Part shown: positions 1 to 64,000 of the stretch, piece after piece
How the letters are laid out: each line of letters begins with the position of its first letter
Numbering within the stretch: position 1 is the stretch's first letter
Assembly: GCA_003024785.1 (NCBI GenBank)
Contig: PUQB01000231.1
Location: forward strand, 62,001-126,000
Direction of reading: 5' to 3'
From: Selaginella tamariscina
Lineage: Eukaryota > Streptophyta > Lycopodiopsida > Selaginellales > Selaginellaceae
DNA: 64,000 nucleotides
The notes under the pieces: generated by a model
What the model saw: the letters and a program-made list of their open reading frames with translations, nothing else
The model's database searches: none
What the model was told of the DNA's origin: nothing
Made by a program: the position numbers and the translations under genes

Positions 1-1200
1 TTATGTCTTTATTGTTTTTATTAACAATTATCCATCCCCGACGTCAAGAACATCTCTAAAATATATATACATTATAATAACAAGTCATGAACATGTCCTT
101 GCTACAGACAATTAGATTTAAAAAAGAAGTGTATAGACATTTGTATAAAATTATAAAATAGTATGTAATCTTTAGAGTGCCAAATAACTCTCGTGTGGGC
201 AGCAACAATTATAAAAGAAATAGTTATCATTATATAAAAATATATTAATATTGATTATTTATTTATTAACTAATGTATTTATACATGTGATCATTCTTGT
301 GGAAAATTACATATATACCTTAAAGTTATCTTATTTGCATATGCACCTTTGGAATTATAGAAAATTGCATCTTTACTCTTAACTTTTATATATTATATAA
401 ATGTTTAAAATAAATTAAAATATAAAATTAAAAGACAATAATTATAATTCTAACATCACCATTTTAGATTTAATTTTAAAATATAAAAATCTAAAAGAGA
501 TTAAATGAAATAAATTATTTTAAGCAAATTCCAATATTAATCACTTTGTTTAAAACTTAACTATTATTATCTCTTTTTTTTTAATCTTTGAACATAATGA
601 AATACTCAAAATAATTAATACTAAATTTAATATAGCAAATTAGAATAAAATAGAATGAAATTAATTAAATACATATAATGGTAATATAATTTTGAAATGT
701 TTGTTCTTGTTCACTGAAGGTTTGTACATATGTTTGATTGGTTTTATTATGGAGTTAGTATATAATATTTTTTATATTTTTGAAAAGTATATTTTATTTT
801 GATGTGCAAAGAGTTTGATAGGAGTAAAATTGTAATTTCATTTCAGAAGTCCGTGTTTTCAGTGTTAAAAAAAACAAGATGTTATAAAATATATTTTGTA
901 TAGTAATTTATGTAAAAAGTTATAATTTTTGAGTTTGTAACACCCTCATAATAAATATTAAAACATGAACATTATATATATTTCAGTGGCATTTATTTTC
1001 ATTTATGCAGTCACATTTATATAGTAAAAATCATGAACTTCTATAACTTAAAAGATTTTAAATTCATTTTCACAGGGATGACCAACTTAAATTTTAAATA
1101 AAAACATTAAATATATATATAACCACTTAATTATATAAATCATTTTTTAAAGTTGATTACAAAGCTATTACACAATAAATCTGTGAAACTCTGTTAACTA
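1..1200. other. AT-rich intergenic DNA
   Basis: Very AT-rich sequence with short poly-A and poly-T runs and no coding signal that I can support. It ends just before the start codon of the next gene, so its last few hundred bases probably hold that gene's promoter. No clear TATA box stands out, because the whole stretch is TATA-like. Confidence 0.5.
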
Positions 1201-1207
1201 AAACGAC

Positions 1208-2467
1208 ATGGCTATGGCAGGGTTGTGCGTCGGATTGACAAAATTTCCATCAATTGGAACATTTTCTGTAAAGAGTGTCAATCGCAGGGCCTTCTCGGTC
1301 CGTGTTACCTCAGGCCCATCACAGTTTGAACAGAATGCAGCGTGGGATGATAACCTCATTGCAGAACGCCTCCAAGACTTGTCGGTACAAATCAAACATA
1401 TAGATAGAAATGAATATATATAATACACACTCTACTGAGTGCGTGTGTCTTTTATATGTATAATACATATATTTGGTGTTTTATATATAGATCTCACACT
1501 GTAACACCTGTCATTAACACAGAATATTCATGTCATGTGTTGTATATGTACACTGTATATGCAGGAAAGCTTGAGGCTGCCACCCAACTTTCTAAAGACA
1601 CTTCCAAAGGATTTACGAGGGGATGTAAGTTCTTTATTTGTGCCTCTAATTTTCTTCTATCGTTTGTTTTAGTTAAATGATGCAGCATTTGCCTTGTCTA
1701 AAGGTCCTGTTCATCAAGAGGTATTATAAATCTTATAGATTTAATATTTAGATTTATTGTTTCTGGCTTAGTGTGGCAGCCAGGTTGGTGATGTTCTTCA
1801 ACAGTTATCTAAAGCCTGGGAGCAAGCAGATACACAGTCAGTCACAGAAATCGCCAATGCATTTCCAACTTTGCAAAATGTTATCTCCAATGGGCCTGGT
1901 ACACACACACACGCACAGGCACACGCATACACACGCTTATTTACTAGTGTCATCTTTGTAATTTAGCACTGGGAAGGAGACTAATCAGTGCTGGGAAACA
2001 GTTGAAGTCGACCGGACAATATGCACAAGGAGAATTTCAAAACGTAAATCTTTCATATTTATTATTTAATTATTAGATTCAGTTATTTGTGTTTTATTTA
2101 TTCTAGATTGCTAATGCACTTGTAGCTCTTGGAGAAGCAGTAGGGGGCAAAGAGGAACCCGTAACTGACATATCTAGCAGCCTACGTGTTTTAAAGGTAT
2201 AATCTAAAATTAAGAATAAATATAATAAAAATGAATTCATTAGTATGGAAGCTTGCAAGTTGAGATTACACCTGGGAGAGCATTTGCTGGAGCAGCAGTG
2301 GCTTTTATATTTGGGTAAGCTTTCAGTTTAATAACTAATAACAATAATAAATTATTAATTTGCTTTTTGTAGTATTTTGTCATGGCAACTCGCTAGAGCT
2401 GTTCAAAATATTCAAGACTCATCATTTAACTATGCAAACGACAATGCTGTTATGGTTGCAGCTGTAA

Positions 2468-2506
<39 letters not shown>

Positions 2507-2636
2507 CCCCTTTGTGTTTCAGTCTCTGAGGGGTACTTTGCTTGCAATGGCTTATTCATGTGCTGGCCTTAGTGCTTTCTGCACTATAGGCCTCTCTTTC
2601 TTGGGTTTTCAACTCTCTGGAGACAGAGACAAGTAA
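1208..2636 (+). CDS. Plastid-type membrane protein, nine exons, intact
   Basis: The exons I read are 1208-1384, 1565-1624, 1673-1720, 1772-1898, 1967-2043, 2107-2196, 2244-2314, 2373-2463 and 2523-2636. All join in frame at GT/AG sites and give about 284 residues ending at TAA 2634-2636. Most introns are about 48-68 bp; the first (180 bp) is longer. The N-terminus (MAMAGLCVGLTKFPSIGTFS) is rich in Ser, Thr and basic residues and poor in acidic ones, as in chloroplast transit peptides. The middle is hydrophilic (QLSKAWEQADTQSVTEIANA). Two hydrophobic segments follow: GRAFAGAAVAFIFGILSW, and a C-terminal one around LLAMAYSCAGLSAFCTIGLS. I do not recognise a named family. By inference it is a thylakoid or envelope membrane protein. 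No frame break was found, in contrast to its neighbour. The intron at 1899-1966 and the one starting at 2464 carry CA or CT microsatellites. Confidence 0.8.
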
Positions 2637-2928
2637 TGTCATCTAATTACTTAACACTAATAAATTTAATACTTCAATACTACTCTTACTATTTACTTAA
2701 ATCCTTTTTAAGAAATAGCGTTTTATTTGAATATTATTGAAGATATTATCAAGTAAAACGATTCACAAAATGGATTTTTCAATCGATAACAAATGTTCAT
2801 ATGTATGTATGCACTTTTTACAATATCAGACACAAAGCTCAAGAATTAATATAAAAAAAAATTACGGAATGACAAAAAGAGGACGTAAGCACAACCACTA
2901 AAGCTAACAGATAAGAGACAATAGATAA

Positions 2929-4296
2929 TCACTCAACCTTGGGCTTGGTCACCTTAACATAAGGCAGCCCACAAAAATACCTCAACTCAGGTGACCAATT
3001 CAGCTGCTGCGCTCTACAAAATTGCAAGAACATATTCCCAAAGTAGGACGTGAAGCCCATCAGCACATGCCACATGGCATGCCCCTGTGGATTTACCGGT
3101 AGTGACGTCATCAACTTGCACATGTTCCTATCGACTACCCAACAAACTGCCGCTACACACGGGTGATTATAACACGCGCGCTAGCCCACGCGCGGGTGTG
3201 CCTTTGGAGTGTATGTAGTACTTGTACATACGTGGCAGGCAGAGGAGGGTTAAGAAAAGGTAATGAAGCTCGAACCCCAGAACGAACCTGAACTGTGAAT
3301 GTAGAATGGCGAATAGGGTCCCATATATGAAGAGTACCGTTGGCATTGTGCTTCTGTAATGCCAGTCCGGCGAGTAGAGCACGTATATGTACAATAGCAT
3401 CACCCACACCATTGGTGTTTCATCGCTCTGCTGCTGCCTGCATTTCACACACATACACATTAGTATATACATACTACGAACCGCGTGTGTTCTAAGAGAG
3501 AGAGAGAGAGAGCGGTTCAGATGTTATGCAAGAGAATAAAACAAATTATATGCATCTGACTACAATAGGTATGTTGTTATCTTTATATTTGTTCAATGGG
3601 CATAACTGCAGTAACAACACACTTTGCCTCATGAAAAGTTTGTTTGTGAAGGGTAGTGCTTTATTTTTTGATAGGAATCTTCAATTTTCCAGTGGCAGTT
3701 TTATTTATCATATATAATATAACAATCTTATACGTGTCATTAAAGACTAGCCTAAAGAATATATATCAAACTTAAAAAGGCACCAAAGAAGATATAACAC
3801 GTCTAAAGTTCAAAGATTTGAACACAGAAAAAGACAAGAAATAAACCTCAAGGTGTATTATGCTAACATATATCGATATGGAATCTATAAATAGTGAACC
3901 ATATATTACATCTCATAATTTAACTTTGTTAAAGTTTATATGCCAACACCATGGAACTAATGGTATTGGACTTGTTCCATGGTTTTTAGACACACACGCA
4001 CACAATGTATACTCCTTACATATAAGGAGTAAACTTACGCGTGTTGCAGGGTGGTATGGAAGAGCATACTGCCGATGCAGAGAGCGATGGTGGAGAGATG
4101 GAGAACACTAAACCGCTTCTCAAACCGCTGAGAGATGGAGTTAACCAGGCCACCAATGGCAAACACAATGCAGGAACATTAGAAAGCGTGTTGTAGAACT
4201 CGGCAATGTAGTAAGACGCTCGTAATTCTTCTCACACCATTCTGTGCTGGATGTGATCGGTCCCCAATAGCCACCATTCCGAAAAACTTCAGCCAT
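2929..4296 (-). CDS. Alkaline ceramidase, frame-interrupted
   Basis: Alkaline ceramidases are multi-pass ER or Golgi membrane hydrolases that release sphingoid base and fatty acid from ceramide. The start at 4296 gives MAEVFRNGGYWGPITSSTEW, and the stop is at 2929-2931. Family motifs occur in the right order: STEWCEKNY, AEFYNTLSN, QRFEKRFSVLH, SMLFHTTLQ, QQQSDETPMVW, LYSPDWHYRSTMP, PRMYKYYIHSKG, VNPQGHAMWHVLMGF and FCRAQQL. The His in SMLFHTTLQ and the two in GHAMWH match the three zinc-binding His known for this family. The total length of about 255 residues is normal. There is one intron from about 4032 to 3450 (donor GTAAGT, acceptor GCAG), much longer than the introns next door. The frame shifts three times: near 4215, near 4160 and near 3174. 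Because all motifs survive, draft-assembly indels are as likely as a young pseudogene. It is transcribed convergently with the upstream gene. Confidence 0.82.
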
Positions 4297-6479
4297 TCAA
4301 AGAATTCAGTATGTTCCTTCTCTAGATCGTCTCAGAAGGCAATCGTCTCCTCATTCTCGTCTATATCCACCCTAGAAACACTAAAACCATCAGAAAACCG
4401 CCCAAAACGTATCAAAATCATAGACTTTCGTGTATGACTCGCTCATCACAGAAAATCAATAAAAACTCGATTTTTAACCTAAAAACAGATACAAACTGAG
4501 AGGAAATCGATCGGAATCAAGAAAAAGGAGAGTTTCATAGTGCGACCTAGAACTCGATTAACGCGACCTACAAAACTATCGAGATGAACACTCACCGGAA
4601 ATCCAAGAAAAGCGGCAGCGAGACTACAAAGCGCACAGAACTATAAGAAATCGATCAAAATGTACGAAAATCCATGAAAAACTCACCAGGAATCGATGAA
4701 AACCGGTGCTTATAGGGATATCAAGAGAAGAACATGCACAGCCTGCAAAACGAGAGAGATCAGAAAACCCTAGGCGCCGGGCGCATTCACTAATATCCGC
4801 AGCGACACAGGATTCGTGCAGCGAAGATCTGCTCACCTCGGAAGACGCTCCCAGATTAAACCGATCGGTCGCTACAACAGGGGCTCGTGTTCGTCGTCAA
4901 ATACCCAAAGCACAAAGCAGGAGAGAGAAGGGCAAAGGGCGCCGGTGAATATTCTGCTTCCCAATAGTATATTCTCCCGCGAGAAGAATATTCACTCCAT
5001 GAGACTGAATATTCTAGTGTCGGTGTCCCATTTTTACGACAGATGTGTGCGTTGTATTCCTCAAAGCCCGACCTTTGTGAAATAAATATAGCAAAATTCT
5101 ATATGTGTATGTCATACGCGCCCACACGCGCAAACCCTAACGTGTGTATTTCGTGAATAATTGGATAAAACAAAGCTTCAATACATGTGTGGAGGTCGTA
5201 ATGAAAAGGACTTGCGAGCGTACCTGAATATTCATCCGTATACGGACGTTTATAGCTGCAAGCTATCTTTTTCAACTGTTATTCTAATGTAAAATGAATT
5301 TTATGGAATATATATATTAGTTCTCTATATTATACATCTATGTAACCTGAAAATGCAAGGCAGTTGTTTTACCCTTTAATTATCCACTTCATGCATTATG
5401 CATGTAATTACATTTGAATATTAAGACCAAACCAAAAAATCATAAGTTAATATTACAACCTCCCCTACAAAACAAAAACTGTTAAAAATTCCTTGTTTCT
5501 TATGTCTTAATTTATATATGCATTATATGTGTGTGTAAACAAAACACATATAGTGCTAAATTAAAACTATTTAATCCTTAGGATATTCTGCATTATTACC
5601 TTAAATTTAAAACATTATTAATATATTGTTTTAGTTAAATGTTATGTGGATATTCTTAAAATATCTTGAATATCCTAAGAATATATTAAATTTATTATAA
5701 ACAAAAGGTTTAGATTAAGGGAGAGGTAACTCTCACATTGAAGCTTGTGCATTGCCATGTAGTTCTATACAAATGTCCATACACTTTCCTATAATTTTCT
5801 TTAAATAAAAAGAAAATGTCATCCTCACTAAAGACATCTCCATGGCTTGTTACATAGAATGTTATATATTTTGCAAATGTCCTCAACGTCTGAAGATAAT
5901 TAATTTTAATAAAGATATACATATATTAATTAATGATTCATGAATAATAATTTAATGGTCAGATATGCACTCTTTATTATTATCATAAAGTTTCTTTTAT
6001 ATAAAAAAAGGAAACATATTTATTCAAAGATGTTTTACAGCATAGTTTTTAAAGAATTTTTAATTAGTAAAGAATTTACTTAATTAATGTTGTATTGCAA
6101 TATGTGTGTCTATATACAAAATGTATACGTATGTACATTCGCTTTAACATATTAAAATCTTTTGAAGTTGTGGGTATTATACCACCTTATATATGTGTGT
6201 GTATGTGTATAGCTATGCGTGTGTGTATATATATATATAATTTTGTGGGTTGACTAATTGATTAAGCAAATTATCTAAACTTTGTTAGGGTTATGCAATA
6301 TTGAATTAAATTCCCAACCATATATCCTTTGGCAGCACTGGGGATAGTAAATTGAATCTCACTGTGGCAAGGTTAATAATGTACCTTGAAAAAATAATTA
6401 AATTCATTACCTTACGAGGCCATGCATTGTCTTTGTTATCGAGGATGATGGTGCATCTTCTAGAAGATTGCAAGTTTAT
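4297..6479. other. Ceramidase upstream region and intergenic DNA
   Basis: Bases 4297-5150 are less AT-rich and hold several GAAAACC/AAACCCTA-like stretches, which is plausible for the ceramidase 5' leader and promoter on the minus strand. Beyond 5150 the sequence is AT-rich with no supported gene. Short ORFs here have no recognisable domain. Confidence 0.4.
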
Positions 6480-6990
6480 TTCTTTTTTCAAAATATAATA
6501 TTAACTTCGCCATAATGAAGTTCGAATTTATAATCTTTTAGGCATCCTTTTCAATGTATACTATTATTAACTTCATGGTGCATGGCTTCAAAATGCTGTG
6601 ATTTTTTTTAAGGTATGTTAACCTCACCCTAGTGAGGTTCAAACTCCCAACCTTTTGGGCCATCATCATATTAGTGTTGAGACTTAGAAAATTACAAGTT
6701 CAAACTTTACTGGGGTAAGTTAATATTGTACCTTGCATTTGCAATTGGCCCCAAGGCCCAAAAGATTATAAGTTTGGATATGCACCATCATATGAGGATG
6801 TCAAGGATGGTGCTTTTACTGAGGCGATATTAATATAAAACAAACTTTTTGGTATCATGCACTATCCTCGGTGTGCATGGCCTCAAAAGGTTGCAAGTTT
6901 GAACCTTAGAAATGCAAGGCTAATATTGTAACTTCAACAAGTTGCAAGTTTGAACCTTACAAAGGCAAGGCTAATATTATATTATAACTT
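6480..6990. repeat. Degenerate tandem repeat around AGGTTGCAAGTTTGAACCTT
   Basis: A phrase of the form 'gcaagtttgaacctta...aaggctaatattgtaac' recurs four or five times with drift, in both complete and shortened form (for example near 6600, 6690, 6760, 6885 and 6935). Spacing is irregular, roughly 50-120 bp. The core loosely resembles a tRNA B box (GGTTCAAACC), so SINE ancestry is possible, but I see no A box and no poly-A end. Confidence 0.45.
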
Positions 6991-6994
6991 TGGT

Positions 6995-7271
6995 TGTCGG
7001 GACTCTGCAAGCTAGATGTGGGGTGACTTAGGTAGTTTTGGTTATTGCTAGGATGTTGTTGCCAACACCTAATCCCGAGGTTTTGAGCTGGGGGTTCGGT
7101 TGTTACTTTGGGATTTACAAAAAAGTGTGGACTCTACTCAGGTGCCACAAGGGTCTGTGTATTGATGGATTGGAGCTTCCTTCTCTCTAGTGTGCAAGCT
7201 CCCTTTGAGGAGGAAGCAAGGAGAGGAGAGGAAGGAAGGAGATTGCGGAGGTGGGCAATGGTAGATAGAGG

Positions 7272-7316
<45 letters not shown>

Positions 7317-7499
7317 TTTAAAAGTATAAGGTGGCCCCTTTCCCAGAGATGGCCGAAATAAGACACACACAAGAAGATGGACTAAAAGGACCCCGACCCA
7401 CTGCTCACTTATATAGTGGTTGGGTGGTACTAGGATGTCCCACTAGGACCCCTCCTTATGACTAGGATTGGACCTACTAACTTAATGGACCTCCCTCAT
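6995..7499 (-). repeat. LTR, family B, first part (split by a later insertion)
   Basis: It starts TGTCGGGACTCTGCAAG and matches the LTR at 62894-63571 along its length, including the block with a (TA)n run at 7263-7316. The rest of the same LTR continues at 12712 after the inserted element. Orientation is judged from the TATA-like motif of the complete copies, which points to the minus strand. Confidence 0.7.
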
Positions 7500-10400
7500 T
7501 GTTATGACATGTATAACAAATCAATATAAACTACAATATTCCCTAAAGGCTATACATAGATCTAAAAAAGATATAGATTTAAGGTAAAAAAGGGAATTAA
7601 GAGAATTAAAGAAAGCACCCTAATACTAGGAGCCTTTTGGGGAGACTAGAGACAACTTGGGTGGTCTTGTGAGGGTTTCTAGTTTGTATGTAGTGGTGCT
7701 TAACAAATTGGTATTGGAGCAGGGTTCAAGATGAGTGACCAGTAGGAAGGAGAGGATAATACCACATGTGTGGAGATGTTAGACACTAAGAGGCAAATTG
7801 TTCAAGGAGGAGCAAGCCTAAAGGCAAAAGTTTTAATGGCAGTAAGGACAAGATGCCTAAGAAGCTTCAAGAGATGGGCGTGGAAAGGACACAAGGGAGA
7901 CTTCTTTAAACCATGAGGTAAATTTTTGTTTGTTCTTGCTTAACAGGTAAACTACATGGCACGAGAGGAGCCACATACACGTGCTATTGTGGTGGAGGGA
8001 CAACTTCGTGAGCGTCCAATCCTCATGGATAGTAGGAGTAGCGCAGAAGTGTAGCTTGCCCACGAAGACTATGCCTCAATACAAGATTGAGTGCTCAACT
8101 GTCACACAAAGCTAAAGTACTTGTGTTGAGGAGTTACAGCTGGAGGTTGGCAAAACCCAGTTGGTGGAGCTATGCAAGACTGTGCCTCAATACGAGATTG
8201 AGGGTTGAACTATCACATAGAGCTAAAGTGCTTGTATGGAGAAGTTACAGTTGGAGGTTGACAAAACTCAACTGGTGGAGACTTTCTTTCTTGTGGAGCA
8301 TATGGATCCTAAGATTTAGTGGAGCACTAAGCGTGTGAAGCTTGAATATGGTGAAGTGAAAGACACTTGGTTTGGAACAAAGCTTGAGTCTCCAAACAAG
8401 TTCTTTTACTATCACCTCAAGTGAAGTTGTTGTGAGAGTTATCCTTGAGGAATTTGCTGATGTCTTCCCTCCTAAATTACCTCATGACTTACCACCTACA
8501 AGAGATGTGGAGCATGAGATTGTGTTAAAATGAGATATAAAGTCATTTATCATAGGCCGTTTCAACTAAGCCATGTTGAGTAGCAAGAGGTTAAGAGACA
8601 AGTGATGCAGCTATTGGAATATGGCTTTATATATACCGAGCAAGTCTCCATTTGGTGCACCAGTATTGCTCATTAAGAAGAAAGATGGCACCATGAGGAT
8701 GTGCATAGACTACATAGCTCTCAACAAGCAAACAGTGAAGAACATGATGCCCATGCCACGTGTGCATACTATCATGGATCATCTCAATGGAGCTAGAGTA
8801 TTCACCAAGATAGATTCTCATAATGGGTATCATCAGATTGTTGTGAAGGAAGCAGATATTTACAAAACAACTTTCAACACCAACTTTGGGCATTTTGAGT
8901 TCATTATTATGTCATTTGGCTTAACAAATGCCCCAACCACATTCACTCGGTTGATGATTGAGGTGTTTGTGGCTACTTGCATGACTTTGTGGAGATCTTC
9001 CTTAACGATATTCTTATTTACAGTAAGAATATGGAACATGTGAAGCATTTGCGGAGAGTCCTTCAGTTGCTATGGGAGAATAAGCTCTATGCAAAGAAGC
9101 GCAAATGTGCATTTGTTCAGTGCAAAGTGGAGTATTTGGTCACATTATAATGCCAAGTGGAGTTAAAATCGATCCACAAAAGGTGGCAGTGGTGGAACAA
9201 TGGCCAATTCCTAACAATGTACAAGAGTTACGGAGTTTCTTGGGCATGGTTGATTATTATTGATGGTTTGTCAAAGACTATGCCAAGAAAGCCTCTTCGT
9301 TAACTAGATTGCTGAAGAAGGATGTTCCCTTTGCATGGAGTGCTTTAGAGGAGAGTAGTTTCCAAGCTTTGAAACAAGCCTTGGTACTTGCACCATTCTT
9401 ATGTATTACAGATTGCTCCAAGCTTTATGAGGTATCGTGTGATGCGAGTGGAGTGGCCATTGGAACTGTACTTATGCAAGAGGGGAGGCCTATTGCTTAT
9501 GAGAGTTGTACTTTAAATTCTGCAAAGCAACAGTACTCAACTTATGAGCAAGAGCTACTGGCTATTGTTAATGCATTACAAGTTGGAGGCACTATCTTTA
9601 TGTACAAGTTTCAAGGTGTTTAAAGATCATAAGCTTTAGTGTATCTGTTCACACATAAAGAGTTAAATTCTCTGCAAGCTCGCTAGATAGTTAAGCTCAT
9701 GGAGTTTGGCGAATTGCTTATTGAGCATCACACAGGGAAGGCTAATGTGGTGGCAAATGCTTTGTCACACGTTAGGAGAGCCACAGTGGTTGGAGAATTC
9801 CAAATATGCTTATGTAATGCATTAACAAGGATAGTCAGTGAGTTTAGCCAAGTAGTTCAACATGCTTAAGCACAAGATGCCAAGGTGAAGGAGCTCATAG
9901 GACAATTAGAGGCACCATTCTCATTTTAGGATGGAGTTTTTACTACAATGGCCATTCCTCGTGTGGACCACTTTATCAACTAGGTATAATATTTTCATTA
10001 TGATTGCCCAGAGGCTAGTCATTTTGGGGGAGGAAAATGTATGAGTTGATCAAGAGGAGGTTCTATTGGAGGAATAATATCATATAGTACTGCAGGACTT
10101 GTGACAAATGTCAGCAAGTAAAGGTGCCCAGGGAGAAACTAGGTGGGCCATTAGTACCATTACCTATTCATAGGTAATGAGGCAATATCTCTATGGATTT
10201 TGTCACTCATTTGCGAAGGACACAGAGGCAAAATGAACAGGTGTGGGTCATTGTGGACAAGTTAACAAAGTTTGTCAAGTTTTATTAAGGAAGAATATGA
10301 ATGCATCTAAGCTAGCTATGATGTATTTACAACATGTATTTCTATCCACAAATTTCCAAATAAAAATGTAAGTAATTGAGACTCCAAGTTCACTTCTAAC

Positions 10401-10532
10401 TTTTGGAGAGGCTTTTCTAAGTGTATGAAAGTGAAGCTTAAGCTATGTAATGGAGATCCTCCCAAAACAAATGGGCAAATAGAGAGGGTAAACCAAGTTC
10501 TAGAAGATGTGCTAAGGTGCACTATTAACCAA

Positions 10533-11208
10533 TGGTTGACGGTGGTTTGACTACTATCAAACTGCCAGCCGACACGAACAAGCGACGGGACAGAGTGGCC
10601 GAGTGGTGAGGGTACAACAGGTATCGACTAATAATGACAGCTATTAGGTGGCCCTTAACCCAGGTGTAGATCCGATCGTTCAGATCAACTACCAAGGTAC
10701 TCGGGATAGCACACGTGAGGGAGGCGCATAAATGCTACATGCAGAAAGCTGCACATGGCGGCAAAGTAATGGGGGCGTGCCACCTATACCTAGGGTCTAG
10801 CACTAGCCGACCCACTATATAAGTAGGAGGGCTTGTAGTGGTCGAGGTGATTCTAGTCCATTTTTTTATTTGTATCTTGCTCCACCTTTGGGGCAGCTTT
10901 GTACTCGGACAAGCAATATATGCATATTTACTCCTTATGTCCACCAGCTTCTTCAGTTATTCTCTCTTACCCCGATCCTAGTCCGACGACATACAGCTAG
11001 AGTGGGGAAACCCTGCCTAGGAGAGCTCCTCCTCACCTATACACAGATCCTCACAACATCTGGGTAGAGGCCATCTCACACCTTCCAATGTTCTTGAGGT
11101 AAGTCCAACTCACCGAGGCGAACCCCCAGGATTGGATGCTACCATAGTGTCCTGGCGACCACTGAGACTTCATACAACCACCACACTTGGCATGCGAAGT
11201 CCCTGACG
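10533..11208 (+). repeat. Solo LTR, family B, nested in the family A element
   Basis: This is the reverse complement of the 62894-63571 LTR. A TATA box (CTATATAAGTAGGAGGG) near 10815 marks the sense strand. The 5-bp repeat ACCAA lies at 10528-10532 and 11209-11213. The flanks rejoin the integrase region of the host element, which is typical of LTR-LTR recombination leaving one LTR. Confidence 0.75.
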
Positions 11209-11385
11209 ACCAACTAGAAGGAAGGCCAATGAGATAAATATATTCCATTACTCAAGTTTGCCTATAATAACAACCAGCATAGTGAGATTGGAATGAGTTC
11301 GTACTATGCTATGTTTGGATGGCATCCCAAGATAGCTTTTGAGCTGGAGTTAATACGTAAGAAGACCTAGGGCAACATGGATAAG

Positions 11386-12000
11386 TGTCACGACCCGATA
11401 TAGGATACAAGATTCTGGATATAGGATACAGGTTGCAGGATATTCCTATAGGATATGCCTACAGGATAGCATGGATATGGAGATAGGACATTGGATGCAT
11501 CAGCCACTCTACATGCATGCAACCACTTTTAGCACTCATGCCTAGATTAGCTCTTGGAGTTGTGAGCATAAAAGCTCCGACCTAATTGTTATACAATCAG
11601 TTATATCAACACCAGTCTTACTACGATCAATCTTGTCTTGTCTTGTTCTCCTTGCTTCTTGTTCTCTCCTTGTCTCGCTCCTGGATCCTGTCCTTCTCCT
11701 GTTTGCTCCTGGATCCTATCATGTTCCTGTCTTACTCCCGGATCCTGTCCTGTTCCTGTCTTATTCCTATCCTGTCCTACACCTTCCTGTCTTACTGGAT
11801 CCTATCCTGTTCCTGTCTTGTTCTTGGATCCTATCATGCGCCTTCCTGTCTTGCTCCCGGATCCTATCCTATTCTTGTCTTGCTCCTGGATCCTGCGCCT
11901 GGTTTTACTCCTAAGTTCCTAGTTCCTGTCCTGCTCCTGAGTCAAGCCTTCTTGTTATTGGAATCTACTCACTTCCTGGTTCTTGGATCGTGGCTTGACA
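11386..12000 (+). repeat. Solo LTR of the chromovirus family (CCTGTCCTG-rich)
   Basis: It begins TGTCACGACCCGATA and ends TCGTGGCTTGACA, the same ends as the LTRs of the element at 38433-43432. It has the same low-complexity interior of CCTGTCCTG and GGATCCTG repeats. A perfect 5-bp target duplication ATAAG lies at 11381-11385 and 12001-12005. Confidence 0.9.
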
Positions 12001-12711
12001 ATAAGGAAGCTAAAGATTTGAGTGCTGAACTTGAAAACATTCAGAGTTTGTGCAAGAAGAACTTATAAGCAACTCAAAGCCGAGCTATTAAATTTGCTAA
12101 TGAGCACAAAAGATTTTGATAGTTCTAAGTGGGAGATTATGTACATCTCTAAGTGGTATTTGCCACAAATGTAAGGCGGAACACTATTGTGGCCTTACAA
12201 AAGGGACGTAATGATAAGTTGTCTCCCAGGTACTTATGAGATTTTGAAGCATATCAGTAAGGTGGCATATTGACTATGATTGTCAAAAGGAGTGAGAGTG
12301 CACCCAGTGTTTCATGTTAGTAAGTTAAAGAGAGTACTCACAAGAACGAGTTTTGGGTAGATTTTTTGTGGATGTACGAGGCTAATGATACAGAACCAAT
12401 TAAGTAAGTTATACTACCCTTGAGGACCTTTAGGACTTTCTAATGGGGGAGGATTGTTATGACTTGTATAACAAATCAAAGAATATTCCTTAAAAAGGTA
12501 TAAGCTAGAATATTTCCTAAAGATTATCATAGATTTAGAAGAATCCAAAAAACATATAGATTTAAGGTATAAAAGGGAATTAGGAGAATTAAGGAAGGGA
12601 CCATAATATTGAAAGCCTTTTTGGAGCAGAGTGTGTGAAGGCTAGAGATAGCTTGGAGGAGGTCGGGTGGTCTTGTGAGGGTTCTTTGTTTGTACATAAT
12701 GGTGCCTAACA

Positions 12712-12889
12712 CTCATGTGTGTTGTCCTTAGTACCTTGGTGGTTGATCCAAACGATCGAATCTAGCATGTTGTCAGCGCCGCTTGACAGCCATCACTATT
12801 AGTTCGTACATGTTGTACGTCACCATTTGGCCTTCCTTCTGGATCACCACTCGTTCATGTCTTGACAGTGGTCAAACCACCATCAACCA
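12712..12889 (-). repeat. LTR, family B, second part
   Basis: This continues the LTR interrupted at 7499. It matches about 63400-63571 (for example the GATCGAATCTA and GTCAAACCACCATCAACC phrases). Confidence 0.7.
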
Positions 12890-13735
12890 AATGCCTGTAC
12901 TTACTTGTTGGCACATCTTGGGCAATGCATTTTTTATCCCTGTCTTATGCCATAATGCTTGCAGTAGGTGCGGCTTCCTCTTTATGCGGCCAATTTCAAG
13001 TTTAGGACGGTAATTGTTGCATTTCGTAGCTCAGTAGCCCCTTGTAGTTTGGCCGTGTTTCATGCATGTTGTTCCTGAGTCTATGCTAGCTTTGCCTCCA
13101 GCTCCCGAACTCACTTGAGTGTGTGTTATAGCTCATGTTCCTTGACTACAAGCTGTTGCTCCTGATGGTGTGTGTGCCCTCTAACTCAACGGTGGTTCAT
13201 AGCTGGTCCATCTAGGCTTTAGATAATTGAATGCTCTCCTCTCCCTTGTCTTGCTAGAACATGATGATTACCATATGTTCTTCCAGTGTGACCTCCTAAT
13301 GGGTTGCAAGCTTTGCCCTAGCCTTGGATAGCTCCCAATCCCGCTCTATAAGCTGGGTGATGCTAGTTGTTGAGGACTCTGCAGGACAAATGTGTGGTGA
13401 CTTAGATAGTCTTGATGGTCACCAAGACACTATTGCCAATTCTCAATCCCAGGGTTCTGAGCCGGGGGTCCGATTGTTGCTTCAAGATGTACATGAATGT
13501 GTTGTTGTGGCCTCTACCCAGATGCCATGAGGGTCTATGTGTGGTGGACTGGAGCTCCCCTCTTGGTGGTGCATGGGCTCCCTTTGAGGTGGGTAGGAAG
13601 AGGAGGGGGAGGATTGGTTGTCTTCTTCCCCTCAAAGTGTCCAACACCAGGTCCCTCATGTGCTACATGAGGATCTCAGGGATTTCCCACGGTAAGAGAC
13701 ATTTTTAGAGGATGTTCTCCCCCACTTGTATAGAT
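12890..13735 (-). mobile_element. Ty3/gypsy remnant: gag-like stretch plus diverged LTR
   Basis: 12890-13367 reads on the minus strand as a degraded gag-like stretch, with a Cys/His cluster (YCKHYG...CPRC) and a coiled-coil-like part. At 13368 a second, diverged family B LTR starts (TGTTGAGGACTCTGCAGG) and is recognisable to about 13735. The piece lies between the split LTR and the pol remnant that follows, so the three may belong to one old minus-strand element. Confidence 0.5.
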
Positions 13736-16700
13736 GATTCTTAATCAGTTGGAATGGCATGCACTCTTGGATGAGGCTTCACCTATGGATAGCAGACATT
13801 CTTGAAAGTTTGTTAAGTCCTTTGATGAAGTAACATTGTATCGATCATTGCCACTTCAGGATCTCCACTTTGGTTGTTGGTCTGGTGGTTCGTGGTGGGT
13901 TGCACTTGTTCCACTACTACATTGAAAAGGTTAGCATCTAATATATTGAGCATTGGTGTAGCCTCGGTTGTTCACCATTACATATCATGGATAGGAGGTC
14001 AGGTGATACATACTTACTTGCCTTATGAACCATGGTGAAGTTGAACTCCTGTAATAAAAGGATCCACCTCATCAATCTTCCAGTGAGTTGAGATTTGTTG
14101 ATGAGGTAGAGTAGGGCATGATGATCCACGATCAGCACGAAGTGATTACCTAAAAGATAATAGCAAAACTTTGAAACTTCATAGATGACCACCATGCACT
14201 CCTTTCATGTTGTAGAATAATTGCATTTGGCCAACGTTATGAGTCGGCTTCATATGCTATGGTGTCATAGTTCTAACTTGGTGAGTTGACTACTTGGATA
14301 AAGATTATGGGATATGTGGGATATGTAGCAAAAGACTCAAGCGTAATTGAGTCATCATGACCAGGGGCCCTCTCATAAACACCAATTGGCCCTTTGCCTA
14401 GTTGGCATAAGGGAGAGGGAAAGGTTGTGACATATGGGCTGAGCATCCATTCTCCGTCTTCCTGGGATGAAACTGCACCTGTTGCTACACTGGAGTTGTT
14501 GTATGTAAGTGGAATTGTTAATTCTAATTGAATGGGATGGGGATAGGCACTTGCACTAATTGGCGCTTGATGCCATTAAAAGCTACTTTTCAGTCAGTGG
14601 TCCATTCATATGGTGCCTTCTTTGTGAGTAGTCTGAACATTGGTTGGTGAGATCTAGAAGAATCCAAAAAACATATAAATCTAAGGTATAAAAGGAAATT
14701 AGGAGAATTAAGGAAGGGACCCTAATATTGAAAGCCTTTTTGGAGTATAGTGTGTGAAGACTAGAGACATCTTGGGGAGGTTAGGTGGTCTTGTGAGGGT
14801 CTTTAGTTTGTACATAGTGGTGCCTAATAATGGGCCCTATCAACATACTACCTGATGAACTTGCAATAGAAGCCTGCCTTCCCTAAGAATCACCAAAGTT
14901 CAGTAACATTATGGGGGGGGTGGCATCTTGGCTAATGCCATACCGATCTCGAATCGACAGTGATGCCCTCCTTGGATACGATGTGTCTTAGCAACTTTCT
15001 TGCGGTCATGCCAAACACACATTTTGATGAGTTAAGAGATATTTTATACTATCAGTAACATCGAAACACCCATTTGAGGCGCTCCACGTGCTCTTCCTCT
15101 TGTTTGTATGTTGTGAAGTCATCTAAGAATGCAGTACAAAATTTGTGAGGTTTTTTCGAGAATATTTGCTGGACCAACCTCTGGAACATGACTAGGGCAT
15201 TGTAAAGGCCAAATGGCATGACCTTAAAGGTGCACACTCCTCAATTTGTGATGAACACAATCTTGGCTCGATCTTCCGATGCAATTGTGACATGGTTATA
15301 TATGTGGAAGCCATTCATGAATGAGTACATCTCGTGCCTTGCTACATCCTACAGGATGGCTTTCTGTGAATAGGAACGGGTCCTGTTCTAGCCGTCAATA
15401 GCCTATGCAGATCCTTAGTCACATGTTCTTCTTCGGCACGATGACGATCAACAATAGCCACTCCGGGTTCTTGATGGGTATACAAAGTCCACTTCCAGCC
15501 ACTTGTCAATCTCTTAGGTGTAGTTCGGGTTGATGCGGTATCATTGGTAGTGGTTAAGTCTTGTATCGAGCTTTAGCTTGATCTTATGCTAGCACAACTT
15601 TGGCGGTGCACTCCCCTCAAGTCGTGGTACGTCTAGGCAAACACTTTTTTGTGGTTGCAAAGGCAGTTGGCAATCCGTTCCCCTAGCTTCAGTTCTATGT
15701 GAGCATTGATGTGCACTAGTCGGGGTTCCTTGTCTATTCCCACGTTTACTTGTTTTATTGTTACCTCGGGGGTCATGTTACACATGTACATAGGCTTGTC
15801 ATGGTACTCCTCTTGGGTAGGTGGAGCAATGTTCCTCAATTCCTTCCACATAATGGACCACCTCAGACTTGCACTTCTAGGGCTTCCTTTTTAGCCTCTA
15901 ACTTGGTCACGTGGTATGTTGTGACAGTCTCTCGCACCTCCTAGCAAGTGAGGATGGCTGCCTCTTATATACAGATCCTTAATCGCCCGTCCTTCTTTGC
16001 ATTTAGCTATTGGTAATCTATATAGATTCTTAGTTGCATGTCCTTCTTTGGTTTGATGACCACTTTAAATTCTTGATGGGGTACACAAAGTCTGCTGCCA
16101 GCAACTTGTCAATTTCCTACTTGGCCTTCTATGCATAGTTCGGGTTAATGATGTATCATTGCTAGTGGCTAGGTCTCATATCGGGCTTTAGCTTGATTCT
16201 ATGTTGACATAACTCTGGCGGTACTCCTTGTAGATCATGGTACGTAGTCAATGATCCGTTCCCTCAGCTCTAGTTCTATGTGAGCATTAATGTTTACCAG
16301 TCAGGGTTCCTCATCCATACCCATGTACTTGCTTTATCGCCGCCTCAGGGGTCATGTTCCACCCATACATGGGCTTGTCACAGTACTTTTGTTGGACAGG
16401 CGGAGCAACATTTCTTAGTTCCTTCCACAAAATGGGTCACCTCGAGACTTGCACTTTTGGGGCTTCCTTCCCGCCCTCTAGCTTGGTCACGTGGTATATT
16501 ACTACAGTCTCTTGCACTTCTTGGTAGAGGTCTACATCTCCTATGACGAACAAATCCAGTAGGCAAGCGAGGATGGCCACCTCTTCATCATCATCAAGCC
16601 TTTTGCTCCAGTCTAACACGTGGTATTCTTGCGATTGGGACTCCAAAGTTGGTGTCTGGACTTGCTCCGTTGTCAAGGATATCAATCCCTAGGAGCAGGT

Positions 16701-17526
16701 TGAACCCCTTTTTGCATGCATGTTGAGAATGATGATGTTTATCAGGAACTTCGCACTCTAGATCTTGATTTCCACCTTCCTTATGATGCCCTTGGGTGTC
16801 ACCTTGGCTTGGTTTGCTATATGTACGAGGAAGGGTGAAGGCTCCGAGGGTTGGATTCCTAGCTCTTTGTGGAGCTCCACCAACATGATGTTTATGCCCG
16901 AACCTTCATCCACAATGATGTTGCGGACAGTGTGGCCTGCAACTTGGATTGGTATAACCAACACATCATCCACAAAGTCTACTAATGTCGTTGTGACCCT
17001 TGGTGGGGCTACAATTGGTTCGTGCAGTTCTTGAGTGAGGACTTCATATAACCCGAGGGATAGGCAAAGTAGCTTGCCTAAGGTTATCTTGCAAGGCTTT
17101 CCTAGATCCCTATCATTCCCCTTGATCCTTGGTCTTATCTGTTCCACGGCAACCTCCACTTTGGAGAGCTCCCTCACCCATTGTCTCAACATCGCTAGTT
17201 CCTTCTCGCTGGACTCCCCATTGTCTTTGTTCTCTAGGTCGATTGGTTATCTCACCTCTTTTGCTTGTCAAGCTCGTGACCTTGTGATTGCCCTGCATTG
17301 TAGCTCTGATGGTACCATCACTACATGGTTGGCTTGTGGCACAGAGGCCGATGTTGGAGAAGAGGTGGTTGGGCCATTTGCTGCCTTTGCGGGTCCTGGC
17401 ACGTGTGCTTTTAGCATTGGCTTGATCATTGAGATATAGGAGCAACAGTAGAGTAGGTGGTGACCGCTACATAGAGTGTAGATCATCTCCTGGCGTTCCA
17501 GTTGTCCTTTGTGGCTCTCCTTCAAC
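13736..17526 (-). mobile_element. Ty3/gypsy pol remnant, family B-like, fossil
   Basis: Minus-strand order is protease (about 17190-16760; retroviral-type motif in the form DEGSG), linker, reverse transcriptase (about 15480-14840; FLDD and VMPFGLYNA motifs) and RNase H (about 14195-13938; VDHHALLYL). The order fits Ty3/gypsy. I saw no chromodomain or clear integrase. It is broken with many interruptions. About 500 bp are present twice (15470-15960 and 16070-16560), and a family A LTR fragment lies inside it. Confidence 0.75.
14651..14829 (+). repeat. Partial LTR of family A inside the pol remnant
   Basis: It matches 12535-12711 of the family A 3' LTR nearly base for base, from the AGAAGAATCCAAAAAACAT phrase to the GGTGCCTAA end. 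Confidence 0.75.
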
Positions 17527-19766
17527 CACTGTGGCTCTCCTAATGTGTGACAAAGTATTTGCCACCACATTAGCCTTCCCCATGTGATGCTCAATAAGCA
17601 ATTCACTAAACTCCATGAGCTTAACTATCCAACGAGCTTGCCAAGAGTTAACTCTTTCTATGTGAACAGATACACTAAAGACTTGTAATCTGTAAACACC
17701 TTGAAACTTGCACCATAAAAATAGTGCCTCCAACTCATAATGCATTAATAATAGCCAGTAGCTTTTGCTTATAACTTAAGTACCGTTGCTCTGTAGGATT
17801 CAAAGTATGACTCTCATAAGCAATAAGCCTCTCCTTTTGCATAAGTACAGCTCCAATGGCCATTCCACTCGCATCACATGATACCTCATAAGGCTTAGAG
17901 GGATCTACAATACATAAAATTGGTGCACATACCAAGGCTTGTTTCAAAGCTTGAAAACTGCTTTCCTCTAAAGCACTCCATGCAAAGGGAACATCCTTCC
18001 TCAACAATCTAGTTAACGAAGAGGCTTTCTTAACATAGTCTTTGATAAATTGTCATTAATAATCAGAAACTCCATAACTCTTATACATTGCTAGGAACTA
18101 GCCATTGCTCCATCACTGCCACCTTCTTCATTCCACTTGGCATCACAATGTGACCCAAATACTCCACTTCACACTGAGAAAATACACATTTTCTCTTCTT
18201 TGCATAGAGCTTGTTCTCCGAAGGACTCTCCGCAAATGCTCCACATGCTCCTTTATATTCTTACTGTAAATAAAAATAACGTCGATGAAGATCTCCACAA
18301 AGTTGTGTAAGCAACCGCCAAACACCTTAGTCATCAACCGAGTGAATGTGGCTGGGGCATTTGTGAAGGAGGCAAATATCTATAAAATTGTATTGAACAC
18401 CAACTTATATCTTGCTAAATACTCTAGCTCCACCGAGATGATCCATGATAATATCCACACATGGCATAGGCATCCTATCCTTCACTGTTTGCTTGTTGAG
18501 AGCTCTATAGTCTATGCACATCCTCATGGTGCCATCTTTTTTCCTGATGAGCAATACTGGTGCACCAAATGAAGACTTGTTGATTGTATAAAGTCATATT
18601 CTAATAACTCCATCACTTGTCTCTTAACCTAGCATGGCTTAGTCGGAATGGCCTATGATAAATGGCTTTCATACCTAGTTCCAACACAATTTCATGCTCC
18701 ACACCTCTTATAGGTGGTAAGCCATGAGGTAGTTTGAGAGGGACGACGTCAGCAAACTTCTCAAGGACAACTCTCACAATAGCTTTGCATGAAGTGACAA
18801 TAGAAGAACTTGTTTGGAGACTCAAGTTTTATACCAAACCAAGTGATTTGTTACTTCATTATACTCAAGCTTCACTTTCTTGGTGCTCCACTGGATCTTA
18901 AGATCCACATGCTCCACTAAATCTTAGGATCCACATGCTCCAACTCCACACAAAAAAAGTCTCCATCAACTAGGTTTTGCCAACCTCTAGCTGTAACTCC
19001 TCCACACAAGCACTTTAGCTTTGTGTGACAGTTGAGCCCTCAATCTCATATTGAGGCATAATGTTCGCGTAGCTCCACCAGCTAGGTTTTACCAACCTCT
19101 AGTTATAACTCCTCCACACAAGCACTTTAGCTTTGTGTGACAATTGAACCCTCAATCTCGTATTGAGGTAGTCTTCGTGCAGCTCCACCAGTTGGGTTTT
19201 GTCAACCTCTAGCTGTAACTCTTCAACAAGTTGTCCCTCCACCACAATAGCACATGTATGTGGCTCCTCTCGTGCCATGCAATTTACATGTTCAACAAGA
19301 ACAAATAGGAATTTACCTTGTGGTTTAGAGAAGTCTCCCTTGTGCTCCTCTCCACACTCCATCTCTTGAAGCTTTTTAAGCATCTTGTCCTTGCTGCTAA
19401 TAAAATTTTTGCCCTTGGGCTTGCTCCTCCTTGAACAATTTGTCTCTTAGTGTCCAACATCTCCACACAGGTGATATTATCCGCTTCTTCCACCAATCAC
19501 TCATCTCAAACCTTGCTTCGATACCAATTTGTTAGGCACCACTATGTACAAACTAGAGACCCTCACAATACTACCTGACTTCCCCCAAGCTATTTCAAAA
19601 AGGCTTCCAATCTTAGGGTGCCTTTTTTAATTCTCTTAATTCCCTTTTATACCTTAGATCTCTATTCTTATTAGATTCTATATAGATCTATGTATAACAT
19701 TTAGGGAGTATTCGAACTTGTACCTTTTTGGGAAATACTCTTTAATTAGTTATACGAGTCATAACA
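17527..19766 (-). mobile_element. Ty3/gypsy element, family A, fossil
   Basis: The 5' LTR is 19530-19766 (on this strand TGTTATGAC to CCTAACA), followed by the same initiator tRNA-Met-like primer site as the 7.5 kb element. Zinc-knuckle, protease-linker, reverse transcriptase (about 18620-18140) and RNase H (about 18007-17530) parts follow in order. Only one LTR was seen. It is broken with many interruptions. It adjoins the family B pol remnant directly, so one of the two was joined to or inserted beside the other. Confidence 0.8.
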
Positions 19767-19799
19767 ATATATAAATGTATTAATTATATTATATGTATA

Positions 19800-19834
<35 letters not shown>

Positions 19835-20084
19835 GTTATCAATACAAATGAGTTATCTATTTATATTTATAGGTTTTATTTATATTATATATGTATATTA
19901 ATTTATATATCAGTGATTTAGGACAAGGGTTTGAGCTCCATAGTTAGATTTGTATAGATTTATTCCAACCTCGTATTTTAAGGCAACAATTTTAGCTCCA
20001 TAAGTAGGGTTTACACAATTCTTAGCTTGTCTTCATTCTATCTAAGGACAACGATTTTAACAACAAGAGCAAGGGTTTACACAC
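19767..20084. other. AT-rich spacer
   Basis: It holds a (GT)n(AT)n run near 19796-19835 and then AT-rich sequence with no gene signal. Confidence 0.4.
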
Positions 20085-20880
20085 CTCCATTCTCCTTCTT
20101 TATCTCTTTCTCTCACACCCACATGCATGCAAATACACAATCTTTTCTCTTTATTTAATACCACATACACAAGGAAACACATAATTTTTTTCTCTCTCAA
20201 ACACACTTCAAACAACAATCTTATCTCTCTAATCACACACATACACACAAACACAAAACAAATACATACTCACATAAACTCTCTCTCTCTCTCATGCACA
20301 CACACACACACAAATACAAACACATGAAACACAATCTTCTTTCTCTCTAATCACACACAAAAGTAAACACACAATCTTCTCTTTGTAATCTTATAAACAC
20401 AAAAACATAAACACAAACACATGCTCACATACAAACTCTCTCTCATGCACACATACACAAAAACACATCAACACACAATCTTTTCTCTTTTTAATTACAC
20501 AGGCACATAAAAATAAATACACAATCGTCTCTCTCACTAATCACACATACACACAAGTAAATACATAATCTTCTCTCTCTCACACACAAACACACACACA
20601 CACAAATGAATGCAAACACAATCTTCTCTCTCTAATCACACAACACAAACACAAACACATGCTCACATATAAACTCTTTCTTTCATGCACACATACACAA
20701 TTTCTCTCTCACGCATACACAATTTCTCTCACGCACACACATAAACAAAAATGCATGTTGACACATAATCTTCTCTTTCTTTTTCTCTCTTTCTCACACA
20801 CACAAACACAAACGCATGCAGACACATAATCTTCTTTCTTTGTATGTAATCTAACATGCAAACACAAATACATGCTCATC
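20085..20880. repeat. CA/CT-rich minisatellite
   Basis: A loose unit combining CACACAAACACA with ACAATCTTCTCTCTCTAATC recurs more than ten times with drift. The strand is strongly biased: almost no G on the + strand. Such polypyrimidine/CA tracts can form unusual DNA structures. No coding capacity is proposed. Confidence 0.75.
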
Positions 20881-21559
20881 ATTTATCATTCTCATTTATG
20901 TTAGCTTTCTTCCTTTTATCTTCATGCAAATGACAATGTGTTAGTCTAAAGCATGTTGCAAAATTTTAACCTCAGAGAGAACATGTATGATAGTGAAAAT
21001 GATGACATAGAAGTGAGAGTGGAAGAAAATGTTTAGGTAAGAGTTTTTAGATGATTTTATTATTTTCTTGATTTAACATGTAATTATAAAAATTAAAGAA
21101 TAATAATGTGAAACCTTTAAGCCCTTCCAACTTCTCTAGGAGGAAGGACAAGTGAGGATGACATCAACAAACAAACGAGGAGCATAAACAAACATCTAAG
21201 AAGAGACATAAAAGACAATTAAAAAAGAAATAAGCTCTTAAGAAAGGTAAAATATACTCTTTTACATTTTTAAAAAATTATTTTTAATTAGGCCCACTTT
21301 CTATTAACGGGTGGTTATTTGATCCCTAGTAAATTAAAAAAAATGCCACATCATTAATGATAACTATCACTGTGGTTTTACACGAGTGGTTAATTGAATT
21401 AAAATTAAATTGCCAGTGAACAATTTCTATTTAACCGTGGTTAAAGAGGTTTTTTAATTAATTATAATTTAGGGTTATTGAGTTACCCTAAATTGGCATT
21501 TGCTTGAAGAAGGAGAGGCTTGGTGGCATTTGACTGTAAATTCTGGGCATAGAGACATG
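20881..21559. other. AT-rich spacer before the Harbinger fragment
   Basis: No gene supported. The part from 21290 (CTTTCTATTAACGGGTGGTT onwards) is less simple and may hold the 5' flank or terminal repeat of the transposase fragment that follows; I found no matching partner on the other side. Confidence 0.35.
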
Positions 21560-22265
21560 GACCATTAAATAATTCATTTGAGTTGTAATGTAATTGTGAT
21601 TTCCATTCATATGTTAAAAGAAATTACCAACATCACAGGTATGTTAACAATTGAGTTTTTTTTAAGGCTTTTGAATTGGCCATTAAATGTGATGGCATGG
21701 CAAAGCGGAACTCTCCATTCATTTGGATGTATGATAGGCTCAATGTATATGTTGAAAGAAACACTTATTACTTCTTATAATGATGCTATGGTTAAGTCAA
21801 GGATGTGTGTATTACGAGATACATTCTCAGTTTTATGTATAGAACTTGCCCCATACAATGGCATGACATCCATCTACGACAAAGCCATTCCACTCAAGAA
21901 GTGAGTGTGTGTTGCTCTTACTAGGTTAGGCATTGGTAATCTCATTAAGAATATTGCAGATGAGTACGATATTGGAATGACAACGACAGACATAATAATT
22001 AAGGAGTTTTATAATGCAATAAAAATAAAGCTTCGAGATAGATGCATTGCTTGGCCATCACTACAAAAGTTAGGGAAACTAGCTAAAGAGTTTGAGAGGA
22101 TCAGAGACATTTTTTAATATTGTTGTAGCCATTGATGAAAATTATTCACACACCAAAACTTCATTCACAAGATTATTATAATATGAAGGGTTTTATACTT
22201 TAATTGATTGTCTTAGCAAAGAAATATATATGGGATTACAACATTTAATGGGTAGGTAATTTATA
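21560..22265 (+). pseudogene. PIF/Harbinger transposase fragment
   Basis: The reading frame carries the family's N-terminal block around AIPLKK and then VCVALTRLGIGNLIKNIADE, YNAIKIKLRDRCIAWPS and LGKLAKEFERIRDIF, in the usual HARBI1-type order. A VVAIDE-like stretch follows, where the family has its first catalytic Asp (V-GAIDGSHI). An in-frame TGA at 21902-21904 stands where the family has Arg (EKRVAVAL), consistent with CGA to TGA decay. The remaining DDE residues are not found. It abuts the MULE copy starting near 22310. It is a dead fragment of a plain DNA transposon. Confidence 0.72.
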
Positions 22266-22309
22266 TGACTTCAATGTTTTCAGTAGGTCAGTAGCTAGTT
22301 TGAGAATTA

Positions 22310-22640
22310 TAAAGAAATATCCTTCCCTATCCTACATTTGTCTGCTTTTAGAAGACACACTAGCATGGATTCCTCACGCTCCTTTGTCCACAACCTGAAA
22401 CAACGGGCCCTTTGCCGGCACAATGTGTAAAAGACAAACTGGTTTGATGCATTGCCTTCTGGTAACAACTCCACATCTTCTCCAGAACTCGCAGAAACTG
22501 ACATCAATTGAACCACATGTATACTGAACCAACAAGGAATGTTGAAAGCAAATGAAGATCATGTTCAAACACAAAAGCATTTCCATCTTCATCGACTGGG
22601 AAATCTTTGTCAATGCCTTCATAGGTAACTCTGGCCATGA
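22310..22640 (-). pseudogene. MULE copy 1: 5' fragment of transposase gene
   Basis: Nearly identical to 34745-35063 of the complete MULE, including its start (MARVTYEGIDKDFPVDEDGN). The match stops at about 22310, before the catalytic region, so only the first hundred or so residues are represented and the MULE end is missing on this side. The divergent partner gene follows on the + strand, as in the complete copy. Confidence 0.8.
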
Positions 22641-22899
22641 CAACGCAAGGAGAAAGCTCGGTGGTTTAGGAAAGCAAAGCAAAAGATTAAACACACTCTC
22701 GTTCGCCAAAAAAAATTATAATCGTTGATAATAAACGTGAATACACTTTTATATAATTAATTCTACGCTGCCCAGCTCACAGTGTTCTTAATGCTGTCCT
22801 CTCTAGTATCACCATTTAATTTAATTACTACCTTTTATGATTTGAAATATCTTCACCTTTACCAATTATTCACATATTTTAATATTAACCCTAAATATT

Positions 22900-23765
22900 A
22901 ATGTCACATTTATTCCGTAGGGTTCACTGTTTTCATTGCGGCTAGGGTTTTTTGGTAGATAGGGTTTACTGTTTCCATGCGGCTAGGGTTTTTTTAATCT
23001 CAGATCTGAGTTCTAAATCTCCTCCAAGGGGCTTGAGAGGAGCGGCGCCATCCATTTCGAGTCGATTTGTGCAGCGCCCAAGTAAATCAATCGAGATTTC
23101 TGTGCCGATTTAGATTGTCGGCACCATTTGCTCAGTCGGCGGCCACAAGGTATGTGCAATTTCTTTATTTTATGATTTGCGGCTCAAATAATTTATTTTT
23201 CAGAGATAAAGGGTCTTCCCATTTGTGCCGACTGAGAGCGACGGCACCATCCTGGTTCAGTCGGCCACAAGGTATTTTCAATTTGTTTATTTTTTTCTTT
23301 GCGGCTCAAGTATCCGTATCACAATGTTTTTTTTTTCAGAGTTAATGTGTCTTCCCATTTGTGTCGGAATCCCAGAGATAAAGGGTCTTCCCATTTGTGC
23401 CACTGAGAGTGACGCACCATCCTGGTTCAGTCGGCAACCACAAGGTATTTTGAATTTGTTTATTTTTTGCTTTACGGCTCAAGTATTTCTTTTTTCAGAG
23501 TTAATGGGTCTTCCCATTTGTGCCTGAGAGAGACGGCACCATCCTAGCTCAGTCGGCACCATTATCTCTTCAGTGCCGTCTGAGAGGGTCGGCACCAACC
23601 TATCTCAGTCGGCAGGATTTGCTTCTTCTACATCTCTGTGCCACTGAGAGGGTCGGCACCATCTAGCTTGAGTCGGCAGCCACAAGGTTAGTCATCTTTG
23701 ATTTTTATTTTTCATTTTGTCTCCTAATCAATTGACTTGTGTGTTTGCTTTCCAGAGTTTACAAA
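22900..23765 (+). promoter_or_regulatory. MULE copy 1: 5' leader of tandem exon-intron modules
   Basis: The leader of the ParB-like gene repeats a module three to four times. The exon-like part runs from GGTCTTCCCATTTGTGCC through GAGAG.GACGGCACCATCC to CAGTCGGC..CCACAAG. It is followed each time by an intron-like stretch of 55-70 bp that starts GTAT and ends TTTTTCAG. The arms GCCGACTGAG and CTCAGTCGGC, and GTGCCG and CGGCAC, can fold as hairpins. The last intron (GTTAGTC to TTTCCAG) ends just before the ATG at 23766. Splicing is inferred from the consistent GT/AG ends. Confidence 0.7.
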
Positions 23766-26010
23766 ATGGTGAGAGCTTCAAAACGTCTACTAGAGACTGC
23801 GCCTGATGAAGAGCCACGGGAAGAGAAGAGGATATCGAAGCACAAGCGAGGAAAGAGAGAGAACCATCTAATGTAGCAAAGGAGGATCCTCCAGTGACTC
23901 AGTCTGAAGTAGTACCAGTTGAGCAGGAGCAGCCTCCATCAACCATCACAGATTTCCCGGAGAGCTCGTCGCAGTTGCCTCCTTCATCCGCTGAGGTTAC
24001 AGTCCTGAACGAGCAAGTGCAGATGACAGAGGCAGTTGAAGCTAGCGAGGACGACTTGGAGGAGGCAGTCAGCAAAAAGAGAGGCCGCGGGAAAGCTGAT
24101 CCAAAAGGCAAGAAGGCGAAGAGCGATAAGGAGCCGAAGGAGTTATACAGCATACCGGCTAGCCTGCATTTGGAGAGCTCAGCGAACCTGCTCGACAAAA
24201 TTACTGTCAAGGGACTTGGTGATCCTCCTGATGTGCCCATCTGTAGAATGCATTCGAACGAGGTGGTTCGACGAGTGAACCCAAGGGACTTGACAGGCTG
24301 TGTCATCGTTGAAGAAGGCTGGTTATTATGCAACACGGCCTTGTTCATTCTGTCCATTGAAGATCAACTCACTGCTGAGGAGCTATTGGAGCTTTCTAAG
24401 GACACGGTTCAGTACGAGTAGCACCGGTCTTTCGAGCAAGCTCTTACTCTGTCGGAGTACAAATAGTGGGCTTCGAGGCTCTCAAACCCGGAAGTTCAGC
24501 TGCTGGGACGGGAACCATAGGCTACAGGCTTTAGAAGCTCTACCGGGAGGATGCAGAGGACAACCAGCGATGGGCTATTGCGTTCGATGAGTTTCATCTC
24601 CACGGAGAACCTCGACAATTTTCAACTGGTTTCGATGTTCCAATCGATAAACATGTGAGTATTTTCTTTTCTTTTGTTAAGGGTCTAGACTTACAGTTTC
24701 ATTGAACAGATCTTCAGCAACATCTGTGGAAAAACACTACCACATATTCTCCTCGCTGTAAAGGTGGTCTGCACTAGTACCGAAGGAACTCAGAAAATCC
24801 TCGAGTCACTCAGAGGTTGATCGTCTTGAGGTGGAAGTGGAAGGAGAGTTCAACAGGAAAGAGGCTTGGCATCCTCTTCCAAACCTGATCTGCGCAAAGA
24901 TCCTTTTCAAGGTAACCTCCGATTTGATTGATAGGAAAGAAGTTTTTAACTTATTCTATGTGCAGAACAAGATCGACGATGATCTGACAAGCAGTCACCA
25001 GTGCTAAGGGCAATCCACAGCTTGAGCTGAACCTAAAGCAGCTAGTGTACAAGAAGCATGACAAGCGTATGCACAAGTTCCTCTCCATCATAGACCCAGA
25101 CTTGGGGGAGGAGTGGTTCCAGAAGGTGACGAACATCTCTCATAAGCAGTGTCGCTGGATGGGCATTGAGAAGCTGTATGCGATGTCAAAGGCAAAGATT
25201 TCAAACATGCTGCGACTCCGATACTTAAACAAGCTCACTCGTCTCGAATCCAAGGCAGAACAACAGACACTTGGGCTACCAGGCATGCAGGACAAAGAGT
25301 GGATCAAGTGGTTCACCTTGGACTTATATTGGAAGGTTGTGTGCGAGGAAGCCATTCAGATCCTTAAGGGGTTGCGAGAGGATGGTGAAGAAGTTGGAAC
25401 GGATATCGACTTCATGAGCTGGTTTGACGAGATGCGAACTGGAGCAAGTGCCTGGTCTTTCAGCCCTTCCATGACTGCATACGGTTCACTTATTCGATGG
25501 AGCCGAATGAGTTTCTGGAGCGTGAGGAGTTGCGTCGGATGATATGGAGGTAAGCTTTCATTCCAGCATTGCTACTGTTGACTTTGTGTTACAGGTTCAT
25601 ACTGGCGAAGAAAATGGCACCGTCTCAGACGATGAAGCTGTGGACAGATCATACAAGCGAGCCTCACATGTGGTCGAAGAGCAGAGGAGCTCTAACACCG
25701 TTCGAACAGGAGCATGTTCATTCTAGCTCGACTGTCCGTCACAACAGCCACCAGCTTGGGAGAGCTCACTATTCAACGTGCATGGCAATGATCTACCAGA
25801 GATTGTTTGGGAGCCGGACGAAGTAGAGGCTATCAAGAAGAGCAAGATGAAGAAGATGGTGCAGAAGACAACTACACCTGCAAAGGGATCGGGAGCGGGA
25901 CCAAGCTCTTCTACAACACCTCCGTGGCAATCGACTTTACAATCAATGAGGTGCAGCCACTTGTAGCTGTTTGGACATCAAGGACGACCTGATGACCTTC
26001 ATCCCAACCC
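23766..26010 (+). pseudogene. MULE copy 1: ParB-like gene, N-terminal two thirds
   Basis: It starts MVRASKRLLETAPDEEPR and continues with a basic, Lys-rich, nucleus-like region (KKRGRGKADPKGKKAK). The ParB-like domain follows: DPPDVPICRMHSNEVVRRV, then a GxxRxxA-type motif read as DGNHRLQAL near 24510. Next come a long alpha-helical region (HKQCRWMGIEKLYAMSKAK, LRYLNKLTRLESKAEQQ) and an acidic WF-rich stretch (DIDFMSWFDEM). Introns of about 60 bp lie near 24655-24712, 24912-24965 and 25550-25593. The frame changes several times relative to the 36.3 kb copy, and the methyltransferase part is absent because the sequence passes into a Ty3/gypsy element near 26010. Identity to the second copy looks above 90% by eye. 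Confidence 0.72.
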
Positions 26011-29000
26011 TGGCTACTTATCCCACTGGCCTTCTTCTGGTTAATAGTGCACCTTAGCATATCTTCCAGAACTTGGTTCACCCTCTCTGTTTGCCCATCT
26101 GTTTCGGGATGATCTCCACTACACAGCTTAAGCTTCACTTCTATGCACTTAGAAAAGCCTCTCCAAAAGCTAGAAGTGAACTTGGAGTCCCTATCACTTA
26201 CAATATCATCTGGAAATCCGTGGATAGGAAATACATGTTGTAAATACATCGTAGCCAGCTCGGATGCATTCACATTCTTCCCCAAGGGAACTAACTTGAC
26301 AAACTTTGTCAACCTGTCCACAATGACCCACACCTGTTCATTCTGCCTCTGTGTCCTTGGCAAATGGGTGACAAAGTCCATAGAGATACTGCCCCATCGC
26401 CTGTCTGGAATAGGCAATGGTACTAATAGCCCACCTGGTTTTCCCTGGGCACCTTTACTTGCTGACACTTGTCACAAGTCCTGCAGTACTCTATGATATC
26501 AGCTTTCATATTCCTCCAGTAGAACCTCCTCTTGATCAACTCATACGTTTTCCTCCCCCCAAAATGACCAGCCTCCGGGCGATCATGATGAAAATATAGT
26601 ACCTGGTTGATCAAATGGTCCACACGAGGAAGGTACACACGGCCATTGTAGTACAAAACCCCATCCTGAAATGAGAATGGTGGCTCTAGCTGTCCTCTGA
26701 GCTCCTGCACCTCGGCGTCTTGTGCTTGAGCATGTTGAACTACTTGGCTAAACTCACTGACCGTCCTTGTTAATGCATTACATAAGCGTGTTTGGAATTC
26801 TCCCACTACTGTGGCTCTCCTAACGCGTGACAAAGCATCTGCCACCACGTTAGCCTTTCCGCGCGATGCTCAATAGGAAATTCGCCAAACTCCATGAGCT
26901 TAACCATCCAGCGAGCTTGCCGAGAGTTTAACTCTTTCTGTGTGAACAGATACACCAAAGGCTTGTGATCTGTAAACACCTTGAAACTTGCACCATAAAG
27001 ATAGTGCCTCCAAACTCGTAATGCATTAACAATAGCCAGTAGTTCTTGCTCATACGTTGAGTACCGTTGCTCTGCAGGATTCAAAGTACGACTCTCATAA
27101 GCAATAGGCCTTCCCTCTTGCATAAGTACAGCTCCAATGGCCACTCCACTTGCATCACACGATACCTCATAAGGCTTAGAGGGATCTGCAATACATAAAA
27201 CTGGTGCACGTACCAAAGCTTGTTTCAAAGCTTGGAAACTGCTCTCCTCTGAAGCACTCCATGCAAAGGGAACGTCCTTCCTAGCAACCTAGTTAAGGAG
27301 AAGCTTTCTTGGCATAATCCTTGACATACCGCCGGTAATAACCAGCCATGCCCAAGAAACTCCGTAACTCTTGTGCATTGCTAGGAACTGGCCATTGCTC
27401 CACCACTGCCACCTTCTGTGGATCAGTCTTCACTCCACTTGGCGTCACAATGTGACCCAAATACTCCACTTCGCACTGAGCAAATGCACATTTGCTCTTC
27501 TTTGCATAGAGCTTGTTCTCCCTCAGCAATTGAAGAACTCTCCGCAAATGCTCCACATGCTCCTTCATATTCTTACTGTAAATAAGAATATCGTCGAGGA
27601 AGATCTCCACAAAGTCATGCAAGTAGTCACCAAACACCTCAGTCATCAACCGAGTGAATGTGGCTGGGGCATTTGTTAAGCCAAATGGCATAACAGTGAA
27701 CTCAAAATGCCCGAAGCTAGTGTTGAAAGCAGTTTTGTAGATATCTGCCTCCTTCACAGCAATCTGATGATACCCGCTGACAAATCTATCTTGGTGAACA
27801 CTCTGGCTCCACCGAGATGATCCATGATAGTATCCACACGTGGCATGGGCATCCTGTCCTTCACTGTTTGCTTGTTGAGAGCTCTGTAGTCTATGCACAT
27901 CCTCATGGTGCCATCTTCCTGACAAGCAATACTGGTGCACCAAATGGAGACTTGCTCGGTTGTATGAAGCCATATTCCAATAGCTCCATCACTTGTCTCT
28001 TAACCTCTTGCTCCTCAGCATGGCTCAGTCGGAACAACTTNATGGTAAATTGCTTTCGTACCCTGTTCCAACATAATCTCATGCTCCACACCTCTTGCAG
28101 GTGGTAAGCCATGAGGTAGCTCGGGAGGGAAGACGTCAGCAAATTCCTCAAGGACAACTTGCACAGCAGCTTCACCCAAAAGGTGACATTAGAAGAATCT
28201 AACTCACGTATATACATCAGAAAGACTTGATCTTCTTTATTACAGAGATATTTCTTCAAAGACATAGTAGAAAGATACTTGTTTGAAGACTCAAGCCTTG
28301 TTCCAAACCAAGTTTTTTTCACTCCACTGTACTCAAGCTTCACTCGTTTGATGCTCCACTTGATCTTAGGATCCACACGCTCCAGCCAGCTCATCCCAAG
28401 GATGAGGTCCACACGCACTAGCTCCGCAAGAAAGAAAGTCTCCACCAGCTGAGTTTTGCCAACCGTCAGATGTAACTCCTCCACACAAGCATTCCAGCTC
28501 TGTTCGACAATAGCTGAGCCCTCAATCTCGTATTGAGGCATAGTCTTTATGGGCAAGCTGCACTCCTGCATTAACTTTGCTGATATAAGTTATCATTACT
28601 TCCGCTATCCAAGAGGATTCGCACTGGACATTCACCAAGTCGTCCCTCCACCACAATAGCACGTGTGTGTGGCTCCTCCCGTGCCATGCAGTTTGCCTAT
28701 TGAGCAAGAACAAACAGAAATTTACCTCATGGCTTAGAACTATCTTTCTTGTGTTCCTCTCCACGCTCCATCTCATGAAGCTTCTTAGGTGTCTCCTTGT
28801 CCTTGTCACCATTGAGACCCTTGCCCTTAGGCTTGTTCCTCCTTGGACAATTGGCCTTCCAGTGTCCCACCTCTCCACACAGGTGGCAACGTTCACTATC
28901 AAACACCTTAACAATCTTCTTAGGCCGATTGCCGGTGCGATAAGAACTAAAAGCTACCAGCTTGGATTTCGGCCTAGCACGATGGCTATTCCTCTATACT

Positions 29001-29917
29001 CCTGGTGCTCACGAGGACTTGGAGAGGTGCTCCTACCACGCTTCTTGCCATGTCGCTCATTCACCTTAAACACCTTATCCTCCTCATTTAGCAAGTGAGC
29101 ATATTCGAACAGCTCCTCCAAAGTCTTGGACTGAATCACTGAGTTAAGATGTCTACGCAAGTTAGCACTTCACAGCCATTTACAAAATAATCCTTCTATT
29201 GGTTGACAGACACATCAGGTACACGGCAAAGTAATTGACTAATTTCTCAATGTAATCGTCCAAAGTCATCTTCCCTTGCTTTAAGTGTCGCAATTCATGC
29301 CTTGCATGAGACACATCGAACCGAGGAGCATACTCCTTAAATAGCTCAGAGAACTCCTCCCAAGTTGCAATCATCTCCTGGTGAGCTAACTGGTGCTGAT
29401 TTTGAATGCATGTCCACCACCTCGCAGCTTTATCCTTCAAGGCTACTGATACAGCTATCATAGCCTACTCGGTAGTCACTCCCTGTGCAGTGAGTAAGTT
29501 CGCTACTATCTCAAGCCAACTCATAGCCTCATCTGCGGATTCTTTACCGGTAAAAGGTGGAACGCGAAGACGATCTAGCACCTTGCTCTTACCACTCATG
29601 GTTCCTTTGGAATCCTTCGCCATAGCGTATAGTTCGAGCACAATTTTCTAGTTCATCCACTCCTCATTGATGTTGTCCTCTCCTTCCCACCAGTCACTCA
29701 TCTCGAACCTTCCTCCAATACCAAATTGTTAGGCACCCCTACGTACAAACTAGAGACCCTCACAAGACCACCCGACCTCCCCGAGTTGTCTCTAGTCCCA
29801 CATGCTGCTCTCCCAGAAGGGCTTCCAATAATAGTGTGCCCTTAATTCTCTCTTAGATCTAGGTATAACTCCCTAGGAATATTCTAGCTTATACCTTTCT
29901 GGTGAATATTCTCTTTT
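26010..29917 (-). mobile_element. Ty3/gypsy LTR retrotransposon, family A, fossil
   Basis: The 5' LTR lies at 29727 to about 29917 (minus strand), followed by the tRNA-Met-like primer site, gag (about 29660-28960; AARWW and zinc-knuckle parts), protease and linker (about 28914-28100), reverse transcriptase (about 28000-27400), RNase H (about 27300-26850) and integrase (about 26848-26020; HHCC-type zinc region, then the catalytic core with DGQTERVNQ). It is the best-preserved family A copy here, but it is broken with several interruptions, and a second LTR was not seen. It contains the only undetermined base, 28041. Confidence 0.87.
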
Positions 29918-31706
29918 GGTTTTTCCTATGGTGTATGTGCTTTTTGCAATTTACTACCATACTCAGCCTTGTCTACTTCTTTTTCAAAATACATTACATG
30001 GTTCACCAATGGCTATATATATATGCTATATTAGAGGAAAAATGAAACTTAAAAAGAGTTCATAAGAAAATTAAATAGGAACTCAACGTCCTTCTTAAGG
30101 TCAGCCAATCGCAAACCAAGCTTGTTATTATATTGGTGCCCTTCCTTTATATCTAAATTCTTCTTATCAATTCCAAGCTTAGCTTTCTCTGACAGTAACT
30201 GGAAAAGTTTCCGATGACTTGTTCATCAATGAACATCTTCTTTCCTTTTGCGTATGCTATAAGATCATCATTATCCTCTTCTAGCCTTTTAAAATTGTAT
30301 GTTTTATTTTATATAGTCTGACCCAACACTAAGGACATGAGCGATCTAAGCAATTTGGAACATAATATTCTATATTAATATTATTAACAATATGAAATCT
30401 TACTTTCTTTTTATTTAACTCACGCCTGTGGTGCTATGTTTGAAGCTATTTTGACATTAGGTTGGGTAGTTCATGAAACTTACACCCTCACGCTTGCAAA
30501 TTAATGGTAATCGAAAACAATTATATCCAAATGATACATATTCTATTGTGAAATGAAGTTCAATTATAGATAAATAAACTTGATTAATAAGAAAAGCAAT
30601 GATAATAATTATTAACGTTGAAATATACTATGAATCATCATAGCAGTGAAGATGCAGAATTTGTTCTTATCTAATAGTTTTGGTGAATCCCGAACTTCTT
30701 TGATTTCTAATGCCTAGGGCCAAAGAAGTTCTAATGCCTAGGGCTCGGGAAAATCCATATATGTCATATAAATGGCACATACTCATGTGATATATTTAAA
30801 AATGAAATTGATTCTAACCTCCAAGATATCAAATGATTTAATAATATAAGGGAATGATGTATAAGAGACTATGAAATGTGTACATGTTTATGAGCTCGAT
30901 TGAAAACTTAACTTTCCTACATCTTTAGCAAGTTTGTTTGCAAGTGCAGCTTGAGCATTTTTGTTCTTCTCTAGAGTATCTAGTTTATGCCAACAACGTC
31001 AAGTTAGAGAACATATGTGATTTAACAAATATGGCAACATTTATGATCATTTACAACTTAAATATAAAATCTAATGTCAAGAATTTAACGCTAGAAAATA
31101 GGTCCTTTATTAATCAAACAAACTCACATTAGAAATCCTTGGGAAAGCCACTCAAATCTTAATAACAACCTTAAGCTTTCCATCCTTGGACCTGCATTTA
31201 TCCTTATGTAAGTTATGGATATAAAATTTTGATGTTAGTTTGATTAAGGACATGAGAAAGTAATACTAATATTAAGTATTATCATACGTGCTAATCTTAG
31301 ATCTCGTGTTCAACTTGGCATGTTTATTAGTTTTCTCATTGTTGGACAGTGGCATGTGCAGATTTATCTCCTCCATCTCTAAAGGTTGATGCCTCTTCTT
31401 GTAAGTCTCATCATCAGTGTCCTGGAAGACATTTTAGGAAATGTACTATATATGCATAGACCTATAAATTGTTCATTCAAATTTATTTATCTAGCAAACC
31501 CATGAATAGAATGAATGAAAGCCTCATGTGGATAGTACACACATATGTATGTATGCAGATGTACAAATACCATAACACGCATAGGTAATGGACTCTTATA
31601 TAATTCTAAAAGTTAAATTAAACTAATAACCTCATCACTTGAGTGCTCCTCCTCATCCAAATCCAGAGGTTAACCCAGCCTCCACTGAGGTATGTCAATA
31701 TTAGTT
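29918..31706 (-). pseudogene. Unrecognised coiled-coil protein gene remnant
   Basis: Scattered minus-strand coding-like stretches are separated by AT-rich, intron-like DNA: LDLDEEEHSSDE (about 31680-31640), DTDDETYKKRHQPLEMEEIN (about 31425-31290), SKDGKLKVVIKI (about 31190), LDTLEKNKNAQAALANKLAK (about 31000-30920), and ADLKKDVE preceded by KLEEDNDDLIAYAKGKKMF (about 30300-30090). They are rich in Lys and Glu with heptad-like Leu spacing. Frames and splice sites are not all consistent, and no family is recognised. It could be a decayed host gene that received the MULE in its upstream part at 31716. Confidence 0.35.
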
Positions 31707-31715
31707 TGTTTAACA
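31707..31715. repeat. Left 9-bp target-site duplication of the MULE
   Basis: TGTTTAACA, identical to 44529-44537. Nine bases is the length made by Mutator-like transposases. Confidence 0.75.
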
Positions 31716-31800
31716 GGGTCCCGGCCAAAAGGAGGCTCCGGCTCAGGAGGCTTCATATTATTCTAGTATATTCGCGGATATTCCAAGTATTCTAGCATAT
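31716..31800 (+). repeat. MULE left terminal inverted repeat
   Basis: About 10 of the first 17 bases match the inverted right end, and longer identical blocks lie further in (CAGGAGGC, TTCTAG-ATATTC). It is decayed but recognisable. Confidence 0.65.
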
Positions 31801-31905
31801 TCTAGAATATTCTCAAGAATATTCTAGAATATATAAGTTTTTTTAATATGCCGACTGGCTTAATATATGCCGACTGGCTTAATAAAGCATTTTTTTATGA
31901 ACCAT

Positions 31906-34900
31906 TTATCCTTGTAGCACCGGTGGGTCATGAACTCTGCTGCAATTCACTAGCAAACGGTGGACCTCCATCTCACTGAGCGATCGCCTTTGTAGAAAAT
32001 ATGTGACGTCCGGGTTCAAGCCAAGCACACGGCTGTAGACGAAGTACATGTGTACACATGGTCTCCAACTTTTGCTCTTCTGAAAAGTAGAACAACTGCA
32101 TGTAGGATAAGTACTAATAGTCACCTTTGCAGAATCATTTCCTACCGGCACAACGAAAGCCTCCTTCCGTCCTCTAACTGTCACTTCAACATTTCTCACA
32201 CGACCTAAAAACGTTTGGCCTTGTGGAAATTCTTCTCTTGTTCCTTAGACATTTTTGTTGGAGTCCGGACCATACGTCCTTTGAAAGGTGGAATTGTTGT
32301 AGATCCAGCTCCACGTGGTGGCGATGGTGTTTTGTCCTTCTGACCCTCATCTACTCTTCCTGCCGTCTCCTGTAAACCTTCCAGAACAAAGCCTGCATCC
32401 TGTAGTTCTCTGACCTCCTCACTTGTCAGTTTCGTTTCCTTGAGCACAGGCCAAACCGTTGGTGGTGTTGGAATTCGTGACTGAAGAATTTTACCGTTTG
32501 GCCGTGTGAAACACCCTGAATCTTTTGGGCAGAACCACATCATCTGTTGTACATACTCCTCATTCCCAAAGGCATCACTGTACATTCGTTTTCCATAGAA
32601 TCCTAGTGCTGGCACTCTGCTTGGATAACCGATTGGTTTTCCACACAGAGCAGTTCCTTCCTGATTCATCCCCAAACACTTAACCTTACTAGTGCTCCGA
32701 TTCGTCTGATGGCCCACTCTGTTTGAGCAATCTCTCTCTCCAAAACCTCTTCGAACCTTAACCTCTTTCTCCTGTTGTTTTGGACCACCCGCTCTATGTA
32801 CTCTACATCATGCCTGTGTGAACTTCAAGCATCAGAATGTTCTGTTCCTATGACTGTTCTCCTAACAGTTTGCACTCGAACGTTAGTGGTACTCATAAAC
32901 TCTGAGCTGGTCAAGTGTTCCTCGCCTTCCACCAGATTGATAATTGTTGATGGAGATACACTTTTCCCCTCAGAGAGTTTGCGTTGCACTCGTTTCAACA
33001 GAGTTTCCTTCAAAGGACCTGACCCTGTATACCTCCCTTCTATTGCCGTTTTCACCTTCGCACTCTACATAACTACATCGGTGAGGTCTAACATTGTCGC
33101 CTCCAGCAGTGGTACTCTTTTGGCCAATCTTGCTCTTCTTGCTCTCGCGTGAATCACTTCAGCATTGTTTGTAGTTGGAACACTCGCGAGTCCTTCTTCT
33201 GTCATGTCTCCCAGTTCCACCATGGAGATGTGGTCCTCATGCCTGATCCACCAAGACAACCATGTCTTCAAAGCTCCAATGTTTGATGCTCGTCCTTCCC
33301 AAAAAACTTGAGACTTGCTAGTTGTTCTTTCTTAGATTGTTCATTCAGTGCTACAGGCTAGGCACGAGCAAGCTTCATGTGTTCTTCGCGATGTTCTTTT
33401 GCGATCCATTTCTTTGTCACCTGACGCACGGATTGCATAAAGTGAAATAGACAGCTTCTTTCCCTCCCTTTCATCTTTTCTCCGTTGTTGAATACTTGGC
33501 GCAAGGCTATCTATATCGCTCCAGCCTCATCCGACATGAAACTAGCAAAGTTGACATTCTCCAAACCCTGCTTCTTACAAACCTCTAGCATTGTGTTCAA
33601 GAACTTCAGCACTGCAACATTATCTTCGTGGCACATATCTGCGTAAGCTATAGTCACCATGGATCTTGACACTGTAACAGAGCATTAGATAACAAAGATT
33701 AGAAAGTGTTATGAAGAGTTCTACAACTTACAATGGGTCATAAAGGTGTATTCCAATTGTCGCCCAGTCTGGTATATGGTGCGTGTGGTCCAGAACAACC
33801 CATTGATCATGAAGGTCTCCTCCACTTTGACACCTTCTGATGTAGTCAACTCTTGAACCTGGTCCCTCAATTGTCATTTTGAAGATCAGAGGCTGCTCCT
33901 TAGCACCATGTAGTTCCATCCCTGGAACATGTATGACGTGAATGAAAGGTATTGGCAACTTTGTCTTCAGCTCCAGAAGACCCTCGTAACCTCTCTAAAG
34001 TGTGTCTCCTTCTATCTTGATTGTGTAATCTAGTCCCGAGTCCTAAAGAAAAGGTCACGTCAGTGTGTAGAGATCTAAAGAAAAATACCTTCGATGGTTT
34101 GTTAGAGGTTCAAGTTTTTGAGAGTAAACTAGTGTACGAGACTTGTCCTTCTTCCTTGAAAAGTTTTTCAAAGATGAGCTCACGCGCAGCTTGAAACTCA
34201 ATTACTCGTTTATTGGTTCGTAGACTGCTCTTTACCACGTTGCTGACACTAGATCTGGCACGTTGAACGTTTGAAGCTACACTAAGGGCTGACTGGATGT
34301 TGATGAACACCTCTGTGAATGAATAACCTTGTAAAAGAAATGTCGTCTGGCAGAATGTAGTACACATAAGCCGGACAAGTGTGCACTAACAATGGCTCCT
34401 CTCCACAATGCTTACATTTTCATGCCTATTACTTTGCCTGACTCGGTTGTCTTTGCCTCCTTCACAACACCCTTGAAGTGACACTCATTTGCTTTCTTCT
34501 TAAAAGCCAAGTAGGGGCAGGTAGGATTGATGCAGTTGAGATGTCCAACAACTTTGACTGACACGCGCCGGAACATGTCAGTGTGTGTGTGCTCGGGTGT
34601 GTTCCAATGGTAGCAGCCATCCTTGCGATTCATCCCCAAGTACTTCTCTGTGGTTTCTTTCTTTGGAGGAAGTTCGTAAATGACATTTCCATTGTATATC
34701 TGCGGTAGTTCAGAGACTTGTTTAACTTCAGACGAACCAATGAGATCCTTCCCTATCCTACATTTGTCTGCTCTTAGAAGACACACTAGCATGATCCTCA
34801 CGCTCCTTTGTCCGCAACCTGAACAATAGGCCCTTTGCCGGGCACAATGTGTAAAAAACAAACTGGTTTGATGCATTGCCTTTTGGTAATAACTCCACAT

Positions 34901-35063
34901 CTTCTCCAGAACTTGCAGAAACTGACATCAATTGAACCACATGTATACTGAACCAACAAGGAATGTTGAAAGCAAAGTGAAGATCATGTTCAAACACAAA
35001 AGCATTTCCATCTTCATCAACTGGGAAATCTTTATCAATGCCTTCATAGGTAACTCTGGCCAT
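31906..35063 (-). CDS. MULE transposase with SWIM zinc finger, decayed
   Basis: It cuts and joins the element ends. The start at 35063 gives MARVTYEGIDKDFPVDEDGN. A Cys/His region follows (YHWNTPEHTHTDMFRR, CINPTCPYLAFKKK), then HRGVHQHPV, which is typical of the region before the MULE catalytic core. The core shows HIPDWATIGIHLYDP, MTIAYADMCHEDN (a candidate catalytic Asp), FMSDEAGA (second Asp) and RERSCLFHFMQSVR, with the C..H signature of this superfamily. Near the C-terminus (about 32120-32030) is a SWIM finger, CSCSTFQ..WRPCVHMYF. Introns of about 45-60 bp are seen at about 34085-34045 and 33730-33675. There are at least three frame shifts and an in-frame stop near 33515, so I infer it is inactive. 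It is head to head with the ParB-methyltransferase gene, with a start-to-leader gap of about 280 bp. Confidence 0.78.
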
Positions 35064-36266
35064 GACAACGCAAGTAGAAAGCTCGGTGGTTTAGGAAAGC
35101 AAAACAAAAGATTAAACACACTCTCGTTCACCAAAAAAAATTATAATCGTTGATAATAAACGTGAATACACTTTTGTATATAATTAATTCTACGCTGCCC
35201 AGCTCACAGTGTTCTTAATGTTGTCCTCTTTAGTATCACCAATTTAATTTAATTATACCTTTTATGATTTGAAATATCTTCACCTTTACCAATTATTCAC
35301 ATATTTTAATATTAACTCTAAATATTAATGTCACATTTATTTCGTAGGGTTCACTGTTTTTATTGCGGCTAGGGTTTTTTGGTAGATAGGGTTTATTGTT
35401 TCCACTGCAGCTAGGGTTTTTTCAATCTCAGATATGAGTTCTGAAATCTCCTCCAAGGGGCTGAGAGGAGCAGCGCCATTCATTTCAAGTCGATTTGTGC
35501 AGCGCCCAAATAAATCAATCGAGATTTTCTGTGCCGATTTAGATTGTCGACACCATCCTGCTCAGTTGGCGGCCACAAGGTATGTGCAATTTCTTTATTT
35601 TATGATTTGCGGCTCAAATAATTTATTTTTCAGAAATAAAGGGTCTTCCCATTTGTGCCGACTGAGAGTGACAGCATCATCCTGGTTTAAAAATAAATTA
35701 TATAACAAATTTAATTTAACACTTTCTTTAAATTATAAAGTTATTATAAATCAGTCGGCAGCCACAATGTATTTTCGATTTGTTTATTTTTTTTCTTTGT
35801 GGCTCAAGTATCCGTATCACAATGTTTTTTTCTCAGAGTTAACTTGTCTTCCCATTTGTGTCGAAATCCCAGAGATAAAGGGTCTTCCCATTTGTGCCGA
35901 CTGAGAGTGACGGCACCATCCTGATTCAGTCGGCAACCACAAGGTATTTTGAATTTATTTATTTTTTGCTTTGCGGCTCAAGTATTTCTTTTTTCAGAGT
36001 TAATGGGTCTTCCCATTTGTGCTGTCTGAGAGGGATGGCACCATCCTAGCTCAGTCAGCACCATTATCTCTTCAGTGCCATTTGAGACGATCGGCACCAA
36101 CTATCTCAGTCGGCAGGATTTGTTCTTCTACATCTCTGTGCCAACTAAGAGGGTCGGCACCATCTAGCTTGAGTCGACAGCCACAAGGTTAGTCATCTTT
36201 GATTTTTATTTTTCATTTTGTCTCCTAATCAATTGACTTGTGTGTTTGCTTTCCAGAATTTACAAA
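35064..36266 (+). promoter_or_regulatory. MULE centre: divergent promoter and modular 5' leader
   Basis: 35064-35340 separates the two divergent genes and is AT-rich. From 35345 a GCGGCTAGGGTTTTTT phrase occurs twice, then the same exon-intron modules as in copy 1 run to 36255, each ending CCACAAG before GTAT and resuming after TTTTTCAG. A small AT-rich insertion absent from copy 1 lies at about 35686-35751. The repeated inverted motif GCCGACTGAG/CTCAGTCGGC could act in DNA (a binding site) or RNA (hairpins). Confidence 0.65.
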
Positions 36267-39200
36267 ATGGTGAGAGCTTCAAAACGTTTACTAGAGACTG
36301 CACCTGATGAAGAGCCACGGGGAGAAGAGAGAGGATATCGAAGCAGAAGTGAGGAAAGAGAGGAGAACCATCTAATGTAGCAAAGGAGGATCCTCCAGTG
36401 ACTCAGTTGAGCAGGAGCAGCCTCCATCAACCATCACAGATTTCCCGGAGAGCTCGTCGCAGTTGCCTCCTTCATCTGCTAAGGTTACAGTCCTGAACGA
36501 GCAAGTGCAGATGACAAAGGCAGTTGAAGCTAGCGAGGATGACTTGGAGGGGTAGTCAGCAAAAAGAGAGGCCGCGGAAAAGCTGATCCAAAAGGCAAGA
36601 AGGCAAAGAGCGATAAGGAGCGAAGGAGTTATATAGCATACCAGCTAGGTGGTTCGACGAGTGAACGAGGTGGTTCGACGAGTGAACCCAGGGACTTGGA
36701 CAGGCTGGTGTCATGTGTTGAAGAAGGTTGGTTATCTGCCTTGTTCATTCTGTCCATCGGAGATCGACTCACTACTGAGGAGCTATCGGAAGCTTTTAAG
36801 GACACGGTTCAGTACGAGTAGCACCGGTCTTTCAAGCAAGCTCTTACTTAGCCGAAGTACAAACAGTGGGCTTCGAGGCTCTCAAACGGAAGTTTAGCTG
36901 CTGGGACGGGAACCATAGGCTATAGGCTTTGCAGAAGCTTTACCGGGAGGATGCAGAGACAACCAGTGATGGGCTATCGCATTCGATCGAGTTTTCATCT
37001 CCACAGAGAACCTCGACAATCTTTAACTGGTTTCGATGTTCCAATCGATAAAACATGAGTATTTTCTTTTCTTTTCGTTAAGGGTCTAGACTTACAGTTT
37101 TAATGAACAGATCTTCAGCAAACATCTGTGGAAACAACGCTACCACATATTCTCCTCGCTGTAAAGGCGGTCTGCACTAGTACCGAAGGAACTCAGAAAA
37201 TCCTCGAGTCACTCACAGAGGTTGATCGTCTTGAGGTGCAGAAGTGGAAGGGAGAGTTCAACAAGAAAAGACGGCTTGGCATCCTCTTCCAAACCTGATC
37301 TGCGCAAAGATCCTTTTCAAGGTAACCTCCGATTTGATTGATAGGAAAGAAGTTTTTAACTTATTCTATGTGCAGAACGAGATCGACAATGATCTCGACA
37401 GAGCAGTCACCAGTGCTAAGGGCAATCCACAACTTGAGCTGAACAAGAAGCATGACAAGCGTATGCACAAGTTCCTCTCCATCATATACCAAGACTTGGG
37501 GAGGAGTGGTTCTAGAAGGTGACGAACATCTCTCATAAGCAGTGTCGCTGGATGGGCATTGAGAAGCTGTATGCGATGTCAAAGGCAAAGATTTCAAACA
37601 TGCTGCCACTCTGATACTTAAACAAGCTCACTCGACTCGAATCCAAGGCAGAACAACAGACACTTGGGCTACCAGGCATTCAGAACAAAGAGTGGATCAA
37701 GTGGTTACCTTGGACTTATATTGGAAGGCTGTGCGTGAGGAAGCCATTCAGATCCTTAAGGGGTTGCGAGAGGATGGTGAAGAAGTTGGAACGGATATCG
37801 ACTTCATGAGCTGGTTTGACGAGATGCAAACTCAGAGCAAGTGCCTGGTCTTTCAGCCCTTCCATGACTACATACGGTTCACTTATTCGATGGAGCCGAA
37901 TGAGTTTCTGGAGCGTGAGGAGTTTGTGCGTCGGATGATATGGAGGTAAGCTTTCATTCCAGCATTGCTACTGTCTGATTTTGTGTTATAGGTTCATACT
38001 GGCAAGAAAATGGCACTGTCTCAGACAATGAAGCTGTGGACAGATCATACAAGCGAGCCTCGCATGTGGTCGAAGAGCAAAGGAGCTCTAACACCATTCA
38101 AACGAGAGCATTTCCATTCTGGCTCGACTGTCCGTCGCAACAGCCACCAGCTCACTATTCGACGTGCATGGCAATGATCTACCAGCGATTGTTTGGGAGC
38201 CGAACGAAGTAGAGGCTATCAAGAGAGCAAGATGAAGAAGACGGTGCGAAAGACAACTACACCTACAAAGAGATCAGGAGCGGGACCAAGCTCTTCTACA
38301 GCACCTCCGCCAGCAATTGACTTTACAATCAATGAGGTGCAGCCACTTGTAGCTGGTTTGGACATCAAGGACGACCCTGATGACCTTCATCCCGACCCTT
38401 GCTGCATCCCGTGGATCCTACGACCTGGCTATTGTCACAACCTAATACAGGATACAGGATTTCCAGATACAGGATACAGGATTCCAGATACAGGATACAG
38501 GATGCAGGATTTCGGATACAGGATACGGGTTACAGGATACCTATAGGATATTCCTATAGGATATGCTACAGGATATGCCTAGAGGATAAGGGACACTATT
38601 CTTAGCTCATGACTAGATTAGACTCATGACTTAGATTAGCTTGGAGTTGTGAGCATAAAAGCTCCGACCTAATTGTTGTACAATCAGTTACTATCAACAC
38701 CAGTCTTTCTACGATCATTCTTATTCTTATCTTGTTCTTGTCTTGTCTTGCTCCTTTGCCTCCTGCTCTTGTCTCGTCCTAGATCCAGTCCTGTTTCTTG
38801 TCCTATTCCTGGATCCTGTCCTGCACTCTCCTATTCTTGCTCTCGAATCCTATCCTGCTCCTGGATTTGTCCTTATCCTGATTCTTGAGTTCCTAGTTCA
38901 TGTCCTGCTCCCTGTTCCCAATTCCTATCTAGCTCCTTGTCCAGCTATCCTGCTCCATTTCCTATCCTACCCCTTGTCATGCTATCCTGCTCCATTTCCT
39001 ATCCTGCTCCTTGTCCTGCTATCTAGTTCCAGTTCCTATCCTATTCCTTGTCCTATTCTTGAGTTCCTAGTTCCATCCCACTCCGGTTCCTATTCCTGCT
39101 CCTTGTCCTGCTCCTTGTTTCTACTCCTGAGTTTCTAGTTTCCTGCCCTACTCCTGTCCTGTTTCTGAGTCAAGCCTTCCTGTTCTTGGAATCCTGCTCT

Positions 39201-42200
39201 CTTCCTGGTTCCTGGATTGTGGCTTGACAGTTTGATAGTAACTGCTTCCATAGCTCTCCATTTCCTAGTTACTTTTTTTTCCTTGGTTTTCCTTCGTTTT
39301 CCTCTTTTTCCTTTTCATAGATCATGCCGATTTTGAGCACTTTCAACGTGAGCACCAAATGTTGCTTCATGAGCTGGCCACTTTGCGCCAAGTGGTCACC
39401 GATCTGCAAGGCTCCACCATGCAGCACATGAAGCTGCTGATGCATCCTCCAAGGCTGCTGCGCAGGCTCTCTCTCATGCATCAGTGGTTCCTTCTTCATC
39501 GAACTTTTCTTCGGAGCTGAAGATCAGCATGCCAGAAAAGTTCAGTGGCAACCGTGCCGATTTTTAAGATTTCCTGAATCAGATCCGGCTCTTGATCCGC
39601 ATGCAACCACGCCGCTACTTGACTGACGCACAAAAGGTTGGCCTTTGGCATCCTTACTAAGTGGATCTCCCCGGGCTTGGGTTGCCCCTTTGCTGGAACG
39701 TGACGATCCATTGATGGAAGATTTTGAAGGATTCATGGCTGCCTTTGAAGCCTGCTTTGGAGATCCTGATAAAGTACATTCCGCATGCACGAAGTTACGC
39801 AAGCTCACACAAGGATCCCGACCAGTTTTTGTTTATGCATCCGAATTTCAACAACTTTGCACGAACGTTCCATGGGACGAGACTGCATTGATCGAACACT
39901 TCCGTTTTGGGCTGAGGGATGACGTGAAGGACCTTCTCCTTACGTTACCGGGATGCCCAAACCTTAGCAGAGATCATCCAACAGGCCGTTCGCTGTGACA
40001 ACCGTTTGTTCGAACGTCGTCAGGAAAAATCTCGTCAGTAGTTCCTGCAAGTCAATCCTGCAGCTGTAGCACATGTTCCTATGACACCTTCTGGAGTAGT
40101 CCCTATGGAGGTTGAAATACAAGCGTGGTCCACTTTCAGCTGCGGAAAAGCAATGCCGTCGTAGTGAGAACTTATGCTTGTATTGTGGTGAAGTAGGACA
40201 CAAGGTGGCGGAATGTCTTGCTAAAGCCAAAGTTCAAGATGTGCGAAGTTGAAGCCGAAGTTCAATGTCCACTTGGTCTAGGAGCCGTGAAGTTGGACGT
40301 AAGTGCAAGCTCCATTGGTGTTGCTCATACCATTTCATCACTCAAGTTTCCTGTACACATTCGCTTCAATAACCGAGAGCTCAAGGAGTTTGCCCTGTTA
40401 GACACTGGTGCAAATGCATGTTTCATGGATGACACTTTTGCAGCTCAGCATGGCATTCCGGTGGTGGAAGTTGAAGCGTGCAGTTCTTGTAGAGGTGGCC
40501 ATGGTCGTTTGATTGCTTCTGGCACAGTTACCCACACTACCACACCTCTCTCTTGCAGTCATGGCGCATTCAACTGTTTGATTTCCTTCAACTTGAAAAC
40601 TCGGTCGACTCCCATCATTTTTGGCATGCCATGGTTCGTTGTTGCAAATCCACAGATCGACTGGAGGTCTAGGACGCTCACGTTTTCCTCTCCAGCAGCC
40701 AAGATCAATCATGTACCTTGCGTGCAGGATACATCCTTGTGTCTGAGGCAGTACAAGCTACAGGATTGATTGTGCCTGTTCCTATATTAGTGTTGAAGAC
40801 TCCTCCTCGACAGGGTTCACCTCATGTCAGCTCCTCAGCACATCCGCAGGCTCTCTCCACTCCTGTAAGTTTGCGGTGTCTGTACAGGGTTCTTCCAATC
40901 CTGTATCAGTGTCGAAAGTTCCTCCTCAATAGGATCACCTCCTGTTGGTTCCTCAGCACATCCGCAGGCTTTCTCCACTCCTGTAAGTTCACAGATTCAT
41001 TCCTCTAAGGTTGCGGATTCCTGTATAGGGTTCTTCCAATCCTGTATAGTGTCGAAGGTTCCTCCTCGAAGGATTCACCTCCTTTTCGTTCATCAGCCTA
41101 CAGGTTCATCAGGCTCCAGCAGATTCAACACTTCTACAGGACATCCGTTCGCAGTTGGCTACAGACGATTTGGCAAGGAATGTGTTCTCACAAATTAGCC
41201 TGACATTGCAAGTTCCTCTTCCTCCAGTTCCCGTCCAACTACAACCTGTTCACCATACATGATGGACTCCTGTACCGGGAAGGTCCTGTACGTTCCTGTT
41301 GGTATTTCCAGGACTCGTGTGGTACAGGATTGTCATGATACCCCGGCTACAGGACATTTTGGTGTGGCCAAGACAGTGGAGTTGGAAACTCGCAACTATT
41401 GGTGGCCTGGTTGCGAGGTTTTGAGGAGAGGTTGTTATGGAGTTTGTGACACTTGTAGCAGTCGAAGCCTCATCATGCACCCTCTGGTCTTCTTCGTCCT
41501 CTTCCTGTTCCTTCTGCTCCTTGGGAGATCCATTTCTATGGATTTCCTCACAGATCTTCCCCCTTCTCGTGATTTGATGCGTTCTTGTGGTGTTGACCGT
41601 TTCACCAAGCAAGCTCATTTCCTACCTGCAACAAGATAGCTACAGGTCAGACAACTGCCGAGTTGGTGATCCGCGAGGTGTTCCGACATCATGGTCTTCC
41701 TGAGAGCATTGTTTCCGATCGAGGTCCACAATTCATGTCCAAGTTTTGGCGAGAGCTTCTTTGGAGTCTACAGGTTAAAGCGGATCTTTCTTCAGGATAT
41801 CACCCACAACCGATGGCAGTCCGAATGCACAATTCAAACCTTAGAACAGTATCTTCGTTGCTTCATCAGTTACTAGCAGTACAACTGGTTGGACCTTCTT
41901 CCAATGGCGAGTTTGCCTACAACAACTCCGTTCACGCATCTACAGGACAGACACCTTTCTTTGCTCTTACAGGCCACCATCCACGTTTTGATTGGCTCCT
42001 CCCGCTTCTCCTTCTTCCGCTCCTGCAGTACAGGATCGTCTTCAGCATCTTCTGCAGGTACAGGATGATCTCCAGGTTCACCTTCAGCAGGCACAGGAAC
42101 GATACAAGCATCATGCTGATGCTCACGTCAGCCGGCACCTGCATACAAGATTGGTGACCTCGTGTGGCTTCTTCGTCGACACATTCGCACCAACAGGCCT

Positions 42201-44354
42201 TCTTCTAAGTTGGATTTTCAACGATTGGGCCCTTACAGGATCGTGGCGGAGGTAAATCTTGTAGCTTTCCGACTCGAGTTACCATCCACGGTGAAACCTT
42301 ATCTTGTGTTTCACACCTCCTTGTTGGAGCCGTATCATCCTTCTTCTCTTCCTGGTCGTGCTTCTTTTCCTTCCCCTCCTGTGGTCATTGCTGGTGAACC
42401 TGAGTACAAGTTGCAGCCATCCTTGATTCTCGTCTTCATCGCCGCCAACTTCCAATACTTGGTGGATTGGAAGGTTATTTGCCTATTGATTCGCACTTGG
42501 GAACCTCATCCAACTTACTCATGCTTCTTCCAAAGTTGCTGCCTTCCATCGGCATTATCCTGCTAAACCAGGTCCTAAGACTCGTGGAACTCGTCCTTAG
42601 GGAGGAGGTGCTGTCACAACCCGATACAGGATATAGGATTCCGGATACAGGATACAGATGCAAGATTTCGGATACAGGATACGAGTTACGGATTGCCTAC
42701 AGGATATTCCTACAGGATATACCTAGGATATTCCTATAGATATGCCTATAGGATATGCTACAGGATATGCCTAGAGGATAAGGGACACTATTCTTAGCTC
42801 ATGACTATATTAGACTCATGACTAGATTAGCTTGGAGTTGTGAGCATAAAAGCTCCAACCTAATTGTTGTACAATCAGTTACTATCAACATCAGTCTTTC
42901 TACGATCATTCTTATTCTTGTCTTGTTCTTGTCTTCTTGCTCCTTTGCCTCCTGCTCTTGTCTCGCTCCTAGATCCAGTCCTGTTCCTGTCCTATTCCTG
43001 GATCCTGTCCTGCACTCTCCTATTTGCTTCGAATCCTATCCTGTTCCTGTCCTGCTCCTGGATCTTGTCCTACTCCTGATTCCTGAGTTCCTAGTTCATG
43101 TCCTGCTCCTGTTCAGCTATCCTGCTCCAATTCCTATCTAGCTCCTTGTCCAGCTATCCTGCTCTTTCCTATCCTACCCCTTGTCATGCTATCCTGCTCC
43201 ATTTCCTATCCTGCTCCTTGTCCTGCTATCCTGTTCCAGTTCCTATCCTATTCCTTGTCCTATCTTGAGTTCCTAGTTCCTATCCCACTCCGGTTCCTAT
43301 CCTGCTCCTTGTCCTGCTCCTTGTTCTACTCCTGAGTTCTAAGTTCCTGCCCTACTCCTGTCCTGTTCCTGAGTCAAGCCTTCCTGTCTTGGAATCCTGC
43401 TCTCTTCCTGGTTCCTGGATCGTGGCTTGACAGCTTTGTGCGATATGGAGGAGATGAGCAGGTCTTTTTCAAGCTGGGTGCTTCCCAAACAAAGTGTACA
43501 CCAAGCTCCGACAACAGGTTGACAGACTACATACGACTGAGTCACAAACGGTGTTCCAGGAAGTGGTAGGTGAATACGGCTTCAACCTCATCATCCTCGA
43601 CTTGCCCAATGAGCTTATATATGGAGGTGCTAGCATCACAAGGACATTGTGCAGCTAGATCTGGTGAAGTTTGAGGAGGCCTTGCAGTCAGTGGAATGCA
43701 CTTGGCAACGAGTGGTTTCATGGTTGTCTTCGTGAGTTCTCCTTCTGTATCGGCAGTGTTTCAGGCGGCTACGGTAATCAAATTGGAGGTTGCAAGGACT
43801 TACAACCTCTACCGTGCACGAGGCTGGGATACCGTGACAAAATTAAGGTGAGCTAGCTACTCAAGTTCAAGTTTAACTTGGTCTATGTGGCAGGATAACT
43901 TGTTAGTTCTCTTGGTGCTGCAAAGCTCTGAGAAGAAGTCGAAGAGGCCAAACCCTCTGGCATTGACGAACACGATCCTCGTCGACACCACGACCGTTTT
44001 CAGGAGGCTTGGTAAGGAAGTACTTTGCTTTGTTTATCCTAATGGAAGTTTGTCAGGATGATGATTCAACCGAAGAGTGTTCGACTCATGCAGCTTTTGA
44101 TCGAGCATCTCAGTAGACCTGGCGACCTAGTCTGGGATATTGGTTCTGGAACTGGATCATCGTTGTTAGCTGCCGTCGAGCTCAGAAGGAATATTATAGG
44201 AACCAAGAAGAGTTTCAAACTCTCTAGGTTGGCAACAAACAAGCTCGCAGAGAACATTAGACCAGAGGAATTACCTACTCAAACACCTCCACGTCCAAGC
44301 CTAGCTGGTGGTTCGAGAACTGTAGCTCTACTTAAGATGAAGAAGAAACTTTAG
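36267..44354 (+). CDS. ParB-like plus beta-class DNA methyltransferase-like gene
   Basis: The N-terminal part (36267-38432) parallels copy 1: MVRASKRLLETAPDEE, a basic region, ParB-like RRVNP..., the GNHRLQA-type motif near 36915, then the helical region (SWFDEMQTQSKCLVFQPF, EPNEFLEREEFVRRMIW). After the chromovirus insertion it resumes at 43433: a DPPY-like strand (LIILDLPNELIYGG, near 43590), a helical spacer, and then PKSVRLMQLLIEHLSRPGD with WDIGSGTGSSLLAAVELRR near 44130. The order DPPY before FxGxG is the beta class of N6-adenine/N4-cytosine DNA methyltransferases. ParB N-terminal domains fused to such enzymes are known in bacteria and phages. The motif reads DLPN rather than DPPY, so catalysis is doubtful. 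Several frame shifts and the insertion suggest it is now dead. By inference it modified or bound DNA for the element. Confidence 0.68.
38433..39229 (+). repeat. Chromovirus 5' LTR
   Basis: Begins with a GATACAGGAT tandem motif region, then a long low-complexity stretch of TCCTGTCCTG-type repeats, and ends TTGTGGCTTGACA. Confidence 0.88.
42612..43432 (+). repeat. Chromovirus 3' LTR
   Basis: Same architecture and ends as the 5' LTR; a few short length differences lie within the CCTG-rich part. Confidence 0.88.
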
Positions 44355-44451
44355 CTAATGTATATTGAGTAATAAATTAAGCTAATATAAAAAGAATAAG
44401 ATAGAAATACAACAGTTTTACTAGAATTCCTTTTGCTGACTGAGGCCAATA

Positions 44452-44528
44452 CTGCCGACCAGAAAGAATATTCTAGAATATTCGAGCCCAGGCCTCCTGG
44501 GCCCCAAGAATCCAAAATGGCGGCACTC
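44452..44528 (-). repeat. MULE right terminal inverted repeat
   Basis: The reverse complement begins GAGTGCCGCCATTTTGG and contains CCAGGAGGCC and ATTCTAGAATATTC, aligning with the left end. Confidence 0.65.
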
Positions 44529-44537
44529 TGTTTAACA
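44529..44537. repeat. Right 9-bp target-site duplication of the MULE
   Basis: TGTTTAACA, identical to 31707-31715. Confidence 0.75.
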
Positions 44538-45168
44538 TACTTCACACGCTGTGCACGAACACTCTCAAGCACAACAAATTTGTCGATATCATAGTCTAAT
44601 GCCCGTCTCCATGTAGCTCAATCTCATATAAATCAAATTATGTTTATACTTTAATTCTATGTTTGTTTCTTATTATTAATTTAAATATATTATTGTTAAT
44701 CAATTACATTTATGCAAATATTATTTCTTCAATATCAATTATTCTGTATCAGCTTACCTTTTGGGACATGAGGTACAGCGGAGGACGAGTTGCACTACCT
44801 GTTACATAGAAGCATTGAATAGTGTTCTCATATATACATATGAGGTTCTTATAACATCATGACTTAAAATAAGGAAATAAACATGCACGTTGTACTAAGT
44901 GGGCATGATACGTGAAAATGGGAATATAAAATAAATTACTAATTAATACTTAAGTTTTAATTATTAATTAATCATTTAATTAATATGTAATTAAGCCTTA
45001 AATATTAATTAATTAATTAATTAATCCTTCAATAACCTTACTTAGTAAGGAATATTCCTAAAATATCTTAGAATATTCATATTATTCTAAAAATAGTTTA
45101 CAATAATGAAGAAATACTATCAAACATAATTACAAATGAAATCATTTTCTTATCAACATGTTAATTTT
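44538..45168. other. AT-rich spacer
   Basis: Strongly AT-rich with TTAATTAATTAA runs; no gene supported. Confidence 0.4.
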
Positions 45169-46316
45169 TTATAAATACTTTCTTTCTATCATACAAAGAA
45201 ATCTTTTCATTTTGTCTAAATCATCACTCTCCGGATTAATCAAATCATTTTGGTCAATATCTTGATGTTGTTGCCACCACTTAACACTCTCACGAATGCA
45301 ATTGGGAGTTGCCATCCTTGTTAATACATAAGATGTGATAAGAGAAGGTCTGCATAAAGGCTCATCTAAAAACTGACGTTCCTTAAGAATAATATTATAA
45401 AGCGCCCGGTTGCTATCCTTCATTTTATAAAATTCAATATCACGAGAAAGAAAAGCTTCAGGAAATGTATGATACGGTGGATACTGCTCACAAAAATTTT
45501 CGAGATTCTTCTTTCTGAGGCACGTATCCAAGTAGTTCACTAGCTCATCCATGATATCGGTATCAGAATATGGATCGAAAGTGATTGGATGAATACAAGC
45601 AATGTTTTGGTTGAGCATAGCCTTCTGAGGAGAGTCGTCTACTACTAAGATATGTGCATTCTTCGTTATCCTTAAGCGACTGATCTCCCCATGAGTCCCA
45701 ATTATTCTTTCATTCTTGAAGAAGTATGGCTTGCTTTCCTTTCTTATATTGTGAAATTCGAGAGGTTTATACACATTCGCTGGTCAAAAATCCAATCTTT
45801 ACGAATCACCTCTTCTGCAACACTACAATGTTTCTTAAGTAAATCAACAGCGGTGTTAAGTTATGAATCTGCATGCATGACCAAATCCCCACAAGCGCAC
45901 CCATCTCCTTAAGCTTTTGAAAGAGACGATCCAACCCTGGACGAAAAATAATATCATATCGAAATTTACCATGACAAGGAATGAAATCTCCTTGTTTGAT
46001 TTCTGTTTTTCTATCCTGGGCCTTTGTCGATGAAGCAGAACACCATTGACATCCAACAACACAATATGGCCATGAGTAACATGAGATAGCGTTGCCTCTT
46101 GAATACTTTGCAAATCACTTGTTTGCTCCCTTTCACATTTATCCGTTGCCACTATTTCGTTGCCTATCCCTTCATCATTTAATTGTACATCATCCTTACA
46201 AGATTCAGATATTGCATGCGCTGAAGAAATTGATTTCGGAACTGAAGCCAATAAAAATGATGAAAAACTGAAGTGGCCCCCATGGTAACGATGTTTTGAG
46301 CTGCATTATTATCCAT
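45169..46316 (-). pseudogene. FCP1-like HAD phosphatase, frame-broken
   Basis: The FCP1/NLI family are HAD phosphatases acting on phosphoproteins such as the RNA polymerase II tail. HIVLLDVNGVLLHR (near 46070) is HAD motif I with Asn at the second Asp. FRPGLDRLF and LVGIWSCM follow in another frame, then KNAHILVVDDSPQKAMLN (about 45640), a good motif for the FCP1 DDSP loop, then a C-terminal helical region ending at 45169. The frame changes at about 46000 and 45850. Either the gene is decayed or very short introns were missed. The D-x-N form also occurs in divergent plant members, so loss of activity cannot be concluded from that residue alone. It lies just downstream of the second ParB-methyltransferase-like gene, on the same strand, about 290 bp away. 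Confidence 0.62.
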
Positions 46317-46608
46317 TTCCTGCATGAACTCTGTCATTCTGACATGTGGCACAAGAAATTGTCGCCAAACCCCTCTCTTACCTCATGCAATGCTGAAAAT
46401 CCATGTTCTCAATTATTTCATTACATCTGCAAAATGATAATTAGCTGACCTTAAAATTATCAAGGTATATTATTTACCTTGTTAATGTGTGACCCATGTT
46501 TGAACTAAAAGCTTCATTAATCCTTGAGAATTTATTTTCTGTACAAATATAAAAGAAATATACAAAAATGCCTTATGTTACACTCATTTACAACTATTCA
46601 TCACTCTA

Positions 46609-49600
46609 TCAATTCATTATCAATTCTTCTTCGCTATTACCTTCTGAGTGAGGCGAAGAAGGTCTAAGCCGCTTGTGAGATGGTTCAAGATCTTCTGCAT
46701 CTTCTATTGATGTTTCCATGGGTCCTGGAGTGTGCGAATGTTCTGTACTCCTCGAGATAACTTCCGGTCTAATATCTGATTGATGTTCGTTCTCAGACTC
46801 CGAGATTGAACCAGATTCACCTTCAGAGCTATCGCACTTATCTGGAGGGAACTTTCTCAAATACGCCTTTATGGATTCGTTGGGGTACTCAGTTGAGACC
46901 CAATCTATCCACTTGTTCAGGTCCTCAACCATGGTCTTATCCTTCTCAACGGCAAACACACATGTATGCCGAAGGTAACACTCCTTCAAGACGGACCCCC
47001 TAGTGCAGTAGTCAAAAACCCACGCATCACTGTGAGGACCCCTGATCAAGTTGACGATGCTCCGTGCCGCTTGACTTGTAATGTTTGGATAACGTACATT
47101 GCCGAATACGTCACTCATACCTATCGGTGTATCGGATGGAGGTTCAGGGCCGTTGGAGTGCAAACAGATGCCTGGCCAGTCATTTGGAAGCTTGAAATTG
47201 TTTGGCGCATTCCTAACAACCAAGTGAACAACGTATCAATGCACTTGGGATTAGCATCGTTCATATAAAATCCTGTCCAACGATGTCTATTCTTCTTGGC
47301 GAAGGCGAAGGCAAAAGTATCGGTGACATGAGCAAGAATCAAGAAATAAATACCTGAAAAAGTAGGTATCAGTGAAGAGCGCAAGCATGAATTCAATAAT
47401 AAATACCTTCTATGTATATGCTTGCACGGCTAAGTTTCTCCACCAGATCCTCTAGTGCCCTATCTGTCGAAAGATTTTTTCACCCGCCGATCCATCACGA
47501 ACAATTGAAACGGTTTCCTACAAGCAGTGATGTTACCCCATAAAGTCTCCGAATCTAACAACAAACATCTGTAGGGCTTGTCGTGATTCGTAGCATCCTC
47601 CTTTATAAGGTTCAATTCGGTTCTCCGCTGCTGAAGGACTGCCATAAGAGAAGGCGTCATCCCAATGTTCTCCTTTTTGGCGTTGGCGTGCAATAGATTC
47701 TTGCCTAGATCTTCCGATTGGTTCACCCATTCGACAAGCATATCATCGTTCGTCACATGCAAATATTTGCTACCTCTTCATATGTTGAAGTCGAGGTCCA
47801 ACCCAGTTTGTGGCAGTGTATTCCCAACCACTCCTTGAAATGCCTGACCGTCTTCAACTCCATTGCCTTGAGATGAAAAGGAGAGGTTGGGCTGCTGTTA
47901 TTAATTTGTAGTTTGCCATCGATCACCAAATCAGCCAAGACTTCCATCTCCTCCATCGTTGTTCCATTTAAAGGCTTCAACCATGTGAGCTTGAAATCGT
48001 TGTCTACATCCTTTGTAGATTGAACAGACTTAGCCTTCGGCGTCTTACTGGGTTTCTTTGCAGACTTTTCTGAGGGCTTCCCCTTCACTTTGTCTGCTTC
48101 TTCTTCAGTGTTCCTTTTGAAAAGGATTCCATAATCCCCAACCATTTGGCAAAGATCCTATCTTCGGGGCAAGAAATCAACATCATCAGAAAGATGTTTC
48201 CTTCCCGCCCACCTGGGCAAAATCAACTGCTGCAATTTCTTCAACTCTCTGAGGAAAAAGACAGATTAATATACCGGCGAGATAAATCCCGCCCAAACAA
48301 TTTGCTTACCCGGTATTCCGCAGATTGTGTATTCCCTGCGGTAGCTCTTTGTGGTCGCTGAAGAGATTCCCACACGGCTCGCGTGTGTTTAAACTTCTCC
48401 CATATTTTGCTGTTGTAGTGGTTGGTGTCGGCAGCGTCCCATTCCGCCGATAACTTATGGTACTGCTCGATTGTGAGATTCGGCTTAGCTAAAAACGCCG
48501 ATCTTTTTGTCAGCTTCTCACGGGTATGCTCGGAAAGTTTTGTTGCCATCGTTCCTTTGTTGTGTTCATCGAGAAGTCGTTGGGCTGCCGTTATTGTGTG
48601 CTGGCCACTAATGATGTAGTACTTGATAGATTTTTATTCTCCGTCTGAATCTTCATGAGTTGTTCTGGTGTTGTGATCCAGACTTTGTCAGCACCCTTCC
48701 TTCTTTCATAGTATGGACACAAAACAGCATTATGTGGAACGGTATAAGAATTGTCGTCCTTCATCTTCTCCATGAGCTCAGCTACACGTTCCTGGTTGAG
48801 TGGCCTGTAATTGAAGTTTGGGTTGACGCTGCAATATTTAACCCTACAAGGATAAATCTTATCATCCAACATCATTTCCTTGTGACTTATTGCAGCATGA
48901 GATGCCACAGGTGCAGCTGACAAAACGATTGATGATTTTCTTTTGCGATCCGAATCAACATGTGTGATCCCCGACTGCAGCTGTTCTAGTGTTCTCGGCA
49001 CACTCTTCCAGCTCCCGAAGCTTCCTAAGCAAATTGAACGTGATCTGTAGAGAACCTGAGACCGAGCCACCTCTCAATCTCCTTATGATGTCGCTGTGTT
49101 CTTCTTCAATGTGAAGAGGGAAGATTGCTCCACTTGCTGATTTTCTGTATTGTGAAGCAATATCTCCTGACAATACACCTACTCGATGAGTCTGAAGATC
49201 TTCGAAGTAGACATCCAGATGGATCCCCTCCATAGATGGGCTTTCGTTGAGTTGAAGAAGAACTCCAAGGTCAACATCATTAGTGAACACGTGAACGTCA
49301 TTATCCACAAGTCGACAAAACCACCCGAGATTAATGTTGTAACTGACGACCTCTGGATCCGAGAACGTGACATTGGATGGAACAAGGCATATCTGTCGAG
49401 CATCGTCCAATCTGGGTTCGCAGCCTGCTTTCGGGTGCTTGACTAGCGAATCTACTTTCCATTGTTTTGCTTGTCCATGAGATGTGACAGAGGTTAATTT
49501 GACAGCAACCATGGTTGCTCCAATGCGCTTCCCATTTATCTTAAAATATGGCCAAGTTGATTCCAGAATCCCCCTGCCCATCTCTTCTCCTGCTCTTGTC

Positions 49601-49756
49601 TTTAATGTCACCTCAATTCCACATCTGAATACAAAAATGATTAGTTCAAGTATCCGAGTATAACAGATTTTATTTTAATTCTTACCCAGAATTTGACGAC
49701 GACTCCATACTAATGACTCGATCTCCTTGTTTGATCAAATCGTCCTTCTGCAAAAT
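46609..49756 (-). CDS. Second ParB plus methyltransferase-like gene, decayed
   Basis: The first coding exon read ends near 49687. It starts after an acceptor at about 49757 and gives KDDLIKQGDRVISMESSSNS; an intron of 65 bp (49622-49686) follows in frame. The next exon carries GEEMGRGILESTWPYFKING and a long unrecognised region. The ParB-like part is NPNFNYRPLNQERVAELMEK (about 48830), with YYIISGQHTITAAQRLL near 48600 as the GxHR-type motif. An intron at about 48311-48250 carries one palindrome copy. Basic Lys-rich and helical regions follow, then a 53-bp intron near 47354-47404. AWVFDYCTRGSVLKECYLRH with CVFAVEKDK (about 47000-46940) resembles motif I of DNA methyltransferases, with the glycines largely lost. 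The C-terminus is acidic and ends at 46609. At least four frame shifts are seen. It is a diverged relative of the MULE cargo gene, head to head with the DUF7869-type gene. Confidence 0.6.
48276..48293. repeat. Palindrome copy inside an intron of the ParB-like gene
   Basis: GGCGAGATAAATCCCGCC differs at two positions from the array palindrome and matches the variant at 51077-51094 except its last base. It lies in an intron of about 60 bp with GTAAGC and TTCCTCAG ends on the minus strand. Confidence 0.7.
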
Positions 49757-49844
49757 AATACACTATAAATATAAATTATATAAAAACGCACACACACTTG
49801 TATAAACCCGAATATACAAAAATAATACACAGAGAGAAGTAGAC

Positions 49845-49942
49845 GTAATTAACTGTCCGAAGCTCACATTTGTGTTAGTGCAAAAGAAAGATAACATTTC
49901 GTTTTAGAACCACCACAAATGTGAGCTCTGGACAGTTTTACA
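49845..49942 (-). ncRNA. Strong hairpin, candidate small-RNA precursor
   Basis: ACTGTCCGAAGCTCACATTT (49852-49871) pairs with AATGTGAGCTCTGGACAGT (49919-49937). With the flanks the stem is about 35 bp with few mismatches, and the loop is about 27-37 nt. Length and shape resemble a plant microRNA foldback or a tiny MITE. It lies between the first coding exon of the ParB-like gene and the palindrome array, probably in its first intron. There is no evidence of transcription. Confidence 0.45.
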
Positions 49943-50046
49943 TAGATTCCTAGCTTTTACTCGAAATATTATGATAAGATGATAAAAGTAAATAAAATGA
50001 GATATGCAACTTATATATACTAATACACATATATATTCACATGGAA

Positions 50047-51217
50047 GGTGGGATTAATCTCGCCACCCCTTCAATGCCTCCTGAAAGAGTGGGCGGGATT
50101 AATCTCGCCACCTTTCTGGAGGCCTTGAACGGGAGTGCGGAATTAATCTTGCCACCCTTCTCGGTCTCAGAGAGAACTGGGCAGGATTTATTTCTCACAC
50201 CCCTTCAGTGACTCCAGAAAGGAGGCGGGATTAATCTCGCCCACCATGTAAGGGATGGTTAAATGAATTTCCCACCCTTCCCATTCTCTCCATTGGTATG
50301 TTGTAAACCTTCTACGTCTCAGACAGAAACGTTTGGGATTGGTCCGACTCACCAATGGAGAAAAAAAGGAAGGGTGGCGGGATTCATTCCTCCAACAGGC
50401 ATTGAAGACTCGGCGGGATTAATCCCCGCCCAGGGCCTTCACTCGGTCCCTATGCGGCGGGATTAATCCCGCCGGACGCCAATTCCTGCCGGAATCGGGC
50501 GGGATTAATCCCGCCGCCTAGGCACTTCAACGGGCGGGATTAATCCCGCCCCATGTAAGGGATGGTGAAATTAATCCCACCACCCTTCTCAATTCCCTCC
50601 ATTGGTATTTTGTAAACCTTCTCCGTCTCAGACAGAGTTAGTCGGGATTGATTCAACATACCAATGGGGTAATGAAGGTTCGGAGATTAATCTCGCCACC
50701 GGGTAATGAAGGTTCGGAGGCTAATCCCGCCGCCCTCTCGTAAATCATGCGCTCACACATTATATTGGCTGCGGCATTTTTGAACAGGGATGGGTGGGGG
50801 CGGGATTAATCCCGTCGCTTATATCCTGCGGAAGTGCCTGAGCGGCGGGATTAATCCCGCCGCACTCCGCGAAGGGCATGAGCGTGGGGCCGGATTAATC
50901 CCGCCATTCATGTCCTGCGTGAATTCCCTGGGCGGCGGGATTAATCCCGCCGCCCATGGCCTGCGTGAGGGGCCTCGGCGGCGGGATTAATCCCGCCGCC
51001 CATCCCCTGTAAATGCCCTGTGCGGAATCCGGCGGGATTAATCCCGCCCATTAGAACCTTCACACAGGCCATTGCCGGCGAGATAAATCCCGCTGCATTC
51101 CGCGTAGGGCATGGTGAGCGGCGGGATTAATCCCGCCGCCATGGCCCCAACCATATAGCGGCGGGATTAATCCCGCCGCCGAGGCTATAAACCTATAGCG
51201 GCGGGATTAATCCCGCC
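50047..51217. repeat. Palindrome array 1 (GGCGGGATTAATCCCGCC)
   Basis: Ten exact copies start at 50456, 50498, 50533, 50844, 50934, 50980, 51031, 51120, 51160 and 51200, with about a dozen near copies (for example 50047, 50092, 50135, 50224, 50412, 50888). Spacing is irregular, often 35-50 bp. A larger unit of about 300 bp, including CTCCATTGGT and ACCAATGG arms, occurs twice (50241-50430 and 50550-50720). Exact copies cluster toward the 51.2 kb end and drifted ones toward 50.0 kb. Confidence 0.92.
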
Positions 51218-51234
51218 GCTCGAGGGGCTTAGCG

Positions 51235-51923
51235 AGATAAAAACACACACATATATATATATGTGTGTGTGTATATATATATATATGTATGTATGTATGT
51301 ATGTATAGGAGTGTACGTGTGTGTGCAAGAGATAAATAAATAAAATTATACAGTACTGGTACACCTAATATATGTGTGTACATAGGTATATATATGTGTG
51401 TATATGTATATCGTGTGTATGCGTGTGAGCGAAACAAATAAAATCATACAGATAAACAAACACACACACACATATATATACACAGGAGTGTGCGTGTGTG
51501 TGCGAAAGATAAAACTAATAAATAAATAAAATTATACAGATAAACACACAATATATATGTGTGTATATAGATATTAATCTATAGAGAAAGAGAGAGAGTC
51601 TGTGAATATATAAGCATATATATAAACTAGTGTTGTATGTATGTATATATGTATATAGGTACATATATATGTGTATATGTATATTGTGTGTATGCGTGTG
51701 TGAGCGAAACAAATAAAATCATACAGATAAACAAACACACACACACACATATACATACACAGGAGTGTGCGTGTGTGTGCGAGAGATAAAACTAATAAAT
51801 AAATAAAATTATACAGATAAACACACACATATATATATGTGTGTATATAGATATATAACCTATATGAATATATAAGCATATATATAAACTAGTGTTGTAT
51901 ACTATTTGTTAATATGCATTGAT

Positions 51924-51960
<37 letters not shown>

Positions 51961-52027
51961 AAAGCAGTGCACGTGTGTGTGGGAGAGATAGATCAATAAA
52001 AAAAATTTACAGATACTGGTACACATA

Positions 52028-52080
<53 letters not shown>

Positions 52081-52380
52081 GCAGTGTGCGTGTGTGTGGG
52101 AGAGATAGATCAATAAAAAAAAATTTACAGATACTGGTACACATAAATATGTATGTATATATGTATATAGGTAATATATATATGTGTATATGTATATCGT
52201 GTGTATGCGTGTGTGAGCGAAACAAATAAAATCATACAGATAAACAAACACACACCCACACACACATATACATACACAGGAGTGTGCGTGTGTGTGCGAG
52301 AGATAAAACTAATAAATAAATTAATACGCACACTCCTATACATATATACATACATACACACACACACACACACAGATCTC
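51235..52380. repeat. Compound GT/AT microsatellite, tandemly repeated
   Basis: Long (TA)n and (TG)n runs are joined to a unit containing GCGTGTGTGTGCGAGAGATA and AAATCATACAGATAAACAAA. The unit recurs about five times (for example from 51310, 51430, 51700, 51960, 52080 and 52210), partly as a higher-order repeat of about 270-300 bp. Confidence 0.8.
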
Positions 52381-52381
52381 A

Positions 52382-52445
52382 CCTGTGTGCACAGCCGCCG
52401 CCCGCGATTTCACAGCCGCCGCCTCTTGAAACCCTAAGAATATAC
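52382..52445 (-). promoter_or_regulatory. Possible non-coding first exon of the ParB-like gene
   Basis: On the minus strand a GC-rich stretch (GCGGCGGCTGTGAAATCGCG) preceded by TTAGGGTTT ends CACACAG before GTGAGATC, a good splice donor. If used, the first intron (52382 to about 49757) would contain array 1, the microsatellite and the hairpin. Inferred from sequence only. Confidence 0.4.
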
Positions 52446-52960
52446 CTAAACCCTAAAGGAATTAAATATATATTAACCCTAATAGAATATTCCTTCTGAG
52501 AATATACTTAAACCCTAAAAAGAATAAAATATAGATTCGCCCTAAACGAATATTCTTTCATTATATTATTAGCGCGTGCGTGTGCGTGGGTGTATCACAT
52601 ACACCTCAAAAATATAAATCATGCAAGGATTTAACATGTGTGTGTCCATGAGAGTGTTAAAGTTTCATGTGTATCAATACATACATACACATTGCATATA
52701 TTAATACACATAATATATACATACACACGTGTATACACACAGACATACACATATTAGTACATAATATTAGAGAGACCGAGTACATATTATAGATCATGCA
52801 TGGTGTATATGTTTGAGAGAAGAGAGACAGTACATATTAATATGGATCATGCATGGTGTATATGTATGAGAGAAGACAGAAAGTACACATATATACATGC
52901 ACACGTGTATAACCACAGACATACATACATATTACATGAGTAAATTTATTGTGTTACATA

Positions 52961-52990
52961 TTAGGGTTTAGGGTTTAGGGTTTAGGGTTT
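52961..52990 (+). repeat. Short interstitial telomere-type repeat
   Basis: Four units of TTAGGGT/TTTAGGG. Single telo-box copies (AAACCCTAA) also lie at about 52430-52560. It is placed between the two divergent genes, where telo-boxes are common in plant promoters. Confidence 0.7.
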
Positions 52991-54389
52991 GCTCCCAACA
53001 AGCTTAATATAAATATTACACATGTAAATTCAATGTGTTACATACAGTCACACAGATTGAGTACATATATCATACATGCGTTGAACATGATGTTTTCAAT
53101 AAAGAAGCAACTTATTTCTTCAGTTTGGTTTAGGGTTGTGCATGTGTGTGCATATGTGTTTTTGTAAGTTCTTGTAATGCGTGTGTAAATTTATGATTGT
53201 GTTTATATATGTGTGCAAACAAACATCGAATAATTAAGAAAATAATATTAATAAACACACTAGGAACATATTTTAAATTATACATAATAATATATGATTT
53301 TATCTAATATATAGCCCATATATAGTTTTAATAATATATATTAATTAATATTGATAAAAAGGTTTAAATTGAAATATTCTTGAAATAATAAGAAATTAAT
53401 TGAGAAAATCCCATTAATATATACAAATGTAAATTAAGTACTCAAATAATTAACTAAATTAATTATCATAATCATGTTTAATATTGGAATATTCTTGGAA
53501 TAATAAGAAAATAATAAAGAATATCCCATTAATATAAAGAAGATTAATTACTCAAGTAATTAAGGAAATGATATTAATATATATATTATTAAAACTATAT
53601 ATGACTATATATTGATAAAATGATGTTATTATGTATAATTTAAAAATGTTCATAGTGTGTATTAATTTAATATTGATAATAAGGTTTAACACATGAATAT
53701 TCTTGAAATAATAACAAATTAATTGAGAAAATCCCATTAATATATACAATGTAGAATAATTACTGCAATAATTAAGAACAAGACTAATTTAATTATGATA
53801 ATCAGGTTTAATATTAGAATATTCTTCAAATATTAATAAAATATTAAAGAATATCCCATTGATACTAGGAAATGAAAAACTAAATACTCGAGTAATTAAG
53901 AAAATAATAATAATAAACAGACTATGAATATATTTTAAATGATACATAATAATATATCAATTTATTTATTGTATAGTATATATTATATATATATATAATA
54001 TAAATATACTTGAATACTAAGAATGTAGAATATAGTCTAAAATTTCGTAATATTAAACAGTTTGAATCATTTGAATAACATTAAATGCAATTTTAAAATA
54101 CTCATTGGAACTGGAGAGTATATATGTCAGAGTGTCGGATATTTTGTGTCAACTCATCTTAAATTTTATTTTCTGTTCTTTTTAAAAATTTGAATTTCTG
54201 ACATATGTATTGTCGGTCTGACATGTAAATTTGAAAATGCATTTAATTTCCCACTCAAATTCAGATCTGGTTCTTTCTCCGGCAAGGGTTTTTTTATTTC
54301 TGTATTTTTCACTCTTAGATCTTCTTTTTTCTTCATAGTGATCATCTCAGGGGCGAGATTAAATTGGGTGCTATTCTTTATAGGAAAGC
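52991..54389. other. AT-rich region between the divergent genes
   Basis: A phrase of about 200 bp with AATATTCTTGAAATAATAA and AAAATCCCATTAATATA recurs roughly three to four times between 53370 and 53880. There is no gene. The last 150 bp (54240-54389) become pyrimidine-rich with AGATCTTCTTTTTTCTTC, fitting a leader and promoter for the gene on the + strand. Confidence 0.45.
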
Positions 54390-57300
54390 ATGGCGCCTTC
54401 AGTGCTGTTTACAAGTAAGTATTATTAAACAAATTTAAAAATACTTATAAAGATTCACTCTCTTACATTCTCTCTTAAAATTACCAATTTAGGGGTTTAG
54501 GAATGCATTAGGATTATAATATATTCTGTTAGGGATTTATCCCGTTTAAATATCTTTTTAAACTTAATATTCTAGGTTAACCGGGCCGGCGGGATTAATC
54601 TGGCCATTTCTTTTTGGCCTCTTCGAAGAGGTGGCGGGATTAATCCCGCCACCATCTCCCGGGCAATGCTTCTCCGCCACTGAAAAAGAGTGGCGGGATT
54701 AATCCCGTCGATAACCTTCTCAAACTGATGAAGAGTTACCAGAATTTATTAAAAAGAGTTGTCGGCGGGATTAATCCCGCCAACCATTTTAGGAGGCAGG
54801 GAAGGGGTGGCGGGATTAATCTCGCCCCACTTCCCTGTTTTAAAGATTTGAGGACAGGATTTATCCCGAGATCTCTTTTGAAATCATAGTTTTTGGAGAG
54901 AGTTATGTGCGGGTTTAATCCCGCACCCATTCCCCGTCGTAAGAATTGTGGGCGGGATTAATCCCGCCTTGGACTCCCTCCGGCGAGGATGAGTCGGCGG
55001 GATTAATCCCGCCGGACTCCCTTCCTCGTCGGAGAGAGTCGGCGGGATTAATCCCGCCGGACTCCCCCGAGGAGGAAGAGGCGGCGGGATTAATCCCGCC
55101 GGCTCTTCCTTGTCGGAGGGAGTCCAAGGCGGGATTAATCCCGCCGACTCTCTCCGAAGGGGTTGAGTCAGCGGCGGGATTAATCCCACCGACCGTTCCT
55201 CGTCGGAGGATTCGTGGGCGGGATTAATCCCGCCCATCAGTTGTATTAATCAAACATGAGATATTATCTCTAAACATAATATGTATTATTGCATATGCAT
55301 ATTATTAAGTAACCGTAATTCAGATTTCTTAGAAATATTGCATAAACAGATATGATAAATAATACAATTATTTATGTGCAGGACAATATGTTTAATACCT
55401 GGAGATAAAGTATGTTTCTTCGGAACAACGAGATAGTTGGCACTGGAACTGTGGAAGTTCGAGATAATAATGCATCATGTCACAATATTGCCCAAGGATC
55501 TTGTGTGTACGTATGGGTGAACACCATTTACAAGTATGTTGAGGTTCTGGGAATGGAATTTGAGGAGGGTTCTCCTGTATTGTGGAATTTGGATGAAGTC
55601 AAGGCTGACACAGAATATGCAGAGTCACAAACAAATAGTAGCACGAGTTTACCAGATGATGGCTTGCCTGCTGTAATGGATGAGGTGATTCTCTTTCTTC
55701 GTGAGATTGAAGTCGGAAGAGGCATCATCACAGCTATAAATCCAATGGAAGCAGTGTCAGAAGAGAAAACTAGGGTCCGACTTCGTGGGTGTAGTTGTGA
55801 CAGAGGTTTCACCTAATGGCACATTGTATCCTGGATCCCTCGTGAGGTGGCGAACATCTGAATTAAGACGGCAAGATGGTTCAACATATTCTGGGTTGGA
55901 TTTCAATAATAACAACCCGGAAGAACAACTCATATTTGAAGAGGTTCCTTGCATTGGTCCTATTGTAAGAAAAAGGCGATTCATGGGTTGTAGATCTTCC
56001 CCTGCAAGTTTCAGCAAGAGGGTAAAGATGGATCCTACATCTTCCGAAAGTGTTAGAGCATTTCCACGATTGACTGTTGCAAGAAGAAGTGTTGTCAGAT
56101 GGCAGACCGGAATGAAATTACCCAATGTAGACATGTCTTTCGTATGCTCACCCAAAAGCAAAGGCATGAGTTTGTATATGCTGCACTAACTGGGTGTATT
56201 GATGGAATGGCCTCGGACACAGGTTATCAGAGTACATCCATGGTATTTAATAAGGTGGCCATCTGCTTCAAAGCTTGGTACAGTATATACGGGATCCCAA
56301 AGACCACGTTCTACCGTCGGAGGGATGAGTGGCTAGATGGAGCGCGAACCTCAGTTCATGGAACACTGGCTTGGTCAAAACCCGCTCTCACATCATGGCA
56401 GCCATAGAGATACTCAAGGCTTTTGTGGAAGCAAATGCAGACAGGATGCCTCACAAATGCCGAACCACAAATGCAGGGGTAGGGAAAATCTCAAGGTTTT
56501 ACCTTCAATCTACACTCAATTGAAACTGTGTGAACATGTGAACAAGTGCCTCAGTTTGATGGGGCTCCAAGCAATCTGCACTGGTACCTTCAACAACATA
56601 TGGAATACTCATTTTAAGGATGTGGAGATTGCAAAACACTCTAGCTTTTCTAAGTGTGACACTTGTACATCATTGAAGGCTGCAGAGGCTTGTGCAAAAA
56701 CCTTGGTGGAGATCACTACCATTCAAAGGAAGATGGAGGCCCACATGATTGCACAACAAACTTGCCGGTCTCAGTACTATGCACACCGCATGCTTTCTGT
56801 GTCACGCCCATCAGAGTACCTGTGCTTGATCCATGACAAGATGGATCATTCAAAGACCAGCATTCCAAAGCTCTTTGCAACACCAAAGTGCCTTGGAAAT
56901 GTCATGAAACTTCCGATTTCATTGACAGGTGTGCTAACACATGGACACGGTTGTGAGTCATATGGACACTTTTCACTTCCACATTGGTCTAGCGACTCCA
57001 ATTTCACTATTGGGTCGTTAGCCATGTGTTTCAGAAACCTTGAAGCCCACTCACAGACAAGTCCTATCGTGATCTCAAAGTGAAGAAACAACACCTTCAA
57101 CCTTTACATAATGCTCTCATGAACACATCTGCACTTGAGGCTACTTGGGAATATGAGAGGCATTGTCAGCAACCTGCACAAAAAACAGATGGCCCTGTTG
57201 AGAGTTCAGGTTCAGTGGAGGGATCTAGCTCAAATAGTGTACATGTGTCCTCAACATCAAATAAGCTTCCTCCTCATTTGCTTTTACAGATGGATATTGT

Positions 57301-58500
57301 GCAGGCGAGAACAAAAATAGGTAAATCATTTTACTTAAGGGTTTCTCAAGCTCATACTTACTTTATTTTCTAGATATGTGCTAGCATACTTGTCAATGCT
57401 TGTTGCCAAAGGTGTGTTTGAAACAATCACGCTCAGTTTCCTTATGGTTGGTCACACTCATGAAGATATTGATGCGTTCTTCAGCAAGGTCTCCAACTCT
57501 ACAAAAAGGACAAGTGCACTTACCTTACCGCATATGATGAATCTTTTTGAAAATTGCATCTCCAAAAAAAGTTGTGCTTTGCTTGTGACTGAGGTGCCAG
57601 ACTTCAAAAATTTCTCAAGGAGTATATAAAAGAAGGGAGTGATTCTTTAGTTGGTCACCTTGTGCCGCTACAATTCTTTTTCTCCATACGAGATGGTATA
57701 CCTATTATGCAGTACAAGTTACGGCCATAGAGCAGGAGTGGTTACCAAAAGAGGGCTTAATGCTCTTCAAAAGTGGAGAGGATGGAAAGCCACTTCTCCC
57801 AGAAGGACAACCAGACCCTATTCCATTGAGTGCCCAGCTCAAGGAACAAGAGGTTATTATTGATGGCATCAAAAAATATGTGGCATGGGTTCAAAAATCG
57901 ATGCCAAAGAATTTTGATAAGGCAACTGGTTACTCAGAACTATATAAGCATGTGGTCAACTATTGGGAGACTGTTGTTCGAGAGTTGGAAGGGCCTACTG
58001 TCACAAGTACAGAATTGCAACACCCTTTTTGGCCTAAAACAAGGTGGCGAGAGGAGATTGAAATGACATCACTGAGCATAGACGACATAGAAGCCAGTAG
58101 TGATGTGGAAGTGCAAACCCCACATTTTGTTGGACAAAGGAACCAAAAACCTAAAAGCATACTTTGATTGCTGCAAGGATCTTCAAAAACTAATGATGGT
58201 TCTCATTACTCCAGATGCGTCATATAATCAGCCTATTTGGATGGGTCAAATTATCGACACACCTGAAGTAATCACAAAAAATAGTATTGTTAAGGTTGCA
58301 TGGTTCAAACCACAAAAAGGCAACACGAGAAGGAGAGCGAAAGATATAATGGATGCCTAGAAAAAACATGGTCTCCCAATCAAAAAGACCCAGCATGTTT
58401 TATAAATGTTAAATCCATTCGATATGGGTGGATGTCAAGAAGCATTGATAAAGTCACGATTAACAAAACTGCAAGGGAATGTATGTTTTCTGAAGCTTAA
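54390..58500 (+). CDS. DUF7869-type transposase-like protein, decayed
   Basis: A short first exon may start at ATG 54390 (MAPSVLFT) with donor GTAAGT at 54415. The acceptor at 55381 opens the main region: LIPGDKVCFF, VEVRDNNASCHNIAQGSCVY and VLGMEFEEGSPVLWNLDEV. Next come IYGIPKTTFYRRRDEW (about 56290), a Cys-containing region (HSSFSKCDTCTSLKAAE), CLIHDKMDHSKTSIPKLF (about 56830), GHGCESYGHFSLPHW, an LQMD motif (about 57290), ENKN, and SFLMVGHTHEDIDAFFS (about 57440). The three acidic motifs MDHS, LQMD and GHTHEDID are spaced as in this widespread repeat-associated family, and I infer a DDE/D nuclease. A 53-bp intron lies at 57320-57374. There are at least five frame shifts. It is divergent from the second ParB-like gene. 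Confidence 0.68.
54588..55234. repeat. Palindrome array 2 (GGCGGGATTAATCCCGCC)
   Basis: Eight exact copies start at 54633, 54764, 54951, 54996, 55041, 55083, 55128 and 55217, with one-mismatch or drifted copies at 54588, 54692, 54809, 54908 and 55173. From 54951 to 55128 spacing is 45, 45, 42 and 45 bp, and the spacers themselves carry GGACTCCCT...GAGAGAGTC-type inverted arms. The array lies in the first intron inferred for the DUF7869-type gene. Confidence 0.92.
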
Positions 58501-59112
58501 AGCAATTACAAAATTATAAAATATCATATATTTAATATTCATAATTATTAAACTCTTTAATAATAGTACCAAATTGTATACTTAACTATATAAATTTAAA
58601 AAATGATATGGAAGATTGACTATATTATATAGGATTTTATATATATATTATTACTACTACAAATTTTTAATTAATAATGTTATATTTAAATATTAATATT
58701 TTTAACAACATCAATATTTATATAATGTACCTCTTATGCTCTTCCTTAATTGTTATATTAGGCAATATATTATATAATTTAATACATTCTACTTTTATAA
58801 TGTTATTAATTTTTGTTCAATGAATGCTATAATTTATTAAAGGGTAGAATACAAAATAGAATATTCTAAAGAATATTCTCTTTTCAAACATATATTCTAA
58901 AGAATATTCCTTTAATATTTAGAAAATGCTAATTAAATAGCTAAAATTGCTAATTATTAGGAAATGGGACTATAGCCATGCCCATTTTAGTTACAACTTG
59001 CATAAACGTAACTTAACATAATATCTAAGACTAGACCTATACATCTACATGATATGTTATATATATGTGCATGCATATATATATCCATTTAGAATACACA
59101 TATATATGTACC
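58501..59112. other. AT-rich spacer
   Basis: No gene. Two AGAATATTCTAAAGAATATTC-like palindromic blocks lie at about 58855-58910. Confidence 0.4.
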
Positions 59113-59840
59113 CCGTTTGGCTAGCTGCAACTGTTTATGGACCTTGGTAGCCCTATCTTCTAGCGGTTCAACCATAAGTGCATGCTTCTTTGGAGAATCG
59201 TCCTCCTCCTCCACATTTACTTGCTCCGATTTACCCATTGCTGTCACTACACATGATATAATTTAGTAAATGGTACAAAGTGTAAACCAAATACATAAGA
59301 ACATATATATGTATTCATAGATATAGGTCATAATCTACCCACACACAACAAACTTTCGTTGGGTATGGATGCCACAAATAGATACATGATCTTTAGTATC
59401 ACTTTTTACACTAATTGTTTTTATCATTCTAAGTTAATAGTATTTAGTCTTACTAGCTGCTTCACAAAGTCCTTGTCATTCTCGACAAACACCATCTTTG
59501 CTCTCTCATGTCTATATAGTTTTCAGAATGTTTTGAGTATGCAGCCTTTGCTTCCCCACGACTCCATGTTCCTCTCGATCCTTCACAAATTGTTTATACT
59601 TCTTGGTAGTTACGACGAATTTCTTCTTCAAACACGCTTTACGCAAGCACCGAAACCTAGGCTGGTATCCTTTTTATTGTTGTAACAGTCAAATGCGGTG
59701 TCTCTTGAGCCACAATTGGGGCACATATATACTCCATTAGGCAGTTCGTGTGTGCCCAACGATGCCTCCAAATGGTTCTCAACTGGCCAAGGATGTGGAC
59801 ATTCTTTGGGTCTTGGCTTTGGCCCTGGTTTTCTCGCCAT
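59113..59840 (-). pseudogene. Dof-like zinc finger gene fragment with AT-hook-like start
   Basis: The start at 59840 gives MARKPGPKPRPKECPHPWPV, an AT-hook-like basic stretch. Then comes MCPNCGSRDTAFDCYNN, and in the next frame QPRFRCLRKACLKKKF. Dof domains have CX2CX21CX2C with YYNN and QPR at matching places; here CX2CX21C and the YNN and QPR landmarks are kept, but the last Cys spacing is larger. One frame shift lies near 59655. A second short exon-like stretch (59240-59113, MGKSEQVNVEEEDDSPKKHA) is acidic and ends at a GT. Plant Dof proteins are DNA-binding regulators; this could instead be a zinc ribbon from a mobile element. Confidence 0.45.
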
Positions 59841-60349
59841 TGAATACTCTGTAGTTAATAGATGAAACTTGGTTAATAAGATGCATAGTAATACAATTAG
59901 TAAATATTAAAATATGAATGCAATCTAGTGATGATCTTTACTGTCTGAGTTTTATTATTTAAATACTAACAAGAAATGAATGTATATATATTACACTCGT
60001 TTATATGTGTTATTTAATAGAAGGAGATTACGTGCTTAGAACAAGATGACAGTCAGTAGGTGTTTTCTAGATTATTCAAGCACATTTCAATATCAACCAA
60101 TTAATCCGGGTAACAAAAATCAATCATCAAAATATACACCCACAATTAAATCTGATCACTATTTCCAATATCAATATGGATTAAGGAAAACACAAACCCA
60201 CAATTCATGCACAATTGATCTAGATTATTATTTTTAATGTCAATATATTCTAAATTACTAATTCAATAAAAAATGAAGTGTACAGATGATTGAGTATAGC
60301 ATTAAATTAACTTAAAAATATTTATGAATTCACCTTTTTATTCTCGAGC
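59841..60349. other. AT-rich spacer
   Basis: No supported gene; short ORFs lack any recognisable motif. Confidence 0.4.
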
Positions 60350-63300
60350 AATAGTCAATCCTAGGGTGGCCACCACAAAGCGCACATGTCATCTCCCTGC
60401 GTTCCAGCTTCTCCTGTTGTCGTACCTAGGTCGGTAGGGTTGCCGATACCGAGAGCTGGAACCTATGACTCTGGTCTCCCAATCTTTACCTCCTACGAGG
60501 TTGGTTGTTCCCTTCCATCCTATGCCCATAACTCCTCTAGTTGTCTGCATACCCCTTTTTTCCATTCCACTGTCAATACGGCTGCCCTGTGGTAGCTTGT
60601 TGCTCAAAAGTTCGAACCAGTCGATAGCAATTGTCCATGTTGTGGGACCTACAGATGTTAAATACGCAGTAGTAGTTGCCTTGCGTGTGGTGTATTCCAT
60701 TTGAGCCAGTGTTGTGGTTAAGTCTTCCTTCCACGCTGCCACCCGGTGGGTTTCCCTTCATTGTGATCGCTCATGCTCCCTAGCTCCCAACCGCCTCTTC
60801 TTTCTAGCAGGTCTTGGGGTGTCTGAGAGGTTTCCTTGTCCGTGGTGGTGTTGTTTGCCCTTTGGTGTCTAATTTGTCATGCATCTTCCTTCTCTAGCAT
60901 CTCTTGGCTTCCTACTTTTCTGCCTTCTTGGCATACTGGAGTAGCTTGTCAAATGTTGATCATTGTCTAGTCCAATCCACTTACGGATCTTGGCCGCAAT
61001 CCCTTCGGTACCACATTTTCTTGGTCAAGTCAATTAAGGCATCCCTTAGCCAGGCAATGTACCCTAGCATGTGGACTATGTATTTGTCGATCGACTCTCC
61101 TGCTTTTACTTCAAGCTCATCAACTTATGGATTACCTCTTCCTTGCTCTTTTCATCCCAGAAGGTGTCTAGAAACGCCCTCTGTGCTGTTTTCAGTGAGT
61201 TCCTTCGTTTGCCTCGTGGAATCACATCCACCAGGCATGTGCCTTTTTGTCTATAGAGTGCATGGAATGCACTCAATTTCTTGTGGTTGTCGCTTACACT
61301 TCTCAACTTGCATAGCTGCTCGAACTTGGTTACAGCTGGTCTACATCTTCACCCTTCGCTCCTTGGAATGCAAGTAAGGGCACAAATTACTTTGCTCTCC
61401 TGCATCAGATTGGAGCACGTGGATAGTAAGGTCACCGGATCAATTCCCATGGCGTCTTGGGAGGTGCTCTGATCTGGACCCTCTGCTTTGGATGTGCTAT
61501 AGTCTACGTTTTGTTATTCTGTGGGTACTTTTCTCCTCCTCACGTCCTCGCCCTCCAATTGAGGTGGGTGACGAGGACGGGCTCCTCACGGCTATCCCTC
61601 GGGGCCCCCTCACGGGACCAATATGACGGTTGGTGGTGCAACATACCTCGGCTGAACAATATCCCTCATCTAGCAAGTGCTTTGTAGGACCGTGTGACTC
61701 TATGGAATCCCCTTGCGGTGTCAAGATGGTCGTGGTTGATGGGTCAGATCCTCCTTGCCCTGAGACAGTATCCCCTTGTCTCATGGTGGTTACGGCTCTT
61801 CCATGTGCCCTTGTGAAATTCCCTCGCGGGGTTGATACAATCTTGGTTGCTCGAGTGGATTTCTCACCCTGGACTGAATCCCCTCATCCTTTGCCAGAGT
61901 GACCGTTGTGTGGTCCCCTCACTAGCCAGTTTGTCAGCTTGTCGATGTCCAATCGCCTTCCATGTAAGGTTGTCCCATATGTACCCCGGCTTCCGAAGCC
62001 TCGGGTTCTCATCTTGGTAACCACCCTGGCCTACTGTATGTTTGATCTGCTAAACTTCTAATGTAGAGGTTGTTCTGTCATTAATTGGTGCCCTCCCTAT
62101 AGGGGCCTTCTTGATGAGGCTCTTTCTCCCCTCTTTTCGGGCATCCATGGTCCTCCCGCCTTACCCTAGTGGGTGATGGTGGCCCTAGGTCTCTAACCTT
62201 ACATCCCATGTAGGTTGGCCACGCTGGACCTCCGACTCTTGTCCCTCGTCATTATCCGTGCTGATTTTGTTGCCTCGAGATTCCTATCTCTAGCACATGC
62301 CTTCCCTTTCCTAGGGTTCTCCTGTGCGGTATCTCCTCCCTCAGGGGTATCGTTGAACACGGGTTCGGCTCTTCAGTGTGGGGCTCATCGTAGCCATCAC
62401 TTTTGTCTACATCGAGAGGGGGTGGAGGGCTTCCATCGTTCTGCCATCCATTCCACTCTACGTCATAGGTCATTGTCGGGCGGTGTTGCTTGTCCAAGTG
62501 CTGCTTGTTCCCGCACGCTCCTACACCTGGAATGACATTCGGACGTGATGTGGGTTCTTCATACCTTTCTTCATTGTCTATGGCTTTGCGACTGCCTCTG
62601 CTCTTGCTCTTCCGAGTTTACTGCTTCTCCAGCTTTGGCCATTGTGGTGTTTGTGTCATTTCCTCGAGTAGGCGAGGCAGGGGCCAATTGTGGCAATTGG
62701 TGTACCTCTCTACCTTCCATTAACCTTTCTCGACCAGCCCGATGCATCCTCCTGACCAGTTGGTACTCATTGATCTCCAATTGTTCAAATGAGTTAATTC
62801 CGGCTCTCTGATTCTCCTTCAAGCTGCAACCCTACTTGCTATAATGAACTTCATCCATGTGTACTTATTATCCCTTTGGTTGCTACAAATGGTTGTCGAG
62901 GACTCTGCAAGCCAAGTGTGGTAGTTCTATGAAGTCTTGGTGGTCGCCAGGACGCTATGGTGTGTCTAGTTCTGAGAGTCCACCTCGGTGAGCCGAACGT
63001 ACCTTGGGGAGCACTGGAAGGTGTGAGATGGCCTCTACCCAGACGCCACGAGGGTCCGTGTACAGGTGAGGAGAATTATCCTAGGTGGGGTGTTTTACTT
63101 GCTCTGGCTATATGTTGTTGGACTAGGAGCAGGGCAGAGAAGAATGATTGGAGAAGGTGGTGGAAAGAGGAGTAAATACATACATATATATATATATATA
63201 TATATTTACCTGCCCAAATACAAAGCTACCCTAGAGGAGCAAGATACAAAGAAGAAGACGGACTAGAAAGACCCCAACCCATTATAAGCCCTCTTGCTTA

Positions 63301-63571
63301 TATAATGGGTCGGCTAGTACAGGTGGCACACAGCACGAGTGAAGGAGGCACATAAATGGTACAGGTAGGACGCTGGCACAGGGTGGCAGACCAATGGGAG
63401 TGAGAACCTTAGTAGTTGATCCGGATGATCGAATCTACGCATGGGTTAAGTGCTGCTTGACAGCTGTCATTGTCAGTCCATACCTCCTGCACCTTCACTA
63501 CTTGGCCGCTCTGTCCCGTTGCTTGTTCCCGCCGGCTGGTAGTTTGACAATGGTCAAACCACCATCAACCA
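60350..63571 (-). mobile_element. Ty3/gypsy element, family B: 5' LTR and gag, fossil
   Basis: The 5' LTR is 62894-63571 on the minus strand (TATATAAG promoter-like motif near 63300). A gag-like region follows toward lower coordinates: a coiled, charged start (about 62822-62570), a capsid-like part (about 61306-61000) and a Cys/His cluster (NICRSHNMDNCYRL, about 60650). The composition is GC-richer than its surroundings. It is broken in several places, and no pol part was recognised here. Confidence 0.7.
62894..63571 (-). repeat. LTR, family B, complete copy
   Basis: On the + strand it runs from TGTCGAGGACTCTGCAAG to ACCATCAACCA. It contains a (TA)n run at 63181-63205 and aligns with 10533-11208 (inverted) and with 6995-7499 plus 12712-12889. 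Confidence 0.8.
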
Positions 63572-64000
63572 TGGTGAGCGTCCAGTGCAAGTCCTTGTGG
63601 ATAGCAGGAGTACCAATAACTTTGTGTTAACAAAGTTAGTGGAGGACTATATCTTGCCCGTGAAGACTGTGCCTCAATACAAGATTGAGGGCTCAGTTGT
63701 CATACAAAGTTAAAGTGCTTGTGTGGAGGAGTTACAGTTGGAGGTTGGCAAAACCCAACTGGCGGAGTAGCATAAAGATTGTGCCTCAATACGAGATTGA
63801 GGGCTCAGCTATCACATAGACCTGGAACGCTTGTGTGGAGGAGTTATAGCTAGAGGTTGGCAAAGTGTGGATCCTAAGATCTAGTGGAGCACCAAGCGCA
63901 TGAAGCTTGAGTACGGTGAAGTGAAAGACACTTGGTTTGGAGCAAAGCTTGAGTCTCCAAACAAGTTCTTCCACTATCACCTTAAGCAAAGCTACTCTGC
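63572..64000 (+). mobile_element. Ty3/gypsy family A fragment, continues past the window
   Basis: It matches 8010-8430 of the 7.5 kb element (protease-linker region, for example AAGACTGTGCCTCAATACAA and GACACTTGGTTTGGA phrases). It is adjacent to the family B LTR and probably the disrupted neighbour of that insertion. Confidence 0.75.

Follow-up and report, generated by a model that had tools for sequence, protein, structure and literature searches.

Does a DNA transposon of Selaginella tamariscina carry, beside its transposase, a gene of DNA-modification type, and does this gene belong to the element or merely travel within it? The question is raised by a 64-kb stretch of contig PUQB01000231.1 (in the following "the window"), in which a sequence-only reading had seen a MULE with a transposase on one strand and a long gene with ParB-like and methyltransferase motifs on the other. 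We find a decayed DNA transposon at 31716-44528 of the window; its parts are listed in Table 1.

Table 1. Features of the decayed transposon and of a related truncated copy in the 64-kb window
Feature	Position in window	Strand	Basis
Left 9-bp target-site duplication TGTTTAACA	31707..31715	no strand	Sequence; border confirmed by other copies
Left end, imperfect terminal inverted repeat and two GAATATTC palindromes (31805, 31817)	31716..31850		Sequence, other copies
Decayed transposase gene, homologous to the F1 transposase	31924..35063	minus	tblastn with F1 transposase
Accessory gene part 1: ParB-like motif region and long middle region; broken frame	36267..38433	plus	Sequence, tblastn
LTR retrotransposon within accessory gene	38433..43437	plus	Self comparison
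Accessory gene part 2: predicted beta-order methyltransferase domain	43437..44354	plus	PF01555 match; F1 homology
Right end, imperfect inverted repeat and two GAATATTC palindromes (44466, 44476)	44380..44528		Sequence, other copies
Right 9-bp target-site duplication TGTTTAACA	44529..44537	no strand	Sequence
Second F2 copy, truncated	22319..26015	plus	Self comparison, tblastn

The perfect 9-bp duplication flanks the element on both sides as had been claimed, and the similar inverted ends are indeed there, i.e., as short imperfect inverted repeats (GGGTCCCGGCC / GAGTGCCGCC), with the left end reading GGGTCCCGGCCAAAAGG and the right end, on the other strand, GAGTGCCGCCATTTTGG. The borders rest on more than the duplication alone, since the similarity of other copies starts or stops at these positions: the left border (31715/31716) is where homology begins in L029, L030 and the single locus L028/L018, and the right border (44528/44529) is where it ends in L011, L012, L019 and L034. 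Between them, the long plus-strand gene (hereafter the accessory gene) is present, but it is broken in frame and split by a retrotransposon of about 5 kb, whose LTRs (38433-39234 and 42612-43438) are 89% identical. Frame changes and stops interrupt both genes, and the window copy is therefore dead.

The truncated copy in the window is 91-95% identical to parts of 34745-38403 (self comparison). By tblastn, what remains of the two genes is the 5' part of the transposase gene (22316-22638, minus strand) and, at 23766-26015 of the plus strand, the ParB-like half of the accessory gene. Directly after it follows a retrotransposon stretch (26038-28175) with reverse-transcriptase-like frames as judged by eye; it shares 88% identity with the opposite strand of 8421-10531. 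In the full element, the region upstream of the accessory gene (35530-36220) contains repeats, each about 150-165 bp long, with CAGTCGGCA-like units.

We searched the genome assembly (300.7 Mb, 1391 contigs) for further copies. Two families, F1 and F2, can be distinguished among the loci examined, the window's being F2. The F2 members L011, L012, L018, L019 and L020 are about 88-96% identical (blocks over 400 bp). F1 consists of seven elements (L009, L010, L013-L017) of 7887-8140 bp each, which are 98.3-99.7% identical to L017 (blocks over 3.9 kb) and form one recent family rather than independent cases. That is, F1 is younger than F2 and has spread very recently. Among the loci examined in detail, to which all duplication and length figures refer, exact 9-bp duplications flank 4/7 F1 copies (L009, L010, L014, L016), L015 shows 8 of 9 matching positions, that of L017 is shifted and imperfect, and L013 has none; for F2, the duplication is exact in the window copy, L018 and L019 and matches at 8/9 positions in L020. 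Genome-wide, the listed matches of the F1 ParB-region exon (best 150 of 1412 candidates scored, with at least 151 matches) are 90-99% identical, and those of the first F1 transposase exon (best 118 of 1909 candidates) 97-100%. A search with PF01555 placed all 150 best of 739 first-look candidates above its cut-off. Between the two divergent genes, F1 carries a minisatellite with units of about 40 bp (3719-4286 in L017), whose length seems to depend on the copy.

All seven F1 copies hold both genes between matching ends, and both ends and both genes are likewise present in the F2 copies L018, L019 and L020. Copies of the element thus enclose the pair and not the transposase alone, and the proposal that the mobile element brings along cargo of DNA-modification type is supported. 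With the F1 transposase, tblastn matches were obtained in 9 of the 12 loci examined besides the window, while the remaining three (L012, L031, L032) show the accessory gene only, without a transposase match within the stretch examined. To assess linkage, we compared the 118 best transposase matches with the 150 best matches each of the ParB region and of PF01555. Of the 118 listed transposase matches, 105 have a ParB-region and/or methyltransferase match at the expected distance, encoded by the other strand: both partners are found for 60 (median distances 2333 bp for the ParB region and 4971 bp for the methyltransferase), the ParB region alone for 29 and the methyltransferase alone for 16. 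The 13 matches with neither are no evidence of absence because each partner list holds the best 150 only; in the two such loci inspected (L050, L051), the ParB-region exon is present with 99% identity. The transposase and the accessory gene travel together between the element's ends in two diverged families.

In F1, the accessory gene comprises six exons for about 1000 residues and stands head to head with the transposase gene on the opposite strand. Its five introns (52-60 bp) keep their GT-AG borders in 7/7 copies. The frame is uninterrupted in two of the seven (1015 residues in L017, 1011 in L013); the other five carry indels for which assembly error and decay are not distinguishable. Pairs of F1 copies are only 0-5 coding substitutions apart, i.e., too few for a selection test within the family. 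In the comparison of F1 with F2, all three stretches tested are saturated at silent sites, while dN is 0.337 for the ParB-like exon, 0.269 for the methyltransferase exon and 0.281 for the transposase, two of the three F2 sequences being from the decayed window copy. By this comparison, the accessory gene is conserved about as strictly as the transposase. Given a dN of about 0.3 despite saturated silent sites, it is under selection and not a passenger. For the accessory protein, no homologue was found among 5.8 billion proteins (E limits 0.001 and 0.1, scored for the candidates with the most shared words).

Capture of host sequence is frequent among MULEs, such that the plus-strand gene might be nothing but a captured host gene fragment, as in a Pack-MULE. 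We regard this as hardly tenable and largely refuted: a full-length multi-exon gene is present in every F1 copy and in F2 too, its protein has been kept across the silent divergence described above, and 105/118 listed transposase matches are paired with it.

What does the accessory gene encode? For its last exon, the PF01555 score is 39.6 bits in F1 and 34.5 bits in the window (44043-44351; cut-off 26.7), with both matches covering the motif X/I end. The gene thus scores to one of the two profiles in question, the methyltransferase one. The motif order reported for the window is confirmed, i.e., DLPN (motif IV, at about 43.6 kb) precedes WDIGSGTGS (motif I, at about 44.13 kb). The F1 protein also matches PHROG methyltransferase families, and its PDB matches include MboIIA, CcrM and DpnA. 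Aligned with hhalign to seven phage or plasmid methyltransferases, the domain reaches a local probability of 97.5 (E 6.9e-12) over 62 columns, covering the C-terminal motifs X and I; when forced end to end, the probability is 98.4 (E 3.6e-14), with a less confident N-terminal half and without a shuffled control. A tblastn search of phage and plasmid sequences likewise returned methyltransferases, and no Pfam ParB domain was found in the two that were scanned (L038, L043). Taken as a sequence-level assignment, the C-terminus is a predicted beta-order N6A/N4C methyltransferase domain.

In both the forced end-to-end alignment and a MAFFT alignment, the DLPN of F1 and F2 sits on the catalytic DPPY. 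Both families therein depart from the (D/N/S)PP(Y/F/W) type. The seven relatives show DPPY, SPPY, DLPY or DIPY; since DLPY and DIPY occur in two phage proteins, the second tetrad position varies in nature, while none of the seven relatives compared lacks the aromatic fourth residue. Since motif I (DIGSGTG) is intact while the tetrad is non-canonical, SAM binding by the accessory protein is likely, which does not imply catalysis by the predicted methyltransferase. The domain could accordingly be catalytically dead, a mere DNA- or SAM-binding part of a protein that acts as a structural transposition or anti-silencing factor. We consider this quite plausible, if somewhat short of probable. The tetrad shared by both families points in this direction, and an inactive N6-adenine methylase domain of DIRS1-type retroposons is described in an earlier article (PMC3537659). 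On the other hand, motif I is not only intact but conserved, while a catalytically dead domain would be expected to decay more freely.

The assignment of the N-terminal half is less clear. RRVNP is indeed encoded in the window copy at about 36.66 kb, but the second motif claimed for it, GNHRLQA, is found in the truncated copy instead; in the element itself, GNHRL is followed by a stop. NP and GNHR motifs are present in the ParB-like part of both F1 and F2. A ParB profile match, on the other hand, was obtained neither in Pfam nor in PHROGs or NCBIfam, such that the ParB claim of the sequence-only reading is not supported at the profile level. A profile search of PDB sequences with the ParB-like region returned no ParB chain; the designed alphaRep repeats and other unrelated chains that it listed were judged spurious. 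Viral contigs showed no relative when compared with the ParB-region alignment. We also used hhalign against four ParB sequences, one of them a consensus. Here, F1 and F2 together give P 0.25, which is within the range of five shuffled controls (0.1-0.78), and gene C alone, from a 5.65-kb unit in the window (see below), gives P 0.083. When F1, F2 and gene C are combined, the alignment to ParB falls into the expected register with P 0.006, at a probability of only 6% and without a shuffled control. AlphaFold2 models from 2 and 4 sequences are all-helical and of low confidence (mean pLDDT 50.8 and 41.8).

Because the motifs are present while no profile or fold confirmed ParB, we label the N-terminal half ParB-like, as a motif-level call. 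Possibly, though we lean against it, the region is some other kind of DNA-binding domain, without a ParB fold, in which the NP and GNHR motifs occur by coincidence. The missing profile matches, the F1/F2 comparison inside the shuffled range and the low-confidence helical models would fit such a domain; the order of the motifs, their place ahead of the methyltransferase, which is the arrangement reported for ParB-methyltransferases of phages and algae, and the register of the combined profile rather speak for ParB.

Gene C (46612-49674), which has NP/GQH motifs reminiscent of ParB, is one of two minus-strand genes in the 5.65-kb unit at 44883-50530. The other is a NIF/FCP1-like phosphatase gene (45169 to about 46400; PF03031 16.6 bits, below cut-off). 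The unit is 98.7-99.1% identical in two other loci and, as judged by eye, without a visible transposase; two gene C exons compared with the genome gave matches of 96-100% identity among the best 150 of 4429 and the best 150 of 5326 candidates. We considered gene C as a third ParB-methyltransferase and rejected it, its motif-I-like tail being no better than shuffles. At one side of the unit lies a 437-bp stretch (49651-50083) that is found inverted at the other side in L048 (8565-9001), and it is perhaps a terminal inverted repeat belonging to an abundant element. Next to gene C, tandem repeats (50800-52850) differ in arrangement between copies.

To which superfamily does the element belong? 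The minus-strand transposase is confirmed, in the window as several pieces matched by the F1 transposase, but its assignment as a SWIM-type MULE transposase is less firm: SWIM (PF04434) is found in the F1 transposase only, with 15.2 bits below the cut-off of 19.6, and the MULE domain PF10551 matches neither the F1 transposase exons nor the spliced core. Read by eye, the protein shows a D / D...CxxH / E pattern with CxxH between the second D and E, which we take to be MULE-type. Among 5.8 billion proteins (candidates scored), a single homologue was found (25% identity, E 6.6e-16), without a convincing Pfam domain. The terminal inverted repeats are short and imperfect in both families. The 9-bp duplications fall in the MULE range (8-11 bp, typically 9 bp). 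Given these duplications, the DDE pattern with CxxH and the SWIM-like C-terminus, although under the cut-off, the element is likely a MULE.

Sola elements, by contrast, make 4-bp target-site duplications. It is thus improbable, in our judgement, that the element belongs to Sola or another DDE superfamily, given that the three features just named fit a MULE. In favour of such a placement, PF10551 is unmatched, the SWIM score is low, and a published Ectocarpus case is a Sola1 element (PMC12477816). A MULE survey gives 9 bp and SWIM for many groups, and its main text does not contain the words 'methyltransferase' or 'ParB' (PMC6446971).

Where could a DNA-binding or DNA-marking protein act on the element? 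In 8/8 elements, the two terminal 200-bp stretches contain 4-6 sites of the palindrome GAATATTC, compared to about 0.01 expected from base composition; the eight are the window copy minus its retrotransposon and the seven near-identical F1 copies, i.e., they represent two families. Apart from this palindrome, the ends of F1 and F2 are unlike. It is missing from the approximately 7.5 kb between the ends, which is uninformative because only about 0.2 sites are expected there by chance. Within the window, 22 sites are found against 1.7 expected, often clustered outside the element. Since the palindrome is also frequent in other parts of the window and would be missing from the middle by chance anyway, the end clusters may not be special. 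We thus treat the end palindromes as candidate binding or methylation sites.

Taken together, we hold it to be reasonably probable that the window contains a dead two-gene DNA transposon, probably a MULE, whose accessory protein binds or marks the element's own DNA and thereby aids transposition or escape from silencing. The divergent genes encode a DDE transposase and an accessory protein of about 1000 residues, with a predicted layout of N-terminal tail, ParB-like region, long middle region and C-terminal beta-order adenine/cytosine-N methyltransferase domain. The N-terminal part may bind the element's DNA, perhaps at the clusters of GAATATTC palindromes within 200 bp of its ends, while the C-terminal domain may mark the DNA or bind SAM there. 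Such marking could help transposition or silencing escape, comparable to VANC in Arabidopsis VANDAL MULEs but by a different biochemistry; to our knowledge, VANC is no methyltransferase. We infer this chain from binding of the ends via marking to transposition or silencing avoidance; observed are the co-travel of the genes, the constraint on the protein and the methyltransferase homology. A more specific scheme of selfish partition and marking, in which a ParB-type clamp would load at the GAATATTC ends as at parS and the self-mark of a methyltransferase with a remodelled DLPN active site would gather the ends for transposition and shield the copies from silencing, appears unlikely to us.

ParB-methylase fusions had been called typical of bacteria and phages; phage cases exist, but an algal transposon case is in print as well. 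For Ectocarpus, a ParB-like methyltransferase encoded opposite the transposase of Sola1-1_Ec32 was described in 2025, in a paper that also cites green and red algal transposon cases (Iyer 2011; Petroll 2025; both as cited in PMC12477816). Like our element, Sola1-1_Ec32 is a DNA transposon with an accessory gene of about 1000-1100 residues opposite the transposase. It combines a ParB-like region with an N6A/N4C methyltransferase domain, while the ParB part is a motif-level call in our case. In contrast to this 21.5-kb Sola1 element, the F1 elements measure 7.9-8.1 kb with 9-bp duplications, and they show many young copies and the DLPN tetrad; the two are likened by description, not by sequence. 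Provided that the ParB-like call holds, phage ParB-N6_N4 methyltransferase fusions unite the two domain types of our protein, but they are prokaryotic (PMC12704722); the present gene is a six-exon eukaryotic one for about 1000 residues, and no ParB profile matched it. VANDAL MULEs with VANC in Arabidopsis (PMC13317346; PMC10398659; PMC5735166) are likewise MULE-type with a second gene acting on their own epigenetic state; a point of difference is that VANC directs hypomethylation. Fungal transposons with TET/JBP dioxygenases also encode a base-modifying enzyme with a proposed counter-silencing role, but these enzymes oxidise methylated bases and belong to elements of other transposase superfamilies (PMC12730594).

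The kind of system is thus already in print, and the present case is a new carrier and a variant of a barely studied kind. The present case adds a carrier with 9-bp duplications that exists in many near-identical copies, for which constraint was measured, and which combines a conserved DLPN tetrad with clusters of palindromes at its ends. Compared to the Ectocarpus case, selection keeps a transposase/methyltransferase pair together in one more transposon type, probably a different one, that has expanded very recently, and its many near-identical copies provide a system in which it can be tested whether eukaryotic transposons write their own DNA marks.
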